Assembly: GCF_003945385.1 (NCBI RefSeq)
Contig: NZ_AP018920.1
Span: 6,138,001-6,202,000, forward strand
Reading direction: 5' to 3'
Length of the DNA: 64,000 nucleotides
DNA from: Pseudonocardia autotrophica
GTDB lineage: Bacteria > Actinomycetota > Actinomycetes > Mycobacteriales > Pseudonocardiaceae
Shown here: positions 1-64,000 of the stretch, in pieces
Position numbering within the stretch: position 1 is the stretch's first letter
Layout of the letters: each line of letters begins with the position of its first letter
Notes under the pieces: model-generated
Database searches by the model: none
Told to the model about the DNA's origin: nothing
The model's input: the letters and a program-made list of their open reading frames with translations, nothing else
Made by a program: the position numbers and the translations under genes

Positions 1-7
1 CCCCCGT

Positions 8-856
8 GTGCCGGTCACCGCGGGCGGCCACCGGCTCCCGGCGCCACCGCCGACGGTCTCGCGTACCCGCGTGACGGTCGCCGCCGCTGCCGGCGGTGCA
101 CTGGTCGCGGCCGGCCAGACCGTCGCGGGCACCCTCGGCATCCCCGCGCTGGCGGGTGCGCCGTCGGTGGAGGAGTCCTACGAGCGGATCGCCGCCTCGG
201 CGATGCTCCCGGTGACCGCCGAGCCGCGGCCCGCCGACACCATCACTCCCGCGGTCACCTCGGCGATCGGCAGCGAGCAGCTGGCGGCGCCGTCGTCGGT
301 GCCCGACCTCGCGCAGACCGCGGCGGTCGACGTCGAGAACCTGACCAAGGCGGCCCGGCTCGGTGAGCAGGCCGCCAAGGTCGAGAGCGCGCTGTCCACC
401 GCGATGTCGCAGGGCGCTCCCAAGGCCGTCGTGTACGCCGGCGAGCCGTTCGTGATGCCGACCTCGGGCCGGTTCACCTCCGGCTTCGGCGCCCGCTGGG
501 GCGTCCAGCACTACGGGGTCGACCTGGCCGCCCCGATCGGCACCCCGATCTTCGCGCTCACCGACGGCGTCGTCGAGGAGTCCGGCCCGGCCAGCGGGTT
601 CGGCATGTGGGTCGTGCTGCGGCACCACGACGGCACAGCCACCGTCTACGGGCACATCAACCGCTCGATGGTGGAGACCGGCCAGCAGGTCACGGCAGGC
701 GAGGAGATCGCCGAGGTCGGCAACCGCGGCCAGTCCACCGGCCCGCACCTGCACCTGGAGGTGTGGGAGGCCGACGGCACCAAGACCGATCCGCGGCCCT
801 GGCTCGCCGAGCGTGGGCTCGACATCAGCGGCGCCACCGGCAGCCGGGACGCCTGA
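8..856 (+). CDS. M23 family peptidase (murein hydrolase)
   Basis: Likely exported or membrane-anchored cell-wall endopeptidase. An alanine- and glycine-rich hydrophobic stretch at about residues 22-50 resembles a signal or anchor. A linker follows, then a C-terminal LytM/M23 domain from about residue 155. Zinc-ligand motifs are visible: HYGVDLAAP (His and Asp ligands) and the terminal HLHLEVW. The metallopeptidase core therefore looks complete. The gene touches the window edge and the GTG at 8 may not be the true start; an upstream start is possible. In M. tuberculosis an M23 gene (Rv0950c) also neighbours the UvrD/PcrA helicase gene, which supports the family call. The exact peptide bond cleaved is not known. 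Confidence 0.85.
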   Translation: MPVTAGGHRLPAPPPTVSRTRVTVAAAAGGALVAAGQTVAGTLGIPALAGAPSVEESYERIAASAMLPVTAEPRPADTITPAVTSAIGSEQLAAPSSVPDLAQTAAVDVENLTKAARLGEQAAKVESALSTAMSQGAPKAVVYAGEPFVMPTSGRFTSGFGARWGVQHYGVDLAAPIGTPIFALTDGVVEESGPASGFGMWVVLRHHDGTATVYGHINRSMVETGQQVTAGEEIAEVGNRGQSTGPHLHLEVWEADGTKTDPRPWLAERGLDISGATGSRDA

Positions 857-1002
857 GCCGGTTCAGGCGGTTGCCCGGCGAGGGTGCGCGCCGCCCCGGG
901 GCGCGCACACCGTCCGAAGGTCCCGGGCCGCGCGGAATCCCCAGAACTGTTGAGGCGGGTCCCGGCTTCCGCTGCCCCGACCGGACCCGACAGGATGTCG
1001 GG

Positions 1003-1605
1003 ATGGGGGACGACTATCGGATCGGGGACGCCGAGCGGCGGGCGGTCGACGACCGGCTGCAACGCGCACACGGCGAGGGACGGCTGACGCTCGAGGAGTA
1101 CGAGGAGCGGGCGGCGAAGGCGTGGGCCGCGCGGCACCACTCCGAGCTCACCGGTCTGACCGGCGATCTCCCGCCCGATCGTGCGCCCGCCCGGCGCGCG
1201 GACGCGACGCCGGCCCCGTCCCGGGCCCGCGAGCTCGGCCTGGAATGGGCGCGCGCGGCGGGCGGGACGCTCACCACGATCGCGCTGGTCGCCGCCGCCC
1301 TGTGGGGCGGATCGCACCTGCTGGGCGGGGCCGACGGCACGGTCGTGTTCGGGAGCCGCACGGTCGGTGTCGCCGAGGACCGCGACCGGGTCGAGATGGG
1401 CGTGCTGTTCGGCTCGGTCCGGGTCGTCGTGCCCGACGACGCGCGGGTCACGGTGGGCGGCTGGAAGGCCTTCGGCTCGGTGGACTGCGAGACTGCGTGC
1501 GCGAACACCGGCGGGCGCACCGTCCAGGTCGACGTGACCGGCGCGTTCGGCAGCACCGACATCGTCACCCGCAGCGAGGCCGCCGCCGACCCGGACGACG
1601 ACTGA
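1003..1605 (+). CDS. DUF1707 domain membrane protein
   Basis: Protein of 200 residues. The N-terminal 60 residues match the DUF1707 pattern: start MGDDYRIGDAERRAVDDRL, then GRLTLEEYEER. One membrane helix lies around residues 88-106 (TTIALVAAALWGG). The C-terminal part has repeated FGS motifs (MGVLFGSVRVVVPDD, AFGSVD, AFGSTD) like the LiaF/cell-wall-stress beta-strand domain. I chose ATG 1003 because the DUF1707 domain starts there; the frame is open further upstream without family similarity. It ends 12 bp before the convergent helicase stop. The role is unknown; membrane stress sensing is only an inference from the domain type. Confidence 0.75.
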   Translation: MGDDYRIGDAERRAVDDRLQRAHGEGRLTLEEYEERAAKAWAARHHSELTGLTGDLPPDRAPARRADATPAPSRARELGLEWARAAGGTLTTIALVAAALWGGSHLLGGADGTVVFGSRTVGVAEDRDRVEMGVLFGSVRVVVPDDARVTVGGWKAFGSVDCETACANTGGRTVQVDVTGAFGSTDIVTRSEAAADPDDD

Positions 1606-1617
1606 CCCGCCCGGGCC

Positions 1618-4068
1618 CTACAGCTTCTGCATCGGCACGCCGCCGATCAGCATCAGCCGGACCGTCCCGCCGCTGCCGAAGTCGATCGTCACCGTCGCCC
1701 GCGGGCCCGACCCGTCCGCGGCGATCACCGTGCCCAGGCCGTACTTGTCGTGGTTGACCCGGTCGCCGACGTCGAGCTGCAGGGCCTGGTTGTTCAGGCT
1801 GCGCTCGGGGACCTTCCAGTCGCCGCGGTCGGAGCCGGAGCGACGGCCGAACCCGAACCGGCCGACCGGGGCGGACGGCCGCTCCGACACCAGCTGCTCC
1901 TCGGTGCGCCGCCAGTCGACGAGCTCCGGCGGCACCTCGTCCAGGAAGCGGGACGCCGGGTTGGTGCTCGGCTGCCCGAACGCCGACCGGACGATCGCCC
2001 GGGACAGGTAGAGCCGCTGCTCGGCGCGGGTGATCCCGACGTAGGCGAGCCGGCGCTCCTCGGCGAGCTCCTTCGGGTCCCCGAGGGCGCGCAGGTGCGG
2101 GAAGATCCCGTCCTCCCAGCCGGTCAGGAACACGACCGGGAACTCCAGCCCCTTCGCCGTGTGCAGGGTCATCAGGGTGACCAGGCCGGAGTCGTCGTCC
2201 GGGATGGAGTCGGCGTCGGCGACCAGCGCGACCCGCTCCAGGAACGCCGCGAGCGAGCCCGGCTCCGGGACGCCGGTCTCGTCGTCGTCGTTCGGGCCGG
2301 CCTGTGCAGTGTCCGGTGCGGTATCCGGCGCAGTGTCGGGCGCGCCCTCGGCTACGGACTCGGCCGCGGACTCGGCCGCCGCCAGATCCGCGACGGCGGC
2401 GTCACCGGCGAACTCGCGGGCCACCGTGACCAGCTCGGCCAGGTTGTCCATCCGGGTGCCGTCCTGCGGGTCCTCGGAAGCCTGCAGCTCCTCGGTGTAC
2501 CCGGTGCGGCCGTAGACCGCCTCCAGGATCTCGGCGGTGTCGTCCCCACGCTCGACCAGCTCGCCCAGCTCGTCGAGCATCCGGACGAACGCGGCGATGT
2601 TGCGCTGCGACCGGGTGGCGAGCGCCGGCAGCCGCGCCGGCTCCTCCGCCGCGGTGCGCAGCGCGTGCGCGAACGAGGTGCGCTCCCGCTCGGCGAACTC
2701 GGCGACGACCGCCTCGGCCCGGTCGCCGATGCCACGCTTGGGCACGTTCAGGATGCGGCGCAGGCTGACCGTGTCCTCGGGGTTGGACAGCACCCGCAGG
2801 TAGGCCAGTGCGTCCCGGATCTCGCGGCGCTCGTAGAAGCGGACCCCACCGACGACCCGGTAGGGCAGCCCGACCCGGAGGAACACGTCCTCGAAGACCC
2901 GGGACTGGTTGTTGGTCCGGTAGAACACGGCGATGTCGGAGTTGCGGTACTCGCCGGTGTCGACCAGCCGGTCGATCTCCCGGGCGATGAACGAGGCCTC
3001 GTCGTGCTCGTTGTCGGCGACGTAGCCGACCAGCTTCTCGCCGTCGCCGGCATCCGACCACAGCCGCTTGTCCCGGCGCTCGGTGTTGCGGGCGATCACC
3101 CGGTTCGCGGCGGTGAGGATGGTCTGGCTGGAGCGGTAGTTCTGCTCCAGCAGGATCGTGCGCGACTCCGGGAAGTCCTGCTCGAACTCGACGATGTTGC
3201 GGATGTTCGCGCCGCGGAAGGCGTAGATCGACTGGTCGGAGTCGCCGACCACGCACAGCTCGGCGGGGGCCGCCTGCGCGGTGGCCGGCAGCACCAGCTG
3301 GCGGACCAGCTCGTACTGCGCGTGGTTGGTGTCCTGGTACTCGTCGACCAGCACGTGCCGGAACCGGCGCCGGTAGTACTCCGCGACCGCGGGCATCCGG
3401 TCCAGCAGCGAGACCGTCTCCATGATCAGGTCGTCGAAGTCGAACGCGTTGGCCTGGCGGAGCCGGGACTGGTAGACCCCGTAGACCTCGGCGATCCGGC
3501 GCTCGTGGTCGTTCGCCGCCCGCTCGGCGGCGTCGTCCGGGGAGAGCAGCTCGTTCTTCAGGTTCGAGATCTGCGCGGCCAGCGCACGCGGGGCGAACTT
3601 CTTCGGGTCCAGCTCCAGGTCCCGGCCGACGATGCCGACCAGGCGCCGCGAGTCGTCCGCGTCGTACACCGAGAACGCGCTGCGCACCCCCAGATGCTTG
3701 GCCTCCCGGCGCAGGATCCGCACGCACATCGAGTGGAACGTCGACACCCACATCGGGCCGGAGCGGCGGCCGACCAGCGCGTCGACCCGCTCCTTCATCT
3801 CGGCCGCCGCCTTGTTGGTGAAGGTGATCGACATGATCTCGCCGGGGTGCACGCCACGCTCGGCGAGCAGCCAGCCGATCCGGTGGGTGAGCACCCGGGT
3901 CTTGCCCGAGCCCGCGCCGGCCACGATGAGCAGCGGCGAGCCCGCATGGGTCACCGCGTCGCGCTGCCGGTCGTTGAGACCCTCCAGCAGCTGGCGCCCG
4001 CGCGAGGTCTTCGGCTCGGCGGCGGGCCCGCCCTGGCTCGTTCCGGGGAGTTCGAACAAGGCACTCAT
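1618..4068 (-). CDS. pcrA: ATP-dependent DNA helicase UvrD/PcrA
   Basis: Superfamily 1A 3'-5' DNA helicase for nucleotide excision repair and clearing of recombination intermediates, about 816 residues. Motifs: Walker A AGAGSGKTRVLTHRI, Walker B VDEYQDTN, motif III GDSDQSIYAFRGA, and motif V/VI region LMTLHTAKGLEFPVVFLTG followed by YVGITRAEQ. A Tudor-like C-terminal domain (LDVGDRVNHDKYGLGTV) is typical of PcrA. There is an unusual Ala/Pro/Asp/Thr insert with APDT repeats near two thirds of the protein. ATG 4068 (MSALFELPGT) was chosen by similarity to actinobacterial PcrA starts; ATG 4101 (MSDPRRTVFD) is an alternative. Neighbouring M23 and chorismate mutase genes match the M. tuberculosis uvrD1 locus. 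Confidence 0.93.
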   Translation of the reverse strand: MSALFELPGTSQGGPAAEPKTSRGRQLLEGLNDRQRDAVTHAGSPLLIVAGAGSGKTRVLTHRIGWLLAERGVHPGEIMSITFTNKAAAEMKERVDALVGRRSGPMWVSTFHSMCVRILRREAKHLGVRSAFSVYDADDSRRLVGIVGRDLELDPKKFAPRALAAQISNLKNELLSPDDAAERAANDHERRIAEVYGVYQSRLRQANAFDFDDLIMETVSLLDRMPAVAEYYRRRFRHVLVDEYQDTNHAQYELVRQLVLPATAQAAPAELCVVGDSDQSIYAFRGANIRNIVEFEQDFPESRTILLEQNYRSSQTILTAANRVIARNTERRDKRLWSDAGDGEKLVGYVADNEHDEASFIAREIDRLVDTGEYRNSDIAVFYRTNNQSRVFEDVFLRVGLPYRVVGGVRFYERREIRDALAYLRVLSNPEDTVSLRRILNVPKRGIGDRAEAVVAEFAERERTSFAHALRTAAEEPARLPALATRSQRNIAAFVRMLDELGELVERGDDTAEILEAVYGRTGYTEELQASEDPQDGTRMDNLAELVTVAREFAGDAAVADLAAAESAAESVAEGAPDTAPDTAPDTAQAGPNDDDETGVPEPGSLAAFLERVALVADADSIPDDDSGLVTLMTLHTAKGLEFPVVFLTGWEDGIFPHLRALGDPKELAEERRLAYVGITRAEQRLYLSRAIVRSAFGQPSTNPASRFLDEVPPELVDWRRTEEQLVSERPSAPVGRFGFGRRSGSDRGDWKVPERSLNNQALQLDVGDRVNHDKYGLGTVIAADGSGPRATVTIDFGSGGTVRLMLIGGVPMQKL

Positions 4069-4336
4069 CGTGTCGAACACCGTACGCCGGGGGTCCGACA
4101 TCCCCGAACCCGCGGCCGGGATACCGGCCGGTGGTCTAGACTGGCGCGCGTGCACAGTGCGTACGGCGGCAGCCGGCGATTTCGGCCCGGGTCCCGGACC
4201 CGGGTACCCGCTGTGCCCCCTGCGCCCGCCGCCTGAGCGCAGAGCCACCAGCACGCCCCGGAGTCCGCGGACCCGGGGCGTTCGCGCGTCCTCGGTCCCC
4301 GGACCCGATCACCGAACCGACCGAGACGAGGAGCCC

Positions 4337-4642
4337 ATGTCCGCCACCGACCCCACCCCGCCCGGCACCCGCACCGACTCCGTCCCCACCGCCGCGGACG
4401 ACGAGATCGACGCGCTGCGCGCCGAGATCGACCGGCTCGACTCCGAGATCCTGGACGCGATCCTGCGGCGGACCGAGGTCTCCAAGCGGATCGGTGCGGC
4501 ACGGATGGCAGCCGGCGGCCCCCGGATCGTGTACAGCCGCGAGATGGCGGTGCTGGACCGGTTCGACGCACTCGGAGCCGAGGGCCGGGAACTCGCGATG
4601 ATGCTGCTGCGCCTCGGGCGCGGCCGGCTCGGCGGGCGCTGA
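4337..4642 (+). CDS. Chorismate mutase (AroQ type)
   Basis: Small all-alpha chorismate mutase of 101 residues that converts chorismate to prephenate for phenylalanine and tyrosine synthesis. The helix 1 motif DEIDALRAEIDRLDSEIL and the following RRTEVSKRIGAARM carry the Arg/Lys residues expected in AroQ active sites. A disordered Pro/Thr-rich N-terminus precedes the fold. There is no signal peptide, so it is the cytoplasmic form, as in Rv0948c, whose activity depends on complex formation with DAHP synthase in mycobacteria. The start ATG has a purine-rich gacgaggag upstream. It is divergent from pcrA. Confidence 0.85.
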   Translation: MSATDPTPPGTRTDSVPTAADDEIDALRAEIDRLDSEILDAILRRTEVSKRIGAARMAAGGPRIVYSREMAVLDRFDALGAEGRELAMMLLRLGRGRLGGR

Positions 4643-4997
4643 ACCGGCACTGGTGTCGGCACCGGGTCGGCACTGGGTCGGCGCGGTTCCCAGCAGGCGG
4701 ACCGCGCACGGCGTGTCGGTCGATCAGATCACAACCGCTCGCCGATTCGCCCGGCGTACCCGCTCCGTGACCGGTTCCGCACGCAGCGGGTGACCGACCT
4801 GGGACTTCCGGCCCGGCCACCTCACACACAGGTTGCCTGTGCCGCGAACGAGCAGGACGAACGGTTGGATACGCCCGATGAACGGGAATCACTCGAAAGG
4901 GTGACCTGCGACGAGCGGAGGGTCACCACTTGGGGCGGAGCCGCTCATCCGGTACATCTTCCCTGGTCGAAATGACCCCGAAGGAGGACGTGCGGCC
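4643..4997. other. 355-bp intergenic region upstream of the repeat-rich membrane protein
   Basis: No credible coding sequence. It contains a 7-bp inverted repeat GGTGACC/GGTCACC at about 4900-4928 with a 14-nt spacer, and a strong ribosome binding site AAGGAGG at 4981-4987 for the GTG at 4998. The base composition is less GC-rich than the genes. I could not match it to a known riboswitch. Confidence 0.4.
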
Positions 4998-6461
4998 GTG
5001 ACCGACACCCCCGCCGGTGCCCCGCTCCCCGGCGCCCCGAGCGCCACCGGGCACCGTGAGGTAGTGAGCGTCGCCGAACTGCTGGCCCGGCACACGGCAG
5101 GCGCGCGTGAATCCCGTGACGAGGCAGGTCCGCTGACCGGCCCGGTGCTGTCCGTGGGCGACCTGCTGCGCCGGGAGGGCCGCTCGCCGGTCGCCGGCGC
5201 GAGCTCCGACGTCCCGGCCGCCGGTGCCCCCGGAGGCTGGCCCGACATCGATCTTCCCCAGCCGCGTTCCGCGGCCGCGGCGGCCCGGGAATGTGCCGAC
5301 CGCCCGGCGTCCGGGCGCCGCCGGGCCGGTGCCGTCGCCGGGGCGCTCGTCGCCGCCGGTTCGGTGCTCGGCGCCGCGATCTACAACGGTGCCGCGACGC
5401 ACCCGTCGGACGCCCAGGCCGCCGCGGACGGGCTGTTCCCCGGCGTCGGGCTGCCGGCGAGCGCCCAGACCGAGACGCTGCCGGGCCAGTACCTGCCCGC
5501 GAACGTCGCGCTGCAGTCGCCGCTGGAGAACCTCCCGACGACCGCGCCCGGCGCCACCGACTGGATGGAGGTCGCGTTCCCGCAGCAGGCGGGCGCGTCC
5601 GCCGCGGCGGGCACGGTCCGCCAGGTCTCCACCGGCTCCGGCCCGAGCGCCGCAGCAGCGGTGCCCGTGCAGCGCGCCCCGGAGCAGGGCGGCCAGGCCG
5701 GTCAGGGCGGCGGGCTGCTGCCCGGCATCCTGTCGCCGGCACCGTCCTCCCCGGGTGGCTCGGCCGATCCGGGCGGTTCAGCGGATCCGGGCACCGGTTC
5801 CACCGCCACCGGCTCGCCGATCGGCGCGGTCCCGGTCGTCGCGGCGCTGAACAACCCGTCCCGCCCGCCCGCGACGAACCTGATCGAGCCGGTCACCGCG
5901 GCCGGGCCGGCGCAGGGCGGCACCAGCACCGGTCCGCTGCAGGACATCACCGAGGCCACCCGCCCGGTCGGGTCGACGGTGGGCGGCGTGGTCGCCCCGG
6001 TCGCACAGGCCGCGGCACCGGTCGGTGAGACCCTCGGCGGCACCCTGTCCCCGGTGACCTCGGCCGTCACTCCGGTGACCGACGCGGTGCAGCCGCTGAC
6101 GAAGCCGGTCACCGACACCCTGGAGCCGGTCACGACCCCCGTCCTGGGGGCGCTCTCCCCGGTCACCGAGCCGGTGCTGAGCGCGACCGAGCCGCTCACC
6201 GGGCCGCTGCTCGAGGCGGCCGCTCCGGTGACCAGCCTGCTCGACACCTCGGCGAAGCGGGACTCCGGATCCGACGACTCCGGCTCCTCCGACGAGGGCA
6301 ACGAGTCCACCCAGCCGCTGCAGGCCGTCACCAAGCCGGTCGGCGAGACCCTGGGCACCGTCACCGAGCCGGTCGGCGGCGTGCTCTCCGGTGTCACCGA
6401 GCCGGTCGGCGGGGTCCTCGGCGGTGTGACGAAGGGCGCGGGCTCGCTGCTGGGCGGCTGA
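4998..6461 (+). CDS. Single-pass membrane protein with Pro/Thr/Val-rich repeats
   Basis: I do not recognise a named family. The N-terminal cytoplasmic segment holds two related short motifs, VSVAELLARH (residues 23-32) and LSVGDLLRREGRSP (51-64), seen in several actinobacterial envelope proteins. Basic residues RRR precede one membrane helix at about 110-130. The rest is probably outside the cell. It is low in complexity, with many degenerate repeats of the form PVT-x-PV-x-x-x-L (for example PVTEPV, GVTEPVGGVL) from about residue 300 to the end, interrupted by an acidic Ser-rich stretch (SGSDDSGSSDEGNES). This suggests a wall-spanning stalk or fibre-like protein. It starts with GTG behind a perfect AAGGAGG. 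Confidence 0.6.
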   Translation: MTDTPAGAPLPGAPSATGHREVVSVAELLARHTAGARESRDEAGPLTGPVLSVGDLLRREGRSPVAGASSDVPAAGAPGGWPDIDLPQPRSAAAAARECADRPASGRRRAGAVAGALVAAGSVLGAAIYNGAATHPSDAQAAADGLFPGVGLPASAQTETLPGQYLPANVALQSPLENLPTTAPGATDWMEVAFPQQAGASAAAGTVRQVSTGSGPSAAAAVPVQRAPEQGGQAGQGGGLLPGILSPAPSSPGGSADPGGSADPGTGSTATGSPIGAVPVVAALNNPSRPPATNLIEPVTAAGPAQGGTSTGPLQDITEATRPVGSTVGGVVAPVAQAAAPVGETLGGTLSPVTSAVTPVTDAVQPLTKPVTDTLEPVTTPVLGALSPVTEPVLSATEPLTGPLLEAAAPVTSLLDTSAKRDSGSDDSGSSDEGNESTQPLQAVTKPVGETLGTVTEPVGGVLSGVTEPVGGVLGGVTKGAGSLLGG

Positions 6462-6479
6462 GCACGACACCGACCCGAC

Positions 6480-6511
6480 GCCGGCCCCGGACCACACGGT
6501 CCGGGGCCGGC
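6480..6511. terminator. Bidirectional hairpin terminator
   Basis: Perfect 14-bp GC stem (6480-6493 with 6498-6511) and loop ACAC, between two convergent genes. No U-tract, as is usual in actinobacteria. Confidence 0.7.
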
Positions 6512-6516
6512 CGCCG

Positions 6517-7191
6517 TCATACCAGTCTGCGGTCGGTCGCCCAGCGGGACAGCTCGTGCCGGTTCGACGTCTGGGTCTTGCGCAGCACGCTGGACACGTG
6601 CGTCTCGACCGTCTTCACCGAGATGAACAGCTCCCCGGCGATCTCCTTGTACGCGTAGCCCCTGGCCAGCAGGCGCAGCACGTCCCGCTCACGCTTCGTG
6701 AGCTGGTCGACCTCCGGATCGACCGGCGGCGCGGCGCCGGGACGGTCGGAGAAGGCGTCCAGCACGAACCCGGCCAGCCGCGGCGAGAAGACCGCGTCCC
6801 CGACCCGTACCCGGCGCACCGCGTCCGACAGGTCCCGGCCGGAGATCGTCTTGGTGACGTAGCCACGGGCACCGGCGCGGATCACGCTGATGACGTCCTC
6901 GGCCGCGTCGGACACCGACAGCGCCAGGAACACCGACTCGGTGCCCGCCGCCCGGGCCCGGCGCAGGATCTCCGCGCCGCCGCCGCCGGGCAGGTGCACG
7001 TCGAGCAGCACGACGTCCGGGGCCAGGTGCCCGACGCCGGCGACGGCCTCGTCCACCGAGCCCGCCTCACCGATCACCTCCACCACCGGCGTCCGGCCGT
7101 CGCCGCGATCCAGCTCGGCGCGCACCCCGGACCGGAACAGTGCGTGGTCGTCGACCAGGTAGACCCGGATCGAACCGCTGTCCTCGCTCAT
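6517..7191 (-). CDS. NarL/LuxR-family response regulator
   Basis: Two-component output protein of 224 residues. The receiver domain has a complete set of phosphorylation residues: VDDHALF acidic pair, phosphoacceptor Asp in VVLLDVHLP, the Ser of LALSVSD, and the Lys of GYVTKT. The C-terminal LuxR-type HTH is LTKRERDVLRLLARG to VKTVETHVSSVLRK. It overlaps the upstream sensor kinase gene by 4 bp, so the two are one operon. The PspC-containing kinase suggests it responds to membrane or envelope stress; the divergent PspC gene is a plausible target. Confidence 0.9.
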   Translation of the reverse strand: MSEDSGSIRVYLVDDHALFRSGVRAELDRGDGRTPVVEVIGEAGSVDEAVAGVGHLAPDVVLLDVHLPGGGGAEILRRARAAGTESVFLALSVSDAAEDVISVIRAGARGYVTKTISGRDLSDAVRRVRVGDAVFSPRLAGFVLDAFSDRPGAAPPVDPEVDQLTKRERDVLRLLARGYAYKEIAGELFISVKTVETHVSSVLRKTQTSNRHELSRWATDRRLV

Positions 7192-8603
7192 GCCGTCTCC
7201 TTCTCCCCCAGCGGCATCGACAGCCGCACCTCCGTGCCCTCGCCCGCGCCGGTGCGGATCCGGACCGTACCGCCGTGTCGTCGCATCCGTTCGTGCACCG
7301 AGTCGGCGAGACCGTGCCGGTCGCCGTCCACCGCGTCCGGGTCGAAGCCGTGCCCGCGGTCCCGGACGAACACCTCAGCGGTGCCGGGCTCGTCGTCGTC
7401 ACCCGGTTCGACCTCGACGTAGACGTCCACCTCGGAGCAGCCGGAGTGCTTGGCCGAGTTCACCATCGCCTCGCGCGCCGCGAGCACCAGTGCGCGCAGG
7501 TCGCCGTTCAGCTCGGCGTCGCCGACCACGACCGGCCCGACCGTGACGGCGTAGGTGTCCTCGACCTCGCCGGCCACCCGGGTGATCGCCGCGGACAGTG
7601 TCGTCTCGGTCGCCGCGGCGCTGCCGTCGCCACCGCGGGCGCGACCGCCCGGCCCGTACAGCCAGGCCCGCAGCTCCCGCTCCTGGCCGCGGGCCAGCCG
7701 CTGCACCTCGCGGGAGTTGCCGGCCTGCCGCTGGATCAGGGCCAGCGTCTGCAGCACCGAGTCGTGCAGGTGTGCCGCGATCTCCACCCGCTCCGCCTCG
7801 ACGGCGCGGGCCTGCCGCTCCTCCCCGAGATCACGGACCAGCCGCAGCCACCAGGGCACGGTCAGCACCGCGACGCCGAGCAGCGTGGCGACCGCGGCCA
7901 GGATCCCGAACCGGACCTGACCGAGATCGAGGTTCCCGACCAGGAACACCGCCAGCCCGGTCAGAACCAGGCTCGCGCCGAGCAGCGTGCGCAGCAGCGC
8001 CGCCCGCCCGCCGACGACCCGGCTGCGGGCGTCGCGCGCCCATCGCCTGCGCTGCGCCTCGTCGGCCTCCCGCCAGACGACGGCCGCACCCACCGTGGCG
8101 AGCCCGAGCGGCCCGGCGATCCAGCCGAGCACCGAGGCGCCGGACGTGGCCGCGACCAGGGACAGCCCGAGCCCGAGGGCCAGCAGTCCGGCCGCCTGCA
8201 GCCGTTCGGAACGGGTGACCGTGCGCTCGACCGGATCCTCCTCCTGCCGGACGAACGTCCAGAGCAGGCCGTAGGCCAGTACCCCGGCCCAGCCGAGGAA
8301 GGTCAGGACGACGAACGCCGCCCGCACCCACCGCACGTCCACACCGACGTGGTCGGCGACCCCGCCCGAGACGCCGCCGAGCAGCCGTCCGGTGCGCCGC
8401 CGCGTGAGCGGGGCCGCGAACCGTGCGGTCGCGGCCGCGGGGCCGTGGGCCGGGGTGCCGGGCACCGGGGCGCCGGCCGGGGCCGGCTCCGTCCCGCCCG
8501 GTTCCCGGGGCGGCCCCGGATGCACCCCGGCGGCGGGCGCCGCGTCAGGTGTGCGCACGGCGGCCTCGGGCGGGCTCGCGGTGCGCGGGTTCGGGCTGTT
8601 CAC
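7188..8603 (-). CDS. PspC-domain sensor histidine kinase
   Basis: Membrane sensor kinase of 471 residues from GTG 8603; an upstream in-frame start adds 26 residues. After a Pro/Ala-rich leader comes a PspC domain (RRRTGRLLGGVSGGVADHVGV followed by a membrane helix), then several further helices. The dimerisation and phosphorylation helix is of HisKA_3 type (AAHLHDSVLQTLALIQRQ, phosphoacceptor His in LHD). The ATPase domain has the N box REAMVNSAKHSG and G box VRDRGHGFD. It pairs with the overlapping LuxR-type regulator. The architecture recalls LiaS/DesK-type envelope sensors, but the signal is unknown. Confidence 0.88.
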   Translation of the reverse strand: MNSPNPRTASPPEAAVRTPDAAPAAGVHPGPPREPGGTEPAPAGAPVPGTPAHGPAAATARFAAPLTRRRTGRLLGGVSGGVADHVGVDVRWVRAAFVVLTFLGWAGVLAYGLLWTFVRQEEDPVERTVTRSERLQAAGLLALGLGLSLVAATSGASVLGWIAGPLGLATVGAAVVWREADEAQRRRWARDARSRVVGGRAALLRTLLGASLVLTGLAVFLVGNLDLGQVRFGILAAVATLLGVAVLTVPWWLRLVRDLGEERQARAVEAERVEIAAHLHDSVLQTLALIQRQAGNSREVQRLARGQERELRAWLYGPGGRARGGDGSAAATETTLSAAITRVAGEVEDTYAVTVGPVVVGDAELNGDLRALVLAAREAMVNSAKHSGCSEVDVYVEVEPGDDDEPGTAEVFVRDRGHGFDPDAVDGDRHGLADSVHERMRRHGGTVRIRTGAGEGTEVRLSMPLGEKETA

Positions 8604-8711
8604 CCGTCCATCGTCACACGACTCGGCCCCCCGGCCCTCCGGTCCGGATCCGGGGTCGACTCGGGGTTGTCCCGGAGACACCGGGATCGGCGGCCGGGCA
8701 GAGTGACCGTC

Positions 8712-10019
8712 ATGAGCGGATCGGGGGCCCCTGGGACGGGGGTGCAGGGCGCAGACACCCTGCGCGACATGTGGGAGTCACGGCCGCTGCGGCCGCGCGA
8801 CGACCGGAAACTGGCCGGGGTCGCCGCGGCGCTGGCCCGTCGCTACGAGCTGGATCCGACGCTGGTGCGGGTCGGCTTCGTCGTCGCGACGATCGTCGGG
8901 CCGGGGTTGCCGATGTACCTCGCCGGGTGCGCGGTGCTTCCGGACGCGGGGCGGCCGGGGGGTCCGCCACCGCAGCGTGGATCGACGTCGGTGCTGGCCG
9001 CGGTGCTGCTGACGATCGCGGCCCTGCTGGCGATCCCGCTGGTGATGCCGATGGACCGGCTGATCGCCACCATCGTCACCCTGGCGCTGCTGGTCGGGGT
9101 GCACGTGACCCGCGGGGCGCGTCCCGGTGGCCGGGCCGCCGCGCTCACCCCGACCCCGCCGGTGCCCTGGGCGACACCGGGTGCGACGACAGCGCAACTT
9201 CCTGGGCAGGTTCCCGGACAGTTCCCCGGGCAGCCCGCCGGGGCGCCGGGCGCGCAGCCCGGACCGCAGGCCGCGCCCGTCGAGCCGGCGCGCACGCCAC
9301 CGAAGTGGGATCCGCTGGGTGTCGCACCGTTCGCCTGGGACCTGCCCGAGCCGGGCCCGGAACCCGCGCCGCCGCCGCGGCCGCGCTCCAAGCTGACCCC
9401 GGTGACCCTCGCGGTGGCACTGGTCGCCGCGGGCATGGTCGGGGTCGTGGTGCTGGCCGCGCCCGGCGCGCTGCCCCCGTCGGCCGTGCCCGGGGCCGCG
9501 CTGGCCGTCGTCGGGATCGGGCTGCTGATGGGCGCGTTCCGGCGGGCCGGACGCTGGTTGATCCCGTTCGCGGTGCTGCTCGCGCTGACGACCTGGCTGG
9601 CGACCCTGCTGAACGGGGCGCTGGGGCCGGACGGCTGGGCGGTCCGCGGCGGGATGGGCCCCATCGTGGACGCCCCGGTGACGGCGGCCCAGCTGGCACC
9701 GGAGTACCGGCGCGGCACCGGCAGCATCGATCTGGACTTGACCCGGCTCGATCTCACCGCCACGCCCGGCGCCGACGGCCCGGTGCGCACCCGGGCCGAG
9801 GTGGGGGCGGGAGCGGTGACGGTCCGCGTCCCCGCGGACGCCGATCTCGTCGTCCGCGGTTCCACCGGATGGGGCGACGTGACCGTCGACGGGCAGTCCC
9901 GGGCGGGGCAGGACGCCCGGCTCGACGTGACCGATCCCGGGCCGGACGGCCCCGGTGGACGGGTACTGGAACTCGACCTGCGGGCCGAGATGGGAGCGGT
10001 GGAGGTGCAGCGTGGCTGA
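8712..10019 (+). CDS. PspC domain multi-pass membrane protein
   Basis: Protein of 435 residues. The N-terminal PspC domain is RPRDDRKLAGVAAALARRYELDPTLVRVGF with its membrane helix. A second hydrophobic block follows, then a Gln/Pro/Gly-rich cytoplasmic linker (VPGQFPGQPAGAPGAQPGP), then further helices. The C-terminal beta-rich domain resembles the LiaF/DUF4097 cell-wall-stress type (TRAEVGAGAVTVRVPADADL). It is divergent from the PspC kinase-regulator operon 108 bp away, suggesting that all three form one envelope-stress module. The last 8 bp overlap the next small gene. Confidence 0.8.
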   Translation: MSGSGAPGTGVQGADTLRDMWESRPLRPRDDRKLAGVAAALARRYELDPTLVRVGFVVATIVGPGLPMYLAGCAVLPDAGRPGGPPPQRGSTSVLAAVLLTIAALLAIPLVMPMDRLIATIVTLALLVGVHVTRGARPGGRAAALTPTPPVPWATPGATTAQLPGQVPGQFPGQPAGAPGAQPGPQAAPVEPARTPPKWDPLGVAPFAWDLPEPGPEPAPPPRPRSKLTPVTLAVALVAAGMVGVVVLAAPGALPPSAVPGAALAVVGIGLLMGAFRRAGRWLIPFAVLLALTTWLATLLNGALGPDGWAVRGGMGPIVDAPVTAAQLAPEYRRGTGSIDLDLTRLDLTATPGADGPVRTRAEVGAGAVTVRVPADADLVVRGSTGWGDVTVDGQSRAGQDARLDVTDPGPDGPGGRVLELDLRAEMGAVEVQRG

Positions 10020-10239
10020 GCGGTGTGAGACCGGCCAGGACGGAAGGCGGACCCGGCCGGACGCGGTCGCCCTGATCGCGGGGCTGCTGTCGCTGCTGGT
10101 CGCCGCGGCGGGGATCACCGGGACGGGCCCGTGGGAGGTCATCGACATCCGCTGGCTGCTCGCCGGGACCGCCGTCGTGGCCGGGATCGCATTCCTGGTC
10201 GCGAGCGTGCGTAACTCCCGGGCGACCGCGGACGACTAA
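10012..10239 (+). CDS. Small two-helix membrane protein
   Basis: Protein of 75 residues from GTG 10012, which overlaps the stop of the PspC gene. A ggagg precedes the start. Two hydrophobic helices are visible: DAVALIAGLLSLLVAAAGI and WLLAGTAVVAGIAFLVASV. No family recognised. Translational overlap with the PspC gene suggests a shared role at the membrane. Confidence 0.65.
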   Translation: MAERCETGQDGRRTRPDAVALIAGLLSLLVAAAGITGTGPWEVIDIRWLLAGTAVVAGIAFLVASVRNSRATADD

Positions 10240-10345
10240 GGGGAGACGACGGGTGTCGGCGGGCTGGGGAGCGCTGCCGACGTCCGTTCCGCCCGCGAGG
10301 TCGCGGCTCCGACGGGGGTCGAGCGCCGCTGGACCCGGGCGGGCC

Positions 10346-10375
10346 GGGGCGGGACCGGTTCACCGGTCCCGCCCC
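10346..10375. terminator. Bidirectional hairpin terminator
   Basis: Perfect 14-bp stem (10346-10359 with 10362-10375) around a tight loop, lying between the small membrane protein gene and convergent guaA. Confidence 0.7.
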
Positions 10376-10383
10376 GCATCACG

Positions 10384-11946
10384 TCATTCCCACTCGATGG
10401 TGCCCGGGGGCTTGCTCGTCACGTCGATGACGACCCGGTTCACCTCGGACACCTCGTTGGTGATCCGGGTGGAGATCCGCTCGACGACCTCGTAGGGCAG
10501 CCGGGTCCAGTCCGCGGTCATCGCGTCCTCGGAGCTGACCGGGCGGAGCACGATCGGGTGCCCGTAGGTGCGGCCGTCGCCCTGTACCCCGACGCTGCGG
10601 ACGTCGGCCAGCAGCACCACCGGGCACTGCCAGATCTCGCGGTCCAGCCCGGCGGCGGTCAGCTCCTCGCGGGCGATCGCGTCGGCGGCACGCAGCGTCT
10701 CCAGCCGGTCGCGGGTGACCTCGCCGATGATCCGGATGCCCAGGCCGGGGCCGGGGAAGGGCTGGCGGCCCACGATCACCTCGGGCAGCCCGAGCTCGGC
10801 GCCGACGCTGCGGACCTCGTCCTTGAACAGCGCGCGCAGCGGTTCGACCAGGTCGAACTCGATGTCGTCGGGCAGTCCGCCGACGTTGTGGTGGCTCTTG
10901 ATCACCGCTGTGTTGTTCCCGGAGCCGTCCACCCCTCCCGACTCGACGACGTCCGGGTAGAGGGTGCCCTGCACCAGGAAGCCGACGTGGTGGTCGGCGA
11001 CCACCTCTGCCGTGGCCGTCTCGAAGACCCGGATGAACTCCCGGCCGATGATCTTGCGCTTCTGCTCCGGATCGGTGACCCCGGCCAGCGCGCCGAGGAA
11101 CCGGTCGGCGGCCTCGGCGACGTGCAGCGTCGCGCCGGTGGCGGCCACGAAGTCCTTCTCGACCTGCTCGCGCTCCCCGGACCGCATCAGCCCGTGGTCG
11201 ACGAACACGCAGGTCAGCCGGTCCCCGATGGCCCGCTGGACGAGCGCGGCGGCGACGGCGGAGTCGACCCCGCCGGACAGCCCGCAGATCGCGCGGCCGT
11301 CGCCGACCTGGGCCCGGATCGCCTCGACGGTCTCGTCGATGATCGACGCCGTCGTCCAGCCCGGGGTGATGCCGGCGACGTCGTGCAGGAACCGGCGCAG
11401 CACCTCCTGGCCGTGCGGCGAGTGCCCGACCTCCGGGTGGTACTGCACACCGGCCAGCCGGCGCTCGGTGTCCTCGAAGGCGGCGACCGCGACCCGGTCG
11501 GTGGACGCGGTGACGGTGAAGCCCTCCGGCGCCGCGGTCACCGAGTCGCCGTGGCTCATCCACACCGGGTGCGTGCGGGGCAGGCCCTCGTGCAGCGTGC
11601 CGGGGGTGCCGGTCAGCGTGACCTCGGTGCGGCCGTACTCACGGGTGCCGTCGGGGGCGACCTCCCCGCCGAGCGCACGGGCCATCGCCTGGAAGCCGTA
11701 GCACATGCCGAACACCGGGATGCCGGCCTCGAACAGCGCCGGATCGAGCGCCGGGGCGCCTTCGGCGTACACGCTCGCCGGGCCGCCGGAGAGGATCACG
11801 GCGGCGGGTTCGCGGGCGACGATCTCGGACACGGGCGTGGTCGCCGGGACGATCTCGGAGTACACGTCGGCTTCCCGCACCCGCCGGGCGATGAGCTGCG
11901 CGTACTGGGCGCCGTAGTCCACGACGAGGACGGTCGGGGTCTGCAC
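10384..11946 (-). CDS. guaA: GMP synthase (glutamine-hydrolysing)
   Basis: Converts XMP to GMP using glutamine and ATP, the last step of guanine nucleotide synthesis. The N-terminal class I amidotransferase domain begins [20 protein letters not shown]. Its nucleophile Cys is in [16 protein letters not shown] and the catalytic His in [11 protein letters not shown]. The ATP pyrophosphatase P-loop is [13 protein letters not shown]. The C-terminal dimerisation domain ends [14 protein letters not shown], the typical terminus. GTG 11946 gives 520 residues, the usual length; ATG 11970 would add eight. The upstream enzyme guaB lies about 5 kb away. Confidence 0.97.
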
Positions 11947-12085
11947 CCGACCAGGGTAACGACGCGACACGCGTCACCCGGCGGCCGTACCGTCCCGGCC
12001 CGTGACGATCACGCCGGAGCAACTGCTCGCGGGGCCACGGCAGACCCGGAGTTCCACCGGGCGGCGCGAGCGCAACGGCCCTCGG

Positions 12086-12847
12086 TCAGCGGGAACCGGC
12101 TGACTCCTCCGCCAGCCGCCCGATCCCGTCCAGGATCAGCTCCAGACCGAACCCCCAGTCCGCGTCCGGGTTGTCGTCGTCGAACCCGCCGGCGTTCCAG
12201 AGCGTCAGCATCGAGGGGAACCGCTCCTCGCTGAAGTAGGTTCCCCAGAACCCGGCCCGGGCCGAGTAGTGGTCGCCCTGGGTGACCCCGGTCCGCGACG
12301 CGACCCTGGTGTCGGTGATCTCGGCCCGGGCGGCACCGAACACGTGCGACTCGATCAGCCCCGCCGAACGGACCACGGTGACCGCGTCCAGCCCGGTCAG
12401 CAGGATCACCCGGTAGAGGTCCTCCTGGACGTCGAGCACGTGCGGCCCCAGCGGCATCCGCCAGAGGTTGGAGCTGATCAGCCAGGGATGCGCGCGGTAC
12501 ATCCGCCAGGCCTCGTGCGCGTGGAACGCGGCCTGCTCGCGCCACGGCAGGGCCCGGTCCGGGAACTCCCGCATCCGCCACGCCCGGTCCACCATCAGCT
12601 CGAACAGCTCGTCCCGGCCGGGGACGTAGGTGTAGAGGCTCATCGTGCCGACGCCCAGCTCCTGGGCGACCTTGCGCATCGAGAGGTCGTCCACCGAGCG
12701 GGCGGCCACCGCCATCCCGGCGTCGACGACCTGCTCCAGGGTCAGTCGCTGGCGCGGCCCGCGGCGGGGGGCGGGCGGCGGGTCCCAGAGCAGCTCGATC
12801 ATCGCCTGCCCGGCCGGGGTTCCCGCGGGTGGCTCGTCGTCGGTCAC
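12086..12847 (-). CDS. TetR-family transcriptional regulator
   Basis: Repressor-type regulator of 253 residues. The HTH is LTLEQVVDAGMAVAAR to MRKVAQELGVGTMSLYTYV. A tetracycline-repressor-like C-terminal ligand domain follows (YRAHPWLISSNLWRMPLGPHVL). It is divergent from an ABC exporter operon, with two matching palindromes in the 80-bp gap. By analogy with family members it probably represses the exporter until a drug-like ligand binds; the ligand is unknown. Confidence 0.88.
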   Translation of the reverse strand: MTDDEPPAGTPAGQAMIELLWDPPPAPRRGPRQRLTLEQVVDAGMAVAARSVDDLSMRKVAQELGVGTMSLYTYVPGRDELFELMVDRAWRMREFPDRALPWREQAAFHAHEAWRMYRAHPWLISSNLWRMPLGPHVLDVQEDLYRVILLTGLDAVTVVRSAGLIESHVFGAARAEITDTRVASRTGVTQGDHYSARAGFWGTYFSEERFPSMLTLWNAGGFDDDNPDADWGFGLELILDGIGRLAEESAGSR

Positions 12848-12872
12848 GAATTCTCCCTGGCGTGGTCCTTCC

Positions 12873-12913
12873 GTACGGCGTACTTTAGCCAGCCCATACT
12901 CAGTACAGCGTAC
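12873..12913. promoter_or_regulatory. Paired GTAC-N3-GTAC operator between TetR and ABC exporter
   Basis: Two perfect 11-bp palindromes, GTACGGCGTAC (12873-12883) and GTACAGCGTAC (12903-12913), have centres exactly 30 bp apart. A weaker TAC-TCA-GTA dyad at 12897-12905 lies between them. The second site ends 14 bp before the exporter start. Likely binding site of the divergent TetR protein. Confidence 0.7.
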
Positions 12914-12927
12914 GATGAAAGGATCCT

Positions 12928-13929
12928 GTGATTCACACCGAATCGCTGACCCGGCACTTCCGGGTCGGCCAGGTGCAGGTCGAGGCCGTTCGCGGTATCG
13001 ATCTCGACGTCGGCGCCGGGGAGCTCGTCGCCTTCCTCGGGCCGAACGGGGCGGGCAAGTCGACCACGCTGCGGATGCTCACCAGCCTGCTGCCGCCCAC
13101 CTCGGGGCGGGCCGAGGTCGCCGGCGTCGACGTCGCGGCGCACCCGGCCGAGGTCCGCCGCCGGATCGGCTACATCGGGCAGAAGGACGGCGCCGGGCAC
13201 AACTACCGGGTGCACGACGAACTGCTCATGCAGGGCCGCTTCTACGGGATGAGCCGCGCCGAGAGCACCGCGAGCGCGGAGCGCCTGATGCACACCCTCG
13301 ATCTGCGGCCACTGGCCATGCGCAAGGTCGGGTCGCTCTCCGGCGGGCAGAAGCGCCGCCTCGACATCGCACTCGGGCTGATCCACGCGCCGCGGCTGCT
13401 GTTCCTCGACGAGCCCTCCACCGGGATGGACCCGCAGAACCGGGCGAACCTGTGGGAGCACATCATGCGGATCCGCGCCGACCACGGCACCACCATCGTG
13501 CTGACCACCCATTACCTCGACGAGGCCGACGCGATGGCCGAGCGGGTCGTGATCATCGACCACGGCCGGGTGATCGCCGACGACACCGCCGAGCGGCTGA
13601 AGAGCGAGCAGGCCGGTGACCGGCTGACCGTCACCGTCGCCGCCGGGGACGTCCCGGCCGCACGCGCGGTCCTCGCCGACGCGATCGTCCCGGCGCTCAC
13701 CGGAGCACCCGGCCCGCCCGGCCCCGTCGCGGAGGTCGAGGAACGGAGCGTGCCGGACGGGCACGCCCTGACCGTCGGCGTCGCCGCCGCGGCACGCGAG
13801 CTGCCCGCCGTGCTCGGACGGCTGCGCGACGCCGGGATCGATGTCCGCGCCGCCGAGTCCCGCCGGCCCACCCTCGACGACGTCTTCCTGCGCCTGACCG
13901 GCCGCAGCCTGCGTGACGGGGAGGCCTGA
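12928..13929 (+). CDS. ABC transporter ATP-binding protein (DrrA-like)
   Basis: ATPase of an ABC-2 type exporter, 333 residues. Walker A LGPNGAGKSTTL, signature SLSGGQKRRLDIALGL, Walker B LLFLDEPSTGMD, and the H-loop TTHYLDEAD. The C-terminal part ends RRPTLDDVFLRLTGR, as in daunorubicin-resistance-type ATPases. GTG start behind gaaagga. It is followed 3 bp later by its permease. Substrate unknown; regulation by the divergent TetR repressor is likely. Confidence 0.92.
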   Translation: MIHTESLTRHFRVGQVQVEAVRGIDLDVGAGELVAFLGPNGAGKSTTLRMLTSLLPPTSGRAEVAGVDVAAHPAEVRRRIGYIGQKDGAGHNYRVHDELLMQGRFYGMSRAESTASAERLMHTLDLRPLAMRKVGSLSGGQKRRLDIALGLIHAPRLLFLDEPSTGMDPQNRANLWEHIMRIRADHGTTIVLTTHYLDEADAMAERVVIIDHGRVIADDTAERLKSEQAGDRLTVTVAAGDVPAARAVLADAIVPALTGAPGPPGPVAEVEERSVPDGHALTVGVAAAARELPAVLGRLRDAGIDVRAAESRRPTLDDVFLRLTGRSLRDGEA

Positions 13930-13931
13930 CG

Positions 13932-14726
13932 ATGAGCATCACCACGGCCGGGCCACGGGCCACCGGCGTGCTCACCGACGTCGGCAACGTCTGGTGGCGG
14001 GAGACCCTGACCATCGTGCGGGACCCGTTCTCGCTGATCTTCTCGATGCTGCAGCCGCTGGTCTTCCTCGGACTGTTCGGGCCGCTGCTGGCCGGCGTCG
14101 CCGGGGACACCGGCGTGTTCGGCGAGTCGTCGCTGCAGTGGTTCCTGCCCGGCGTCGTCGTCATGATCGCGATGTTCGGCACGTCGATGACCGGGGCGAA
14201 CCTGCAGTTCGAGATCATGACCGGGGCCTTCGAGCGGATGCTCGCGACCCCGCTGGCCCGCTCGTCGCTGATGATCGGCCGGGCGTTGAAGGAACTGACC
14301 CCGCTGGTCGTCCAGGCGGCGATCGTCACCCTGGTCGCAGTGCCGTTCGGGTTCGTGCTGTACCCGCTGCACGTGCTGGCCGGGCTGCTGATCCTGGGGA
14401 TCTTCGGGATCGGCGTCGGCGCGCTGTCCTACGCACTGGCGATCGCCGCCCGGAAGACCGAGTGGATCTTCTGGGCGGTGCAGCAGTCGGTGCTGTTCCC
14501 GCTGCTGATCCTGTCCGGGATGATGCTGCCGCTGGAGACCGGGCCGGCTTGGATGCGGGTCGCGTCGCTGGTCAACCCGCTCACCTGGATCGTGGACGCC
14601 GAGCGGGTGCTGTTCGCCGGCACGTTCGCCGATCCGGTGGTGCTGTGGGGCCTGCTCGCCGCGCTGGCGACCGCCGCGGTCGGCCTGACCGTCGGGGTCC
14701 GATCGATGCAGGGAGCCTCCGCCTGA
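13932..14726 (+). CDS. ABC-2 type transporter permease
   Basis: Integral membrane partner of the preceding ATPase, 264 residues with six predicted helices. The conserved ABC-2 pattern is visible, including the amphipathic N-terminal WWRETLTIVRDPFSLIF and LSGMMLPLETGPAWMRVASLVNPLTWIVDA near the C-terminus. Translation is probably coupled to the ATPase gene because of the 2-bp gap. Likely role: drug or lipid export. Confidence 0.9.
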   Translation: MSITTAGPRATGVLTDVGNVWWRETLTIVRDPFSLIFSMLQPLVFLGLFGPLLAGVAGDTGVFGESSLQWFLPGVVVMIAMFGTSMTGANLQFEIMTGAFERMLATPLARSSLMIGRALKELTPLVVQAAIVTLVAVPFGFVLYPLHVLAGLLILGIFGIGVGALSYALAIAARKTEWIFWAVQQSVLFPLLILSGMMLPLETGPAWMRVASLVNPLTWIVDAERVLFAGTFADPVVLWGLLAALATAAVGLTVGVRSMQGASA

Positions 14727-14733
14727 CGAGCGC

Positions 14734-15168
14734 TCAGTCCTCGTGCCGCCCGCGCGAGCGGTGCGGGGGCGGGTTCACCGCACCGAGCAGTGCGCGCAGG
14801 TCGGCGGCGGTCGCGGCGCGGCGGGCCAGGTCCACCGCGACGACCGGCGCGGCCTGCCGCAGCCGGCCCAGCACCGCGGGATCGGCGAGATCGTGCCGTC
14901 CGTCGCTGAGCCCGGTGACGATCGCGTCCGGCCGCAGCGCCGCGACGGCCTGCGGATCGGGCGCGCGCTCGGCACCGACCGGCTCGGCGCCGTCGAGGGG
15001 CCCGGCGCAGCCGATCACCCGGGCACCCAGCTCCACCAGCAGCGCTCCGACCTCGGGATCCGTCGCCACGACCCGCTGCACCGGCCCGCGCAGCGGCACC
15101 GGGGTGCCGGTGGCGTCGACGAACGCCCGGCCACCACCCATGGCAGCTCCGGCGGTGGGTCGGCTCAT
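14734..15168 (-). CDS. Short BtuF/periplasmic-binding-fold protein without signal peptide
   Basis: Protein of 144 residues resembling one lobe of cobalamin or siderophore-binding proteins (RVVATDPEVGALLVELGARVIG, then LRPDAIVTGLSDG). No signal peptide or lipobox is seen, and it is about half the normal length, so it is probably not a functional transport receptor. ATG 15168 was chosen because GAGGAGG lies just upstream. Convergent with the permease, ending 7 bp from it. Function unknown. Confidence 0.55.
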   Translation of the reverse strand: MSRPTAGAAMGGGRAFVDATGTPVPLRGPVQRVVATDPEVGALLVELGARVIGCAGPLDGAEPVGAERAPDPQAVAALRPDAIVTGLSDGRHDLADPAVLGRLRQAAPVVAVDLARRAATAADLRALLGAVNPPPHRSRGRHED

Positions 15169-15267
15169 CGGGTCCTCCTCGACCTGCGGGACAACGCTGC
15201 GACCATCATGCACCGGCGCCGGAACCCGTTCGACCGGTAGCCGGTCCGGCGCCTAGCGTTGCCGATC

Positions 15268-15765
15268 GTGAGCGTCCCCGCCGAGACCCGGATCCGCCGG
15301 GCCATGACCAACTGCTCCAAGGGCGAGGCGAGCCGGATGACCCTGCCGGCCTGGGTCCGCGACCTCGATCCCGATCATCTCGACGACGTGCACGGCTGGC
15401 GGGACCCGAAGGCACCGGAACGGGCCGTGCTACTGGTCCCGACCGACCACGGACCGGCCGGGATCATGCTCCGCACGGCCACCGGGACCGCCCGCACCGC
15501 TGCGATGTGCGCGCTCTGCCGGACCACCCACTCGGTCGGCGGGGTCGCGCTGTTCGCCGCGCCGCGCCAAGGCGCGGCGGGCCGGCACGGCGACACCGTC
15601 GGCACCTACATCTGCGCCGATCTCGGCTGCGCCCGGCACGTGCGGGTGGAGCACCCGACGGCGGCCCTGCGCCCCGCCCCCGGGACCACCACCGACGAGC
15701 GCCGGATCGGGTTGCGGGAGCGGGCGGTGGAGTTCGTCGGCGCCGTCACCGGCAGCCGGGCGTGA
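15268..15765 (+). CDS. FBP-type (EF-G-binding) zinc-finger protein
   Basis: Protein of 165 residues matching the FBP C-terminal treble-clef zinc-finger family: Cys pair MCALCRTTHSVGGV followed by YICADLGCARHVR. Related proteins bind elongation factor G on the ribosome. The zinc-binding Cys pattern (CxxC then CxxxxC) is intact. Start chosen at GTG 15268: a TAGCGT hexamer at 15254-15259 sits 8 nt upstream and no ribosome binding site is visible, so the transcript may be leaderless. Confidence 0.75.
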   Translation: MSVPAETRIRRAMTNCSKGEASRMTLPAWVRDLDPDHLDDVHGWRDPKAPERAVLLVPTDHGPAGIMLRTATGTARTAAMCALCRTTHSVGGVALFAAPRQGAAGRHGDTVGTYICADLGCARHVRVEHPTAALRPAPGTTTDERRIGLRERAVEFVGAVTGSRA

Positions 15766-15786
15766 ACCTGGCGGCCGGACCCTGCC

Positions 15787-16911
15787 TCAGGTGCGCAGGT
15801 TCAGCCCGACCCGCTGGAACTCCTTGAGGTCCGAGTAGCCGGTCTTGGCCATCGCCCGGCGCAGCGCACCGAACAGGTTGGTCGTGCCGTACGGACTGTC
15901 GGTCGGGCCGAACAGCACCTGCTCCAGCGCCCGCCCGGACCGGCCCAGGCCGGTCACCTCGGAGCGCGGCAGCGACGGGTGCGCCGCCGACGACGTCCAG
16001 TAGAGGCCCCCGGCCGGCGCCTCGGTGGCCTCGGCGAGCTGCTCGCCGAGCATCACCGCGTCCGCACCACAGGCCACGGCGCGGGCGATGTCGCCGGAGG
16101 TGCCGATGCCGCCGTCGGCGATCACGTGCACGTACCGGCCGCCGGTCTCGTCCAGGTAGTCACGGCGGGCCGCGGCGGCGTCGACGATCGCGGTCGCCAT
16201 CGGCACGCCCACCCCCAGCACCTCGTCGGTGGTGGTGGCGGTCGACTGCCCGTACCCGACGATCACGCCGGCCGCGCCGGTGCGCATCAGGTGCAGCGCG
16301 GTGCGGTAGTCGCCGACCCCGCCGGCGACGACCGGGACGTCCAGGTCGGCGATGAAGTCCTTCAGGTTCAGCGGCTCGCCGTCGGAGACGTGCTCGGCCG
16401 AGACGATGGTGCCCTGCACCACGAGCAGCTCGACACCGGCGGCGAGCAGCGCCGGGGTCAGCTCACGGGCCCGCTGCGGGCTGACCCGGGCGGCGACCGT
16501 GTGCGAGCCGTCGCGCAGCGGGCGCAACGCCTCCGCGATCAGGTCCGGCTGGATCGGCGCCTGGTGCAGCTCCTGCAGCAGCGCCAGCGCCGTGTCCGGC
16601 TCGTCGCCGGTCGCGGCCTCCACCACCCTGGCCAGTGCGCCCTCGGCGTCACCGTGCCGGGCCCAGAGGCCCTCGGCGTTCAGCACCGCCAGCCCACCCA
16701 GCTCGCTGACCCGCACCGCCGACGACGGCGAGACCACCGCGTCGGTCGGGTGGGTCACCAGCGGGATGTCGAACCGGTAGGCGTCCAACTGCCAGGCCGT
16801 CGACACCGCCTTCGAGCTGCGGGTCCGCCGCGACGGCACGATCTCGATCTGGCCGAGGTCGTAGGCACGACGGGCCTCCCGGCCCATCCCGATCTCCACG
16901 AGGTCACGCAC
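15787..16911 (-). CDS. guaB3: GuaB3-family IMP dehydrogenase-related protein
   Basis: TIM-barrel protein of 374 residues without CBS domains. It begins VRDLVEIGMGREARRAYDLG with IVPSRRTRSSK, the signature start of actinobacterial GuaB3. The phosphate-binding region IADGGIGTSGDIARAVACGADAV is clear. It lies directly downstream of guaB in the same orientation with a 34-bp gap, as in M. tuberculosis Rv3410c-Rv3411c. Its physiological reaction in actinobacteria is not settled here; a GMP reductase-like role is possible. GTG 16917 is an alternative start two codons upstream. Confidence 0.9.
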   Translation of the reverse strand: MRDLVEIGMGREARRAYDLGQIEIVPSRRTRSSKAVSTAWQLDAYRFDIPLVTHPTDAVVSPSSAVRVSELGGLAVLNAEGLWARHGDAEGALARVVEAATGDEPDTALALLQELHQAPIQPDLIAEALRPLRDGSHTVAARVSPQRARELTPALLAAGVELLVVQGTIVSAEHVSDGEPLNLKDFIADLDVPVVAGGVGDYRTALHLMRTGAAGVIVGYGQSTATTTDEVLGVGVPMATAIVDAAAARRDYLDETGGRYVHVIADGGIGTSGDIARAVACGADAVMLGEQLAEATEAPAGGLYWTSSAAHPSLPRSEVTGLGRSGRALEQVLFGPTDSPYGTTNLFGALRRAMAKTGYSDLKEFQRVGLNLRT

Positions 16912-16945
16912 GAGCACACCCTAAGCGGCGTCCTCGCGGCGCGGT

Positions 16946-18990
<2,045 letters not shown>

Positions 18991-19027
18991 GGCGTACGCC
19001 GCACAGCGACCTGCAGCACACAGACGA

Positions 19028-19054
19028 AGGGCGGGCCCCGCGGGGGCCCGCCCT
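19028..19054. terminator. Bidirectional hairpin terminator
   Basis: Perfect 12-bp GC stem (19028-19039 with 19043-19054), loop of 3 nt, between convergent DUF5319 and rsdA. Confidence 0.75.
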
Positions 19055-19076
19055 CTGTCGTTCGTCGCCGTGCCGC

Positions 19077-20300
19077 TCAGTTGGGACTGCTGCTGACCGC
19101 CCCGGTCGCGGTGGACGACGCCGGCTCGTCCGGGTCGGTGCTGCCCTCACCGGAGGCCGTCGGCCGGGTCGACGACGTGGTGGTCGTCGGATCGGCCGAG
19201 CCCTCGGTCGTCGGCGACGGCTCCGTCGGATCCGGTCGCGTCGTCGCGGACGGGTCGGGCGTGTCCCCCTCCGGGCCGGACAGCACCCGGGGATCGGTCG
19301 ATCCACTGGGATCGGCCGGGCCGGAGCTGCCCTCACCACCGGTGGTGCCACCACCCGGGCTGGTCGGCCCCGGCGGCGGGGAGGGCTGCTGCGGCCGCGC
19401 CGGCACGTCGGGATCCGGACGACCCTCCGACACCGGCGGCGGCGGAGCCGGCGTGCCGTCGCGCAGCGGCGACCGCGGATCGGTCGGGGTGCCGGGCGGC
19501 GTCTCGGCGACCTTCGCGGTCAGGAACCGGTTCTGCTGCTCGAAGTAGGTCTGGTCGTCCGGGCCGACCTTGTCGACCAGCGGGCCGAGCGAGGCCAGAT
19601 CCTGCTGGGCACCCACCGTGTCACCGACCGCGAGCTTCGCGTTGACCCGCTCGATGCCCTGCCGCAGGTCGGACGCGGCCTGCACCTGCTCGGCGCGTTC
19701 GCTGTAGAGCACCTTCGAGACGCCCCAGAGCGTGTCGCCCGGCACCGCCTCGTGCGCACTGATCGAGACGACGGCGAGCGCACAGGCGGCCACCGCCGCG
19801 GCGGCGACCAACGGGCGCAGGAAGGAGACCTTCCGCGACGGCTTCGCCGGCTGCAGCATCTCGACGGCCTCGTCGGTGCCGACGAGCTCCGGGACCGGTT
19901 CGCGATCGACCTCGTCCTTCCAGGACGACAGCATCGCGACCAGCCGGTCGTCGACGTCGTAACCCTGGCGGCCGGGGCCGGACAGGCCGAGCCCCGAGGA
20001 CAGCGCGTTGATCAGCTCGTCGTCGGCCTGCAGCTCGACCAGGTCGACCGGCCCCTCGTCGTCGAGCTCGGCGAACCGCCTGCCGACCGGCTGCGGGGCG
20101 GGGTGCCCGTTGTGGCCGGAGGGATGGGTGTAGCCGTAACCATTGGGGCCGTTGGAGCCGTCGGGGCCGTTCGGGCCACCGTGGCGGCCCGTGCGCGGCT
20201 CGCCGAAGCGGCCGCGGGTCACCGGTGCCGGCGGTCGCTCCCAGCCGTCCCCGGACGGCGGAGGCGAGCCCGGACCGACCGGACCCTGGTCGTCACGCAT
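19077..20300 (-). CDS. rsdA: Anti-sigma-D factor RsdA
   Basis: Single-pass membrane anti-sigma factor, 407 residues. The N-terminal cytoplasmic part contains the RsdA sigma-binding motif DLVELQADDELINAL at residues 86-100. In M. tuberculosis the equivalent segment holds SigD. A Gly/Pro/Asn repeat tract (residues 41-54) precedes it. One membrane helix lies around 150-170 (PLVAAAAVAACALAVVSIS). The extracellular part has a short conserved region (AVPGDTLWGVSKVLYSE) and a long Pro/Ser/Thr tail. ATG 20300 has GAGGAGG upstream and overlaps the sigD stop by 8 bp, so expression is coupled to sigD. Confidence 0.88.
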   Translation of the reverse strand: MRDDQGPVGPGSPPPSGDGWERPPAPVTRGRFGEPRTGRHGGPNGPDGSNGPNGYGYTHPSGHNGHPAPQPVGRRFAELDDEGPVDLVELQADDELINALSSGLGLSGPGRQGYDVDDRLVAMLSSWKDEVDREPVPELVGTDEAVEMLQPAKPSRKVSFLRPLVAAAAVAACALAVVSISAHEAVPGDTLWGVSKVLYSERAEQVQAASDLRQGIERVNAKLAVGDTVGAQQDLASLGPLVDKVGPDDQTYFEQQNRFLTAKVAETPPGTPTDPRSPLRDGTPAPPPPVSEGRPDPDVPARPQQPSPPPGPTSPGGGTTGGEGSSGPADPSGSTDPRVLSGPEGDTPDPSATTRPDPTEPSPTTEGSADPTTTTSSTRPTASGEGSTDPDEPASSTATGAVSSSPN

Positions 20301-20868
20301 CCCGGACCACCTCCTCACTCATGATCTTCCGCAGCCGGGTCAGTGCCCGGTGCTGTGCCACCCGGACGGCGCCCGGTGTGGAGTCGACGGCCGCCGCGGT
20401 CTCCTCCGCGGACAACCCCACGACCACCCGCAACACGATGATCTCCCGATGTTTCTCCGGGAGGACCTCCAGCAGCCTGGACATCTCCTCGGACAGTTCC
20501 ACCTGAAGGGCTTTGCTCTCCGGACCGTCCGCGACCTCGATCCGGTCCGGCACGTCCGCGACGGGCTCGGACCGGTTCCGGGATGCGGCACGGTGCGCGT
20601 CGATCACCTTGTGCGACGCGATGCCGTAGACGAAAGCGAGGAACGGGCGGCCCTGCACCCGGTACCCCGGCAACGCCGTCAGCACTGCAACACACACCTC
20701 CTGGGCGACATCGTCCGCCGAGACGGACCCTCGGTCGGTCCCCAGTCGGGCGCGGCAGTAGCGCACGACGAGGGGCCGAATCATGGTGAGAACGCGCTCG
20801 ACCGCGGAGCGATCGCCGGCCATGGCCGCTTCGATCCACTCGTCGGGTACGTCTCTTGATTCACTCAT
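20293..20868 (-). CDS. sigD: RNA polymerase sigma factor SigD (ECF type)
   Basis: ECF sigma factor of 191 residues. Region 2 contains ADDVAQEVCVAVLTALPGYR and FLAFVYGIASHKVIDAHR. Region 4 is LPEKHREIIVLRVVVGLSAEETAAAV and GAVRVAQHRALTRLRK. Gene order sigD-rsdA next to guaB matches Rv3414c-Rv3413c, where SigD is active in stationary phase and starvation. Activity is presumably held by the overlapping rsdA product. Confidence 0.93.
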   Translation of the reverse strand: MSESRDVPDEWIEAAMAGDRSAVERVLTMIRPLVVRYCRARLGTDRGSVSADDVAQEVCVAVLTALPGYRVQGRPFLAFVYGIASHKVIDAHRAASRNRSEPVADVPDRIEVADGPESKALQVELSEEMSRLLEVLPEKHREIIVLRVVVGLSAEETAAAVDSTPGAVRVAQHRALTRLRKIMSEEVVRDA

Positions 20869-21684
20869 CGTGGGGAACCGCCCAGGCGTTACGAGACTCC
20901 GTCAGTGTCATCCGATCGTGGAGGCAACCCGCCTCAGAACACGCGGGGGCCACAATCCGCCCACCGTATCCGAGCGCGGTACGCCCGCGGGAGTTGCTCC
21001 ACACGGAGTCAGACGATCGTGCGGAGTGTCGGGTTGCGCGGCGTGTCGGGTGCACGCGGTCATCAGCCGGGCACGGTCGGCGAACGGTCCGTCCGGGCCG
21101 CACCGCGGCGCTCCGCGTCGCCCGCGGCGATATCAAGGACCCGGACACCGAGGACGGACCGCCCGGCGCCGGTGCTGACCGGCTCGGCGCTGTGAGGGTC
21201 GAACGACCTCGTGCGGATGTGTAACACCGGAGACGCGAGAGACGAGAGTGAAGCAGGAGCAACGAGGTGACACTTCCCGGCGCGGGGACGACCGCTCATC
21301 GGCAGGTGCTCGACGGGGACTCCCAGAAGCTCAGCAGAAGCTCGACGGGAAGTCCGCAGGAGCTCAGCGGAACTCCGCGGCAGCTCAGCTGGAACGTGAC
21401 GGGAGCGCTGTCACCCGCGGCAGGAGCAGCGCGGCGGGCTCGGCATGCGGGTCCGGTCGCGGGGAGCACGACCGGTGCCGCTGGCCCGGAGCTGCGGGCC
21501 GCGCGGGGTGCGCGATGCGCACTGTGCCGGACCGCGGGGGTCGGCCCGGCTCGACAGGCACATCCGGTGTCGCGCCGGTGGTGCGGCGCCGACCGGATGT
21601 CGCGGGCGTGCCGGATCGGGACTCCGGAGGCGCCACGCAAGGATGCGGTGGAGGGCTCTGCTCTCAGCAGACCGGACCGCGTTG
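20869..21684. other. 816-bp region upstream of sigD without a supported gene
   Basis: No open frame shows a family match or actinobacterial codon bias that I trust. The region holds the sigD promoter side (near 20880-20950) and a degenerate 33-bp repeat tract at 21308-21395. Plus-strand frames starting at 21248 and 21267 cross the tract and run on beyond it, but their products are Arg/Gly/Ala-rich and unconvincing. Confidence 0.4.
21308..21395. repeat. Degenerate 33-bp tandem repeat, about 2.7 copies
   Basis: Two units begin GCTCGACGGG and end AGCTCAGC(A/G)GAA; a third partial unit repeats only the AGCTCAGC end. AGCTCAGC occurs at 21328, 21361 and near 21382. The 33-bp period would encode an 11-residue repeat if translated, but coding is not established. 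Confidence 0.6.
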
Positions 21685-22281
21685 TTAGGAGACCAGACCG
21701 CGACGGAAGCCGTGTGCGACGGCCTGAGCCCGGTCCCGGACACCCAGCTTGCGGAACAGCCGCCGCGCGTGGGTCTTCACGGTGTCCTCGGACAGGTAGA
21801 GCTCGCGGCCGATCTGGCCGTTGCTCTTGCCCTGGCTCATCCCGCGCAGCACCTGCAGCTCGCGCTCGGTGAGCTGGACACCCGGGTCGGTCGGCACCCG
21901 CGGGGTCGGCACCGAGGTGCTGGCCAGAGTGTGCGCGAGCGCGGCGACCAGCTCGGGACGCGAGGCGTCCCAACGCAGGTAGCCACGGGCCCCGCCGGCG
22001 ATCGCGGCGGCGATGCTGCCCGCGTCGTCCGGAGCACCGAACACGATGACGTTCGCCTGCGGGTGCGCCGCGACGAGACGCCGGGTGGCCTCCACGCCGG
22101 TGGGGACCGCGCGCTGCGTCCCGACCAGGACGACGTCGACGGACTGGCGGGCGTAGCGGGCGAGGAGCTCGTCCCCGTGGGCCACGCAGTCGATGCGCTG
22201 GACCCCGGGGACCGCGGACATGACGCGAGTCAATCCCTCGCGGACGCTGCGACGATCGTCGCAGATGAGTACCGTCGTCAC
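21685..22281 (-). CDS. Atypical (phosphorylation-independent?) LuxR-type response regulator
   Basis: Protein of 198 residues with receiver and LuxR HTH domains (LTERELQVLRGMSQGKSN, then SEDTVKTHARRLFRKLGV). The receiver keeps the acidic pair (LICDDRRSV), but the phosphoacceptor Asp is replaced by Gly54 in VDVVLVGTQ. The switch Thr/Ser is lost (VIVFGAPDD), and the conserved Lys is missing (GYLRWD instead of GYxxKD). No kinase gene is adjacent. This resembles orphan atypical regulators such as BldM or WhiI of Streptomyces, which act without phosphorylation. Position between sigD and whiB suggests a developmental or stationary-phase role, but this is inference. Confidence 0.85.
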   Translation of the reverse strand: MTTVLICDDRRSVREGLTRVMSAVPGVQRIDCVAHGDELLARYARQSVDVVLVGTQRAVPTGVEATRRLVAAHPQANVIVFGAPDDAGSIAAAIAGGARGYLRWDASRPELVAALAHTLASTSVPTPRVPTDPGVQLTERELQVLRGMSQGKSNGQIGRELYLSEDTVKTHARRLFRKLGVRDRAQAVAHGFRRGLVS

Positions 22282-22482
22282 GACGATTCCTTCCTGCAGC
22301 TTCCTGCAGCCGGGTGATATTCACCCTCCGAATCGGCGGGTGACCCTCTCACCTTGACACGGTCGGGGCGAATTTGTTGCCTCCGTTCGGAACCTCGCCC
22401 CGCCTGGATCAGCGTCATGTGGGTGAAGGGTCGCCGAATGGAGTAGTCCATACGGTACATCCTCCGAGCCCACTTGCGGGCA

Positions 22483-23604
22483 CTACTCCCGCAGCAGGTC
22501 CCGCCCAGGGCGGTCACTTCGCGTATATAAGACGCTCACCGTGCGCAACACCGCACTTCGGCGACCCTCCGCATCCGTTTGGCGACTACGCGTATCGAAT
22601 CGTGACGCTCCGGCGTGTCGTGCCCTGGCGTCCGCAGGACGAAGGCCGTCCGGCATCGCCCGATCGGCCGTGCGGTGTCCGGTACGTGTACGGCCGGCTC
22701 CCGCGGACGGACCATCGCCCGGTCCGGATGGCGGCCGCAGCCCCGTACGGACCGCGAGATCGTCGCCGGCGAGCAACGCGGGCCGGTGCAGCGGCAGCAG
22801 ACCGCTCTCCCACGCCGCCGCCGCGACGGCATCCAGCTCGGCGAGCACCTCGGCCGGGTCCTCGCCCGCGACCCCCGCGGCCACCGCACGGACCAGGCGG
22901 CTCTTGAGGACGTGCCGGGCCGAACCGAGCAGCCGGGCGCCGGACAACGCCCGCCCGGCCGCCTCGAGTGCCGCGGCCGGGTCGCCGGCGACCAGCGCGG
23001 TCTCGGCCACCACCCAGTCGTGCCGCACCCGGCTCCGGTGACCGTGCCCACCGCACCACGGCGCGGCCCGGGCGAGCAGGCCGCCGGCGGTGCGGGTGTC
23101 GAATCGGCCGAGCGCGTCCGCCGCGAGCCCGGTGAGCGCGTCGGCCACGGCGGCACCGGCACCGAGCCCCCACGGATCCGGCACGTCGCGGGCTAGGCAT
23201 ACCGACTCCCGGCCGACCAACTCCGGGCCGACGAGTTCCGTGCCGACAGGTTCCGCCCCGAGGAGCTCCGTGCCGGCGACTACCGTGCGCAGCGCCCGGC
23301 CGTCGAGCGCCGCCGCGGCGCCGTGCCCACCCAGCTGCCGCAGGTGCGACGCCCGGGTGACGATCGCGTGCGCCCGCAGATCCGGCCCGGCCTCCGGTGA
23401 GCCGGACAGCGGTTCGAGGATCGCCGCGGCGGCGGCGTAGTACCCGAGCCCGCCGAATGCCACCCCGGCCGCCCAGCGCCGCAACGGATCCGACCGGTCG
23501 GCCGCGGCGGCGGCAGCGGCAGCAGGGGCAGTGGCCGGACCGGCGAGCAGGCCCAGCACGTCCGCGGCCGGGACGGCACCCGGGCCCGACGTCCGGACGT
23601 GCAC
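22483..23604 (-). CDS. Conserved hypothetical Ala-rich helical protein (Rv3415c position)
   Basis: Protein of 373 residues starting at GTG 23604 behind GAGGTG. Mostly Ala/Leu/Gly helices resembling tetratricopeptide-like pairs (for example DWVVAETALVAGDPAAALEAAGRAL, which reads as a TPR-like helix pair). A short internal repeat of GTELVGPELVG type occurs around residues 113-131. The last 90 residues are Arg-rich and look disordered. It is divergent from whiB, the same place as Rv3415c beside whiB3. Function not known. Confidence 0.55.
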   Translation of the reverse strand: MHVRTSGPGAVPAADVLGLLAGPATAPAAAAAAAADRSDPLRRWAAGVAFGGLGYYAAAAAILEPLSGSPEAGPDLRAHAIVTRASHLRQLGGHGAAAALDGRALRTVVAGTELLGAEPVGTELVGPELVGRESVCLARDVPDPWGLGAGAAVADALTGLAADALGRFDTRTAGGLLARAAPWCGGHGHRSRVRHDWVVAETALVAGDPAAALEAAGRALSGARLLGSARHVLKSRLVRAVAAGVAGEDPAEVLAELDAVAAAAWESGLLPLHRPALLAGDDLAVRTGLRPPSGPGDGPSAGAGRTRTGHRTADRAMPDGLRPADARARHAGASRFDTRSRQTDAEGRRSAVLRTVSVLYTRSDRPGRDLLRE

Positions 23605-23691
23605 AATCGTTCACCTCGAATCAGGTTTGCGCCTGCCCGACCCAGGGAATCTGGACCTCAACAGGTCCGAGGTCAAAGGCAGGTGACGAAC

Positions 23692-24024
23692 ATGGCGGAC
23701 ATCCGGAGGCTTCCCGGCCCGGTCGCCGACATCTACGACTGGCAGATGGAGGGAGCCTGCCGGGGGATGGACAGCGCGTTCTTCTTCCATCCCGAGGGTG
23801 AGCGCGGTCCCGCGCGCGCCCGGCGCGAGGCGCGCGCCAAGCAGGTCTGCCAGGAGTGCCCGGTGCTCGCACAGTGCCGGGAGCACGCGCTGAACGTGCA
23901 CGAGCCGTACGGCATCTGGGGCGGATTGTCCGAGTCCGAGCGTGACACGATCATCCGTGGCCCGCGCCGCACGCTCAAGGTCGCCGATCCGCAGCCGATC
24001 GAGAAGACGCTGGGCTCCGCCTGA
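23692..24024 (+). CDS. WhiB-family iron-sulfur transcription factor (WhiB3-like)
   Basis: Protein of 110 residues. The four cluster-binding cysteines are C23, C53, C56 and C62 (GACRGMDS; CQECPVLAQCREHAL), followed by the GIWGG turn and a basic C-terminal RGPRRTLK stretch. Family proteins bind a [4Fe-4S] cluster and interact with the primary sigma factor. Its position next to groEL1 and the Rv3415c-type gene equals whiB3 of M. tuberculosis. ATG 23692 has AGGTGA upstream. Confidence 0.9.
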   Translation: MADIRRLPGPVADIYDWQMEGACRGMDSAFFFHPEGERGPARARREARAKQVCQECPVLAQCREHALNVHEPYGIWGGLSESERDTIIRGPRRTLKVADPQPIEKTLGSA

Positions 24025-24059
24025 GCGATCCGGACGCCGGTTCCGCGTCCCTGCCACGA

Positions 24060-24106
24060 CACGAACGAGGGCGGGTGGTCGATTCGACCGCCCGCCCTCG
24101 TTCGTG
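24060..24106. terminator. Long bidirectional hairpin terminator
   Basis: Arms of 23 bp (24060-24082 with 24084-24106) with one G-T wobble, between convergent whiB and groEL. It is longer than the other terminators in the window. Confidence 0.75.
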
Positions 24107-24124
24107 TGTTGCCCAGCTCCGGGA

Positions 24125-25768
<1,644 letters not shown>

Positions 25769-25853
25769 TCATGGGGGAGAAAAACGACCGCCCCGGCCGG
25801 GCCACCCCTCGGAGTGGACCCGCCGGGGCGGTGCGTTCACGAGATGCTCGGCG

Positions 25854-26144
25854 TCAGTTGACGACGGCCAGCACGTCGCGGGCGGAGAGGATCAGGTACT
25901 CCTCGCCGTTGTACTTGACCTCGGTGCCGCCGTACTTCGAGTAGATGACGACGTCGCCGACCGCCACGTCGAGCGGGACGCGGTTCCCGTTGTCGTCCAC
26001 CCGACCCGGGCCGACGGCCAGGACCTTGCCCTCCTGGGGCTTCTCCTTGGCGGTGTCCGGGATGACGATGCCGGAGGCGGTGGTGGTCTCCGCCTCGCTG
26101 GCCTGGACGACGATCTTGTCCTCGAGCGGCTTGATGTTCGCCAC
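25854..26144 (-). CDS. groES: 10-kDa co-chaperonin GroES
   Basis: Heptameric lid of the chaperonin, 96 residues. Start [14 protein letters not shown]; mobile-loop region [21 protein letters not shown]; end [18 protein letters not shown] 26144 has a purine-rich AGGGGAGG upstream. Followed by groEL1 after 106 bp. A CIRCE operator lies about 125 bp upstream. Confidence 0.95.
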
Positions 26145-26269
26145 GACGATGACCTCCCCTTCCTGGGGTGAATCGGGTGTCACGGGTATGTCCGGTGTCA
26201 GCAGCGCCCGCGTACGCCCTCCCGCCCCGCCGTCGCGGGTGCCGGGGCGACAGGTGTCCGTCGCGCGCA

Positions 26270-26296
26270 TTGGCACTCTACTCATGAGAGTGCCAG
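26270..26296. promoter_or_regulatory. CIRCE operator (HrcA binding site)
   Basis: TTGGCACTC-N9-GAGTGCCAG, against the consensus TTAGCACTC-N9-GAGTGCTAA. The two 9-bp arms are at 26270-26278 and 26288-26296. It lies upstream of groES, so heat-shock repression by HrcA is expected. Confidence 0.9.
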
Positions 26297-26377
26297 AACC
26301 GCGACGGGGGCTCAACCGGTTCTTCACCCGCGCGTGGCACGAAGATCGGTGCAAGCCGGAGGGTAGCGTCCACAGCC

Positions 26378-27277
26378 GTGGCTGACCTGGTTCTCGGAGC
26401 GAACGTGTTCGGCTGGACGGCGGACCGGGACACGTCGTTCGCGGTGCTGGACGCGTTCGTCGACGCCGGCGGGACGATGATCGACACCGCCGATGCCTAC
26501 ACCCGGCCGGACCCCGGCCGGTCCGAGACGATCCTCGGCGAGTGGATGCGGGCCAGGGGCAACCGGGACACGCTGCACCTGGCCACCAAGGTCGGCGCGC
26601 AGCCCGGGCGCACCGGGCTCTCCGCAGCGAACATCGCGGCCGCCGCCCGCGAGTCGCTGAGCCGATTGGGCACCGACCGGATCGACCTCTACCACGCACA
26701 CCGCGACGACCCGGACACCGCGCAGGAGGAGACCCTCGACGCGTTCGACGCACTCGTCCGCGAGGGTCTGGTCCGGGAGATCGGCGCGTCGAACTTCTCC
26801 GCGGAGCGGCTGCGCTCGGCACTGGAGATCTCCGGGCGCGACGGGCTGACCGCCTTCACCGCGATCCAGCCGCACTACAACCTGATGGAGCGCGACGACT
26901 TCGAGCTCGCGCTGGCGCCACTGGCGGAGTCCGACGAGCTCGCCGTGTACCCGTACTACGGCCTGGCCAAGGGGTTCCTCACCGGCAAGTACCGCCCCGA
27001 CTCGCCGGCTCCGGAAGGGCCGCGCGCCGAGGGCGCCACCGCCTATCTCGACTCCCGCGGCCGCGCCGTACTCGCCGGACTGGACGAGATCGCCGCCGGA
27101 TACGGCGTCCCGGTCCCGGCCGTCGCACTGGCCTGGCTGGCCGCACAGCCGTCGGTCACCGCGCCGATCGCCAGCGCCCGCACCCCCGAGCAGCTGGCCC
27201 AGCTGCTGCCGATGCGGACACTCGCGCTCACCGACGACGAGCTGCGGCTGATGGCCTACCTGTCGGCGACGAGCTGA
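26378..27277 (+). CDS. Aldo/keto reductase
   Basis: NADPH-dependent oxidoreductase of 299 residues with the (beta/alpha)8 fold. Visible motifs: catalytic Asp/Tyr segment [17 protein letters not shown], the Lys in [19 protein letters not shown], the cofactor-binding [11 protein letters not shown], and [14 protein letters not shown]. It starts at GTG 26378, divergent from groES, and its end overlaps the convergent PucR gene by 50 bp. Substrate unknown. Confidence 0.88.
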
Positions 27278-28814
27278 CCGGCGGCACGTCCCGGAGTCCC
27301 TCGATCTCGTCGCGGAACGCGAGGTAGAGGTCGGCGACCGTGGACGCCGCGGCGATCCGCGAACCGAGCAGCGACTCCACCTTCCGCAACCGGTACCGGA
27401 CGGTGTTCGGGTGCAGCCGCAGGCGCCGGGCCGACGCCCCGACGTCCTGGTCGCAGGCCAGGTAGGCGACGACCGTGTCGAGCAGGTCCGGCGCGCGGGC
27501 CAGCCCACCGAACTGACGCTCGAACCGGTCGGCCGCCCGCGGATCGCCGTACCGGGTCGCCGCGAGCCAGGTCGCGTAGCTCACCTCGTCCAGCCGGACG
27601 AGGCCGCCCCGCCCGGTCTGCCGGGCGAGCCGATGTGCGGTACCCGCCTCCTCCGCCCGCTCCGGGCAGACGGTCAGGTCGGTGAAGGGACCGCTGGCAC
27701 CGACCGCACCGGTCGCCGCGGCGGACTCGAGCCAGCGCGCCCCCGGCTCGTCGTCGGCGAGCAACGCACTCGCGCCGGCGCCGGACTCCGTGGGATCGGG
27801 ATCCGCACGCACCAGCAGCCTGGCCGGTTCCTCCGGCCGGCCGATGGACTCGTACCGCGATCCGGGCCGGGACGGCTCCGGAGCGTCCCAGCGCACCATC
27901 CGCAACGACTCCCCCGGGCGGAATCCGAAGGTGCGCAGCCGTTCCCACGTCTGCCGGACCCGCGACGACGGCAATCCGGCCAGCAGCGCGGAGAGCAACC
28001 TGCCTGCCTCCAGCCGTTCCTGGTCCGCGGTCAGCACCCGGACGCTGCTCGCCGCGGCGAGCACCCGCCCCGCGGTCCGGAGCAGGTCGTCGCCGAGGTC
28101 GTCGAGCACCCGGGGCTCCCGCGACGCGATCACCAGGTGGTAGTCGGACGGCCCGATCCGCAGCGCGCGACGGCGCACGTCCCACCGGCCGACGGTGAAC
28201 GTGCGCGCCCCGCCCGCGAGCTCGTCCGCGATCAGCCGGAACGGCGCCGAGCCGGTCGCCGCCACGGTCCGCCCCGACGCGTCGAACAGGGCCGCCGAGC
28301 CGCGGGCGAGCGCCCCGAGCCGTTCCATCAGCGCGTCGGTCGGGTCGGTCGAGACCAGCGCCGCGAGCAGGTCGTCCTGCAGCCAGACCGTCCGCCGCAG
28401 CAGGTAGCTCTCGTCGGCGAGCACCCCGCGGGTGACCGCCTCCTCGATCCGCGTGAACGGGACCTCGGGATCCACGGTCAGCACCGGGATCCCCTGCTGC
28501 GCTGCCGCCCGGCGCAGGCCGGCCGGGACCTCGTCGAACACGATGCCGGTCCCGAACCCGATCGCCGCGATCCGCGCCCCGGCCAGCTCCGCGGCCAGCT
28601 CCGTCCACCGCCGGTCGTCCGGCGCGGCCGCCGCCAGCCGCAGCCCGGTCGTCAGCATCAGCGTCCCGGGGCGCAGCCACCGGGCCGCGTCGGCGATCTC
28701 GATCGAGTGCGCACCCCGGACCGGCACGTCCAGATCGGGATCACCGAGCGGAGCCAGCCCGAGGCCGGGCTCGGCGACCAGCAGGCGCAACGTCAGCGCA
28801 CCCGATCCGCTCAT
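27228..28814 (-). CDS. PucR-family transcriptional regulator
   Basis: Protein of 528 residues. The N-terminal PucR sensing domain starts LRLLVAEPGLGLAPLGDPDL and includes RWLRPGTLMLTTGLRL. A central GGDEF-like domain follows. The C-terminal HTH_30 is VGASARRLRLHPNTVRYRLRKVESLLG. Divergent from the hydantoinase genes, so it probably regulates them; family members control purine or amino-acid catabolism. A weak dyad ACTGT-N7-ACAGT lies in the gap at 28855-28871. The C-terminal 25 residues extend over the convergent reductase gene. Confidence 0.85.
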   Translation of the reverse strand: MSGSGALTLRLLVAEPGLGLAPLGDPDLDVPVRGAHSIEIADAARWLRPGTLMLTTGLRLAAAAPDDRRWTELAAELAGARIAAIGFGTGIVFDEVPAGLRRAAAQQGIPVLTVDPEVPFTRIEEAVTRGVLADESYLLRRTVWLQDDLLAALVSTDPTDALMERLGALARGSAALFDASGRTVAATGSAPFRLIADELAGGARTFTVGRWDVRRRALRIGPSDYHLVIASREPRVLDDLGDDLLRTAGRVLAAASSVRVLTADQERLEAGRLLSALLAGLPSSRVRQTWERLRTFGFRPGESLRMVRWDAPEPSRPGSRYESIGRPEEPARLLVRADPDPTESGAGASALLADDEPGARWLESAAATGAVGASGPFTDLTVCPERAEEAGTAHRLARQTGRGGLVRLDEVSYATWLAATRYGDPRAADRFERQFGGLARAPDLLDTVVAYLACDQDVGASARRLRLHPNTVRYRLRKVESLLGSRIAAASTVADLYLAFRDEIEGLRDVPPVSSSPTGRPSAAARRR

Positions 28815-28938
28815 GGGCCGTCCTCGTGCGATTGGACAGAAGATGGAGCTCCCGACTGTAGATCCGACAGTGACGAGCGGAAAGTGCACCGGTCAGAGTG
28901 GGCCCCGTCACGGGACGTGCGGAAGCGACGGAGGACCG

Positions 28939-30978
28939 ATGAGCAGACAACGGGTCGCGATCGACGTCGGGGGAACCTTCACCGACGTCTGTGTCTTCGA
29001 CGAGGACGGGCACGACGTGCAGGTCACGAAGGTGCCCTCGACCCCGGACGACCCGATGCGCGCCGTCCTCGACGGTGTCGCCCGCGGCGGGATCGACCTG
29101 CGCCGGGTGTCGCTGTTCTCGCACGGCACCACGGTCGCGACGAACGCGCTGATCACCCGCAGCTTCCGGCCGGCGGCGATGGTCACCACCCACGGTTTCC
29201 GGGACGTCATCGAGATCCGCGACGGGACCCGCGACGACCTGTGGGACGCCTACGCCGACGTCGCGCCCCCCTACATCCGCCGCCGCGACCGGTTCGAGGT
29301 GCCGGAACGGGTCGACCACGCCGGCCGGATCGTCACCCCGCTCGACGAGCCCGCCGCCCGCGAGCTCGCCCGGCTGCTGCGCCGGCGCGGGGCGCAGACC
29401 GTCGCGGTCTGCTTCGTCAACTCCTACGCCAATCCGGTGCACGAGATCCGGATGCGGGAGATCCTCGAGGAGGAGCTCCCCGGGGCGTCGGTGTCGACCA
29501 GCGCCGAGATCCTCCCGGAGATCTTCGAGCACGACCGGTTCACCACGACGGTCGCGAACGCCGTGCTGGCCCCGCTGGTCAGCGGCTACGTGAGCCGGCT
29601 GGCCGAGGAGCTGCGCGACGGCGGGTACACCGAGGACCTGTTGCTGCTGCACTCCGGCGGCGGGTCGATGACCCCGCGCACCGTGGAGCGCTATCCGGTC
29701 CGGCTGGCCGCCAGCGGGATCGCCGCGGGCGCCATCGCGGCCCGGCACGTCGCCGTGCAGTGCGGGTTCCCGGACGCCATCGGCCTCGACATGGGCGGCA
29801 CCAGCACCGATCTCTCGCTGATCCACGGCGGCTCGCTGCGGATGACCAAGGAGTGGTCGGTCGAGTTCGGGTACCCGATCATCTTCCCGTCGATCGAGGT
29901 ACTGACGATCGGCGCGGGCGGCGGATCGATCGCGCACATCGACGACGCCGGGTCGCTGCGCAACGGGCCGCAGTCGGCGGGCGCCGACCCGGGGCCGGCC
30001 TGCTACGACGGCGGCGGGCAGCTCGCGACCAACTCCGATGCGAACCTGCACCTCGGCAGGCTCGGGCGGTCGCTGGCCGGTGGCGCCAAGGAGCTGCGGC
30101 CGGACCTCGCCGAGAAGGCACTGCGCAGCACGGTCGCCGATCCGCTCGGCCTCGACGTGGACCGGGCCGCGGAGGCCGTGCTGGAGGTCGCGAACGCCAA
30201 CATGGCCGACGCGGTCCGGCTGATCTCCATCCGTCGCGGCTACGACCCGCGCGGCTTCGCGCTCGTCGCGTTCGGCGGGGCCGGTGGCCTGCACGGCGCC
30301 GAGATCGCCCGTGAGCTGAACATCCCCACCGTGATCGTCCCGCCCAATCCCGGCGTCACCTCGGCGCTGGGCTGCCTGCTCGTCGACATCCGGCACGACC
30401 TGTCCGCCATGTTCGGCGGCCGCACCGACGAGATCGACGCCGCCGACCTGGAGGACGCGTTCGCCGGGCTGGAGTCCGAGGCCACCGCCCGGATGCACGC
30501 CGAGGGCGTCGCCGACGCCGACGTCGTCCTGCAGCGCACGGTCTCCATGCGCTACCTGGGGCAGTGGCGCTCGCTGCAGGTCGACTGCGGGCGCGACGGC
30601 GACGCGCTCGGCGAGGCGGTGGCGCGGTTCCACGAGCAGCACGAACGCGAGCACGCGTTCCGCCGCGACGACACCCCGGTCGAGATCTACCAGCTCGGCC
30701 TCACCGCGATCGGCACCACGCCGAAGCCGTCGTTCCCCCCGCATCCGGTGGCGACCGGCGAGCCGGAGCCCGACCGCAGGCGGCCGGTGCACTTCGCCGG
30801 ATCGGGTTGGGTGGACACCGCCGTGTACGACCGGGACGGGCTGCGCACCGGACACACCCTCGACGGCCCCGCGGTCGTCGAACAGCTGGACTCGACGACC
30901 CTCGTCCCACCGGGCAGCCGGGCCGAGGTCGACGAATGGCTCAACATCCGTATCCGGATCGCCGGAGGTACCCCATGA
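28939..30978 (+). CDS. Hydantoinase/oxoprolinase subunit A
   Basis: ATP-dependent amidohydrolase subunit of 679 residues. Hydant_A_N begins RVAIDVGGTFTDVCVFDEDG (phosphate-binding, actin-like), SHGTTVATNALITR follows. The second nucleotide-binding part has LLLLHSGGGSMTP, GLDMGGTSTDLSLI, and FGGAGGLHGAEIARELNI. ATG behind ggagg. It overlaps the subunit B gene by 4 bp. The family covers N-methylhydantoinase, 5-oxoprolinase and acetophenone carboxylase-type enzymes, so the substrate cannot be assigned from sequence. A flanking PucR regulator and aminotransferase suggest nitrogen-compound catabolism. Confidence 0.9.
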   Translation: MSRQRVAIDVGGTFTDVCVFDEDGHDVQVTKVPSTPDDPMRAVLDGVARGGIDLRRVSLFSHGTTVATNALITRSFRPAAMVTTHGFRDVIEIRDGTRDDLWDAYADVAPPYIRRRDRFEVPERVDHAGRIVTPLDEPAARELARLLRRRGAQTVAVCFVNSYANPVHEIRMREILEEELPGASVSTSAEILPEIFEHDRFTTTVANAVLAPLVSGYVSRLAEELRDGGYTEDLLLLHSGGGSMTPRTVERYPVRLAASGIAAGAIAARHVAVQCGFPDAIGLDMGGTSTDLSLIHGGSLRMTKEWSVEFGYPIIFPSIEVLTIGAGGGSIAHIDDAGSLRNGPQSAGADPGPACYDGGGQLATNSDANLHLGRLGRSLAGGAKELRPDLAEKALRSTVADPLGLDVDRAAEAVLEVANANMADAVRLISIRRGYDPRGFALVAFGGAGGLHGAEIARELNIPTVIVPPNPGVTSALGCLLVDIRHDLSAMFGGRTDEIDAADLEDAFAGLESEATARMHAEGVADADVVLQRTVSMRYLGQWRSLQVDCGRDGDALGEAVARFHEQHEREHAFRRDDTPVEIYQLGLTAIGTTPKPSFPPHPVATGEPEPDRRRPVHFAGSGWVDTAVYDRDGLRTGHTLDGPAVVEQLDSTTLVPPGSRAEVDEWLNIRIRIAGGTP

Positions 30979-32939
30979 GCAGCCGGACCCCGGGCGGACT
31001 CGACCCGGTGACCTTCGAGGTCCTCAAGAACGCCTTCGTCACCGCGGTCGATCTGATGAGCGAGCAGATCATGCGGACCTGCTACTCGTTCGTCATCTAC
31101 GCCCGCGACTTCTCGTCGGCCCTCTGCGACGCCGAGGGCAACACCGTCATGCAGGGCAGCGACGACATCGCCGTGCACGTCGGAACGCTGCACTTCCAGT
31201 GCAAGGCGGTCCTGGAACAGTTCGGCGACGACATCCACCCCGGTGACGTCTTCGCCGTGAACGACCCGTACCGCGGCGGCACCCATTTCAACGACGTCAG
31301 CTTCATCCGGCCGATCTTCGTCGGCGACGAGATCATCGGGTACGCGCAGAACAAGGGGCACTGGGCCGACATCGGCGGCTCCGTCCCGGGATCGTTCGAC
31401 GTGAACGCGGGCGAGCACTTCGGCGAGGGATTGCGGATCCCGCCGCTGCGGGTGTGGAGCCGGGGACACCGGCTCGACGACGTCGCCCAGCTGCTGGTCT
31501 CCAACACCCGCTCGCCCTACAGCGCCGAGGGCGACCTCAACGCACAGGCCGAGGCGACCTCGGTGTGCGAGCGGGAGGTGCTGCGGCTGGTCGAGCGCTA
31601 CGGCCGGGACACCGTGGTGGCCGCGATGGCCGGCGTGCAGGACTACGTGGAGCGGCTCGTGCGGGCCCGGCTCGCCGAGCTGCCGACCGGCACCTGGGAG
31701 ACCGTCGACCACCTGGACGCCGATCCGGGCGCCGGGGAGGGGCTGATCCCGGTCCGGATCCGGATGACGATCGACGGCGACGGCGTCCACTACGACCTGA
31801 ACGGCAGTGCCCCGGTCGTCTCGACGTTCCTGAACTCGGGCTACGGGACGACGTTCTCCGCGCTCTACGCGGGCACCAAGACCTTCTTCCCCGAGGTGCC
31901 GCTGAACTCCGGCTTCTACCGGGTCGTGCGCGGAGACATCGGCCCGGAGGGGACGGTGGTGAACGCGGGCTGGCCGTACGCGGTCACCGGGTTCTGCTCG
32001 GGGCCCTACGAGAAGCTGATGAACGGCCTGTTCGAGATGTGGTCCTCGGTCATGCCGGAGCGGGCCATGGCCTGCGCGTTCAACCTGGAGTACCTGCTGA
32101 TCGGCGGCCGGGACGCGCGCACGGCCGATCGGCCGTTCTTCATGTGGTACGACTGGATGGCCGGTGGCTGGGGCGCCCGTTCGTCCAAGGACGGACCGAG
32201 CGCGACCGCTCCCGTCTTCGGCCCCGGGCTCGCGGTGCAGCCGGTCGAGGGCCAGGAGCGGCTCTCCCCCGTGCTCATCACCGAGCACCGGATCGTGCCG
32301 GACTCCGGCGGTCCCGGCCGGTATCGCGGCGGCTGCGGGCTGGAGAAGGGCGGGACGCTCACCGACTGCGCGGGCACGGTCATGTCCTACTGCTGCGACC
32401 GCTCCCGGTCGGTCACCTGGGGGATCGAGGGCGGGCTGCCGTCGGTGCCGCACGGGGTGTGGCTCAACCGGGACTCCGACGAGCCGCGGTTCCTCGGCGC
32501 GACCTTCTCCGGTGTACAGGTCGAGCCCGGTGACACCTTCACCCGGCCGTCCGCGGGTGGCGGCGGGCTGGGCGATCCGCTGGACCGGGACCCGGCGGCC
32601 GTGGTCGAGGACGTGATCGACGGCTACGTCTCGCTCGCCGGCGCCGAGCGCGACTACGGCGTCGTGGTCCGCGCCGTCGATCCCGAGCTCGACCGGTACG
32701 AGATCGACGCCGAGGCGACCGGCGAGGCCCGGGATCAGATCCGCTCGGCCCGGCGCGGCTGGCTGGAGGCCGATCCGGCCGACGTCGCGCGTCGCTACCG
32801 GGACGGTGAGCTGGACACCGCCGATCTGGTGCGCCGCTACGGCGTCATCGTCGACTGGGGCACCGGCGAGCTGCACCCGGACACCACGGCCGAGTACCGG
32901 GAGCTGCTGCGGCGCCGGGCCGTCGCGCACTGGACCTGA
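30975..32939 (+). CDS. Hydantoinase/oxoprolinase subunit B
   Basis: Partner subunit of 654 residues. The hydantoinase B pattern is clear: LDPVTFEVLKNAFVTAVDLM, DDIAVHVGTLHFQ, VFAVNDPYRGGTHFNDV, and TRPSAGGGGLGDPLDRDP near the C-terminus. ATGA overlap with subunit A shows coupled translation and a heteromeric enzyme. The stop lies 1 bp before a large hairpin. Confidence 0.9.
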   Translation: MSSRTPGGLDPVTFEVLKNAFVTAVDLMSEQIMRTCYSFVIYARDFSSALCDAEGNTVMQGSDDIAVHVGTLHFQCKAVLEQFGDDIHPGDVFAVNDPYRGGTHFNDVSFIRPIFVGDEIIGYAQNKGHWADIGGSVPGSFDVNAGEHFGEGLRIPPLRVWSRGHRLDDVAQLLVSNTRSPYSAEGDLNAQAEATSVCEREVLRLVERYGRDTVVAAMAGVQDYVERLVRARLAELPTGTWETVDHLDADPGAGEGLIPVRIRMTIDGDGVHYDLNGSAPVVSTFLNSGYGTTFSALYAGTKTFFPEVPLNSGFYRVVRGDIGPEGTVVNAGWPYAVTGFCSGPYEKLMNGLFEMWSSVMPERAMACAFNLEYLLIGGRDARTADRPFFMWYDWMAGGWGARSSKDGPSATAPVFGPGLAVQPVEGQERLSPVLITEHRIVPDSGGPGRYRGGCGLEKGGTLTDCAGTVMSYCCDRSRSVTWGIEGGLPSVPHGVWLNRDSDEPRFLGATFSGVQVEPGDTFTRPSAGGGGLGDPLDRDPAAVVEDVIDGYVSLAGAERDYGVVVRAVDPELDRYEIDAEATGEARDQIRSARRGWLEADPADVARRYRDGELDTADLVRRYGVIVDWGTGELHPDTTAEYRELLRRRAVAHWT

Positions 32940-33002
32940 TGATCACGGATCGGGAACCGGGACGTTCGCTCACCGATCGGTCCGGTTCCCGATCCGTGAT
33001 CA
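32940..33002. repeat. Intergenic palindrome family, copy 1
   Basis: Perfect 21-bp inverted repeat: TGATCACGGATCGGGAACCGG at 32940-32960 pairs with 32982-33002, spacer 21 nt. Its outer TGA on the minus strand is the stop codon of the PucR gene. A nearly identical element lies at 44311-44373. It may act as a terminator for the two convergent genes, but its sequence conservation suggests a dispersed repeat. Confidence 0.85.
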
Positions 33003-34412
33003 CCCCTCGGCCAGCAGCGCCAGATAGATCCCCGCCAGCACGGCCGGGTCCCGCAGGTCCCCCACCAGCGCCCGCACCCGGCCGAGCCGGTGCCGGACGC
33101 TGTTCTCGTGCACGTGCAGCGCCCGCGCGGTCGCGGGCACGTCCTGGCGGTGCGCCAGCCAGGTCCGGACCGTGTCGAGCAGGGTCGGATCCAGCGGCGC
33201 GAGCAGCCCATCGGTCAGCTCCGCGGCCCGCTCGTCACCGATCTCGATCACCATCCGGTCCAGGACGCCGAGGTCCCCGGCCCGGACCGGCCCCCCGCCG
33301 GTCAGCGCCGAGCGGCGGGCGGCGAGCCGGGCGTTGCGGTGGCCGGGCCCCAGCGGCGCACCGGCCACGACGACGGCCGATCCCGCCACCGGCAGCGCAC
33401 CGGAGGGCGTCCCCTCCCCGACGACGGCCACCACCGCGCCGTCGAGCTCGCCGAGCAGGTAGGGCGCGCGCAGACCGTCCAGCGTGCGCTCGGCGTCGGC
33501 GAGCACCGCCCCGGTGACCAGCACGAGCACCGTCCGGTCCCGGTCGGCGGCCGGGCCGGTGCGCCCGGCGTCCGCTCCGTCCCCGGCGACCAGCCGGCTC
33601 AGCTCGGCGGCCCGGTCCCGGCGCCGGCGGGCCGCGTCGTCGTCCCCGGCCGCGGTGAGCCCGCCGAGCAGCCGCGCCACGAGTGTCACCGCCCGCACGA
33701 TCAGCGGGACCGGCGCCGCTCCGCGCGACGCCCCCGCCACCAGCCAGGCCCGCAGCTCACCACCCGGCCGGACGGCGGCGGCGAACAGCCCGTCGGCGTC
33801 CACCACCTCGACCGGTGGCCCGGTGACGGCGAGCCCGCGGAACCGGGTCCAGCGTTCCGCGGCACCGGCCCGCCCGGACGCCGGATCGGCGGCGAGCACC
33901 GACCCGTCCGGCCGGTGCAGCGCGGCCCCGCAGCGCAACGCGCGGGCGAGCCCGTGCACCAGAGCCTCCTGTGGCTCCGGCCCGCCGAGCAGGCCGGTCA
34001 GCGTGTCGGTGATCGCGGCCGACCGGCGGAAGGTGTCCCGGTCGCGGTCCAGCACGGCCACGTCGACGGCGCGGACGATCTCCCGGAACGGGGTCGCCTC
34101 CGGCACCGCGAACAGCGGCAGGCCCCGGCGGTCCGCCTCGTCGACCAGCTCGGCCGGGATCGCGTCGTGCACGATGCCGATCCCGAAGCCGAGCGCGGCG
34201 ACGTCACCGTCGGACAGCTCCGCGACCAGCTCCCGGTACTCGGCCGGATCGCCGAGCCGCAGCCCGGTGGTCAGCAGCACCCAGCCCGGCGGCAGCCAGC
34301 GGGTCGGCCGGCCGATCTCGACGACGTGCGCGCCGAGCACCGGGCGCCGCCGGCCCGGCACCACCGTGACGAGCCCGAACTCCTCGCGGTCGAGCAGGTC
34401 GTCGAGATCCAC
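33000..34412 (-). CDS. Second PucR-family transcriptional regulator
   Basis: Protein of 470 residues with the same architecture as the regulator at 27228-28814. N-terminal PucR domain: VVEIGRPTRWLPPGWVLLTTGLRL and GDVAALGFGIGIVHDAIP. C-terminal HTH: VPATARALHVHENSVRHRLGRVRALV. Divergent from the aminotransferase gene, its likely target. The stop codon is supplied by the intergenic palindrome. GTG start preceded by AAGGG; the TGTGGAT sites overlap its start. Confidence 0.85.
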   Translation of the reverse strand: MDLDDLLDREEFGLVTVVPGRRRPVLGAHVVEIGRPTRWLPPGWVLLTTGLRLGDPAEYRELVAELSDGDVAALGFGIGIVHDAIPAELVDEADRRGLPLFAVPEATPFREIVRAVDVAVLDRDRDTFRRSAAITDTLTGLLGGPEPQEALVHGLARALRCGAALHRPDGSVLAADPASGRAGAAERWTRFRGLAVTGPPVEVVDADGLFAAAVRPGGELRAWLVAGASRGAAPVPLIVRAVTLVARLLGGLTAAGDDDAARRRRDRAAELSRLVAGDGADAGRTGPAADRDRTVLVLVTGAVLADAERTLDGLRAPYLLGELDGAVVAVVGEGTPSGALPVAGSAVVVAGAPLGPGHRNARLAARRSALTGGGPVRAGDLGVLDRMVIEIGDERAAELTDGLLAPLDPTLLDTVRTWLAHRQDVPATARALHVHENSVRHRLGRVRALVGDLRDPAVLAGIYLALLAEG

Positions 34413-34457
34413 ACCCTTGTGGATAACACAACCGAGCCGTCCACAGGTGTGGATCCA
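34407..34457. promoter_or_regulatory. Cluster of TGTGGAT half-sites between PucR and aminotransferase
   Basis: ATCCACA-N4-TGTGGAT at 34407-34424 and the palindrome GTGGATCCAC at 34448-34457 together give four half-sites. TTGTG-N5-CACAA at 34417-34431 overlaps them. Likely operator for the divergent PucR protein. The sequence TTATCCACA inside it also equals a DnaA box, which may be coincidence. Confidence 0.5.
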
Positions 34458-34529
34458 CCGGGATCCGGCGGCCGATGTTCGGGGCTAGCGTCGGAGGTGA
34501 GTCCCCGCCCCCGCCGAGGAGGTCCGCCG

Positions 34530-35780
34530 ATGTCCGCGTTCTGGCATCCGTTCGCCGCCATGCACTCCGTCCGCGACAACCCGGTGACGATCACCCGCGG
34601 CGAGGACGTCTGGGTCTACGACGACGCGGGAACCCGCTACCTCGACGGCACCGCGAGCCTCTGGTACGCCAACGTCGGTCACGGCCGGCGGGAGATCGTC
34701 GACGCCGTCGCCGAGCAGCTCGGGCGGCTGGAGGCGTACTCGACGTTCACCGACTTCACTAACGAGCCCGCCGAGCGGCTCGCCGACGAGATCGCCGCCC
34801 GCGCCCCGCTCGACGGCGGCAAGGTCTTCTTCACCAGCGGCGGCGGCGACTCGATCGAGACCGCGGCCAAGCTCGCCAGGGAGTACTTCGGCGCGATCGG
34901 CGAACCGCAGCGGACGGTGCTGCTGCACCGTGAGCACAGCTACCACGGCACCCACGGCCTGGGCACCTCGCTGGCCGGCATCCCGGGCAACCGGCTGGCC
35001 GGGCCGTTCGTGCCGGACGTCGTGCAGACCCCGTGGGACGATGCCGCCGGCCTGGAGAAGGCGATCGTCGATCTCGGCGCGGAGCGGGTCGCGGCGTTCT
35101 TCTGCGAGCCGGTGATCGGTGCGGGCGGCGTGCTGCCGCCCCCGGAGGGCTACATCGAGGCCGCCGCCGAGGTCTGCCGCCGGCACGGGGTGCTGTTCGT
35201 CGCCGATGCCGTCATCTGCGGGTTCGGCCGGCTCGGCGACTGGTTCGGGGTGGAGCGCTTCGGGGTCCGCCCGGACATCGCCGTGTTCGCCAAGGGCGTG
35301 ACGTCGGGCTACCAGCCGCTCGGCGGGATCGTGGCGTCCGAGCGGATCGCCGCGCCGTTCTGGGACACCCCTGGCCGGATGTTCCGGCACGGCCAGACCT
35401 ACGCCGGTCATCCCGCGGCGTGCGCCGCGGGCAGCGCGACGATCGCCCTGATGGAGCGGGACGGCCTGCTCGCCAGGGCGGACGAGCTGGAGCCGCAGCT
35501 GCTGGAGCGGCTGCGGGGGATCGCCGACCACCCCCTGGTCGATCACGCGCGCGGGGGCACCGGTGTGCTCGGCGCGCTCGCGTTCGATCCGGAGCGGCTC
35601 GCCGGGGCACCGGACCTGCCGCAGCGGGTCTTCCGCGCGGCCCGCGAGCGCGGTGTGCTGATCCGCCCGATGGGCTCGGCCGTCGGCTTCTCCCCGCCGC
35701 TGACCACCACGGCCGAGCACCTCGACCTGCTCGCCGAGGTGACCGCGGCCGCCCTGGACGACGTCGCCGCCGGCCGGTAG
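34530..35780 (+). CDS. Class III (omega-type) PLP aminotransferase
   Basis: PLP-dependent transaminase of 416 residues. Visible are LDGTASLWYANVGHGRREI, the phosphate-binding FTSGGGDSIETAAKLAREY, FCEPVIGAGGVLPPP, the PLP-ring Asp region FVADAVICGFGRLG, and the Schiff-base Lys in FAKGVTSGYQPLGG. In most relatives the ring-binding segment reads DEV; here it is DAV. GAGGAGG precedes ATG 34530. Substrate unknown. The gene ends 4 bp before convergent rimI. Confidence 0.88.
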   Translation: MSAFWHPFAAMHSVRDNPVTITRGEDVWVYDDAGTRYLDGTASLWYANVGHGRREIVDAVAEQLGRLEAYSTFTDFTNEPAERLADEIAARAPLDGGKVFFTSGGGDSIETAAKLAREYFGAIGEPQRTVLLHREHSYHGTHGLGTSLAGIPGNRLAGPFVPDVVQTPWDDAAGLEKAIVDLGAERVAAFFCEPVIGAGGVLPPPEGYIEAAAEVCRRHGVLFVADAVICGFGRLGDWFGVERFGVRPDIAVFAKGVTSGYQPLGGIVASERIAAPFWDTPGRMFRHGQTYAGHPAACAAGSATIALMERDGLLARADELEPQLLERLRGIADHPLVDHARGGTGVLGALAFDPERLAGAPDLPQRVFRAARERGVLIRPMGSAVGFSPPLTTTAEHLDLLAEVTAAALDDVAAGR

Positions 35781-35784
35781 CCGA

Positions 35785-36252
35785 TCAGTCGCCGCGCCGG
35801 TCGCGGCGCATGGTGTGCGCGTCGGCGCCGGAGGGGCGGTAGTAGCGCTTGCGGATGCCGACGATCTCGAAGCCGTGCCGCTCGTACAGCGTGCGGGCCG
35901 GCTCGTTGTCGGTCCGCACCTCCAGGAACACGGTGGCGCGCAGCTCGTCGGCGACCTCCAGCAGCTTCGCCAGCAGGGCCCGGCCGATCCCGTGCCGCTG
36001 CCAGGCCGGGTCGACGCCGATCGTGTGCACCTCGGCCTCCGCCTGCGGCGGCCCGGCGACGATCGCGAGCCCCGCGTAGCCGACCAGCCCGGCGTCCGTG
36101 CGGGCGGCCAGGTAGGCCTGTCCGGAGGTGACGGCGTCCCGGAACGCCTGCGCGCTCCACGGGTCGTCGCCGGCGAACAGCAGCTGCTCCAGCTCCGCAC
36201 AGCGCTCGGCGTCGGCCCGGTAGAGCGGCCCGATCGTCACGGTCGTGCTCAT
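35785..36252 (-). CDS. rimI: GNAT acetyltransferase RimI
   Basis: N-acetyltransferase of 155 residues for the N-terminus of ribosomal protein S18 or related targets. The acetyl-CoA loop is VDPAWQRHGIGRALLAKLL, with VRTDNEPARTLYERHGFEIVGIRKRYY typical of RimI. Start ATG overlaps the tsaB stop. Order tsaE-tsaB-rimI is conserved in actinobacteria, but tsaD, which normally follows, is absent here. Confidence 0.92.
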   Translation of the reverse strand: MSTTVTIGPLYRADAERCAELEQLLFAGDDPWSAQAFRDAVTSGQAYLAARTDAGLVGYAGLAIVAGPPQAEAEVHTIGVDPAWQRHGIGRALLAKLLEVADELRATVFLEVRTDNEPARTLYERHGFEIVGIRKRYYRPSGADAHTMRRDRRGD

Positions 36253-36947
36253 GCGGTGACGCGCTTGCGGCCGGTGGGCTCGACGGCGTCCGGGCGGCGC
36301 AGGTACAGCGGCTCGAGCGGTTCGGGCTCCCGGCCGGCCCGCAGCGCGGCCGCGGCAACCCCGGCCAGGCCGGCCGGCGTGGGAGCGGCGGGACCGGTGA
36401 TCGCGACGCCGAGCCGGTCGGCGAACGCCGGGTCCCCGACGACCGTCCCGATCGCGAGCTCGCCGAGCCGGTCGGCCAGCCTCTCCGGCGGTTCGACGGC
36501 GGGACCGCTGAGCCGGCGGGCCGCCGGGTCGTAGGCCGCCCAGTACACCTCGCGGCGGCGCGCGTCGGTCACCACGAGCAGGTTGCCCGGCCCGCCCTGC
36601 GGATGCTCCGCGCCCGGCTCGTCGATCCCGGCCGCGGCGAGCGCGAGCGCGTCGTGCGAGCAGACGCCGTGCACGGCGACGCCGAGCGCGTGCCCGAGCG
36701 CGGCGGCCGAGGCGATCCCGACCCGCAGCCCGGTGAAGGGCCCCGGCCCGACGCCGACGACGACGGCGCCGACCTCGGACAGCGTCCGCCCGGTCTCCGC
36801 GCACAGCGCGCGGACGGCGGGCATCAGCAGCTCGCCGTGCCTGCGACCGTCGTGCGCGCGGACGGCGAGGGCCCGCGGGCTGTCCGCCAGCGAGACCAGG
36901 CCTGCGGTGACGACCGGGGTCGCGGTGTCCAGGGCCAGTACCAGCAC
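36249..36947 (-). CDS. tsaB: tRNA t6A biosynthesis protein TsaB
   Basis: Inactive-kinase-fold partner of TsaD in N6-threonylcarbamoyladenosine synthesis, 232 residues. Begins VLVLALDTATPVVTAGLVSL and has VVVGVGPGPFTGLRVGIASA, the family signature. GTG start 11 bp after tsaE; 4-bp overlap with rimI. The operon alr-hydrolase-tsaE-tsaB-rimI looks continuous. Confidence 0.93.
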   Translation of the reverse strand: MLVLALDTATPVVTAGLVSLADSPRALAVRAHDGRRHGELLMPAVRALCAETGRTLSEVGAVVVGVGPGPFTGLRVGIASAAALGHALGVAVHGVCSHDALALAAAGIDEPGAEHPQGGPGNLLVVTDARRREVYWAAYDPAARRLSGPAVEPPERLADRLGELAIGTVVGDPAFADRLGVAITGPAAPTPAGLAGVAAAALRAGREPEPLEPLYLRRPDAVEPTGRKRVTA

Positions 36948-36958
36948 GGTCGGCCAGC

Positions 36959-37435
36959 CTACGGGCGTGCGGTGCGGCGCAGCGTGGCGACCCTGGTCTC
37001 GTCGTCCCGGCGTTCCAGCACGACCTCGACGGCGCGCTCGGTGAGCCGGTCGGCGACCCCGATCCCCCACTCGACGGCGACGACCGCCCGGTCCAGCTCG
37101 GTGTCCAGGTCGAGATCGTCGAGCTCGGCGGCGACGTCGACGGAGCCGTCGGGGCCGCCCAGCCGGTAGGCGTCGACGTGCACCAGCGCCGGCCCGTCCC
37201 CGGACGCCGGGTGCTCGCGGGCGATCACGAAGGTCGGCGAGGCGACCTGCCCGGTCACCCCGAGGCCGCGGGCCAGGCCCCGGACCAGCGCGGTCTTGCC
37301 CGCGCCGAGCGGACCGGCCAGCAGCAGCACGTCCCCGGCGACGAGCTCGCGGCCCAGCTCCTCGCCGAAGCACTCGGTGTCGGCGACGGTCGGCAGCTCC
37401 CGGCGCACCGCGGCGGCACCCGCCGCGGGGATCAT
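36959..37435 (-). CDS. tsaE: tRNA t6A biosynthesis ATPase TsaE
   Basis: ATPase of 158 residues that drives the TsaBDE complex. P-loop LLLAGPLGAGKTALVRGLA, then GVTGQVASPTFVIAREH and LVHVDAYRLGG with the family's Asp. Overlaps the upstream hydrolase gene by 4 bp. Confidence 0.93.
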   Translation of the reverse strand: MIPAAGAAAVRRELPTVADTECFGEELGRELVAGDVLLLAGPLGAGKTALVRGLARGLGVTGQVASPTFVIAREHPASGDGPALVHVDAYRLGGPDGSVDVAAELDDLDLDTELDRAVVAVEWGIGVADRLTERAVEVVLERRDDETRVATLRRTARP

Positions 37436-38652
37436 TCGTGCCCCTTCCGCTTCGCCCGGCCGGCCCCCCGCAGGACGCCGGAGCGCCGCCGGGGCCGGGA
37501 CCCCGCGTCGCCGGCTCCGGGGACCCGGTCCGGGCCGTGCTCGGGACGCCTGCGCCGGAACCCGCCACCACGGGTGCGTTCCAGGCTCCGCCCGATCAAC
37601 GCGTCCAGCTCGGCGTCGACCTTCTCCGGCTGCTCCAGCATCGGCACGTGCCCGACCCCGGGCAGCCGCACCAGCCGCGCGGTCGGGATCGCGTCGGCGA
37701 TCACCTCGCTGTGCCGGTAGGGGATGATCCGGTCGCCGTCACCGGCGAGCACCAGCACCTCGGCGCAGCACAGGCCGGGCAGTGCCGCGAGCCGGTCGTG
37801 CGTGCCGAGGGTGTCGACGAAGTCGGTGAGCGCACCCACCGCGTTGGAGTCGATCATCGTGTCGACCAGGTCGACCATCCGCGGATCGACCTGCCGGTCG
37901 CCGTAGGCGAACCGCTTGGTGATCGCCCAGATGATGTCGCCGAGCGCGCGGCGCCCGGTCTCGACCAGGCCCGGCTGCCAGGCGGCGAGCCCGCCGAGCG
38001 TGCGGATCACCGGGTTGCGGCGGGACAGGAACGTGCCCGGCAACCCGGACGCCGCCATCTCCCCCGCCGACGTCGACACCAGCGCCACCGCGGCGACCCG
38101 CTCGTGGAACAGCTCCGGATGCTGCTCGGCGAGCGCCATCACCGTCATGCCGCCCATCGAGTGCGACACCAGCACCAGCGGCCCCTCCGGGACCAGCGCG
38201 CGGATCACCGCGTCGAGATCACGGCCGAGCTGGTCGATGGTGCAGCTCTCCTGCGGCGCCCGCTCGGAGCGGCCGTGGCTGCGCTGGTCGTAGAGCACCA
38301 TCCGCACCGACGGATCGGTCATCCCGGCCAGGAACGGGCGCTGCTCCTGCCAGGTCCGCCGGTCCAGCGCGAAGCCGTGTACGAGTACGACGGTCACGGC
38401 GGGCTCGGACCCGTCGGCGGGCGCGACCTCCTCGCAGGCGAGGCGGATGCCGTCGTCGGCCATCACCGAGCTCTCCTCGCCGATCCGGCCGGGCGAGGGC
38501 GTACCGCCGTGCTCGGCCATCTCGGTGGCCAGGCTGCGCCGCGCCGAGGCGATCTTGCGGCGCTGCGCGGCGACCCCGGCACCGGCGGCGGCACCCGCCG
38601 CGCCGACCAGGCCACCGGCGATCCCCGCGACCGTCCAACCCCTGCGGCTCAC
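37432..38652 (-). CDS. Alpha/beta hydrolase
   Basis: Hydrolase of 406 residues. A membrane-like N-terminal helix (WTVAGIAGGLVGAAGAAAGAG) is followed by the alpha/beta fold: oxyanion region VLVHGFALDRRTW, nucleophile elbow SHSMGGMT, acid in AGDGDRIIP, and catalytic His in LPGVGHVPMLEQPE. The last 50 residues are Arg-rich. The gene is embedded between alr and tsaE with 4-bp overlaps at both ends, as in many actinobacteria. Substrate unknown. Confidence 0.85.
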   Translation of the reverse strand: MSRRGWTVAGIAGGLVGAAGAAAGAGVAAQRRKIASARRSLATEMAEHGGTPSPGRIGEESSVMADDGIRLACEEVAPADGSEPAVTVVLVHGFALDRRTWQEQRPFLAGMTDPSVRMVLYDQRSHGRSERAPQESCTIDQLGRDLDAVIRALVPEGPLVLVSHSMGGMTVMALAEQHPELFHERVAAVALVSTSAGEMAASGLPGTFLSRRNPVIRTLGGLAAWQPGLVETGRRALGDIIWAITKRFAYGDRQVDPRMVDLVDTMIDSNAVGALTDFVDTLGTHDRLAALPGLCCAEVLVLAGDGDRIIPYRHSEVIADAIPTARLVRLPGVGHVPMLEQPEKVDAELDALIGRSLERTRGGGFRRRRPEHGPDRVPGAGDAGSRPRRRSGVLRGAGRAKRKGHE

Positions 38653-39848
38653 GCCCCTCCTCCGTCGCGCACCGTCCGCCGTACCCGGCCCTTGATCCCG
38701 GTGACGATCTCGTAGTGGATGGTGCCGAGCTCGTCGGCCCACTCGCGGGCGGTCGGCCCGTCGGCGGCGCCGGTACCGAACAGCTCCACCGGGTCCCCGA
38801 CGGCGACCTCGAGCGCACCGGGCGTCCCGCAGTCGACGACGAACTGGTCCATGCACACCCGCCCGGCGACCGGCCGGATCGTGCCGCCGATCCGCACCCG
38901 CATCCGGCCGCGGTCGTTCCCGCGGCGCGGGACGCCGTCGGCGTAGCCGAGCGGGACCAGCGCCAGCACCCGCGGTCCGGTCGACACGAACTCGTGGCCG
39001 TAGGACACGCCCTCGCCGGCCGGGACCGTCTTCACCAGCGCGACCCGCCCGCGCAGCGTCATCGCCGGGCGCAGCGGGCTGTCCGCCGGTTGCGCGATCG
39101 GGTCCAGGCCGTAGGCGGCGATCCCGGTCCGGACCAGGTCGAGGTGCAGGTCCGGGCGGGTCAGCGTGGCCGCGGAGTTGGCGAGGTGGCGCAGCGGGGC
39201 GAAGCCGCGGGCGCGGACGTGCGCGACGGCCTCGTGCAGCCGGGCCGCCTGGGCGTCGATGCTCGGGTCGCCGGGCTCGTCGGCCCGGGCCAGGTGCGAC
39301 CAGACGGCGGTGAGCTCGGCGGTCCCGTCGGCGGCGGCCACCTCGGCGTCGTCGACCAGGCCGGCCCACTCGCCGGGCGGGCAGCCGTTGCGGCTGAGCC
39401 CGGTGTCGGCCTTGAGGTGCAGCCGGACCGGCCGGCCCGCGGCGCGGGCACCGGCGAGCACCGCGGCGAGATGCTCGCGGGAGGACACCGACAGCTCCAC
39501 CCCGGCCGCGACGGCGGCGGCGAAGTCCTCGTCGGGCAGGTGCAGCCAGCTCAGCAGCGGCGCGTCGATCCCGGCGGAGCGCACCGCGAGTGCCTCGTCG
39601 AGGGTCGCCACACCGAGCCGGGTCGCCCCGGCCGAGAGCGCGGCCCGTGCGACGCCGGGTGCGCCGTGGCCGTAGCCGTCGGCCTTCACCACGACCATCG
39701 TCTCGGCGCCGGAGCGCGCCGCCGCCCCGGACAGCAGTGCGACGTTGTGCCGCACGGCGTCCAGCTCGATCAGGGCCTCGGCGCGCGGTCCGCCGGCCGG
39801 TGGTGTGGCGGTAGCCGCACCGGGCACGGGTTCGGTGGCAGGCAGCAC
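38649..39848 (-). CDS. alr: Alanine racemase
   Basis: PLP enzyme of 399 residues that makes D-alanine for peptidoglycan. The Schiff-base Lys is in VVVKADGYGHGA; the second catalytic base Tyr is in GVSYGHEFVSTGP. Also visible are LHLKADTGLSRNGC and VGDPVELFG. Start GTG 39848 with a leader of about 25 residues rich in Pro and Ala. 26 bp downstream of nnr. Confidence 0.95.
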   Translation of the reverse strand: MLPATEPVPGAATATPPAGGPRAEALIELDAVRHNVALLSGAAARSGAETMVVVKADGYGHGAPGVARAALSAGATRLGVATLDEALAVRSAGIDAPLLSWLHLPDEDFAAAVAAGVELSVSSREHLAAVLAGARAAGRPVRLHLKADTGLSRNGCPPGEWAGLVDDAEVAAADGTAELTAVWSHLARADEPGDPSIDAQAARLHEAVAHVRARGFAPLRHLANSAATLTRPDLHLDLVRTGIAAYGLDPIAQPADSPLRPAMTLRGRVALVKTVPAGEGVSYGHEFVSTGPRVLALVPLGYADGVPRRGNDRGRMRVRIGGTIRPVAGRVCMDQFVVDCGTPGALEVAVGDPVELFGTGAADGPTAREWADELGTIHYEIVTGIKGRVRRTVRDGGGA

Positions 39849-39874
39849 GGTCCGATCATCGCATCCCGCATCGG

Positions 39875-41386
39875 TCACCCCCGGGAAGCACCCGGGGGTG
39901 CCGGGTCCGCGGCCGCCGCGGCGCGCACCCCGCTCAGCGCGGCCGGGATCGCGGCCTGCAACGACGACGCCGGCGCCGGCACCGGCGGCTGACCGTGCCG
40001 GCCTGCGGCGAGGGTCGCGGCCCTGGCGTGCACGAGCGTCGCGCAGCCGGCAGCCCACCAGGGGTCCGTCCCGGCCGCCAGCAGGGCACCGATCATGCCG
40101 GTCAGCACGTCCCCGGAGCCCGCGGTGGCGGCCCAGGAGTCGGCGGCCGGATCGACCAGCACCCGCCCGTCCGGGGCGGCGACGACGGTCGCGTTCCCCT
40201 TCAGCAGCACCGTCACCCCCAGCCAGGACGCCGCGGCCCGGGCCGCCGCGATCCGGTCGCCGCCGTGTTCGTGCCACAGGTCACCGGCGATCCGGGCGAA
40301 CTCCCCGGCGTGCGGGGTGAGCACCACCGGCTGCCCGTGGATCCGCTCCCGCAGGGTCCGGTCGCCGGCGAGCAGGGTGATCCCGTCGGCGTCGATGCAG
40401 ACCGGCACCTCCCGGTCCAGCACCGCGTCCAGCACGGCCCGGCCCGGCGTTCCGGTGCCGATACCGGGGCCGACCGACCACGCCTGGGTGCGCCCGGCGT
40501 CGGTGATGTCCCCGGTGGCGACGATCTCCGGCCGATGCCGGCGCACCTCGTCGGCCGCCGATCCGGCGAACCGCACCATCCCGGAGGTGGCCAGCGCGGC
40601 GGCCCCGGCGGCCAGCACCGCGGCCCCCGGGTAGGTCGCCGAGCCGGCGGCGATCCCGACCACACCCTGGGAGTACTTGTCGTCGTCCGGGCCGGGGACC
40701 GGCCAGCACCGTCCGACGTCGGCGTCGCCGAGCACCCACGCGTGCGGCTCCCCCAGGTACGGGCCGAGTCCGAAGTCGACCAGCCGGACCGGCCCGCACA
40801 GCGGTGCGGCCAGTGCGTGCACCGGTTTGCGGGTGCCGAAGGTGACGGTGAGATCGGCCCGCACGTGCGGGCCGTCGGTCCGCCCCGTGTCGGTGTCGAC
40901 CCCGGACGGCAGATCGCAGGCGACGATCGGGACCCCCGCATCCGCCGCGGCGGCGACCAGGGCGGGCGCCGGATCACGCAGCGGGCCGCGCCCGGAGATG
41001 CCGACGATCCCGTCGACCACGACGTCGGCGCCGGCCACCAGCTCGCGCGCCGCGTCCAGGGTGCCGTCGTGCACCGGCAGCACCCGTCCGCGGGCCCGCC
41101 GCAGCGCTGCGAGCCCGGCGGGATGGGCCCGGTCGGGTGCCAGCAGCAGCGCGGTGACCTGCGCGCCACGGCGGCGCAGTTCGGCCCCGGTCCACAGCGT
41201 GTCGCCGCCGTTGTCGCCCGCTCCGACCAGCAGCACCACCCGGCGTCCGTAGGTGGAGCCGAGGAACTCGCGCAGCTGCGCGGCGAGACCGCCGGCGGCG
41301 CGGCGCATCAGCACCCCGTCGGCGACCGTCTCCGCCATCGCGCCCTCGGACGCCCTGACCTGATCCGCGGTGTACAGCCCGTACAT
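39875..41386 (-). CDS. nnr: Bifunctional NAD(P)HX epimerase/dehydratase
   Basis: Repairs hydrated NAD(P)H, 503 residues. The N-terminal YjeF_N epimerase domain starts MYGLYTADQVRASEGAM and contains VLLVGAGDNGGDTLW. The C-terminal dehydratase has LTPHAGEFARIAG and the nucleotide motif AGSGDVLTGMIGALLAAG. This fused architecture and its place upstream of alr match Rv3433c. Confidence 0.93.
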   Translation of the reverse strand: MYGLYTADQVRASEGAMAETVADGVLMRRAAGGLAAQLREFLGSTYGRRVVLLVGAGDNGGDTLWTGAELRRRGAQVTALLLAPDRAHPAGLAALRRARGRVLPVHDGTLDAARELVAGADVVVDGIVGISGRGPLRDPAPALVAAAADAGVPIVACDLPSGVDTDTGRTDGPHVRADLTVTFGTRKPVHALAAPLCGPVRLVDFGLGPYLGEPHAWVLGDADVGRCWPVPGPDDDKYSQGVVGIAAGSATYPGAAVLAAGAAALATSGMVRFAGSAADEVRRHRPEIVATGDITDAGRTQAWSVGPGIGTGTPGRAVLDAVLDREVPVCIDADGITLLAGDRTLRERIHGQPVVLTPHAGEFARIAGDLWHEHGGDRIAAARAAASWLGVTVLLKGNATVVAAPDGRVLVDPAADSWAATAGSGDVLTGMIGALLAAGTDPWWAAGCATLVHARAATLAAGRHGQPPVPAPASSLQAAIPAALSGVRAAAAADPAPPGASRG

Positions 41387-41437
41387 GGGGCCGGAGATTA
41401 GTGCCGGTTCATGATCGACGGTGCCCGCGCGCGCCGG

Positions 41438-43297
41438 TCATTCGACGGTGACCGACTTCGCCAGGTTCCGCGGCTTGTCCACGTCGTAGCCGCGGGCCCT
41501 GGCGATCTCGGCGGCGATGACCTGCAACGGGATCGTCGCCACCAGCGGCTGCAGCAGGGTCGGCACGGCGGGCAGCTCGAAGAGGTGGTCGGCGAACGGC
41601 CGCACCGTCTCGTCACCGGTCTCGGCGAGCACCACGGTCCGCGCCCCGCGGGCCTTGATCTCCTGGATGTTGCTCAGCAGCTTGGAGTGCAGCACGGCGC
41701 GGCCCTTGGGTGACGGCATCACGACGACGACCGGCAGGCCGTCCTCGATCAGCGCGATCGGTCCGTGCTTGAGCTCGCCCGCGGCGAACGCCTCGGCGTG
41801 CATGTAGGCGAGTTCCTTGAGCTTGAGCGCACCTTCGAGGGCCACCGGGTAGCCGACGTGCCTGCCCAGGAACAGCACCGCCTTCGACGGCGCCAGCTCC
41901 TGCCCGAGCGCGCGGGCCTCGCCCAGCGACTCGAGCACCTCCGCGACGGCGGCCGGGATGGCCTCCAGCTGCTCGTACTCGCGGACCACCTCGTCCGGGT
42001 ACTTGGTGCCGCGGGCCTGCGCCAAGGCCAGGCCGACCAGGTAGTTCGCCGCGACCTGGGCGGTGAACGTCTTGGTCGCGGCGACGCCGATCTCCGGCCC
42101 GGCGTGGGTGTAGATCACCGCGTCCGACTCGCGCGGGATCTGCGCCCCGTTGGTGTTGCAGATCGCCAGCACCCGGGCCTTCTGGTCCTTGGCGTGCCGC
42201 AGCGCCTCCAGGGTGTCCGCGGTCTCGCCGGACTGGGAGATCGCGACGACCAGCGTGGACCGGTCCAGCACCGGGTCCCGGTAGCGGAACTCGCTCGCCA
42301 GCTCGATCTCGACCGGGATCCGGGTCCAGTGCTCGATCGCGTACTTCGCGAGCAGCCCGGAGTGGTAGGCGGTGCCGCAGGCGACCACGAAGACCTTGTC
42401 GACGTCGCGCAGGTCCTGATCGGTGAGCCGCTGCTCGTCGAGCACGATCCGGCCGTCGACCAGGTGCCCGCGCAGGGTGTCGGCGATCGCGGTCGGCTGC
42501 TCCTCGATCTCCTTGAGCATGAAGTAGTCGTGGCCGCCCTTCTCGGCGGCGGCCAGGTCCCAGGTCACCTCGAACGGGCTCGCGGTGACCGGCTCACCGT
42601 GGAAGTCGGTGACCTCGTAGCCGTCCCGGGTGATGGTGACGACCTGGTCCTGCCCGAGCTCGACGGCGGAGCGGGTGTACTCGATGAAGGCCGCGACGTC
42701 GGAGGCCAGGAACGTCTCGCCGTCGCCGATGCCGAGCACCAGCGGCGAGTTGCGGCGGGCGGCGACGATCCGGTCCGGGTCGTCGGCGTGCGTGACGACC
42801 AGGGTGAAGGCTCCGGCCAGCCGGCGGGCGACCGCGCGCACGGTGGCCGGGAGGTCCCCGGCGGTCTCGCCCTCGGCGTAGGCGATGGCGACCAGGTGCG
42901 CCGCGGTCTCGGTGTCGGTGTCGGACTCGGCCCAGATCCCACGCGCCTCCAGCTCGGCGCGCAGCTCCATGAAGTTCTCGATGATCCCGTTGTGGACGAC
43001 CGCGACCTTCCCGTCGCTGCTGCGGTGCGGGTGCGCGTTGCGGTCGGTCGGCGGGCCGTGCGTCGCCCAGCGGGTGTGCCCGATCCCGGACGTGCTGACG
43101 AACCCCTCCCGGCCGATCTCGTCGAGCCTGGCCTCCAGGTTCGCGAGCGCGCCCGCTTTCCGTTCCACCAGCAGGTCACCGGCACTCGGTAGGGCGACAC
43201 CGGCGGAGTCGTACCCGCGGTACTCCAGGCGGCGCAGACCGCCGAGAACCACGTCGAGTGCGACCTGATGACCGACGTAACCGACGATGCCACACAT
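41438..43297 (-). CDS. glmS: Glutamine-fructose-6-phosphate aminotransferase
   Basis: Makes glucosamine-6-phosphate, the first step to UDP-GlcNAc, 619 residues. The N-terminal MCGIVGYVG exposes the nucleophile Cys after Met removal. HTRWATHGPPTDRNAHPH follows. Two SIS domains bind the sugar (CGTAYHSGLLAKY; AISQSGETADTLEAL). The C-terminus ARGYDVDKPRNLAKSVTVE is invariant in the family. Pairs functionally with glmM 2 kb away. I see no glmS ribozyme sequence upstream, and none is expected in this phylum. Confidence 0.97.
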   Translation of the reverse strand: MCGIVGYVGHQVALDVVLGGLRRLEYRGYDSAGVALPSAGDLLVERKAGALANLEARLDEIGREGFVSTSGIGHTRWATHGPPTDRNAHPHRSSDGKVAVVHNGIIENFMELRAELEARGIWAESDTDTETAAHLVAIAYAEGETAGDLPATVRAVARRLAGAFTLVVTHADDPDRIVAARRNSPLVLGIGDGETFLASDVAAFIEYTRSAVELGQDQVVTITRDGYEVTDFHGEPVTASPFEVTWDLAAAEKGGHDYFMLKEIEEQPTAIADTLRGHLVDGRIVLDEQRLTDQDLRDVDKVFVVACGTAYHSGLLAKYAIEHWTRIPVEIELASEFRYRDPVLDRSTLVVAISQSGETADTLEALRHAKDQKARVLAICNTNGAQIPRESDAVIYTHAGPEIGVAATKTFTAQVAANYLVGLALAQARGTKYPDEVVREYEQLEAIPAAVAEVLESLGEARALGQELAPSKAVLFLGRHVGYPVALEGALKLKELAYMHAEAFAAGELKHGPIALIEDGLPVVVVMPSPKGRAVLHSKLLSNIQEIKARGARTVVLAETGDETVRPFADHLFELPAVPTLLQPLVATIPLQVIAAEIARARGYDVDKPRNLAKSVTVE

Positions 43298-43414
43298 ACG
43301 ACTGAGCGTATCGACGCCCGATCGGCGATCTTCCGGCGCCGGGTACGAACGACGCCACGCCCGGTGGGGCGGCACGGCGGGCAGCTCGTGACCTGCACCG
43401 GTACGGTGCCGTCC

Positions 43415-44293
43415 GTGGCCCGGACCAGCATGACCCGTCCCCCGTCCATGAAGGGGGCCAAGGACGCCCTCGGCGTGCTCTCCCGGCCGGGGCCGAACCC
43501 GGTCCGGTTCGGCGATCTCGGCCTGATCGGGCTGCCGGGGATCGTCTACACCCCCGCCGAGGGTTATCAGCTGCCCGCCGTCGTGCTCGGGCACGCCTGG
43601 ATGCAGCCGGTCCGCCGCTATCACGAGCTGCTGCGCCACCTCGCGACCTGGGGTTTCGTCGCCGCGGCACCGAACACCCAGCGCGGCCCGATCCCGAGCG
43701 TGTCCCGGTTCTCGGCGGACCTGAACACCGTCCTGGACGTCTGTGTCGGCGTCCGGCTCGGCGACGGCCACATCAGTGTGGACGCCCGCCGCACCGCCCT
43801 GATCGGGCACGGTATCGGCGGGGGCGCGGCGATCCTGGCCGCGGCGGGCCGGGAGCGGCTCGGTGCGCTGGTGACGCTCGCCCCGGCCGAGACGGCGCCG
43901 TCCGCGATCGAGGCCGCGAGCCGGGTGACCGCGCCGGCCCTGCACCTGGCCGCCGCGATCGACTCGCTGGCCCCGTCCGCCGGGCACGCCGAGCCGATCG
44001 GCAGGGCGGCCGGTGGTGAGGTCACCGTGCGCAGCATCGAGAAGGCCGGCCACCTCGGCTTCTGCGAGGGCAGGCACTGGTCGAGCCTGCTGCTGCAGAA
44101 CCGCCCCCAGCACCGCACCCGCAAGATCACCCGTGCGCTGGTCACCGCGTTCCTGATGCAGGAGCTGATCGGCGAGAAGCGGGTGTCCGCTCTGACCTCG
44201 GGGGACGTCCCGGGAGCTCCGCTGGTCGATCTCACCCCGCCCGAGGACGAGCAGCAGGAGTCGTCCGGCGGGCTGCTGGGCATCGGACGCTGA
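43415..44293 (+). CDS. Alpha/beta hydrolase (chlorophyllase/dienelactone hydrolase-like)
   Basis: Protein of about 292 residues. The hydrolase fold shows VLGHAWMQPVRRYHELLRHLA, a nucleophile elbow degenerated to GHGIGGGAA (Gly-His-Gly-Ile-Gly, no Ser), and His in KAGHLGFCEG. The canonical nucleophile therefore appears lost, so catalysis is uncertain. GTG 43415 has TACGGT 7 nt upstream and no ribosome binding site, suggesting a leaderless message; ATG 43430 is an alternative. Divergent from glmS. Confidence 0.7.
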   Translation: MARTSMTRPPSMKGAKDALGVLSRPGPNPVRFGDLGLIGLPGIVYTPAEGYQLPAVVLGHAWMQPVRRYHELLRHLATWGFVAAAPNTQRGPIPSVSRFSADLNTVLDVCVGVRLGDGHISVDARRTALIGHGIGGGAAILAAAGRERLGALVTLAPAETAPSAIEAASRVTAPALHLAAAIDSLAPSAGHAEPIGRAAGGEVTVRSIEKAGHLGFCEGRHWSSLLLQNRPQHRTRKITRALVTAFLMQELIGEKRVSALTSGDVPGAPLVDLTPPEDEQQESSGGLLGIGR

Positions 44294-44310
44294 CCGGGCT
44301 CCCGCGCGCC

Positions 44311-44373
44311 TGATCACGAATCGGGAACCAGGACGCTCGCCGGGCGAACGATCCGGTTCCCGATTCGTGATCA
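44311..44373. repeat. Intergenic palindrome family, copy 2
   Basis: TGATCACGAATCGGGAACCAG at 44311-44331 pairs with 44353-44373 (20 of 21 positions). Both arms and part of the spacer match the copy at 32940-33002, and total length is the same, 63 bp. Again the minus-strand gene takes its TGA stop from the outer end. Confidence 0.85.
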
Positions 44374-44697
44374 GCGGTCGGGATCGAGCGGCGGCAGCAG
44401 GGGCGCGACGACGCCGCGGCGGTCGGTGGTGCGGGTTCCGATGGGGCCGGGTGCCGTGGGGGGCCGTTCCGGGTCGGGTGCCAACGCGTCGAGGCGCAGC
44501 CGTTCGGCCGCGGCGTCGGCGGCCAGCCGGTCGGTCGCCCGGCGCACCAGATCGAGCCGGTCACTCCACTCCCGGCCCGCGGCGTCGTCCCAGGCGGCGG
44601 CGAGGGCCCCGCGCACCGCGGCGAGCGCACCGGCGGTGTCGTCCAGCCGCTCCACGAGCCGCCGCAGCGCGGCGCTCTGCTCCTCCGCCCCGGTCAC
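44371..44697 (-). CDS. Small helical protein, possibly type VII secretion-associated
   Basis: Protein of 108 residues from GTG 44697, which overlaps the preceding gene's stop (GTGA). Mainly one long helical pair (LRRLVERLDDTAGALAAVRGALAAAW, then DRLDLVRRATDRLAADAAAERLRL) and a Pro-rich tail. A Trp after the first helix followed by a second helix recalls WXG100-type hairpins, but the WxG motif itself is not present. The M. tuberculosis interval between glmS and glmM also holds small paired unknown genes. Confidence 0.5.
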   Translation of the reverse strand: MTGAEEQSAALRRLVERLDDTAGALAAVRGALAAAWDDAAGREWSDRLDLVRRATDRLAADAAAERLRLDALAPDPERPPTAPGPIGTRTTDRRGVVAPLLPPLDPDR

Positions 44698-45026
44698 CGG
44701 GGGTCCAGCTCGGTGCGCACCGTCGGCGGCCCGGCCGGAACCGGCCCTGCCGGGTGCCCCGGCACCGCCCGGAACGCCGCCGCCGATGCCGCGTCGGCGG
44801 CACGGGCCGTGCCCGCGCAGTAGCGGGCCGTCCCGGCGAGCGACTCGAGCTCGTCGGCGATCCGCAGCGCGTCGATGCCGTGCTCGCCGGCCGGACCGGC
44901 GCCGACGGCCGCCCGCAGATCGGCCACGAGGTCGTCCAGGCGGGCCGCTACCCGGTCCAGTGCATCGGGGTCCCGCCGCAGCTCCGGTCGCATCCCGGCA
45001 CCCTGGCCGATCCGGCCGTCGGGCAC
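44694..45026 (-). CDS. Small helical protein, EspC/WXG100-like
   Basis: Protein of 110 residues (GTG 45026) or 99 residues (ATG 44993). Predicted helices MRPELRRDPDALDRVAARLDDLVADLRAAV and LRIADELESLAGTARYCAGTARAAD resemble excreted ESX substrates of the EspC type. Paired by a 4-bp overlap with the next gene, which is the usual layout of secreted heterodimers. Family assignment is an inference from helical pattern and pairing only. Confidence 0.45.
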   Translation of the reverse strand: MPDGRIGQGAGMRPELRRDPDALDRVAARLDDLVADLRAAVGAGPAGEHGIDALRIADELESLAGTARYCAGTARAADAASAAAFRAVPGHPAGPVPAGPPTVRTELDPR

Positions 45027-45080
45027 CTCGATGCATTCACGATCGCGAACGACGGCCGGGCGGGCCGTGCGGGACGCCCG

Positions 45081-45230
45081 CCGGCCCGACGCTGCGGCAC
45101 AACGGCCGGCCCGACGTCACGGCACGACAGCCGGCCCGACGCTGCGGCACAACGACCGGCCCGACGTCACGGCACGACGGCCGGCCCGACGCTGCGGCAC
45201 GACAGCCGGCCGGGCGTCGCAGCACGACAG
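45081..45230. repeat. Six tandem 25-bp repeats
   Basis: Exact 25-bp period with units starting at 45081, 45106, 45131, 45156, 45181 and 45206. Units alternate between type A (CCGGCCCGACGCTGCGGCAC...) and type B (CCGGCCCGACGTCACGGCAC...), giving a 50-bp higher-order pattern; the sixth is diverged. Located downstream of glmM and upstream of the small paired genes. The period is not a multiple of three, so it is not a coding repeat. Confidence 0.9.
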
Positions 45231-45265
45231 CGCCGACCTGCACGCAACGCTCGACCGGAGGCGGC

Positions 45266-46600
45266 TCAGCTCGCAGCGGCGACGACGTCGGCCAGCCGGG
45301 CGGCGACGGAGTCGGCCTCCTCGGAGGTCGGCGCCTCCACCATCACCCGGACCAGCAGCTCGGTGCCCGAGGGGCGCAGCAGCACCCGCCCGGTGTCCCC
45401 GAGCTCGGCCTCGGCCTTCGCGACGGCCTCGGCGACCCGGTCGGACGCGGCGACCGCGTCCCGGTCGCCGACCACGACGTTGCGCAGCACCTGCGGCAGC
45501 GGCGTCATGACCGACGCCAGCTCGGCCAGCGAGGACCCGGTCGAGGCCATCCGGCTCATCAGCCGCAGCGCGGTGAGCAGGCCGTCACCGGTGGTGGCGT
45601 GGCCCGGCAGCACCACGTGCCCGGACTGCTCACCACCGAGCGAGAAACCGCCCTCGCGCAGCCGCTCCAGCACGTACCGGTCACCGACCTTGGTGGTGTC
45701 CAGGGTGATCCCGGCCTCGCGCATGGCGATGTGCAGGCCCAGGTTGCTCATCACGGTGGCGACCAGCGTGTCGTGGACGAGCTCACCGGCATCGCGCATG
45801 GCGAGTGCGAGCACCGCCATGATCCGGTCGCCGTCGACGACGTCCCCGGCACCGTCCACCGCGAGGCAGCGGTCCGCGTCGCCGTCGTGCGCGATCCCGA
45901 GATCGGCCCCGTGCTCGACGACGGCGTGCTGCAGCAGCTTCAGGTGGGTCGATCCGACGCCGTCGTTGATGTTCAGGCCGTCCGGCTCGGCGTGCAGCGC
46001 GATCACGTCCGCACCGGCCTGGCGGTAGGCCTCCGGCGCGGCGACCGATGCGGCACCGTGCGCGCAGTCGACGACCACCTTCAGGCCGTTCAGCGAGCCG
46101 GGGGCGGCCGACAGCAGGTGGTCGACGTAGACGGTGGTCGCGTCCGGGGCGTCCCAGACCCGTCCGATGGCATCACCGGTGGGGCGGTCCGCGGTGGAGC
46201 CGAGCCCGCGTTCGATCTCGGCCTCGACGTCGTCGGGCAACTTGTGGCCGCCGGCGGCGAACAGCTTGATGCCGTTGTCGGGCATCGGGTTGTGTGACGC
46301 GGAGATCATCACGCCGAGATCGGCGCCCGCCTCGGCGACCAGGTGCGCGACGCCGGGGGTGGGCAGCACGCCGACCCGGATCGCGTCGGCACCGGCCGAG
46401 GTCAGGCCCGCGACGACGGCGGCTTCCAGCATCTCCCCGCTCGCACGCGGGTCCCGGCCCACGACCGCGACGGGCCGGCGACCGGCTCCGTTCGACAGGG
46501 TGCGCGCGGCCGAGGCACAGACACCAACGGCGAACTCCGGAGTGAGGAGTTCGCCGTTGGCCAGGCCCCGGACGCCGTCTGTCCCGAAAAGGCGACGCAT
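45266..46600 (-). CDS. glmM: Phosphoglucosamine mutase
   Basis: Converts glucosamine-6-phosphate to glucosamine-1-phosphate, 444 residues. Start [20 protein letters not shown]; phosphoserine in [17 protein letters not shown]; metal-binding [11 protein letters not shown]; substrate loop [13 protein letters not shown]-terminal phosphate-binding [15 protein letters not shown]. 11 bp downstream of rpsI, so it belongs to the rplM-rpsI-glmM operon conserved in actinobacteria. Confidence 0.97.
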
Positions 46601-46611
46601 CCGGTCTGCGA

Positions 46612-47255
<644 letters not shown>

Positions 47256-47259
<4 letters not shown>

Positions 47260-47699
47260 TGGCTGACCTGGGTGATCTCGAACGGCTGCGGCTGCTGCGC
47301 CTCGTGCGGGTGCTCCGGACCGGCGTAGACCTTCAGCTTCTTGGCCATCGCACGCCCGAGACGGTTCTTCGGCAGCATGCCCTTGATCGCCTTCTCGACG
47401 AGGCGGTCGGGCTGGCTGTCGATCATCTCGCCGACCGAGCGCTGGCGGAGGCCACCCGGGAAGCCGGAGTGGCGGTAGACGAACTTGTCGGTCCGCTTGT
47501 TGCCGGACACCGAGATCTTCTCCGCGTTCACGATCACCACGAAGTCGCCGTTGTCGACGTGCGGCGCGTAGGTCGGCTTGTGCTTGCCACGCAGCAGCGT
47601 GGCGGCATGCGTGGCGAGCCGACCGAGGCGCACGTCGTCGGCATCGATCACGTGCCAGGCGCGGGTGATGTCGCCGGGCTTGGGGCTGTACGTGGGCAC
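47256..47699 (-). CDS. rplM: 50S ribosomal protein L13
   Basis: Early-assembly ribosomal protein, 147 residues. Start [20 protein letters not shown], then [29 protein letters not shown] and [15 protein letters not shown] 47699 has GAGGTAG upstream. First gene of the rplM-rpsI-glmM operon. The 265-bp upstream region holds the promoter and a CACAC-TG-GTGTG dyad at 47769-47780. Confidence 0.96.
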
Positions 47700-47964
47700 G
47701 GATCTACCTCGTCGTCGTTCTCGGCTGCGGTGGGCGGGGCCGGCGGAGTCGTCCGCTCGGATCCGACCCACACTGGTGTGGTTCCTAGCGTGCCGCTGGT
47801 GGACGCCGGAGGGACGCTCGCCCGCCGGAGTTCGCTGCCTCGTACCTGCTCGAGGAACGACGGTCGGCGCCCGCGGGTCTCCACCGCTGCACAACGAGTG
47901 TCAAGAGTACCCGGCGGCCCCGGGAGCGGGCGCGAGGGGGGTCCGTCGCCCGCTCCCGGGATGG

Positions 47965-48258
47965 TCAGACGCCGAATCGGCCCGCGTTCATCCGCTCCAC
48001 GTCCTGGTAGCCCTGACCCGCCGCGGACACCAGCGCCCGGATCCGCTGCAGCGTCCCGGTGAGGTCGGTGGCGGAGCGGTCCCAGCGCTGCTGCGCCTCG
48101 TTGTACCGGCTCGCCGCGTCACCGGTCCAGCCCGCCACCACCGGGGCGAGATGACTCTGCAGGTCCCCCAGCTGCGCGGTGATCCTCGCCCTGGCGCCGT
48201 CGATGTCCGCCGCCGCCTGGTCGATCGCGGCGAACGTGACCCTGATCTCCGATCCCAT
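47965..48258 (-). CDS. WXG100 family protein (EsxT-like)
   Basis: ESAT-6-like secreted protein of 97 residues. The helix-turn-helix has W44-T-G in VVAGWTGDAASRYNEAQQRW. ATG 48258 is preceded by AGGGGAG. It forms a pair with the gene 11 bp upstream. In ESX-4 loci the two proteins form a heterodimer exported through EccC/EccD; here EccC is split by a mobile element. Confidence 0.88.
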   Translation of the reverse strand: MGSEIRVTFAAIDQAAADIDGARARITAQLGDLQSHLAPVVAGWTGDAASRYNEAQQRWDRSATDLTGTLQRIRALVSAAGQGYQDVERMNAGRFGV

Positions 48259-48269
48259 GCCTGCTCCCC

Positions 48270-48581
48270 TCAGCCCAGCGCCGATGTGATCGCGGAGACG
48301 TTCCGCGCGTTCTCGTCCTCGACCCGCTGGTAGGCCGTGGCCGTCCCGCCGAGCTGCTCGGCGATGTCGGCGAGTGCGACGTTGAGCCGCTTCGCCTCGG
48401 CGTCCCACTCCGCCATCAGCGCGGTGAACGCCGTGGCGGCCGCACCCGCCCACTGCCCGCGTGTCGCCTCGAGCCGGGAGCGGAGCCCGCCCAGTTCACC
48501 GTTGACGGCCTCGCTCACCTCCCGCACCCGGCCCGCCGCGCGGGCCATCTCGTCGGTCGTCGTGCCGAATCCCTGGGCCAT
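48270..48581 (-). CDS. WXG100 family protein (EsxU-like)
   Basis: Partner protein of 103 residues. The W44-A-G turn is in TRGQWAGAAATAFTAL. Start MAQGFGTTTDEM was chosen by alignment with WXG100 proteins; the frame is open 16 codons further upstream. A tail of Glu/Asn-containing residues (YQRVEDENARN) could carry the export signal; the YxxxD/E pattern is present (Y-Q-R-V-E). Confidence 0.88.
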   Translation of the reverse strand: MAQGFGTTTDEMARAAGRVREVSEAVNGELGGLRSRLEATRGQWAGAAATAFTALMAEWDAEAKRLNVALADIAEQLGGTATAYQRVEDENARNVSAITSALG

Positions 48582-48692
48582 CCGCCCACCCCGTCCCGTT
48601 CCGGCCGGGCGGCTGCCCGACCGGCGCACCGTGCCAGGGGCGCCGGCCCGCCACTCCCCGTTCCCGGACCGGTGTTCGCGACCGGGAACGGA

Positions 48693-49880
48693 TCACCGCA
48701 CCAGGCGCAACGATCCGGCGACCTCGGCGCAGGCGGCGGGCGCCTCGGCCGCCATCGGTCTGCGGCAGCCGACGACGAGCTGATCGGTGCCGGTGAACAG
48801 CACGAGCCAGTCGACGACGGTGCCGTCCCCGGGTTCCTGGCGGTAGCGGTGCGTCCCGGGGGCCGCACCCGCCTGCGGCCGGGTCACCCCCCTGGCTCCG
48901 GCCAGTCCTGCGGCCAGCTCGCGACGGGCGCGGTCCGGCTCCCGCCCGGCGTCGTAGGCGAGCGGGCTGCGCTCGACGACGACGAGCTCCGCGCCGTCCG
49001 GGCGCCCCACCGGGCTGAGCAGGATGCGCCGGCGGATCGGGTCGCCGCCGGTGTGCTCCCAGCCCGCGGGCAGCGCCGCCGCGTACCCGTACTGGACGAC
49101 GATCCCCTCGGCGGGCGGTCCGGGCCGCCGGCCGGGCCCCGGATCGCCGGCCAGCAGTCCGGCCCCGAGCAGCACCGTCCCGAGCAGGACGGCGGCGGGG
49201 AGCGCGGCCCGGCGGAGCGCGCGGGGCAGGCGGGGCCGGTGGGGCCGGTGGGGCCGGTGGGGCCGGTCGCCCACGGTGCACGGCCCCGGCCGCACGACCC
49301 CGGCTTCCGGCTCAGCCGTTGCCAGCAACCCGGCCCCCAGCAGCGCCGCCCCCAGCACCGCGGCGGTGTCCGGTCCGGCCCCGGCGACCGCGGCCGGATC
49401 GTCGGGGTCGTCCGGGTCCACCGGTCCGGCCGGTCGCACCGGGCAGGGCGCGGAGGCGACCGACTCCGGCTCCCCCAGCAGCACGATCTCGACCGCCCCT
49501 GCCGCCAGCGCCGTCGCGCCGAGCGACTGTGCCCGTGCCACCGGCTCGACGGCGCCGTCCCGGACGACGACCACCCCGGTCCGGCCCGACCAGGTCTCGG
49601 CCACCACTACCGGGCCGGCCCGCGGTGCCGGTCCCACCGCGAGTGCCGCCACCGCGACCGGCACCGCCTCCACCCGCGGAGATCCGGGGAACGCGCCGCC
49701 GGGGGTCGCCCCGACCCGCACGACGACCGCGGGCGGACGGTCACCGAAGAAGTCCGCGACCGCGGTCGCCGGATCGGTGCCGCCCGGTGCGGCGGCGAGC
49801 AGCCTGATCCCGTCCGGGCCGGCCGCGGCGAGCAGCACCCGGTCCGGACGGGCGTGCACCGCGACCGCGAACCCGCTCAT
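48693..49880 (-). CDS. Type VII secretion-associated protein, Rv3446c family
   Basis: Protein of 395 residues at the Rv3446c position. The N-terminal half is an actin/kinase-like fold (FAVAVHARPDRVLLAAAGPDG). A membrane helix lies around residues 228-250. The conserved C-terminal domain begins VQYGYAAALPAGWEHTGGDP and ends in EVAGSLRLVR. It overlaps the eccC 3' part by 4 bp, so it belongs to the ESX-4 operon. Role in secretion not established. Confidence 0.8.
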   Translation of the reverse strand: MSGFAVAVHARPDRVLLAAAGPDGIRLLAAAPGGTDPATAVADFFGDRPPAVVVRVGATPGGAFPGSPRVEAVPVAVAALAVGPAPRAGPVVVAETWSGRTGVVVVRDGAVEPVARAQSLGATALAAGAVEIVLLGEPESVASAPCPVRPAGPVDPDDPDDPAAVAGAGPDTAAVLGAALLGAGLLATAEPEAGVVRPGPCTVGDRPHRPHRPHRPRLPRALRRAALPAAVLLGTVLLGAGLLAGDPGPGRRPGPPAEGIVVQYGYAAALPAGWEHTGGDPIRRRILLSPVGRPDGAELVVVERSPLAYDAGREPDRARRELAAGLAGARGVTRPQAGAAPGTHRYRQEPGDGTVVDWLVLFTGTDQLVVGCRRPMAAEAPAACAEVAGSLRLVR

Positions 49881-51445
49881 CCCGGTTCGGTCCAGGCGAG
49901 CTGCATCCGGCGGGCGCCGTGCCTGCGGTCGACCAGGACCGTCCGTCCCGGGGGTCCGGGCTGCGGCTTGACCTTCTCCAGCAGCGCGCCCTCGTCCGGG
50001 CTCCCCGACCCGACCAGGCCCGGTGCACCGAGCTCGCGCAGCCTGCCGAGCACCGGATCGAACAGTGCCCTGGCCGCGCCGCCGGTCCGCCGGGCCAGCA
50101 CCACGTGCAACCCGACGTCACGGGCCTGCGGCAGGTACTCGGCCAGCGGCAGCAGCGGATGCGGCGCCGACCCGCCGGAGGGGACGACGAGGTCGTAGTC
50201 GTCCACCAGCAGCCACAGCTCCGGCCCGCTCCACCAGGACCGGTCACGCAGCTGCTGCGGGGAGACACCGGGCCCCGGCAGCCGCCGCCCCAGCGAGTCC
50301 GCGATGTCCGCGCAGGCCTCCGCCGTGGCCTGCGCGGTCGAGGTGTGCGCGAGCAGATGGGAGGCGTCGATCCCGCCGAGCAGTGTCCGCCGGTGGTCGA
50401 TCGCGACGATCCGGGCCTGCTCGGGCGTCCACCGGCGGGCGATGTCACGGGCCAGCAACCGCAGCAGGTTCGTCTTGCCGCCGCCGGAGTCGGCGAAGCA
50501 GAGCAGGTGCGGCTCGTCCGGCGCGAGCTCGACGGTCGCGAGCCGGTCCTCGTCGACCCCGATGGCGGGCCCGCGCCCGTCCCCGGCGGGCAGCTCCTCG
50601 ACCGTGATCCGCTCAGGGAGCAGCCGGACCTCCGGCATCGACGGCCCGTCCCAGGCGGCCGCGATCGCGGGTGCGGGATCGGTGCCGGGCTCGGTCCACG
50701 GGGCGGCGAGCACCGCGGGGGCGCCGTCCGGGGCCAGCCCGTGCCCGGGCCGGACCGGCACGGTCGCGGCCCGGCGCCGGTCCACCTCGGACTCACCGGG
50801 ATCGCCCAGCCGCAGCTCGATCCGGCTGCCCAGCTGGTCCTTGAGTGCGGGCCGGAACTCGGCCCAGCGGGCGGCGGTGACCGCGATGTGCACGCCGTAG
50901 GCGAGGCCCCCGGAGGCGAGCGCGGTGAGCCGTTCGTCGAGGTCCTCGAAACCGGACCGCAGCGCGCTCCAGCCGTCGACGACCAGGAGCAGGTCGGTGC
51001 ACGGCTCGTCCGGCAGGTCCCCGGCGGCGCGCCGGGCCCGGAACTCCTCGATCCCGGTGATCCCGTGCGCGGCGAACAGCTGCTCGCGCCGGTCGACGGT
51101 CGCGACGACCTCGGCGACGACCCGCCGCACGAGATCGCTCCGGCGCCGGTCGGCGACCGTCCCGACGTGCGGCAGCCCGGCCAGCGGCCCGAGGCCACCC
51201 CCGCCCAGGTCGAGCAGATGCACGCCGAGCTCGTGGGGGGTGCGGGTGAGCGCGAGCGCCGTGACGATCGTGCGCAGCGTCGTCGACTTGCCCGAGCGGG
51301 GCCCGCCGACCACGGCGAGATGCCCGGCCGCACCGGACAGGTCTGGGACCAAGCTAGAGGGGACCTCATATACAGCGGTCCCGGCCGGTGCTACCAACAC
51401 CGGGCCCCGGGACCTTGAGCGGAAGTAGGTCCGCCCCGTGAGCAC
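49877..51445 (-). CDS. eccC: EccC, C-terminal part (ATPase domains 2 and 3), split by a mobile element
   Basis: 3' half of the ESX-4 secretion ATPase. Chromosome-derived sequence starts at DLSGAAGHLAVVGG. Domain 2 has P-loop GGPRSGKSTTLRTIV and Walker B LLLVVDGWSAL. Domain 3 has CFADSGGGKTNLL and WLLVDDYDLVV. About 35 N-terminal residues (from GTG 51445; GTG 51400 also possible) are encoded by the element's left end. The 5' half lies at 61110-63602. Joined across the element, the parts would give a normal EccC of about 1,300 residues. The fragment has its own possible start, so it could work like the natural EccCb of ESX-1. No promoter is evident. Confidence 0.88.
   Translation of the reverse strand: MLTGRTYFRSRSRGPVLVAPAGTAVYEVPSSLVPDLSGAAGHLAVVGGPRSGKSTTLRTIVTALALTRTPHELGVHLLDLGGGGLGPLAGLPHVGTVADRRRSDLVRRVVAEVVATVDRREQLFAAHGITGIEEFRARRAAGDLPDEPCTDLLLVVDGWSALRSGFEDLDERLTALASGGLAYGVHIAVTAARWAEFRPALKDQLGSRIELRLGDPGESEVDRRRAATVPVRPGHGLAPDGAPAVLAAPWTEPGTDPAPAIAAAWDGPSMPEVRLLPERITVEELPAGDGRGPAIGVDEDRLATVELAPDEPHLLCFADSGGGKTNLLRLLARDIARRWTPEQARIVAIDHRRTLLGGIDASHLLAHTSTAQATAEACADIADSLGRRLPGPGVSPQQLRDRSWWSGPELWLLVDDYDLVVPSGGSAPHPLLPLAEYLPQARDVGLHVVLARRTGGAARALFDPVLGRLRELGAPGLVGSGSPDEGALLEKVKPQPGPPGRTVLVDRRHGARRMQLAWTEPG
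51331..51364. other. attL (left chromosome-element junction)
   Basis: Chromosomal eccC sequence (caccggacag) up to about 51340 joins the element arm that ends TAGAGGGGAC at 51355-51364. AG at 51339-51340 is shared with attR and sits at the centre of the rebuilt 50-bp attP. Confidence 0.8.
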
Positions 51446-51785
51446 TGTATCGCCCGTCTTAGACGTCGCCCAGCGTCAGCGCGCCGCCCGCGCTCTGCGG
51501 ATCGAGCTGCGTCGCACGCTCCCCGACTACCTCGCCGACGTCGTCTGCGCTCTGCTGGTCGCCCTCGACGTGCTCGCTGACGCCTTCGCCGACGACGCGC
51601 GACCTCGCGACGACCTCGCAGCCGCTGATCGCTACCTCGCGGCCTCAGCCCTTGCCGCGGTCACGGCCTACGACGAGCGCCTCGTGACGTTCGTCGGGGA
51701 GCAACTTGAGGACCTCGCCGCTGCGTATCCGGACGAGCCGTCCCTGTCTCGACTCGCCGAGTCCCTCCTCGCGCAGCCGGAGTGA
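51438..51785 (+). CDS. Element-encoded helical protein, unknown
   Basis: Protein of 115 residues from GTG 51438 with GGAAGTAGG upstream. Three or four Ala/Leu-rich helices (IELRRTLPDYLADVVCALLVALDVL). No family recognised. First gene at the left end of the element; overlaps the start region of the split eccC on the other strand by 8 bp. Its stop overlaps the next small gene (GTGA). Confidence 0.6.
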   Translation: MSTVSPVLDVAQRQRAARALRIELRRTLPDYLADVVCALLVALDVLADAFADDARPRDDLAAADRYLAASALAAVTAYDERLVTFVGEQLEDLAAAYPDEPSLSRLAESLLAQPE

Positions 51786-51937
51786 CCTGCGCCGTTCTCC
51801 TCGTCGCCGTGGGCACGCTCTGCGTCCTGCTCGGCTTGGCCGTCGGCGCCCTCGCCGGTCACGCCGTCTCACGTCGTCGCTGCGCCGCCCGGCATCACCG
51901 GCACGACCGGCTCACCCTGCGCCGTCCCCGGCGCTGA
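51782..51937 (+). CDS. Very small single-helix membrane protein
   Basis: Protein of 51 residues starting GTG 51782 within the previous stop. Residues 4-27 form one hydrophobic helix (VLLVAVGTLCVLLGLAVGAL), followed by a basic His/Arg tail. Small hydrophobic spread-type proteins (Spd) beside the transfer gene are common in Streptomyces plasmids and integrative elements, so a role in spreading is possible. Confidence 0.55.
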   Translation: MTCAVLLVAVGTLCVLLGLAVGALAGHAVSRRRCAARHHRHDRLTLRRPRR

Positions 51938-52032
51938 TCCACCCCTGCCGCCACCTGCGGCCCTCACCTGTCCCGCACCGCTACCGGTCCGGGTCGTCAC
52001 CCATCGCCACCCGCACAGAACCGGAGATCACC

Positions 52033-52428
52033 ATGCGCCGAATCCCCGTCGACACTGCCCGCGTCGCATTCGTCGGCACGGGCAAGACCGCCGCCCGCGC
52101 CAAGTACGCCGAGCTGGCCGACGGCTCCCGTCGCCGCGTCCCGGACGCCCAGGACACCAACGACGAGGGCGTTCCGATGTGGACGGTCGACGTCTTGGTC
52201 GACGACGACGAGGCCGACCGCGCCGAGGTCGTCAGCGTCAAGGTCGCCTCGTACGACGAGCCGCGCACCGAGAAGTGGCAGCCCGTGGCGTTCCGCAACC
52301 TCGTCGCCTTCGGCTACGTCGCGCAGGGCAGCAATCGCGTCGCCTACAGCTTCACCGCCGACGCCATCGAGGGCCCGGTGAGCGGCCGCAAGGGCGCTCA
52401 GAACCACGGCGAGCAGAACGCCGCCTGA
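52033..52428 (+). CDS. Conserved AICE-type protein upstream of the transfer ATPase
   Basis: Protein of 131 residues. Start MRRIPVDTARVAFVGTGKT; beta-rich middle (PMWTVDVLVDDDEADRAEVV, VSVKVASYDE) and VAFRNLVAFGYVAQGSNR. Similar proteins often precede the FtsK-type gene of actinomycete integrative elements; the fold may be an OB-like nucleic-acid binder, but I cannot show this. GGAG lies 8 nt before ATG. Followed by a terminator. Confidence 0.6.
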   Translation: MRRIPVDTARVAFVGTGKTAARAKYAELADGSRRRVPDAQDTNDEGVPMWTVDVLVDDDEADRAEVVSVKVASYDEPRTEKWQPVAFRNLVAFGYVAQGSNRVAYSFTADAIEGPVSGRKGAQNHGEQNAA

Positions 52429-52450
52429 CCGACTCCTCGCCATCCCCTCG

Positions 52451-52484
52451 ACGGCCCCGTCCCGCATCCCCGGGGCGGGGCCGT
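52451..52484. terminator. Hairpin terminator in the element
   Basis: 14-bp stem with one G-T wobble: ACGGCCCCGTCCCG (52451-52464) with CGGGGCGGGGCCGT (52471-52484). It separates the 52033 gene from the transfer gene. Confidence 0.65.
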
Positions 52485-52506
52485 CCCCACGTCAGGAGAA
52501 CCCGTC

Positions 52507-53613
52507 ATGTTCGGTCGTCACCGCCACGACCGTGAGGGCGAGGCCCTCGTCGAGCAGCTCGTCACGATGTGGGTCCGGGCCTGCGAGGGCGCGAGCCTCG
52601 TCCGCGTCGTCGACACCGTCAGCGGGCCGACGATCATCCCGCCCAAGATCGTCGACATCACCCTCGGCCCGCCGACGATCCTCGTCGTCGAACTACAGCC
52701 CGGGATGCTGCCTGCGGACGTCGTCGACCTCGCCCCGCGCATCGCGCCGCACATGGACGCGTGGGGCCTGCACGTCGAGCCGATCGGCCATCGGCACGTC
52801 CGTGTCGCTCTGCTCGACAGCGACCCCCTCACTGGCACTGTCCCGCTGCTCGCCGGGGCCGGCCTGCACCTCGGCCGCGACGAGTCCGGCGCAGACCTGC
52901 GCATTGCCCCCGCGGACCTGCCGCACGCGGTCTGCCAGGGCGTCACCCGCTCCGGCAAGAGCGTCTGGACGTACTCGCTACTCGCCCAGCTCGCCCACCG
53001 CCCCGACGCGCTCATCGCCGGGTGCGACCCGACCGGCCTGCTGTGGCGTCCGCTCGCCGGGTCCCGGCACGCCGACCGGCTCGCCTCCGGGCTGGTCGAT
53101 CCCGGCGCCCACGAGAAGGTGCTCGCCGCCGTGGTCGCCGAGATGGACGACCGCATCCGGGACCTGCCCGCCGACCGCGACACAATCGCCGTCAGCCTCG
53201 GCCGGCCGCTGCTGTTCGTGATCTTGGAGGAGTATCCCGGCCTGCTGCGCGTCCTCGACGCGGCCAAGACCCGCGGCGACGACCCCGGGGCCCGCGTCCG
53301 TGCGCTGGTGTCCCGCCTGTTGGCCGAGGGCGCCAAGGCCGGCGTCCGCGTCGTCATCCTCGCCCAGCGCGCGGAGGCATCCGTGGTGGGTGCGTTCGAG
53401 AGGGCGATGTGTTCGCTGCGGATCTCGTTCCGGTGCGACAACAGGGCCTCGGTCGAGCTACTCCACCCCGGCGCCCCGCCCGCGCTTGCCGACGCGCACA
53501 CGGCCGCCCTGCCCGGCATCGCCCTCGTCAGCCGCCCCGGACACCCCGTGGCCCGCATCCGCGCCCCGTACATCGGCGGGTACCCGGAGTTCGCCGCGGC
53601 GGTCGCCGCATGA
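52507..53613 (+). CDS. FtsK/SpoIIIE-type DNA translocase (transfer protein)
   Basis: ATPase of 368 residues. Walker A GVTRSGKSVW near residue 145; Walker B LLFVILEEYPGLL near 237; IILAQRAEAS-type motif VVILAQRAEAS. Such proteins (TraSA of pSAM2, TraB) form a hexamer that moves double-stranded DNA between mycelial cells. ATG 52507 behind AGGAGA. No membrane helix is obvious, unlike some TraB proteins. It is the key argument that the element is conjugative. It belongs to the same superfamily as its target EccC. Confidence 0.88.
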   Translation: MFGRHRHDREGEALVEQLVTMWVRACEGASLVRVVDTVSGPTIIPPKIVDITLGPPTILVVELQPGMLPADVVDLAPRIAPHMDAWGLHVEPIGHRHVRVALLDSDPLTGTVPLLAGAGLHLGRDESGADLRIAPADLPHAVCQGVTRSGKSVWTYSLLAQLAHRPDALIAGCDPTGLLWRPLAGSRHADRLASGLVDPGAHEKVLAAVVAEMDDRIRDLPADRDTIAVSLGRPLLFVILEEYPGLLRVLDAAKTRGDDPGARVRALVSRLLAEGAKAGVRVVILAQRAEASVVGAFERAMCSLRISFRCDNRASVELLHPGAPPALADAHTAALPGIALVSRPGHPVARIRAPYIGGYPEFAAAVAA

Positions 53614-53843
53614 CCCGGCCCCTGCTGGTCCCCTCGTCGCAGCGCGTCGGCGGGCATCGCCCTGCACGGCCCCGGCGCGGGTCGCAACCCGCCGCCATCA
53701 CCGCCGGCCGACCGACCAGGCTTGCGGCCCGCGCCGGGGCCGTGCTGCCGTCAGGCGCCGTCGTGCTGTGGCGAGGGGACCAGCAGCCCACCCCCCTCGG
53801 AGCCGTGTGGAGGCCCGCCGGAGGCCGCGGTGGCACCCAGTGA
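53610..53843 (+). CDS. Small basic protein, unknown
   Basis: Protein of 77 residues, ATGA overlap with the transfer gene. Pro/Arg/Gly-rich (GVLPSGAVVLWRG-like strand near the end). No family recognised. The overlap argues that it is translated. Confidence 0.45.
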   Translation: MTRPLLVPSSQRVGGHRPARPRRGSQPAAITAGRPTRLAARAGAVLPSGAVVLWRGDQQPTPLGAVWRPAGGRGGTQ

Positions 53844-53982
53844 GCCGGGTCGCCGAGCATGCGCCGCGCCGCGCGCCGGCCGGAGGTCGAGCGCGCGGCG
53901 GCGCGAGCGCAGCGAGCGCGCCGGGGCGCCTGGGTACTACTGCGGTACTACTGCGGACAACTCTTCCGCCGCCGGTCAGGAC
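53844..53982. repeat. Region in front of the initiator gene with tandem 11-bp repeats
   Basis: GGTACTACTGC occurs twice in direct tandem at 53933-53943 and 53944-53954, behind a GC-only block of gcgc and gagcgc repeats at 53890-53930. Candidate replication or regulatory sequence for the adjacent rolling-circle initiator. The initiator frame is open through this stretch to 53722, so it may also be coding. Confidence 0.45.
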
Positions 53983-55083
53983 GTGGTGCCCGGTCGGGAG
54001 GAACGTCGTCGCACCCGCCGCCGTGAGGCTCTGACCGCCCGCGCCCGGCTGTGGCGGTGGACGAGCCTGCCGCGCCTGCGCAACTGCGGCCGGGTCACGA
54101 CCTCGACCGTGGGGGGTCCGGTCCTGCGGGTGTCGACCGATGGGGAGGGGAACCGTCGAGCGGGCGTCGCGGGACTGCAGTCCTGCGGTTCACCGTGGGC
54201 GTGCCCGGTGTGCGCGCGGAAGATCGCCGCGCAGCGCTCGGACGAACTGCGCGACGTGCTGGCCGCCGTCGCAGAGGCCGGTGGATCGGTGCACATGCTG
54301 ACCCTGACGATGCGCCACCACCGCGGCCAGACCCTCGGCGAGCTGTGGCGGGCGTTGTCCAAGGCGTGGCGCGCAGTCACGTCTGGACGGGCGGTCGAGC
54401 GGGAGCGGGAGCGGTTCGGCGTGCTCGGCATGGTCCGGGTGATCGAGGCGACGCACGGCGAGCACGGGTGGCACCTGCACGTGCACGCCCTGGTGGCGTT
54501 CGACGGCCCCGTGTCGCGGGAGCTGGCCGAGGTGCTCGGATCGGACATGTTCGGCCGGTGGGAACGAGCGTTGCTCCGCGCGGGACTCGCTGCGCCCCTT
54601 GAGGATCGAGGTGGGCTCGACGTCCGGCCGGTCGACCTCGGTGCCGGTTCGATCGACGCCGTCGCCGAGTACCTCTCGAAGATCACGATCGAGATCACCG
54701 GCGGCACGTTGAAGGAGGGCCGTCGCGGGAACCGGCCGCCGTTCGCCCTGCTCGCCGACGCCCTGGCCGACGGCAATGCCGACGACTGCGAGCGCTGGCT
54801 CGAATGGGAGCAGGCGTCCCGCGGACGACGTCAGGTCGCCTGGTCACAGGGCTTCCGGGAGTGGGCCGGCATGCGCCGCGAGCAGACCGACGAGGAGATC
54901 GCCGCCGAGGACCAGGGCGGCACGGACACCATCGCCGTCGAGCCGGAGGACTGGCCGGAGCTGCGCCCGCAGCTCGCCGAGTGGCTGGACGTCGCGGAGC
55001 GTGACGGCGTCGAGGCTGCTTCCGCGTGGCTCACCGTCCGCCGGATCGGGTGGGCGCGGGTCGATCGACCGCCGCGGCGATAG
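53983..55083 (+). CDS. HUH rolling-circle replication initiator (RepSA-like)
   Basis: Initiator of about 366 residues. A Cys-rich finger (CGSPWACPVCARK) is followed by LTLTMRHHRGQ, the HUH metal site HGWHLHVHALVAF (residues about 163-167) and a candidate nicking Tyr in AVAEYLSKITIE (Y230). This matches the RepSA/pIJ101 Rep type found in Streptomyces plasmids. Start GTG 53983 or 53986 behind TCAGG; the frame is open to 53722, so the N-terminus is uncertain. It should nick the element after excision and allow replication. Confidence 0.85.
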   Translation: MVPGREERRRTRRREALTARARLWRWTSLPRLRNCGRVTTSTVGGPVLRVSTDGEGNRRAGVAGLQSCGSPWACPVCARKIAAQRSDELRDVLAAVAEAGGSVHMLTLTMRHHRGQTLGELWRALSKAWRAVTSGRAVERERERFGVLGMVRVIEATHGEHGWHLHVHALVAFDGPVSRELAEVLGSDMFGRWERALLRAGLAAPLEDRGGLDVRPVDLGAGSIDAVAEYLSKITIEITGGTLKEGRRGNRPPFALLADALADGNADDCERWLEWEQASRGRRQVAWSQGFREWAGMRREQTDEEIAAEDQGGTDTIAVEPEDWPELRPQLAEWLDVAERDGVEAASAWLTVRRIGWARVDRPPRR

Positions 55084-55146
55084 CGTCCAGTGTGGACGTA
55101 TTGGGCGCCTCGCTCGTTCTGTAGCACGGCCCAGCCATGCTACTTT

Positions 55147-55161
55147 TCGCAGGTCAGAGCG
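55147..55161. promoter_or_regulatory. Repeated 15-bp motif, copy 1
   Basis: TCGCAGGTCAGAGCG, about 58 bp upstream of the excisionase-like gene. An exact inverted copy is at 59557-59571 and a 13/15 copy at 59614-59628. Candidate binding site for an element-encoded regulator. Confidence 0.65.
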
Positions 55162-55218
55162 ACGCGCCGTAGGCCTGAGGTCGGGACAGAACACCGATCC
55201 GGGACGTACGTTTCTTCC

Positions 55219-55461
55219 GTGACCAACACCGCGCCGCAGACCGTCCCGCTTAGCGTGCAACTGGTGGCAAAGACCGAGTTCGATCTCACTACGGGTGATC
55301 TCGCTCGACACTTCGGTGTCGCTCCGCTGACCATCGCCCGTTGGGCCGATGCTGGCTTGATCCCGTGCCAGCGACTCCCGGCCCGCGGACACCGCCGGTT
55401 CCGGCCCGCCGACGTAGAGGCCCTCGCGCGCTCGATGGCTGAGGGCCCGGTGGCAGCGTGA
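55219..55461 (+). CDS. Excisionase-like HTH protein
   Basis: Protein of 80 residues. A MerR/excisionase-type winged helix: LTTGDLARHFGVAPLTIARW, then the wing ADAGLIPC and RGHRRFRPADVEAL. Serine integrases usually need a recombination directionality factor for excision, and this gene is the best candidate in the element, although such factors vary in sequence. Start GTG 55219; no ribosome binding site, leaderless possible. Overlaps the next gene by 4 bp. Confidence 0.75.
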   Translation: MTNTAPQTVPLSVQLVAKTEFDLTTGDLARHFGVAPLTIARWADAGLIPCQRLPARGHRRFRPADVEALARSMAEGPVAA

Positions 55462-55646
55462 CCGACGCCCGCCCGGAGCCGCAGAGTATCGACGACTACA
55501 TCCGTGAGTTGGTCGACACGTTCCCACCGCTCACCGAGGTGCAACGGAGCGCGATCGCAGCGCTACTGCGCCCGGAGGCGTCCCCCGCGCCCCGGACGGC
55601 CCGCGCCCCGGGCGAGATCCCGGCGCCGCGGCGCTCGGCCGCGTAG
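55458..55646 (+). CDS. Small element protein, unknown
   Basis: Protein of 62 residues starting at GTG inside the previous stop. Conserved-looking core IDDYIRELVDTFPPLTEVQ followed by SAIAALLR, then a Pro/Ala tail. Similar short proteins accompany excisionases in actinobacterial elements. Followed by a terminator. Confidence 0.6.
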   Translation: MTDARPEPQSIDDYIRELVDTFPPLTEVQRSAIAALLRPEASPAPRTARAPGEIPAPRRSAA

Positions 55647-55660
55647 ACCCCCCGAAACGC

Positions 55661-55694
55661 GCGAACGGCCGGGCGTCCACTCCCGGCCGTTCGC
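55661..55694. terminator. Hairpin terminator in the element
   Basis: Perfect 13-bp stem (55661-55673 with 55682-55694), 8-nt loop, after the excisionase operon. Confidence 0.75.
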
Positions 55695-55748
55695 AAGGTC
55701 CCGCGGACTCGCCATCCGCACGCCCATCACACACCCCCAGGATAGCCG

Positions 55749-56066
55749 ATGCCAGCTCCCCGAACGACTCCCCGACACGACGTCACCCCTGCCGTCGTCA
55801 ACGGCGAGCGTGCCCTCGTCGTCGCCCCTGAGATCGCCGAGCACTACCCGCCGGCCGTCCGCGAGGGCCTCGCCCGGCGCCGCCTCGTCCAGGCCGGCGG
55901 CCGGTGCCCCTGCGGCGCGCGGATGGTGCTGCCGAACCGGGCCGAGCGTCGGAAGGCCGCCCGCACCGGCGAGATGCTGCGCGCTACCGCCGCACACGAC
56001 GACGAAAGGGCGTCCACGGCCGTGGACACCCCTGGTGGGCGCCAGGCGATGGCGGGTCACCGGTGA
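55749..56066 (+). CDS. Element protein with CxC motif, unknown
   Basis: Protein of 105 residues. Middle part LVVAPEIAEHYPPAVREGLARRRL, then a GRCPCGARMVLPNRAERRK segment, a possible half zinc knuckle. No family recognised. First gene of a six-gene operon running to 59369; overlaps the next by 4 bp. Confidence 0.55.
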   Translation: MPAPRTTPRHDVTPAVVNGERALVVAPEIAEHYPPAVREGLARRRLVQAGGRCPCGARMVLPNRAERRKAARTGEMLRATAAHDDERASTAVDTPGGRQAMAGHR

Positions 56067-57484
56067 CGGCGCTCGATGCCGGGTGGGTGGTTCGGTACGT
56101 CGCCGAGGTTCGCCCTGATCTCAAGGCCACTGCGCGACTGGTGTTCGCGGCGATGACGACACCGGTCGGCACCGGCGACGACCCGACGTGCTTCCTGTCC
56201 CAGGACACCATCGCGGCGCGGGTCGGGTGCAGCCCGCGAGCGGTCCGAGACGCGCTCGCCCAGCTCGAGCGCAGCGGCGCGATCGTCCGGGACGGCTGGT
56301 CGGGACCACGGTTGCACCGGGTCGTCCGGTGGCGCCTCCCGCTGCTCGTCCCGATCCGGGATCTCGGCCGCCGGCACGGTGACGCGTTGTCGGCGAAATC
56401 TGCCGACAAGGGGCTCCCGGCAGATTCTGCCGACAAGCACCCGGCAGATTCTGCCGACAAGCACCCGGCAGATTCTGCCGAGAATCCTCTCGACTCCTCC
56501 CGACCCCTAGGGAGGGGGAGAGGAGAGAGATCGGACGCCGCTACCGCGGCCGCCTCCGCTGGGGCTACGGCGACCGCTGCGGCGCCCTCGACCGGCGATG
56601 CACTCGTCACCGAGGTCGTCGAGCGGTTGGGCAAGAGCCCGGCCGCTGCCGAGCAGTGGATCGCCCGCAAGCTCGCCGGGGGCGGGGTCAAGAACGAGCC
56701 GGCGTGGATCCGGAAGTGCATCGCGAACGAGCTTGAGCAGCAGGCCGCTCCGGCGAAGGCGTCCACCGCTCGGCCCGCGGCGAAGAATCGCACGGCCCCG
56801 GCGAAGTCGAGCACGGGCGCGGCCCCGGCGAAGAAGCGACTCAAGGGCGGAGTGCCAAGCGCTGCCGACCGGGCTGCCATCGTCGCGGCGTCGCGCGCCG
56901 GCGAGTCGTCCACACAGATCGGGGCTCGATTCAACCGCTCGGCGAGGCAGGTTGAAACGGTCCGCGGCGAGGTCGATAGGCAGGAAGCCGTGGCGGCCCT
57001 CGGCCGAGGTGAAGCGCACGACGAGATCGCCTCCGCCCTGGCGATGGACATCGCCCAGGTCACCAAGATCGCCGACGACCTGAACCTGCGCGCAGTCCAG
57101 GGCGCCGCCGTCACGCGGCTGACTCGCGGCGACGCCTGGGCCGACGTCATCGCCGAGGCATCGGAGCGCCTCGGCGACTCGGTGTCTGACGCGATGCAGA
57201 CCCGATGGCGCGGGTGGGCCGACCGCGAGCGTCGCCGGAAGGGCCTCGGCCCGGTGCTCGTGCCCGCCCCGACGGTCCCTGAGCCGCCCGCTGCCCCGAC
57301 CGGCCCCGCGACCACCCCGGAGCCCGGTTCGACCGCCCACGAGGCCGTGAGGGTTCGGAAACAGCCGCTTTCGCCGGAGTCGCGCCGGCTGTGGGGCCTC
57401 GACCCCGAGCCGCCGGCCGAGACGCGCCCGGCGCCCGCCCGGTTCCGGTGGGAGGACATCCCCCCGTCGCGAGCTGCGTCGTGA
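56063..57484 (+). CDS. Helix-turn-helix protein, possible second replication/partition protein
   Basis: Protein of 473 residues. The N-terminal winged helix (DDPTCFLSQDTIAARVGCSP, RAVRDALAQLERSGAIV) resembles plasmid and phage initiators. A tandem 8-residue repeat (PADSADKH) follows at about residues 117-140. The middle has Ala/Lys-rich low complexity. A second helical region (AADRAAIVAASRAGESSTQI to AMDIAQVTKIADDLNL) resembles repeated HTH domains. The repeats at the DNA level form iteron-like palindromes. GTG start in the previous stop. Function is inferred, not proven. Confidence 0.6.
   Translation: MTALDAGWVVRYVAEVRPDLKATARLVFAAMTTPVGTGDDPTCFLSQDTIAARVGCSPRAVRDALAQLERSGAIVRDGWSGPRLHRVVRWRLPLLVPIRDLGRRHGDALSAKSADKGLPADSADKHPADSADKHPADSAENPLDSSRPLGRGRGERSDAATAAASAGATATAAAPSTGDALVTEVVERLGKSPAAAEQWIARKLAGGGVKNEPAWIRKCIANELEQQAAPAKASTARPAAKNRTAPAKSSTGAAPAKKRLKGGVPSAADRAAIVAASRAGESSTQIGARFNRSARQVETVRGEVDRQEAVAALGRGEAHDEIASALAMDIAQVTKIADDLNLRAVQGAAVTRLTRGDAWADVIAEASERLGDSVSDAMQTRWRGWADRERRRKGLGPVLVPAPTVPEPPAAPTGPATTPEPGSTAHEAVRVRKQPLSPESRRLWGLDPEPPAETRPAPARFRWEDIPPSRAAS
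56391..56480. repeat. Iteron-like repeats inside the HTH gene
   Basis: Perfect 15-bp palindrome CGGCAGATTCTGCCG at 56418, 56442 and 56466, spaced exactly 24 bp. A diverged copy CGGCGAAATCTGCCG is at 56391. The AT-containing centres stand out in this GC-rich gene. A longer imperfect dyad (ctcctcccgacccctaggga) follows at about 56490-56535. Confidence 0.75.
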
Positions 57485-57579
57485 TCGCACAGCCCTCGCC
57501 GCATCGCCGATGCGCAGGAACCCCGCGCGCGCGACCCGCGCGGACCACCACCCGCCCAACCCCCCGAACGGAGCACTCC

Positions 57580-57846
57580 ATGGTCAACCCCGCTGCAGCC
57601 CGCGTCGCCGCCCGCGCGGCGTTCGTCCGGGCCACCACCGAGGCCAGTCCGGTCCGGCGCCGGCCCACCCCGGTTCGCGAGCGGCGAGACAGCATCCCGC
57701 CCGGCTTGGCCGCCTTCGCCGGCCCGCCGGCCCCGCCACGGTGCGAGGCCCCGCGCCGGTGGTGCCCGGCTGGCGCAGAGGTCTGCCCGTGCGCCCGTCG
57801 CCGAGGCGTCCCCGCCCCGGCCGAGGACCAGGCGGTGGCTGCGTGA
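57580..57846 (+). CDS. Small Cys-containing element protein, unknown
   Basis: Protein of 88 residues. Helical N-terminus (MVNPAAARVAARAAFVRAT) and a C-terminal CEAPRRWCPAGAEVCPCARR cluster with five Cys, possibly zinc-binding. ATG 57580 has GGAG upstream. An in-frame GTG at 57481 that overlaps the preceding stop is an alternative start. 4-bp overlap with the next gene. Confidence 0.5.
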   Translation: MVNPAAARVAARAAFVRATTEASPVRRRPTPVRERRDSIPPGLAAFAGPPAPPRCEAPRRWCPAGAEVCPCARRRGVPAPAEDQAVAA

Positions 57847-58244
57847 CCGCCCCGGACGGCGACGCCGTGCTGCCGGGCGCCCCGGACAGCCCTCGCGCGC
57901 GTGCGTACGTGCGCCCCGGCGCGCGCGGGACCAAGCTCGCCCATGTCCCCGCCGCCGAGCTGGCCGACCACGACGCCGACAGGACCGAGCTGCAGACGGC
58001 ATACAACGGTCTCAGGACCGCGCTGGCGCGTCTCCGGCGAGCGAGGGACCCGAAGGCCCGGGCCACGGCCCGCGCGCTCACAGCGGCGACGGTGGAGACG
58101 CTCGGCGCCCTCACCGAGCGTGCCCGCGAGGCCGACCCGCGCCCTCCGCGGAAGGTTCGACTCCGTCAGGAGGGCAACGCCCTCATCGAAAAGGCCAACG
58201 CTGCACGTGCCCGGCGCGGGATGGGGCCGCTCGATGCCGACTGA
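57843..58244 (+). CDS. Helical element protein, unknown
   Basis: Protein of 133 residues starting GTG in the previous stop. One long charged helix (HDADRTELQTAYNGLRTALA, RLRRARDPKARATARALTAA) suggests a coiled coil. No family recognised. Overlaps the next gene by 11 bp. Confidence 0.5.
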   Translation: MTAPDGDAVLPGAPDSPRARAYVRPGARGTKLAHVPAAELADHDADRTELQTAYNGLRTALARLRRARDPKARATARALTAATVETLGALTERAREADPRPPRKVRLRQEGNALIEKANAARARRGMGPLDAD

Positions 58245-58497
58245 GGACCGCCGGGAGCGACGCACCGGCGACCGCGACGTCGCCCGGGCACACGGACTGC
58301 TGCAGCGCCGATTTCGGCGCCTGCGCGACTGCTGGGACGAGGACGTCGAGCAGGACACCAACCGCCTCGCCGACGAGGCCGTCGCCGCCCTTGAACGGCT
58401 CGGCGCCAGGGCCGCGCTGATCGAGCAGCGCGCTTACCGCCAGACCACCGGTGCGACCCGGGCGCCGGCCATCCCCACCACCAAGGAGATCCCATGA
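58234..58497 (+). CDS. Small charged element protein, unknown
   Basis: Protein of 87 residues. Arg/Asp/Glu-rich helix (LLQRRFRRLRDCWDEDVEQD). The start overlaps the previous gene by 11 bp and the stop overlaps the next by 4 bp. No family recognised. Confidence 0.5.
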   Translation: MPTEDRRERRTGDRDVARAHGLLQRRFRRLRDCWDEDVEQDTNRLADEAVAALERLGARAALIEQRAYRQTTGATRAPAIPTTKEIP

Positions 58498-59369
58498 CCA
58501 AGCACAACCCCCGCGTCCTCGACGCCCTCGACCGCCTCGGCGTCGAGCGTGAGCGCGCCGCCGACCAGCGCCGCCGCACCACCGACCGTCAGACCCTCGA
58601 CGGCGTGCCCGCCCGCCTCGCCGAGGCCCGCGAGACCTACCTCGCCGCCCTCCGCAAGGCGTACGACGTCGCCGCGGACGTCGAGGAGGTCGGCGCCGAG
58701 GCCGTCCGCCGTGCGTTCACCACCGCCGAGGGGGGCGCCCGTCAGGCTCTCGATGCTGCCCGCGCCGACGTCGAGCGGATCGTGACCGCCGAGCGCGAGC
58801 AGCAGGCCGCCGCGACCGACCGGCGCGGCACCGACGAGCGTCTCCTCGCCGAGCTGCAGGAATCGCGCGCCTGGTCGCGGGTGACCGCCCAGCTCGACGG
58901 CGGCCGCACCCTCGATGAGGTGCTCGCCGACGCCCGCGAGGCCGGCGACGCCGCCACCCTGCGCGCGATTCGGGCCGAGCTGCCCGCCCACGCCCGGGCG
59001 GTCCTCGGCACGAGCGACGGGGTGAGCGCCGGCGTCCCGGACCCGCGCTACCTCGGCGAGACCCTCGGCCAGGTCGACGACGCGCTCGTCGCTGTCCTGC
59101 CGGCTGCCGAGGCCAAGCCGATCCGCGACCGCCAGGCCCTCGACGCCGCCGAGGCCGCCGCCACCCGCGCGACGGAGTCGTTCAGCCGGGACCTCGGCCG
59201 ATTCCGGGTCGAGCCGTCGCAGGCCGCCGCGGGCGCCGACGCCCCGACGGTGCTGCGCCGCGAGTGGAGCACCACCGAGATCGGAGGCAAGGCCCGGGTG
59301 CGCTCGTTCGGCGAGGATGGCGCGCTCGTCGACTCCGCGGCCGAGGCCGGCCCCGACACGGCCGCCTGA
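58494..59369 (+). CDS. Coiled-coil protein, unknown cargo of the element
   Basis: Protein of 291 residues, almost wholly alpha-helical with Ala/Glu/Arg heptads from residue 10 to about 240 (LAEARETYLAALRKAYDVAA, AREQ-type stretches). A distinct beta-rich C-terminal motif (VLRREWSTTEIGGKARVRSF) closes it. This shape recalls phage scaffold or structural-maintenance-type helical proteins, but no head or terminase genes are present. Last gene of the operon; a strong terminator follows. Confidence 0.5.
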   Translation: MTKHNPRVLDALDRLGVERERAADQRRRTTDRQTLDGVPARLAEARETYLAALRKAYDVAADVEEVGAEAVRRAFTTAEGGARQALDAARADVERIVTAEREQQAAATDRRGTDERLLAELQESRAWSRVTAQLDGGRTLDEVLADAREAGDAATLRAIRAELPAHARAVLGTSDGVSAGVPDPRYLGETLGQVDDALVAVLPAAEAKPIRDRQALDAAEAAATRATESFSRDLGRFRVEPSQAAAGADAPTVLRREWSTTEIGGKARVRSFGEDGALVDSAAEAGPDTAA

Positions 59370-59380
59370 CCGATCCCACC

Positions 59381-59416
59381 GGGGCCCGCCCGCGACACGC
59401 TCCGCGGGCGGGCCCC
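59381..59416. terminator. Hairpin terminator at the end of the cargo operon
   Basis: Perfect 14-bp stem GGGGCCCGCCCGCG (59381-59394) with 59403-59416, 8-nt loop, followed by cttccttc. Confidence 0.8.
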
Positions 59417-59680
59417 CTTCCTTCATCCCTGGCGAGGAACCCGCATCATGGCGGACACCCCCGACAACTCCCGGCGCGAGACCGTATCTCCTATTCACTG
59501 CTCAAGCGTCACGGAGCGTGAGATTCGGGCGATAATCGATCTTGAATAGTGCATAACGCTCTGACCTGCGAGAACGCGCGGAGCGGAAGCCTATAATCGA
59601 TGTTATGTAAGATCCGCAGGTCAGAACGGCGTCATCGACGCATGACTATGCAAGTGCGTGAATGACCGGGCGGTCGCCGC
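59417..59680. other. AT-rich non-coding island with inverted 15-bp motifs
   Basis: Between the convergent cargo operon and integrase gene. Much lower GC than anywhere else in the window at about 59475-59620. CGCTCTGACCTGCGA (59557-59571) and CCGCAGGTCAGAACG (59614-59628) are inverted copies of the 15-bp motif of 55147. ATAATCGAT occurs at about 59532 and 59593. Candidate transfer locus (clt), origin or regulatory RNA region. No gene seen. Confidence 0.55.
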
Positions 59681-61102
59681 CTACACCCGCGGTTCGATCT
59701 TGACGCCGCGCGGGTCGAAGTAGCCATCCTCGCTGTCGGCCGTCCACCCCCGCGGCCGGCCCTTCGGCGCGGGCAGGACCACCACCCGGAGCAGGTGGCG
59801 AACGATGGCCTTCCGGCGCGAGACCGGAGCCGCGGTCCATGCAGCCTGGACGTCGTCGGCGTCGGCCACCCCTGCGAGCGGAGAGACGCCCTCCGCGGCC
59901 GCAACGGCAAGGTCCAGCCGATCACCCTCGGCGCGTAGCTTCCGTGTCGCCTCGGCGAGCTGGGGGCCCGTGATCGCGCCGTCGGCGAACAGGGCGGCCA
60001 GCTCGCCGAGGCGCCCCTCGACGTCCGCCCGCTCGGCGAGCAGTTCGCCGAGATCAAGGCGAGCTGACTCGGGCGCGACCAGGACGCGAGCGTCCGGCCG
60101 CGACAACCGCCCGAGGACGACCTTGCTCACGAACCTGTCGAGTGAGGCGATGCGCCGCCCGAGGTGCCACCCGTTGCGACACACGTACGTCGGTCGCCGC
60201 TCGCCATCCCGAGCCTTCCCGCTCGCAGCCCGCATCGTCGTGCCGTCGTCGCAGACCCCGCACTCGAAGATCCCGGTGCCGAGGTAGAGCTCGTTCTTCG
60301 TCCACGGGGGACGACGCCCCTCCGCCGTGACGACCCGGACCGCGTTGCGCCACTGCGCCGGCTCGACGATGGCTCGCCACTCGGCGGAACCGACGACCTC
60401 GCCGTTGTGCTCGACGAGCCCTGCGTTGCGCGCCCGCATCACCAGCTTGCGGACTGCGCGGGCGTCCCACCGCCTGCCGGTAGAGGTGGTCACGCCCTCG
60501 GAGTTGAGTTCTCGCGCCAGCGAGTTGAGGGTCTCCCCTGCCGCCACGCGCACGGTCAGGTCGGCGATGATGCGCGCTTCCTTCGGTCGGACGGTCAGCC
60601 CATCCGGCTCGAACCCGAACGGACGTTGCCCGCCGCGGTACCGGCCCGCCGAGGCAGCCTGCGCCTTCGCTGACTTCTGCCGTTCGATCATGTGCTCGAC
60701 CTCGTATCGGGCGACCGCGCCGAGTTGCCGGGCGACCATCCTCCCCGACGGCGTCGCAAGGTCGAGAGGGCCGGCCTTCACCGTGTGAACCTCGACGCCG
60801 TGCGGATCACATGCCGCGATCCATTCCTCCAACTCGGCCGGTGACCGGTGCAGCCGGTCGGTGTGCCAGCACAGCACGACGTCGACTCGACCGGCGCGCA
60901 CATCGTCGAGCAGCGCGAGATAGCCCGGCCTGGCCTTGCCGCTGTAGGCGCTCAGATCGTTGTCGGTGTGGACCGCGGCGATGCTGACACCGACGGACTC
61001 GGCGAGTTCCCGGCAGTCCTGTTCCTGCCGTTCGACCCCTAGACCTGCGCCAACACGGTCGCGAGAGATGCGGACGTATACGGCTGCACGGCGGGAGGTC
61101 AC
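59681..61102 (-). CDS. Large serine recombinase (integrase)
   Basis: Serine integrase of 473 residues. The catalytic domain starts AAVYVRISRD with nucleophile S13, followed by ERQEQDCRELAE and HTDRLHRSPAELEEW. A recombinase domain follows, beginning YRGGQRPFGFEPDG. The zinc ribbon has CGVCDDGTTM and YVCRNGWHLGRR. A coiled-coil motif (LGELLAERADVEGRLGELAA) is typical of directionality control. Integrase at the element's very end next to attR, start GTG 61102, is the usual arrangement. It should recognise the attP and eccC attB described here. Confidence 0.92.
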   Translation of the reverse strand: MTSRRAAVYVRISRDRVGAGLGVERQEQDCRELAESVGVSIAAVHTDNDLSAYSGKARPGYLALLDDVRAGRVDVVLCWHTDRLHRSPAELEEWIAACDPHGVEVHTVKAGPLDLATPSGRMVARQLGAVARYEVEHMIERQKSAKAQAASAGRYRGGQRPFGFEPDGLTVRPKEARIIADLTVRVAAGETLNSLARELNSEGVTTSTGRRWDARAVRKLVMRARNAGLVEHNGEVVGSAEWRAIVEPAQWRNAVRVVTAEGRRPPWTKNELYLGTGIFECGVCDDGTTMRAASGKARDGERRPTYVCRNGWHLGRRIASLDRFVSKVVLGRLSRPDARVLVAPESARLDLGELLAERADVEGRLGELAALFADGAITGPQLAEATRKLRAEGDRLDLAVAAAEGVSPLAGVADADDVQAAWTAAPVSRRKAIVRHLLRVVVLPAPKGRPRGWTADSEDGYFDPRGVKIEPRV

Positions 61103-61108
61103 ACCACG

Positions 61109-61114
61109 ATTATG
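61109..61114 (-). promoter_or_regulatory. Likely -10 box of the integrase gene
   Basis: CATAAT on the minus strand, 6 nt before GTG 61102, so the transcript is probably leaderless. It overlaps the TAA stop of the EccC N-terminal part (61110-61112). No clear -35. Confidence 0.5.
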
Positions 61115-63602
61115 TCCCCTCTACTTGACACCGTGCTAGATCGAGCGTGAGCAGGTCCCGGCTCTGCAGGTAGGGCCGGTCGACGAGGCCGACCGGTACC
61201 GGTGCCCGGCCCGCCGGGACGGGCGCCTGCAGCCCGCGCCCCGGCCGGACGACCGGTTCGCCGAGCACCGCGGTCAGCGGCGGCGGCTCCTCCAGCGGTG
61301 GCAACCACACCCGGTGTGCCCGCGGGCCGGGGCCGCTCACCGCGGCGACCACCCGGTCGAGCACGCTCGGTGCCCCGGCCCCGCGCCCGCGCCCGGCAGG
61401 TTCGGCAGGTTCGGCCGGCCCGGCAGGTCCGGCCGGGTCCGGCAGCACCACCGGCGCCACCGCGAACGGCAACGCGCGGCGTGGCCCGCAGGGCCCCCGG
61501 TAGCGCCCCGGCGGATCGTCCTGCGGGCCGGACACGTAGGCGGCCCGGAAGCGGACCAGCTCGTCGGTGCCCGCGGACAGATACGCCGAGCCGGGGGTCG
61601 GCGGGAGCAGGTGCGCGTCGGGCACACCGAGCACGGCGCGGGACTCGGCGGCGGAGAACGTCCGCAGCGCGATCCGGTAGGACAGGTGCGATTCCAGGCC
61701 GCGCAGCCGCCCCTCCTCCAGCCGCTGCGAGGCGAGCAGCAGGTGGATCCCGAGCGACCGGCCGAGCCTGCCGATCGTGACCATCAGGTCGATCATCTCG
61801 GGGCGCTGGGCGAGCAGCTCGGAGAACTCGTCGACCACCACCAGCAGCGACGGCAGCGGATCCAACGCCGCCCCGCCGCGCCGGGCCGCGTCGTGCTCGG
61901 CCAGCGAGGAGAGGTTCCCGGCGGCCCGCAGCAGCTCCTGGCGGCGGGTGATCTCACCGGCGAGCGCGTCGGCCATCCGGTCGACCAGCGTCAGCTCCTC
62001 GGCCAGGTTCGTGATCACCGCCGAGACGTGCGGCAGCCCGGCCAGCCCGAGGAACGTCGCGCCGCCCTTGAAGTCGACCAGCACCAGGTTCAGCTCGTCC
62101 GCGCCGGTGGTCGCGGCCAGGCCGAGCACCAGCGTCCGCAGCAGCTCGGATTTGCCGGAGCCGGTCGCGCCGATGCAGAGCCCGTGCGGCCCGGCGCCGC
62201 CCTGCGCCGACTCCTTCAGGTCGAGCAGCACCGGCCTGCCGGCGGCGTCGGTGCCCAGCGGCACCCGCAGCCGTTCGGTGGGGCCGCGGCGTCCGCGCAG
62301 CGCCGCGATCGCGCCCGGCTCCACCGGTCCGAGTCCGAGCAGCGGCCCCAGCCCGGGAGCCCGGACGTCCACCGGTCCACCCGGGCCGCCGGGATCGGCC
62401 GGGCCGTCCGGCCGGTAGCGCGCGAGCCGCCGGGCGAGCGCGCGGGCCTCCGCCCCGGTGACCGCGTCCGGGACCCCGACGAGTGACCCGCCGGGGCCGC
62501 CACGGCGCAGCGTGCGGACGCCGGTGGGCTCGGCGCCGACGGCGAGCCGCAGCACCGACACCGCGGGACGCCGTCCGCGGGCCGGGCCGATCCGCAGCAC
62601 GGTGACCCCGGGTACCCCGGCCCATGCGCCGGGGGTGTCGGCGGCGCCGTCGAGCACCACCAGCAGGTGCCGGTCGCCCGACGACGGCTCGTCCACCCAC
62701 CAGCGCCGGACCCGGTCCGGATCGTCGGTGACCATCCGGAGCGGGCCGATCGCGTCGGACCGGCTCGGATGCCCGGTGTGCGGCAACCACTTCACCCAGT
62801 CCCAGCGCCCGGCGGCCGCCCCCGGTGCGACGACGGCCAGCCGCGCGTCGTCCGGCCCGTGCCACAGCACGTACTGGACGACGAGGGCGCGGGCCAGATC
62901 GAGTGCCGCGTCGAGCCCGGCATCGGGGGCCGTATCGAGTGTCGCGCCGGGGTCGGGTTCGACCCAGATCGTCGCCGATGCCCTGGCATCCACCGCGACT
63001 GGCAGATCGTCCACCGTGGAGTGTCGCCGCAGGAAGCGGCGCAGCGCGAGCGCCGAGAGCGGTTCCAGGCTCTCCAGCGGACCGGTGTGCGGTGCGCTGA
63101 GCCGGGCGGCGAGCCGCTGGGTGCCGCGGCCCACCCGCAGCCGGCAGAAGTCGTCGTCGGCGGGGCGGCGCTCCCAGAGCCGGCCCGCGGCCAGCACGTC
63201 CGGCCAGGCACCCGGATCGGGGTGCACGGTCTCCAGCGCACGGCGCTGCTGCGCCGCGGTCTCCCGGGCCCGGCCGCCGAGCACCTCGAGATAACGCAGG
63301 TAGTCACGGCGGTCCTCGTCCATCGTCGCGGTGCGCGCCCCGGCGCCGCGCCCGCCGCCGGTGAGCAGCATTCCGAGTGCCGAGAGCGCGAACATCCCGC
63401 CGAACAGCCACGTCCCGGCCTCGCCCCGGCCGAGCACCACGAACAGCACCGCGCCACCGACCATCATCAGCGGCAGCAGCCGCTGGGCGAGCCCGCCGGG
63501 GACCGGCCGCTCCGGCTCCGGCGGCGGCTCCGGCACCAGCTCCCCGCCGGGCATCTCCGGCACCGACCGGCGTGGTCGCCGCAACCCGATCGTCCCGCCC
63601 AC
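61110..63602 (-). CDS. eccC: EccC, N-terminal part (ATPase domain 1), split by a mobile element
   Basis: 5' half of the ESX-4 ATPase, 830 residues. Membrane helices at about 40-80 (LLPLMMVGGAVLFVVLGRG; LFGGMFALSALGMLL). Domain 1 P-loop CIGATGSGKSELLRTLV near residue 480 and Walker B LLVVVDEFSELL. The last eight residues ARCQVEGT and the TAA are encoded by attR; the chromosomal frame would continue LLTLDL-SGAAG into the part at 49877-51445. GTG 63602 has AGAGGAGG upstream. The cut lies close to the EccCa/EccCb boundary of ESX-1. Confidence 0.92.
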   Translation of the reverse strand: MGGTIGLRRPRRSVPEMPGGELVPEPPPEPERPVPGGLAQRLLPLMMVGGAVLFVVLGRGEAGTWLFGGMFALSALGMLLTGGGRGAGARTATMDEDRRDYLRYLEVLGGRARETAAQQRRALETVHPDPGAWPDVLAAGRLWERRPADDDFCRLRVGRGTQRLAARLSAPHTGPLESLEPLSALALRRFLRRHSTVDDLPVAVDARASATIWVEPDPGATLDTAPDAGLDAALDLARALVVQYVLWHGPDDARLAVVAPGAAAGRWDWVKWLPHTGHPSRSDAIGPLRMVTDDPDRVRRWWVDEPSSGDRHLLVVLDGAADTPGAWAGVPGVTVLRIGPARGRRPAVSVLRLAVGAEPTGVRTLRRGGPGGSLVGVPDAVTGAEARALARRLARYRPDGPADPGGPGGPVDVRAPGLGPLLGLGPVEPGAIAALRGRRGPTERLRVPLGTDAAGRPVLLDLKESAQGGAGPHGLCIGATGSGKSELLRTLVLGLAATTGADELNLVLVDFKGGATFLGLAGLPHVSAVITNLAEELTLVDRMADALAGEITRRQELLRAAGNLSSLAEHDAARRGGAALDPLPSLLVVVDEFSELLAQRPEMIDLMVTIGRLGRSLGIHLLLASQRLEEGRLRGLESHLSYRIALRTFSAAESRAVLGVPDAHLLPPTPGSAYLSAGTDELVRFRAAYVSGPQDDPPGRYRGPCGPRRALPFAVAPVVLPDPAGPAGPAEPAEPAGRGRGAGAPSVLDRVVAAVSGPGPRAHRVWLPPLEEPPPLTAVLGEPVVRPGRGLQAPVPAGRAPVPVGLVDRPYLQSRDLLTLDLARCQVEGT
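61114..61150. other. attR (right element-chromosome junction)
   Basis: Element arm GTCCCCTCTA at 61114-61123 runs to the shared AG at 61138-61139, after which eccC sequence (tcgagcgtgagcag) resumes. The rebuilt attP is 50 bp with perfect 10-bp terminal arms and AG at its exact centre. Confidence 0.8.
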
Positions 63603-63726
63603 CGCAGACCTCCTCTGTGGACACGAGTTGTCCCGAACGCCCACGGCCGGGGCCGGGACCGGCGAATACTCGCAGCGCTCGGCCCGCTGCACGGCCGTTT
63701 CCGACAACTCCCCCGGGAGCCTGACC

Positions 63727-64000
63727 GTGACCCTCGTCCTGCCCCCACCCGTGGGCTCCACCACCGGACCGACCGGCCGCTGGGTGCGGCTGTCCGTGCT
63801 CACCCCGCGCGGACGGGCGGATCTGGCGCTACCCGCCGACGTGCCGGTCGCCGAGCTGGTGCCGATGGTGCGCGAGCTCGTCGGTGGCCCCGTGCACACC
63901 GGAGTTCCGGAGGTCTGGCGGTTCACCGGCCCGGCCGGCGGGCCGCTGCCGGCCGACGCGACACTCGACGAGCTCCGGGTCCGTGACGGCGAGCTGCTCC
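63727..64000 (+). CDS. eccD: EccD, N-terminal fragment (window edge)
   Basis: Type VII secretion channel protein, only the first 91 residues are in the window. Sequence from GTG 63727 shows a ubiquitin-like YukD domain (WVRLSVLTPRGRADLALPAD, VAELVPMVRELVGG, ADATLDELRVRDGELL). GGGAG lies upstream. Divergent from eccC, as in ESX-4 (Rv3447c/Rv3448). Confidence 0.88.
   Translation, partial: MTLVLPPPVGSTTGPTGRWVRLSVLTPRGRADLALPADVPVAELVPMVRELVGGPVHTGVPEVWRFTGPAGGPLPADATLDELRVRDGELL

What the first reader, a model, noticed from the sequence alone, without database searches (positions are those of the whole stretch)
51340..61139. Serine-integrase integrative element inserted in the ESX-4 eccC gene
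A 9.8-kb element with FtsK-type transferase, HUH initiator, excisionase-like protein and large serine recombinase interrupts eccC. Classical actinomycete integrative elements use tyrosine integrases and tRNA genes. A type VII secretion gene as attachment site, with a serine integrase, is unusual and I know of no described example.
Basis: partly seen in the sequence, partly recalled or inferred. Interest (0 to 1): 0.9.

Follow-up and report, generated by a model that had tools for sequence, protein, structure and literature searches.

The report
Mobile element splits secretion gene eccC
A self-integrating mobile DNA element has inserted itself into the motor gene (eccC) of a bacterial secretion system, and related elements have reached the same gene several separate times, suggesting that this gene, like known DNA-uptake genes, is a favoured landing site.

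Summary
A 9,799-bp element (51341-61139) sits in the only eccC detected in the host, between ATPase domains 1 and 2, beside rplM/rpsI (ESX-4-type locus). The crossover dinucleotide is CT (minus strand), placed by an attP inverted repeat symmetric about it. eccC runs unbroken across this point in the 27 same-genus loci printed. The genus is Pseudonocardia.

The element is of AICE type: large serine integrase, HUH Rep_1 initiator, small FtsK-like translocase. Serine-integrase AICEs are known (19 of 144 in Ghinet 2011), so the class is not new. What I did not find in print is eccC as a target.

eccC is hit repeatedly. Six other distinct integrases in an 87-integrase survey sit in eccC domain 1, five of them at its Walker A, plus one found separately. 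eccC needs 7 state changes on the integrase tree. Other common targets are comM (16), cpaF-like (11) and comEC (4), which are DNA-uptake or recombination genes. The window's own site (domain 2) is a singleton; its two nearest integrases sit in comM and in an AraC-type gene. The host's comM carries GT where 11 of 12 comM-sited relatives use CT, which may explain the unusual site (suggestive only).

The parts
61110..63926 (-). EccC N-terminal part (EccCa, ATPase domain 1); host-coded to about residue 931, last residues and stop supplied by the element
   Evidence: TIGR03924 E 2.7e-224; alignment to uninterrupted eccC
61138..61139 (-). attL crossover core CT (AG on plus strand), in the Leu codon of Leu-Asp-Leu
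   Evidence: sequence; coordinates; symmetry
61114..61123 (-). attP inverted-repeat arm TAGAGGGGAC, 14 nt from core
   Evidence: coordinates counted
59681..61102 (-). large serine integrase, 473 aa (Resolvase + Recombinase domains)
   Evidence: Pfam; phrog_95 integrase E 1.1e-85
58494..59369 (+). ORF, 291 aa, no family match
57510..58244 (+). ORF, 244 aa, no family match (coding status uncertain)
55904..57484 (+). HTH protein resembling replication initiation O-like proteins (start uncertain)
   Evidence: Pfam HTH_36/HTH_23; phrog_270 E 6.6e-9
55749..56066 (+). small ORF, 105 aa, no match
55090..55461 (+). MerR/BldC-type HTH protein, possible excisionase or regulator (start uncertain)
   Evidence: Pfam MerR_1 E 3.2e-9; BldC subfamily below cut-off; phrog_66 E 4.2e-6
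53722..55083 (+). HUH rolling-circle replication initiator (Rep_1)
   Evidence: PF01446 E 2.2e-12; HUH-like His motif read from the translation
52507..53613 (+). small FtsK/SpoIIIE-like translocase (Tra), 368 aa, with Walker A GVTRSGKS
   Evidence: phrog_1358 E 1e-12; Walker A read
52033..52428 (+). conserved small element protein, 131 aa, resembling the SCO3933 family of regulatory proteins (below that model's cut-off)
   Evidence: NF051478 E 3.4e-11, 43 bits against a cut-off of 80; 81% to L031, 61% to the G203 and G212 elements, 71% to the G311 element
51438..51785 (+). ORF, 115 aa, no match
51355..51364 (-). attP inverted-repeat arm GTCCCCTCTA, 14 nt from core
   Evidence: coordinates counted
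51339..51340 (-). attR crossover core CT (AG on plus strand)
49877..51373 (-). EccC C-terminal part (EccCb, domains 2-3); host-coded from Ser-Gly-Ala-Ala-Gly-His; the frame continues into the element to a GTG at 51445
   Evidence: TIGR03925 E 1.1e-174
46612..48629 (-). rpsI, rplM and two small WXG100-like genes near eccC (ESX-4-type neighbourhood); gene names from reading the translations
   Evidence: translations; rplM/rpsI-like and WXG-like matches beside eccC in L212, L213, L214, L216 and L232, L233, L235

Best explanation
This is an AICE-type integrative element of Pseudonocardia that entered the chromosome by large-serine-integrase recombination. attP (element ends, inverted-repeat arms around core CT) recombined with an attB in eccC (core CT in the Leu codon of Leu-Asp-Leu, just before ATPase domain 2), giving attL and attR. 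Shown here: the anatomy, the junctions, the empty sites in relatives, and the recurrence of eccC as a target of related integrases. Inferred: that the integrase did it; that Rep and the FtsK-like protein replicate and transfer the excised circle; that EccC is non-functional while the element sits there; that excision would restore it. eccC belongs to a small set of genes (comM, cpaF-like, comEC, eccC) that this integrase clade has repeatedly adopted. The most economical reason is that these genes are conserved, widespread and dispensable; a selective benefit from disabling DNA-exchange functions is possible but not shown.
For: Domains. Junctions and attP symmetry. Empty sites: 27 of 29 fetched same-genus eccC loci were printed unbroken across the junction; in the other two (L088, L089) both halves lie in one open frame. 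The host shows one EccCa match at E<=1e-60 (25 of 52 first-look candidates were scored). Recurrence: 7 of 87 distinct integrases in eccC, including the window, plus an eighth, in L231, found through eccC. eccC as a state needs 7 changes on the integrase tree. The G203 and G311 elements in eccC domain 1 carry the same Rep/Tra/p131 backbone, and both eccC halves were found for G203, G221 and G638 and G311.
Against: The exact site (domain 2) was seen occupied only in this genome; no integrase over 64% identity was found in 297 family genomes (five candidates scored per genome), and in viral contigs 68% holds only over the first 168 residues. Excision, transfer and loss of secretion are untested. 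No Pfam zinc-ribbon domain, common in large serine integrases, was matched. The Tra protein matches no Pfam FtsK model.
Confidence: 0.87

Rival explanations
1. Displacement from comM: the integrase descends from comM-targeting integrases with core CT; this host's comM has GT at the core, so the element used a second site in eccC that offers CT in a similar Asp-Leu context.
For: Of 12 comM-sited integrases read from their integrase-side junctions, 11 show TTCGA(C/T)-CT, and the window joins at CTCGAT-CT. The window and the 64% relative share TGTCAAGT 7 nt from the core. Host comM reads TTCGAC-GT. Window, L111 (comM) and L031 form one clade, SH-aLRT 99. Integration at pseudo-attB where the canonical attB is missing is documented for PhiBT1 in Nocardia (PMC5937489, abstract read).
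Against: L031's host comM has CT, yet its element sits in an AraC-type gene. One comM-sited integrase (L155) shows TT, so the core can follow the host. Of 30 fetched genus comM loci (host included; 57 genomes matched) 25 have CT, 4 GT and 1 TT, so a non-CT host is about a 1-in-6 event by chance. The tree does not settle the ancestral target. For 9 of the 12 comM cases only one junction was read. Shared attB sequence is only about 8 bp.
Confidence: 0.25
2. Selected disabling of DNA exchange: elements of this clade gain by inactivating host DNA-uptake/recombination genes, because incoming homologous DNA could delete them; ESX-4 belongs to that set.
For: 39 of 87 integrases sit in comM, cpaF-like, comEC, ssd or eccC, with several label changes each for comM (6), cpaF-like (6) and eccC (7), and one for comEC. 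Croucher 2016 (PMC4774983, passages) proposes this for competence genes; Durrant 2022 (PMC10083194, passages) reports target enrichment for DNA competence genes; ESX-4 is tied to mycobacterial conjugation (PMC9514802, passages).
Against: Conserved P-loop codons alone could explain many sites (five of six eccC domain-1 cases and most cpaF-like cases lie at Walker A). comEC and the comM site are not P-loops. 44 of 87 carry no named target, and nif3, an AraC-type gene and a Y-family polymerase gene are also hit. No matched control set of equally conserved genes was run. No function of ESX-4 in Pseudonocardia is known to me.
Confidence: 0.25
3. EccC stays functional as two chains: the element supplies a stop for EccCa and an in-frame GTG start for EccCb, mimicking systems with separate EccCa and EccCb.
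For: The EccCb frame is open back to GTG 51445 inside the element; neither half carries a stop or frameshift.
Against: The cut lies about 70 profile positions inside the EccCb model (match starts at 67 of 564), so the start of domain 2 stays on the EccCa piece; it is not the natural junction.
Confidence: 0.1
4. Reversible switch: excision under some condition turns ESX-4 on, like comK or sigK elements (recalled parallels).
For: Precise insertion, no decay of either half, intact integrase frame.
Against: Not at this site in the 29 other same-genus eccC loci fetched, so not a fixed developmental element; no recombination directionality factor identified.
Confidence: 0.07

Closest known systems
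AICEs (actinomycete integrative and conjugative elements), serine-recombinase minority (Ghinet 2011, PMC3218068; passages read)
   Same: Integrase + Rep (Rep_1 is in their profile list) + FtsK-like translocase; some serine AICEs sit in protein genes
   Different: eccC as target was not mentioned in the passages read ('type VII' occurs 0 times in the main text); transfer not tested here
Large serine recombinases targeting the magnesium chelatase/comM gene (Durrant 2022, PMC10083194; passages read)
   Same: The nearest relatives of this integrase include comM-sited ones; they report 12.4% of predicted site-specific integrases in that gene and enrichment for competence genes
   Different: This one and others of the clade sit in eccC; 'type VII', 'FtsK' and 'secretion' occur 0 times in their main text (supplements not read)
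Competence-gene insertions as intragenomic conflict (Croucher 2016, PMC4774983; passages read)
   Same: Mobile elements repeatedly disrupt genes for DNA uptake, including comM
   Different: 'type VII' and 'Actinobacteria' occur 0 times in the main text
PhiBT1 integrase at pseudo-attB sites in Nocardia (PMC5937489; abstract and outline read)
   Same: Serine integrase using alternative sites where the canonical attB is absent
   Different: A vector experiment; here it is an inference from one natural insertion

Membership tests
AICE | integrase with att sites | tested here: met
AICE | replication initiator protein | tested here: met
   Rep_1 PF01446, E 2.2e-12
AICE | FtsK/TraB-like double-strand DNA translocase | tested here: inconclusive
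   phrog FtsK/SpoIIIE-like E 1e-12; not matched by Pfam or NCBIfam at 1e-3
AICE | excision, replication as circle, conjugative transfer | not testable with these tools
   needs PCR and matings
Large serine integrase | N-terminal resolvase catalytic domain and recombinase domain | tested here: met
   PF00239 and PF07508
Large serine integrase | zinc-ribbon/coiled-coil C-terminal part | tested here: inconclusive
   no Pfam zinc-ribbon hit; phrog_95 integrase matched over residues 2-447
Large serine integrase | two-base core shared by attL and attR, unlike flanks, symmetric attP | tested here: met
   core CT; 17/30 symmetry, 4 of 20,000 shuffles
ESX-4-type secretion locus | eccC with WXG100 genes next to rplM/rpsI | tested here: met
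   same neighbourhood; the link of this synteny to ESX-4 is recalled
comM-targeting integrase clade | insertion in comM at the Phe-Asp-Leu codons | tested here: not met
   host comM is uninterrupted with GT at the core

The most novel reading that the evidence does not exclude
eccC of ESX-4-type systems is a convergent landing gene for serine-integrase elements in Actinobacteria, on a par with comM, comEC and the Tad pilus ATPase, because ESX-4 takes part in DNA exchange and its loss protects resident elements from removal; where the usual comM site has lost its core dinucleotide, an element of the same lineage moved to eccC.
Probability: 0.2. Interest if true: 0.82.

Novelty: new variant of a known kind. 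Interest (0 to 1): 0.6.

Why it matters
It adds a type VII secretion motor gene to the short list of genes that integrating elements hit again and again, and the others high on that list here serve DNA uptake or recombination. That makes a testable link between ESX-4 and DNA exchange outside mycobacteria. It also gives a natural set of closely related integrases with three different targets (eccC, comM, AraC-type gene), useful for learning how serine integrases change site.

Tried and rejected
Tyrosine-integrase/tRNA element: rejected, no tRNA in the window and a resolvase-type integrase. GA as the shared core: rejected, attP symmetry falls on CT (17/30; next best centre 14/30 at offset -8). 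Natural EccCa/EccCb boundary as the site: not met. An apparent eccC interruption in L234 (G315) showed no integrase match and joins a mutase-like gene on a short contig; treated as a rearrangement or assembly join and not counted. L232, L233 and L235 showed eccC without an integrase match. Near-identical DNA of the element in plasmid records: none. Phage records: 1,031 with a match, each under 60% identity, the best listed about 38%. Viral contigs gave 14 relatives; with the same probes two adjoin or neighbour ComM-like sequence (L217, L223), none adjoins EccC or CpaF, and most hold too little upstream DNA to judge. One search used a wrong index for its attP/attB printout; corrected, and only its core coordinates are used. 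The NCBIfam scan of p131 was one base out of frame; repeated in frame. My third note counts genus comM cores as 26 of 30; one search corrects this to 25 of 30. The cpaF label includes rows with 35-48% identity to the host CpaF (L161, L165, L168, L169, L170, L175), so 'cpaF-like'. In the 87-row set, rows under 33% identity to both queries or under 300 aa were dropped, among them the cpaF-like L200 and the comM-adjacent L194. No structure was predicted.

Full report
WHAT IS THERE. On the minus strand, an eccC gene is cut in two: EccCa at 61110-63926 and EccCb at 49877-51373. Between them lie 9,799 bp (51341-61139, one core copy included) carrying a large serine integrase directly inside one end, a MerR/BldC-type small protein, a Rep_1 HUH initiator, a small FtsK-like translocase, a small protein resembling the SCO3933 family of regulators (below cut-off) and several unmatched ORFs. 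Neither eccC half has a stop or frameshift. The window belongs to Pseudonocardia: L031 is titled Pseudonocardia sp. OFTM178, and its comM place and E-value are identical to those of G300, listed as the same genus as the window. The host shows a single EccCa match at E<=1e-60, 25 of 52 first-look candidates having been scored.

JUNCTIONS. In gene orientation, attL reads ...CTCGAT-CT-AGCACGG... and attR ...CCCAGAC-CT-GTCCGG.... The shared bases in register are GA and CT. Building attP from the two element ends, arm symmetry peaks at CT (17 of 30 positions; the best other centre 14; 4 of 20,000 shuffles reach 17), with a 10-bp exact inverted repeat 14 nt from the core on each side. The core is therefore CT, at 61138-61139 and 51339-51340. 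No coding base of eccC is lost or gained apart from the core, judged against relatives. Unbroken eccC across the same codons was printed for 27 of 29 fetched same-genus loci; L088 and L089 were not printed, but their halves lie in one frame. At the core position of those 27, my reading gives CT in 21, GT in 5 and AT in 1.

RELATIVES AND THEIR SITES. The integrase was searched in 297 family genomes (41 with a match at E<=1e-40, own included), 394 class genomes (6 at E<=1e-80, own included) and the genome collection (27 loci); the integrase of the G203 eccC element was searched in 397 order genomes (25 at E<=1e-80, own included). I asked which gene abuts the integrase start, using ComM, EccC and CpaF as probes, then ComEC, Nif3 and Ssd after reading the flanks. 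Of 87 distinct integrases kept (at least 33% identity to either query and 300 aa), the counts are comM 16 (13 at the Phe-Asp-Leu codons, 3 elsewhere), cpaF-like 11, eccC 7 (window included), comEC 4, nif3 3, ssd 1, AraC-type 1 and no named target 44. One of the 44, L006, sits in a Y-family polymerase gene. The survey is by integrase similarity, not by target, so the targets were not preselected; but probing only named genes means the rest may hide other shared targets, and most sites were judged from the integrase side only.

eccC AS A REPEATED TARGET. Five of the seven eccC cases sit at or beside the Walker A codons of ATPase domain 1 (L060, L187, L012, L159, L196; about residues 650-653 of the L080 EccC query), one lies about 25 codons further on (L188), and the window lies before domain 2. 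They occur in both orientations. The five need 5 changes on the tree, at least 4 forced by starred branches; eccC in any position needs 7 (quick tree, SH-aLRT support only). Domain-1 labels were not more clustered than shuffled labels, as expected if acquired separately. An eighth case, G311, was found from its broken eccC and carries an integrase 67% identical to L060's. Four of the surveyed domain-1 loci (G080, G042, G178, G203) are near rplM/rpsI; for G154 none was seen within the roughly 10 kb held downstream, and for G638 (2.9 kb held) and G311 (under 0.1 kb held) too little flank was held. In the genus sample of 60 genomes, 55 have an EccC match, and elements of this family interrupt it in at least three: the window, G203 and G311; not all 55 were inspected beyond their hit coordinates.

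ONE ELEMENT FAMILY, SEVERAL SITES. The window, G203 (eccC domain 1), L031 (AraC-type gene), G212 (Y-family polymerase gene) and G311 (eccC domain 1) share Rep, FtsK-like and p131 proteins (to the window: Rep 37-75%, FtsK-like 41-54%, p131 61-81%) and have integrases 44-63% identical to the window's. Window and L031 also share terminal DNA (CGGTGTTGGTAGCACCGGCCGGGACCGC) up to near the att arm. So a common backbone is found at four different sites.

THE comM QUESTION. Of 12 comM-sited integrases joined at the Phe-Asp-Leu codons, 11 show CT at the core place and one (L155) TT; the right-hand junction was read for three of them. The window joins at Leu-Asp-Leu with CT; the 64% relative has the same TGTCAAGT 7 nt from the core. 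The host's own comM is whole but reads Phe-Asp-Val, with GT at the core. Since serine integrases need matching core bases (established knowledge), this comM should not accept a CT attP. Against reading too much into it: 5 of 30 fetched genus comM loci lack CT anyway, L031's host comM has CT although its element sits elsewhere, and L155 shows that the core can change. I rate displacement at 0.25.

MECHANISM. Shown: anatomy, junction, empty sites, recurrence. Inferred from the families: integration by the serine integrase; maintenance and transfer by Rep and the FtsK-like protein after excision; loss of EccC function while integrated, because domain 2 is cut near its start and about 70 profile positions of the EccCb model stay on the other piece.

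AGAINST WHAT IS KNOWN. Serine-integrase AICEs are known (PMC3218068, passages). comM as a very common serine-integrase target, and enrichment of targets for competence genes, are known (PMC10083194, passages; supplements not read). The conflict idea for such insertions is known (PMC4774983, passages). A role of ESX-4 in mycobacterial conjugation is reviewed in PMC9514802 (passages). eccC or type VII secretion as an attachment gene did not appear in the listings of searches (listed titles and abstract starts only; the library holds open-licence papers only). I therefore call it a new variant of a known kind, with the repeated use of eccC as the part worth a second look.

Noticed in passing
L108 (G203), L110 (G221): G203 carries both an eccC domain-1 element of this family and, on another contig, a separate integrase element of about 26 kb in comM; G221 shows the same two insertions.
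   Followed up: partly
L162, L174, L166, L073: Four related serine integrases sit in comEC, one change on the tree; insertion was read in both orientations.
   Followed up: partly
L064, L178, L008, L017, L016 and others: Serine integrases inserted at or near the Walker A codons of cpaF/tadA-like genes in either orientation.
   Followed up: partly
L007, L044, L018: A group of related integrases beside or in NIF3-family genes.
   Followed up: no
L234 (G315:C333): eccC domain 1 is fused downstream of a mutase-like gene on an 8.6-kb contig; probably a rearrangement or assembly join.
   Followed up: partly
window 56386-56484: A 24-nt repeat in four close copies (75-100% alike; spacings 27, 24, 24) inside the replication-initiator-like HTH gene of the element.
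   Followed up: no
L066 (G154:C58): Two serine integrase copies alike over the compared stretch lie in opposite orientation on one short contig, about 4 kb between them.
   Followed up: no
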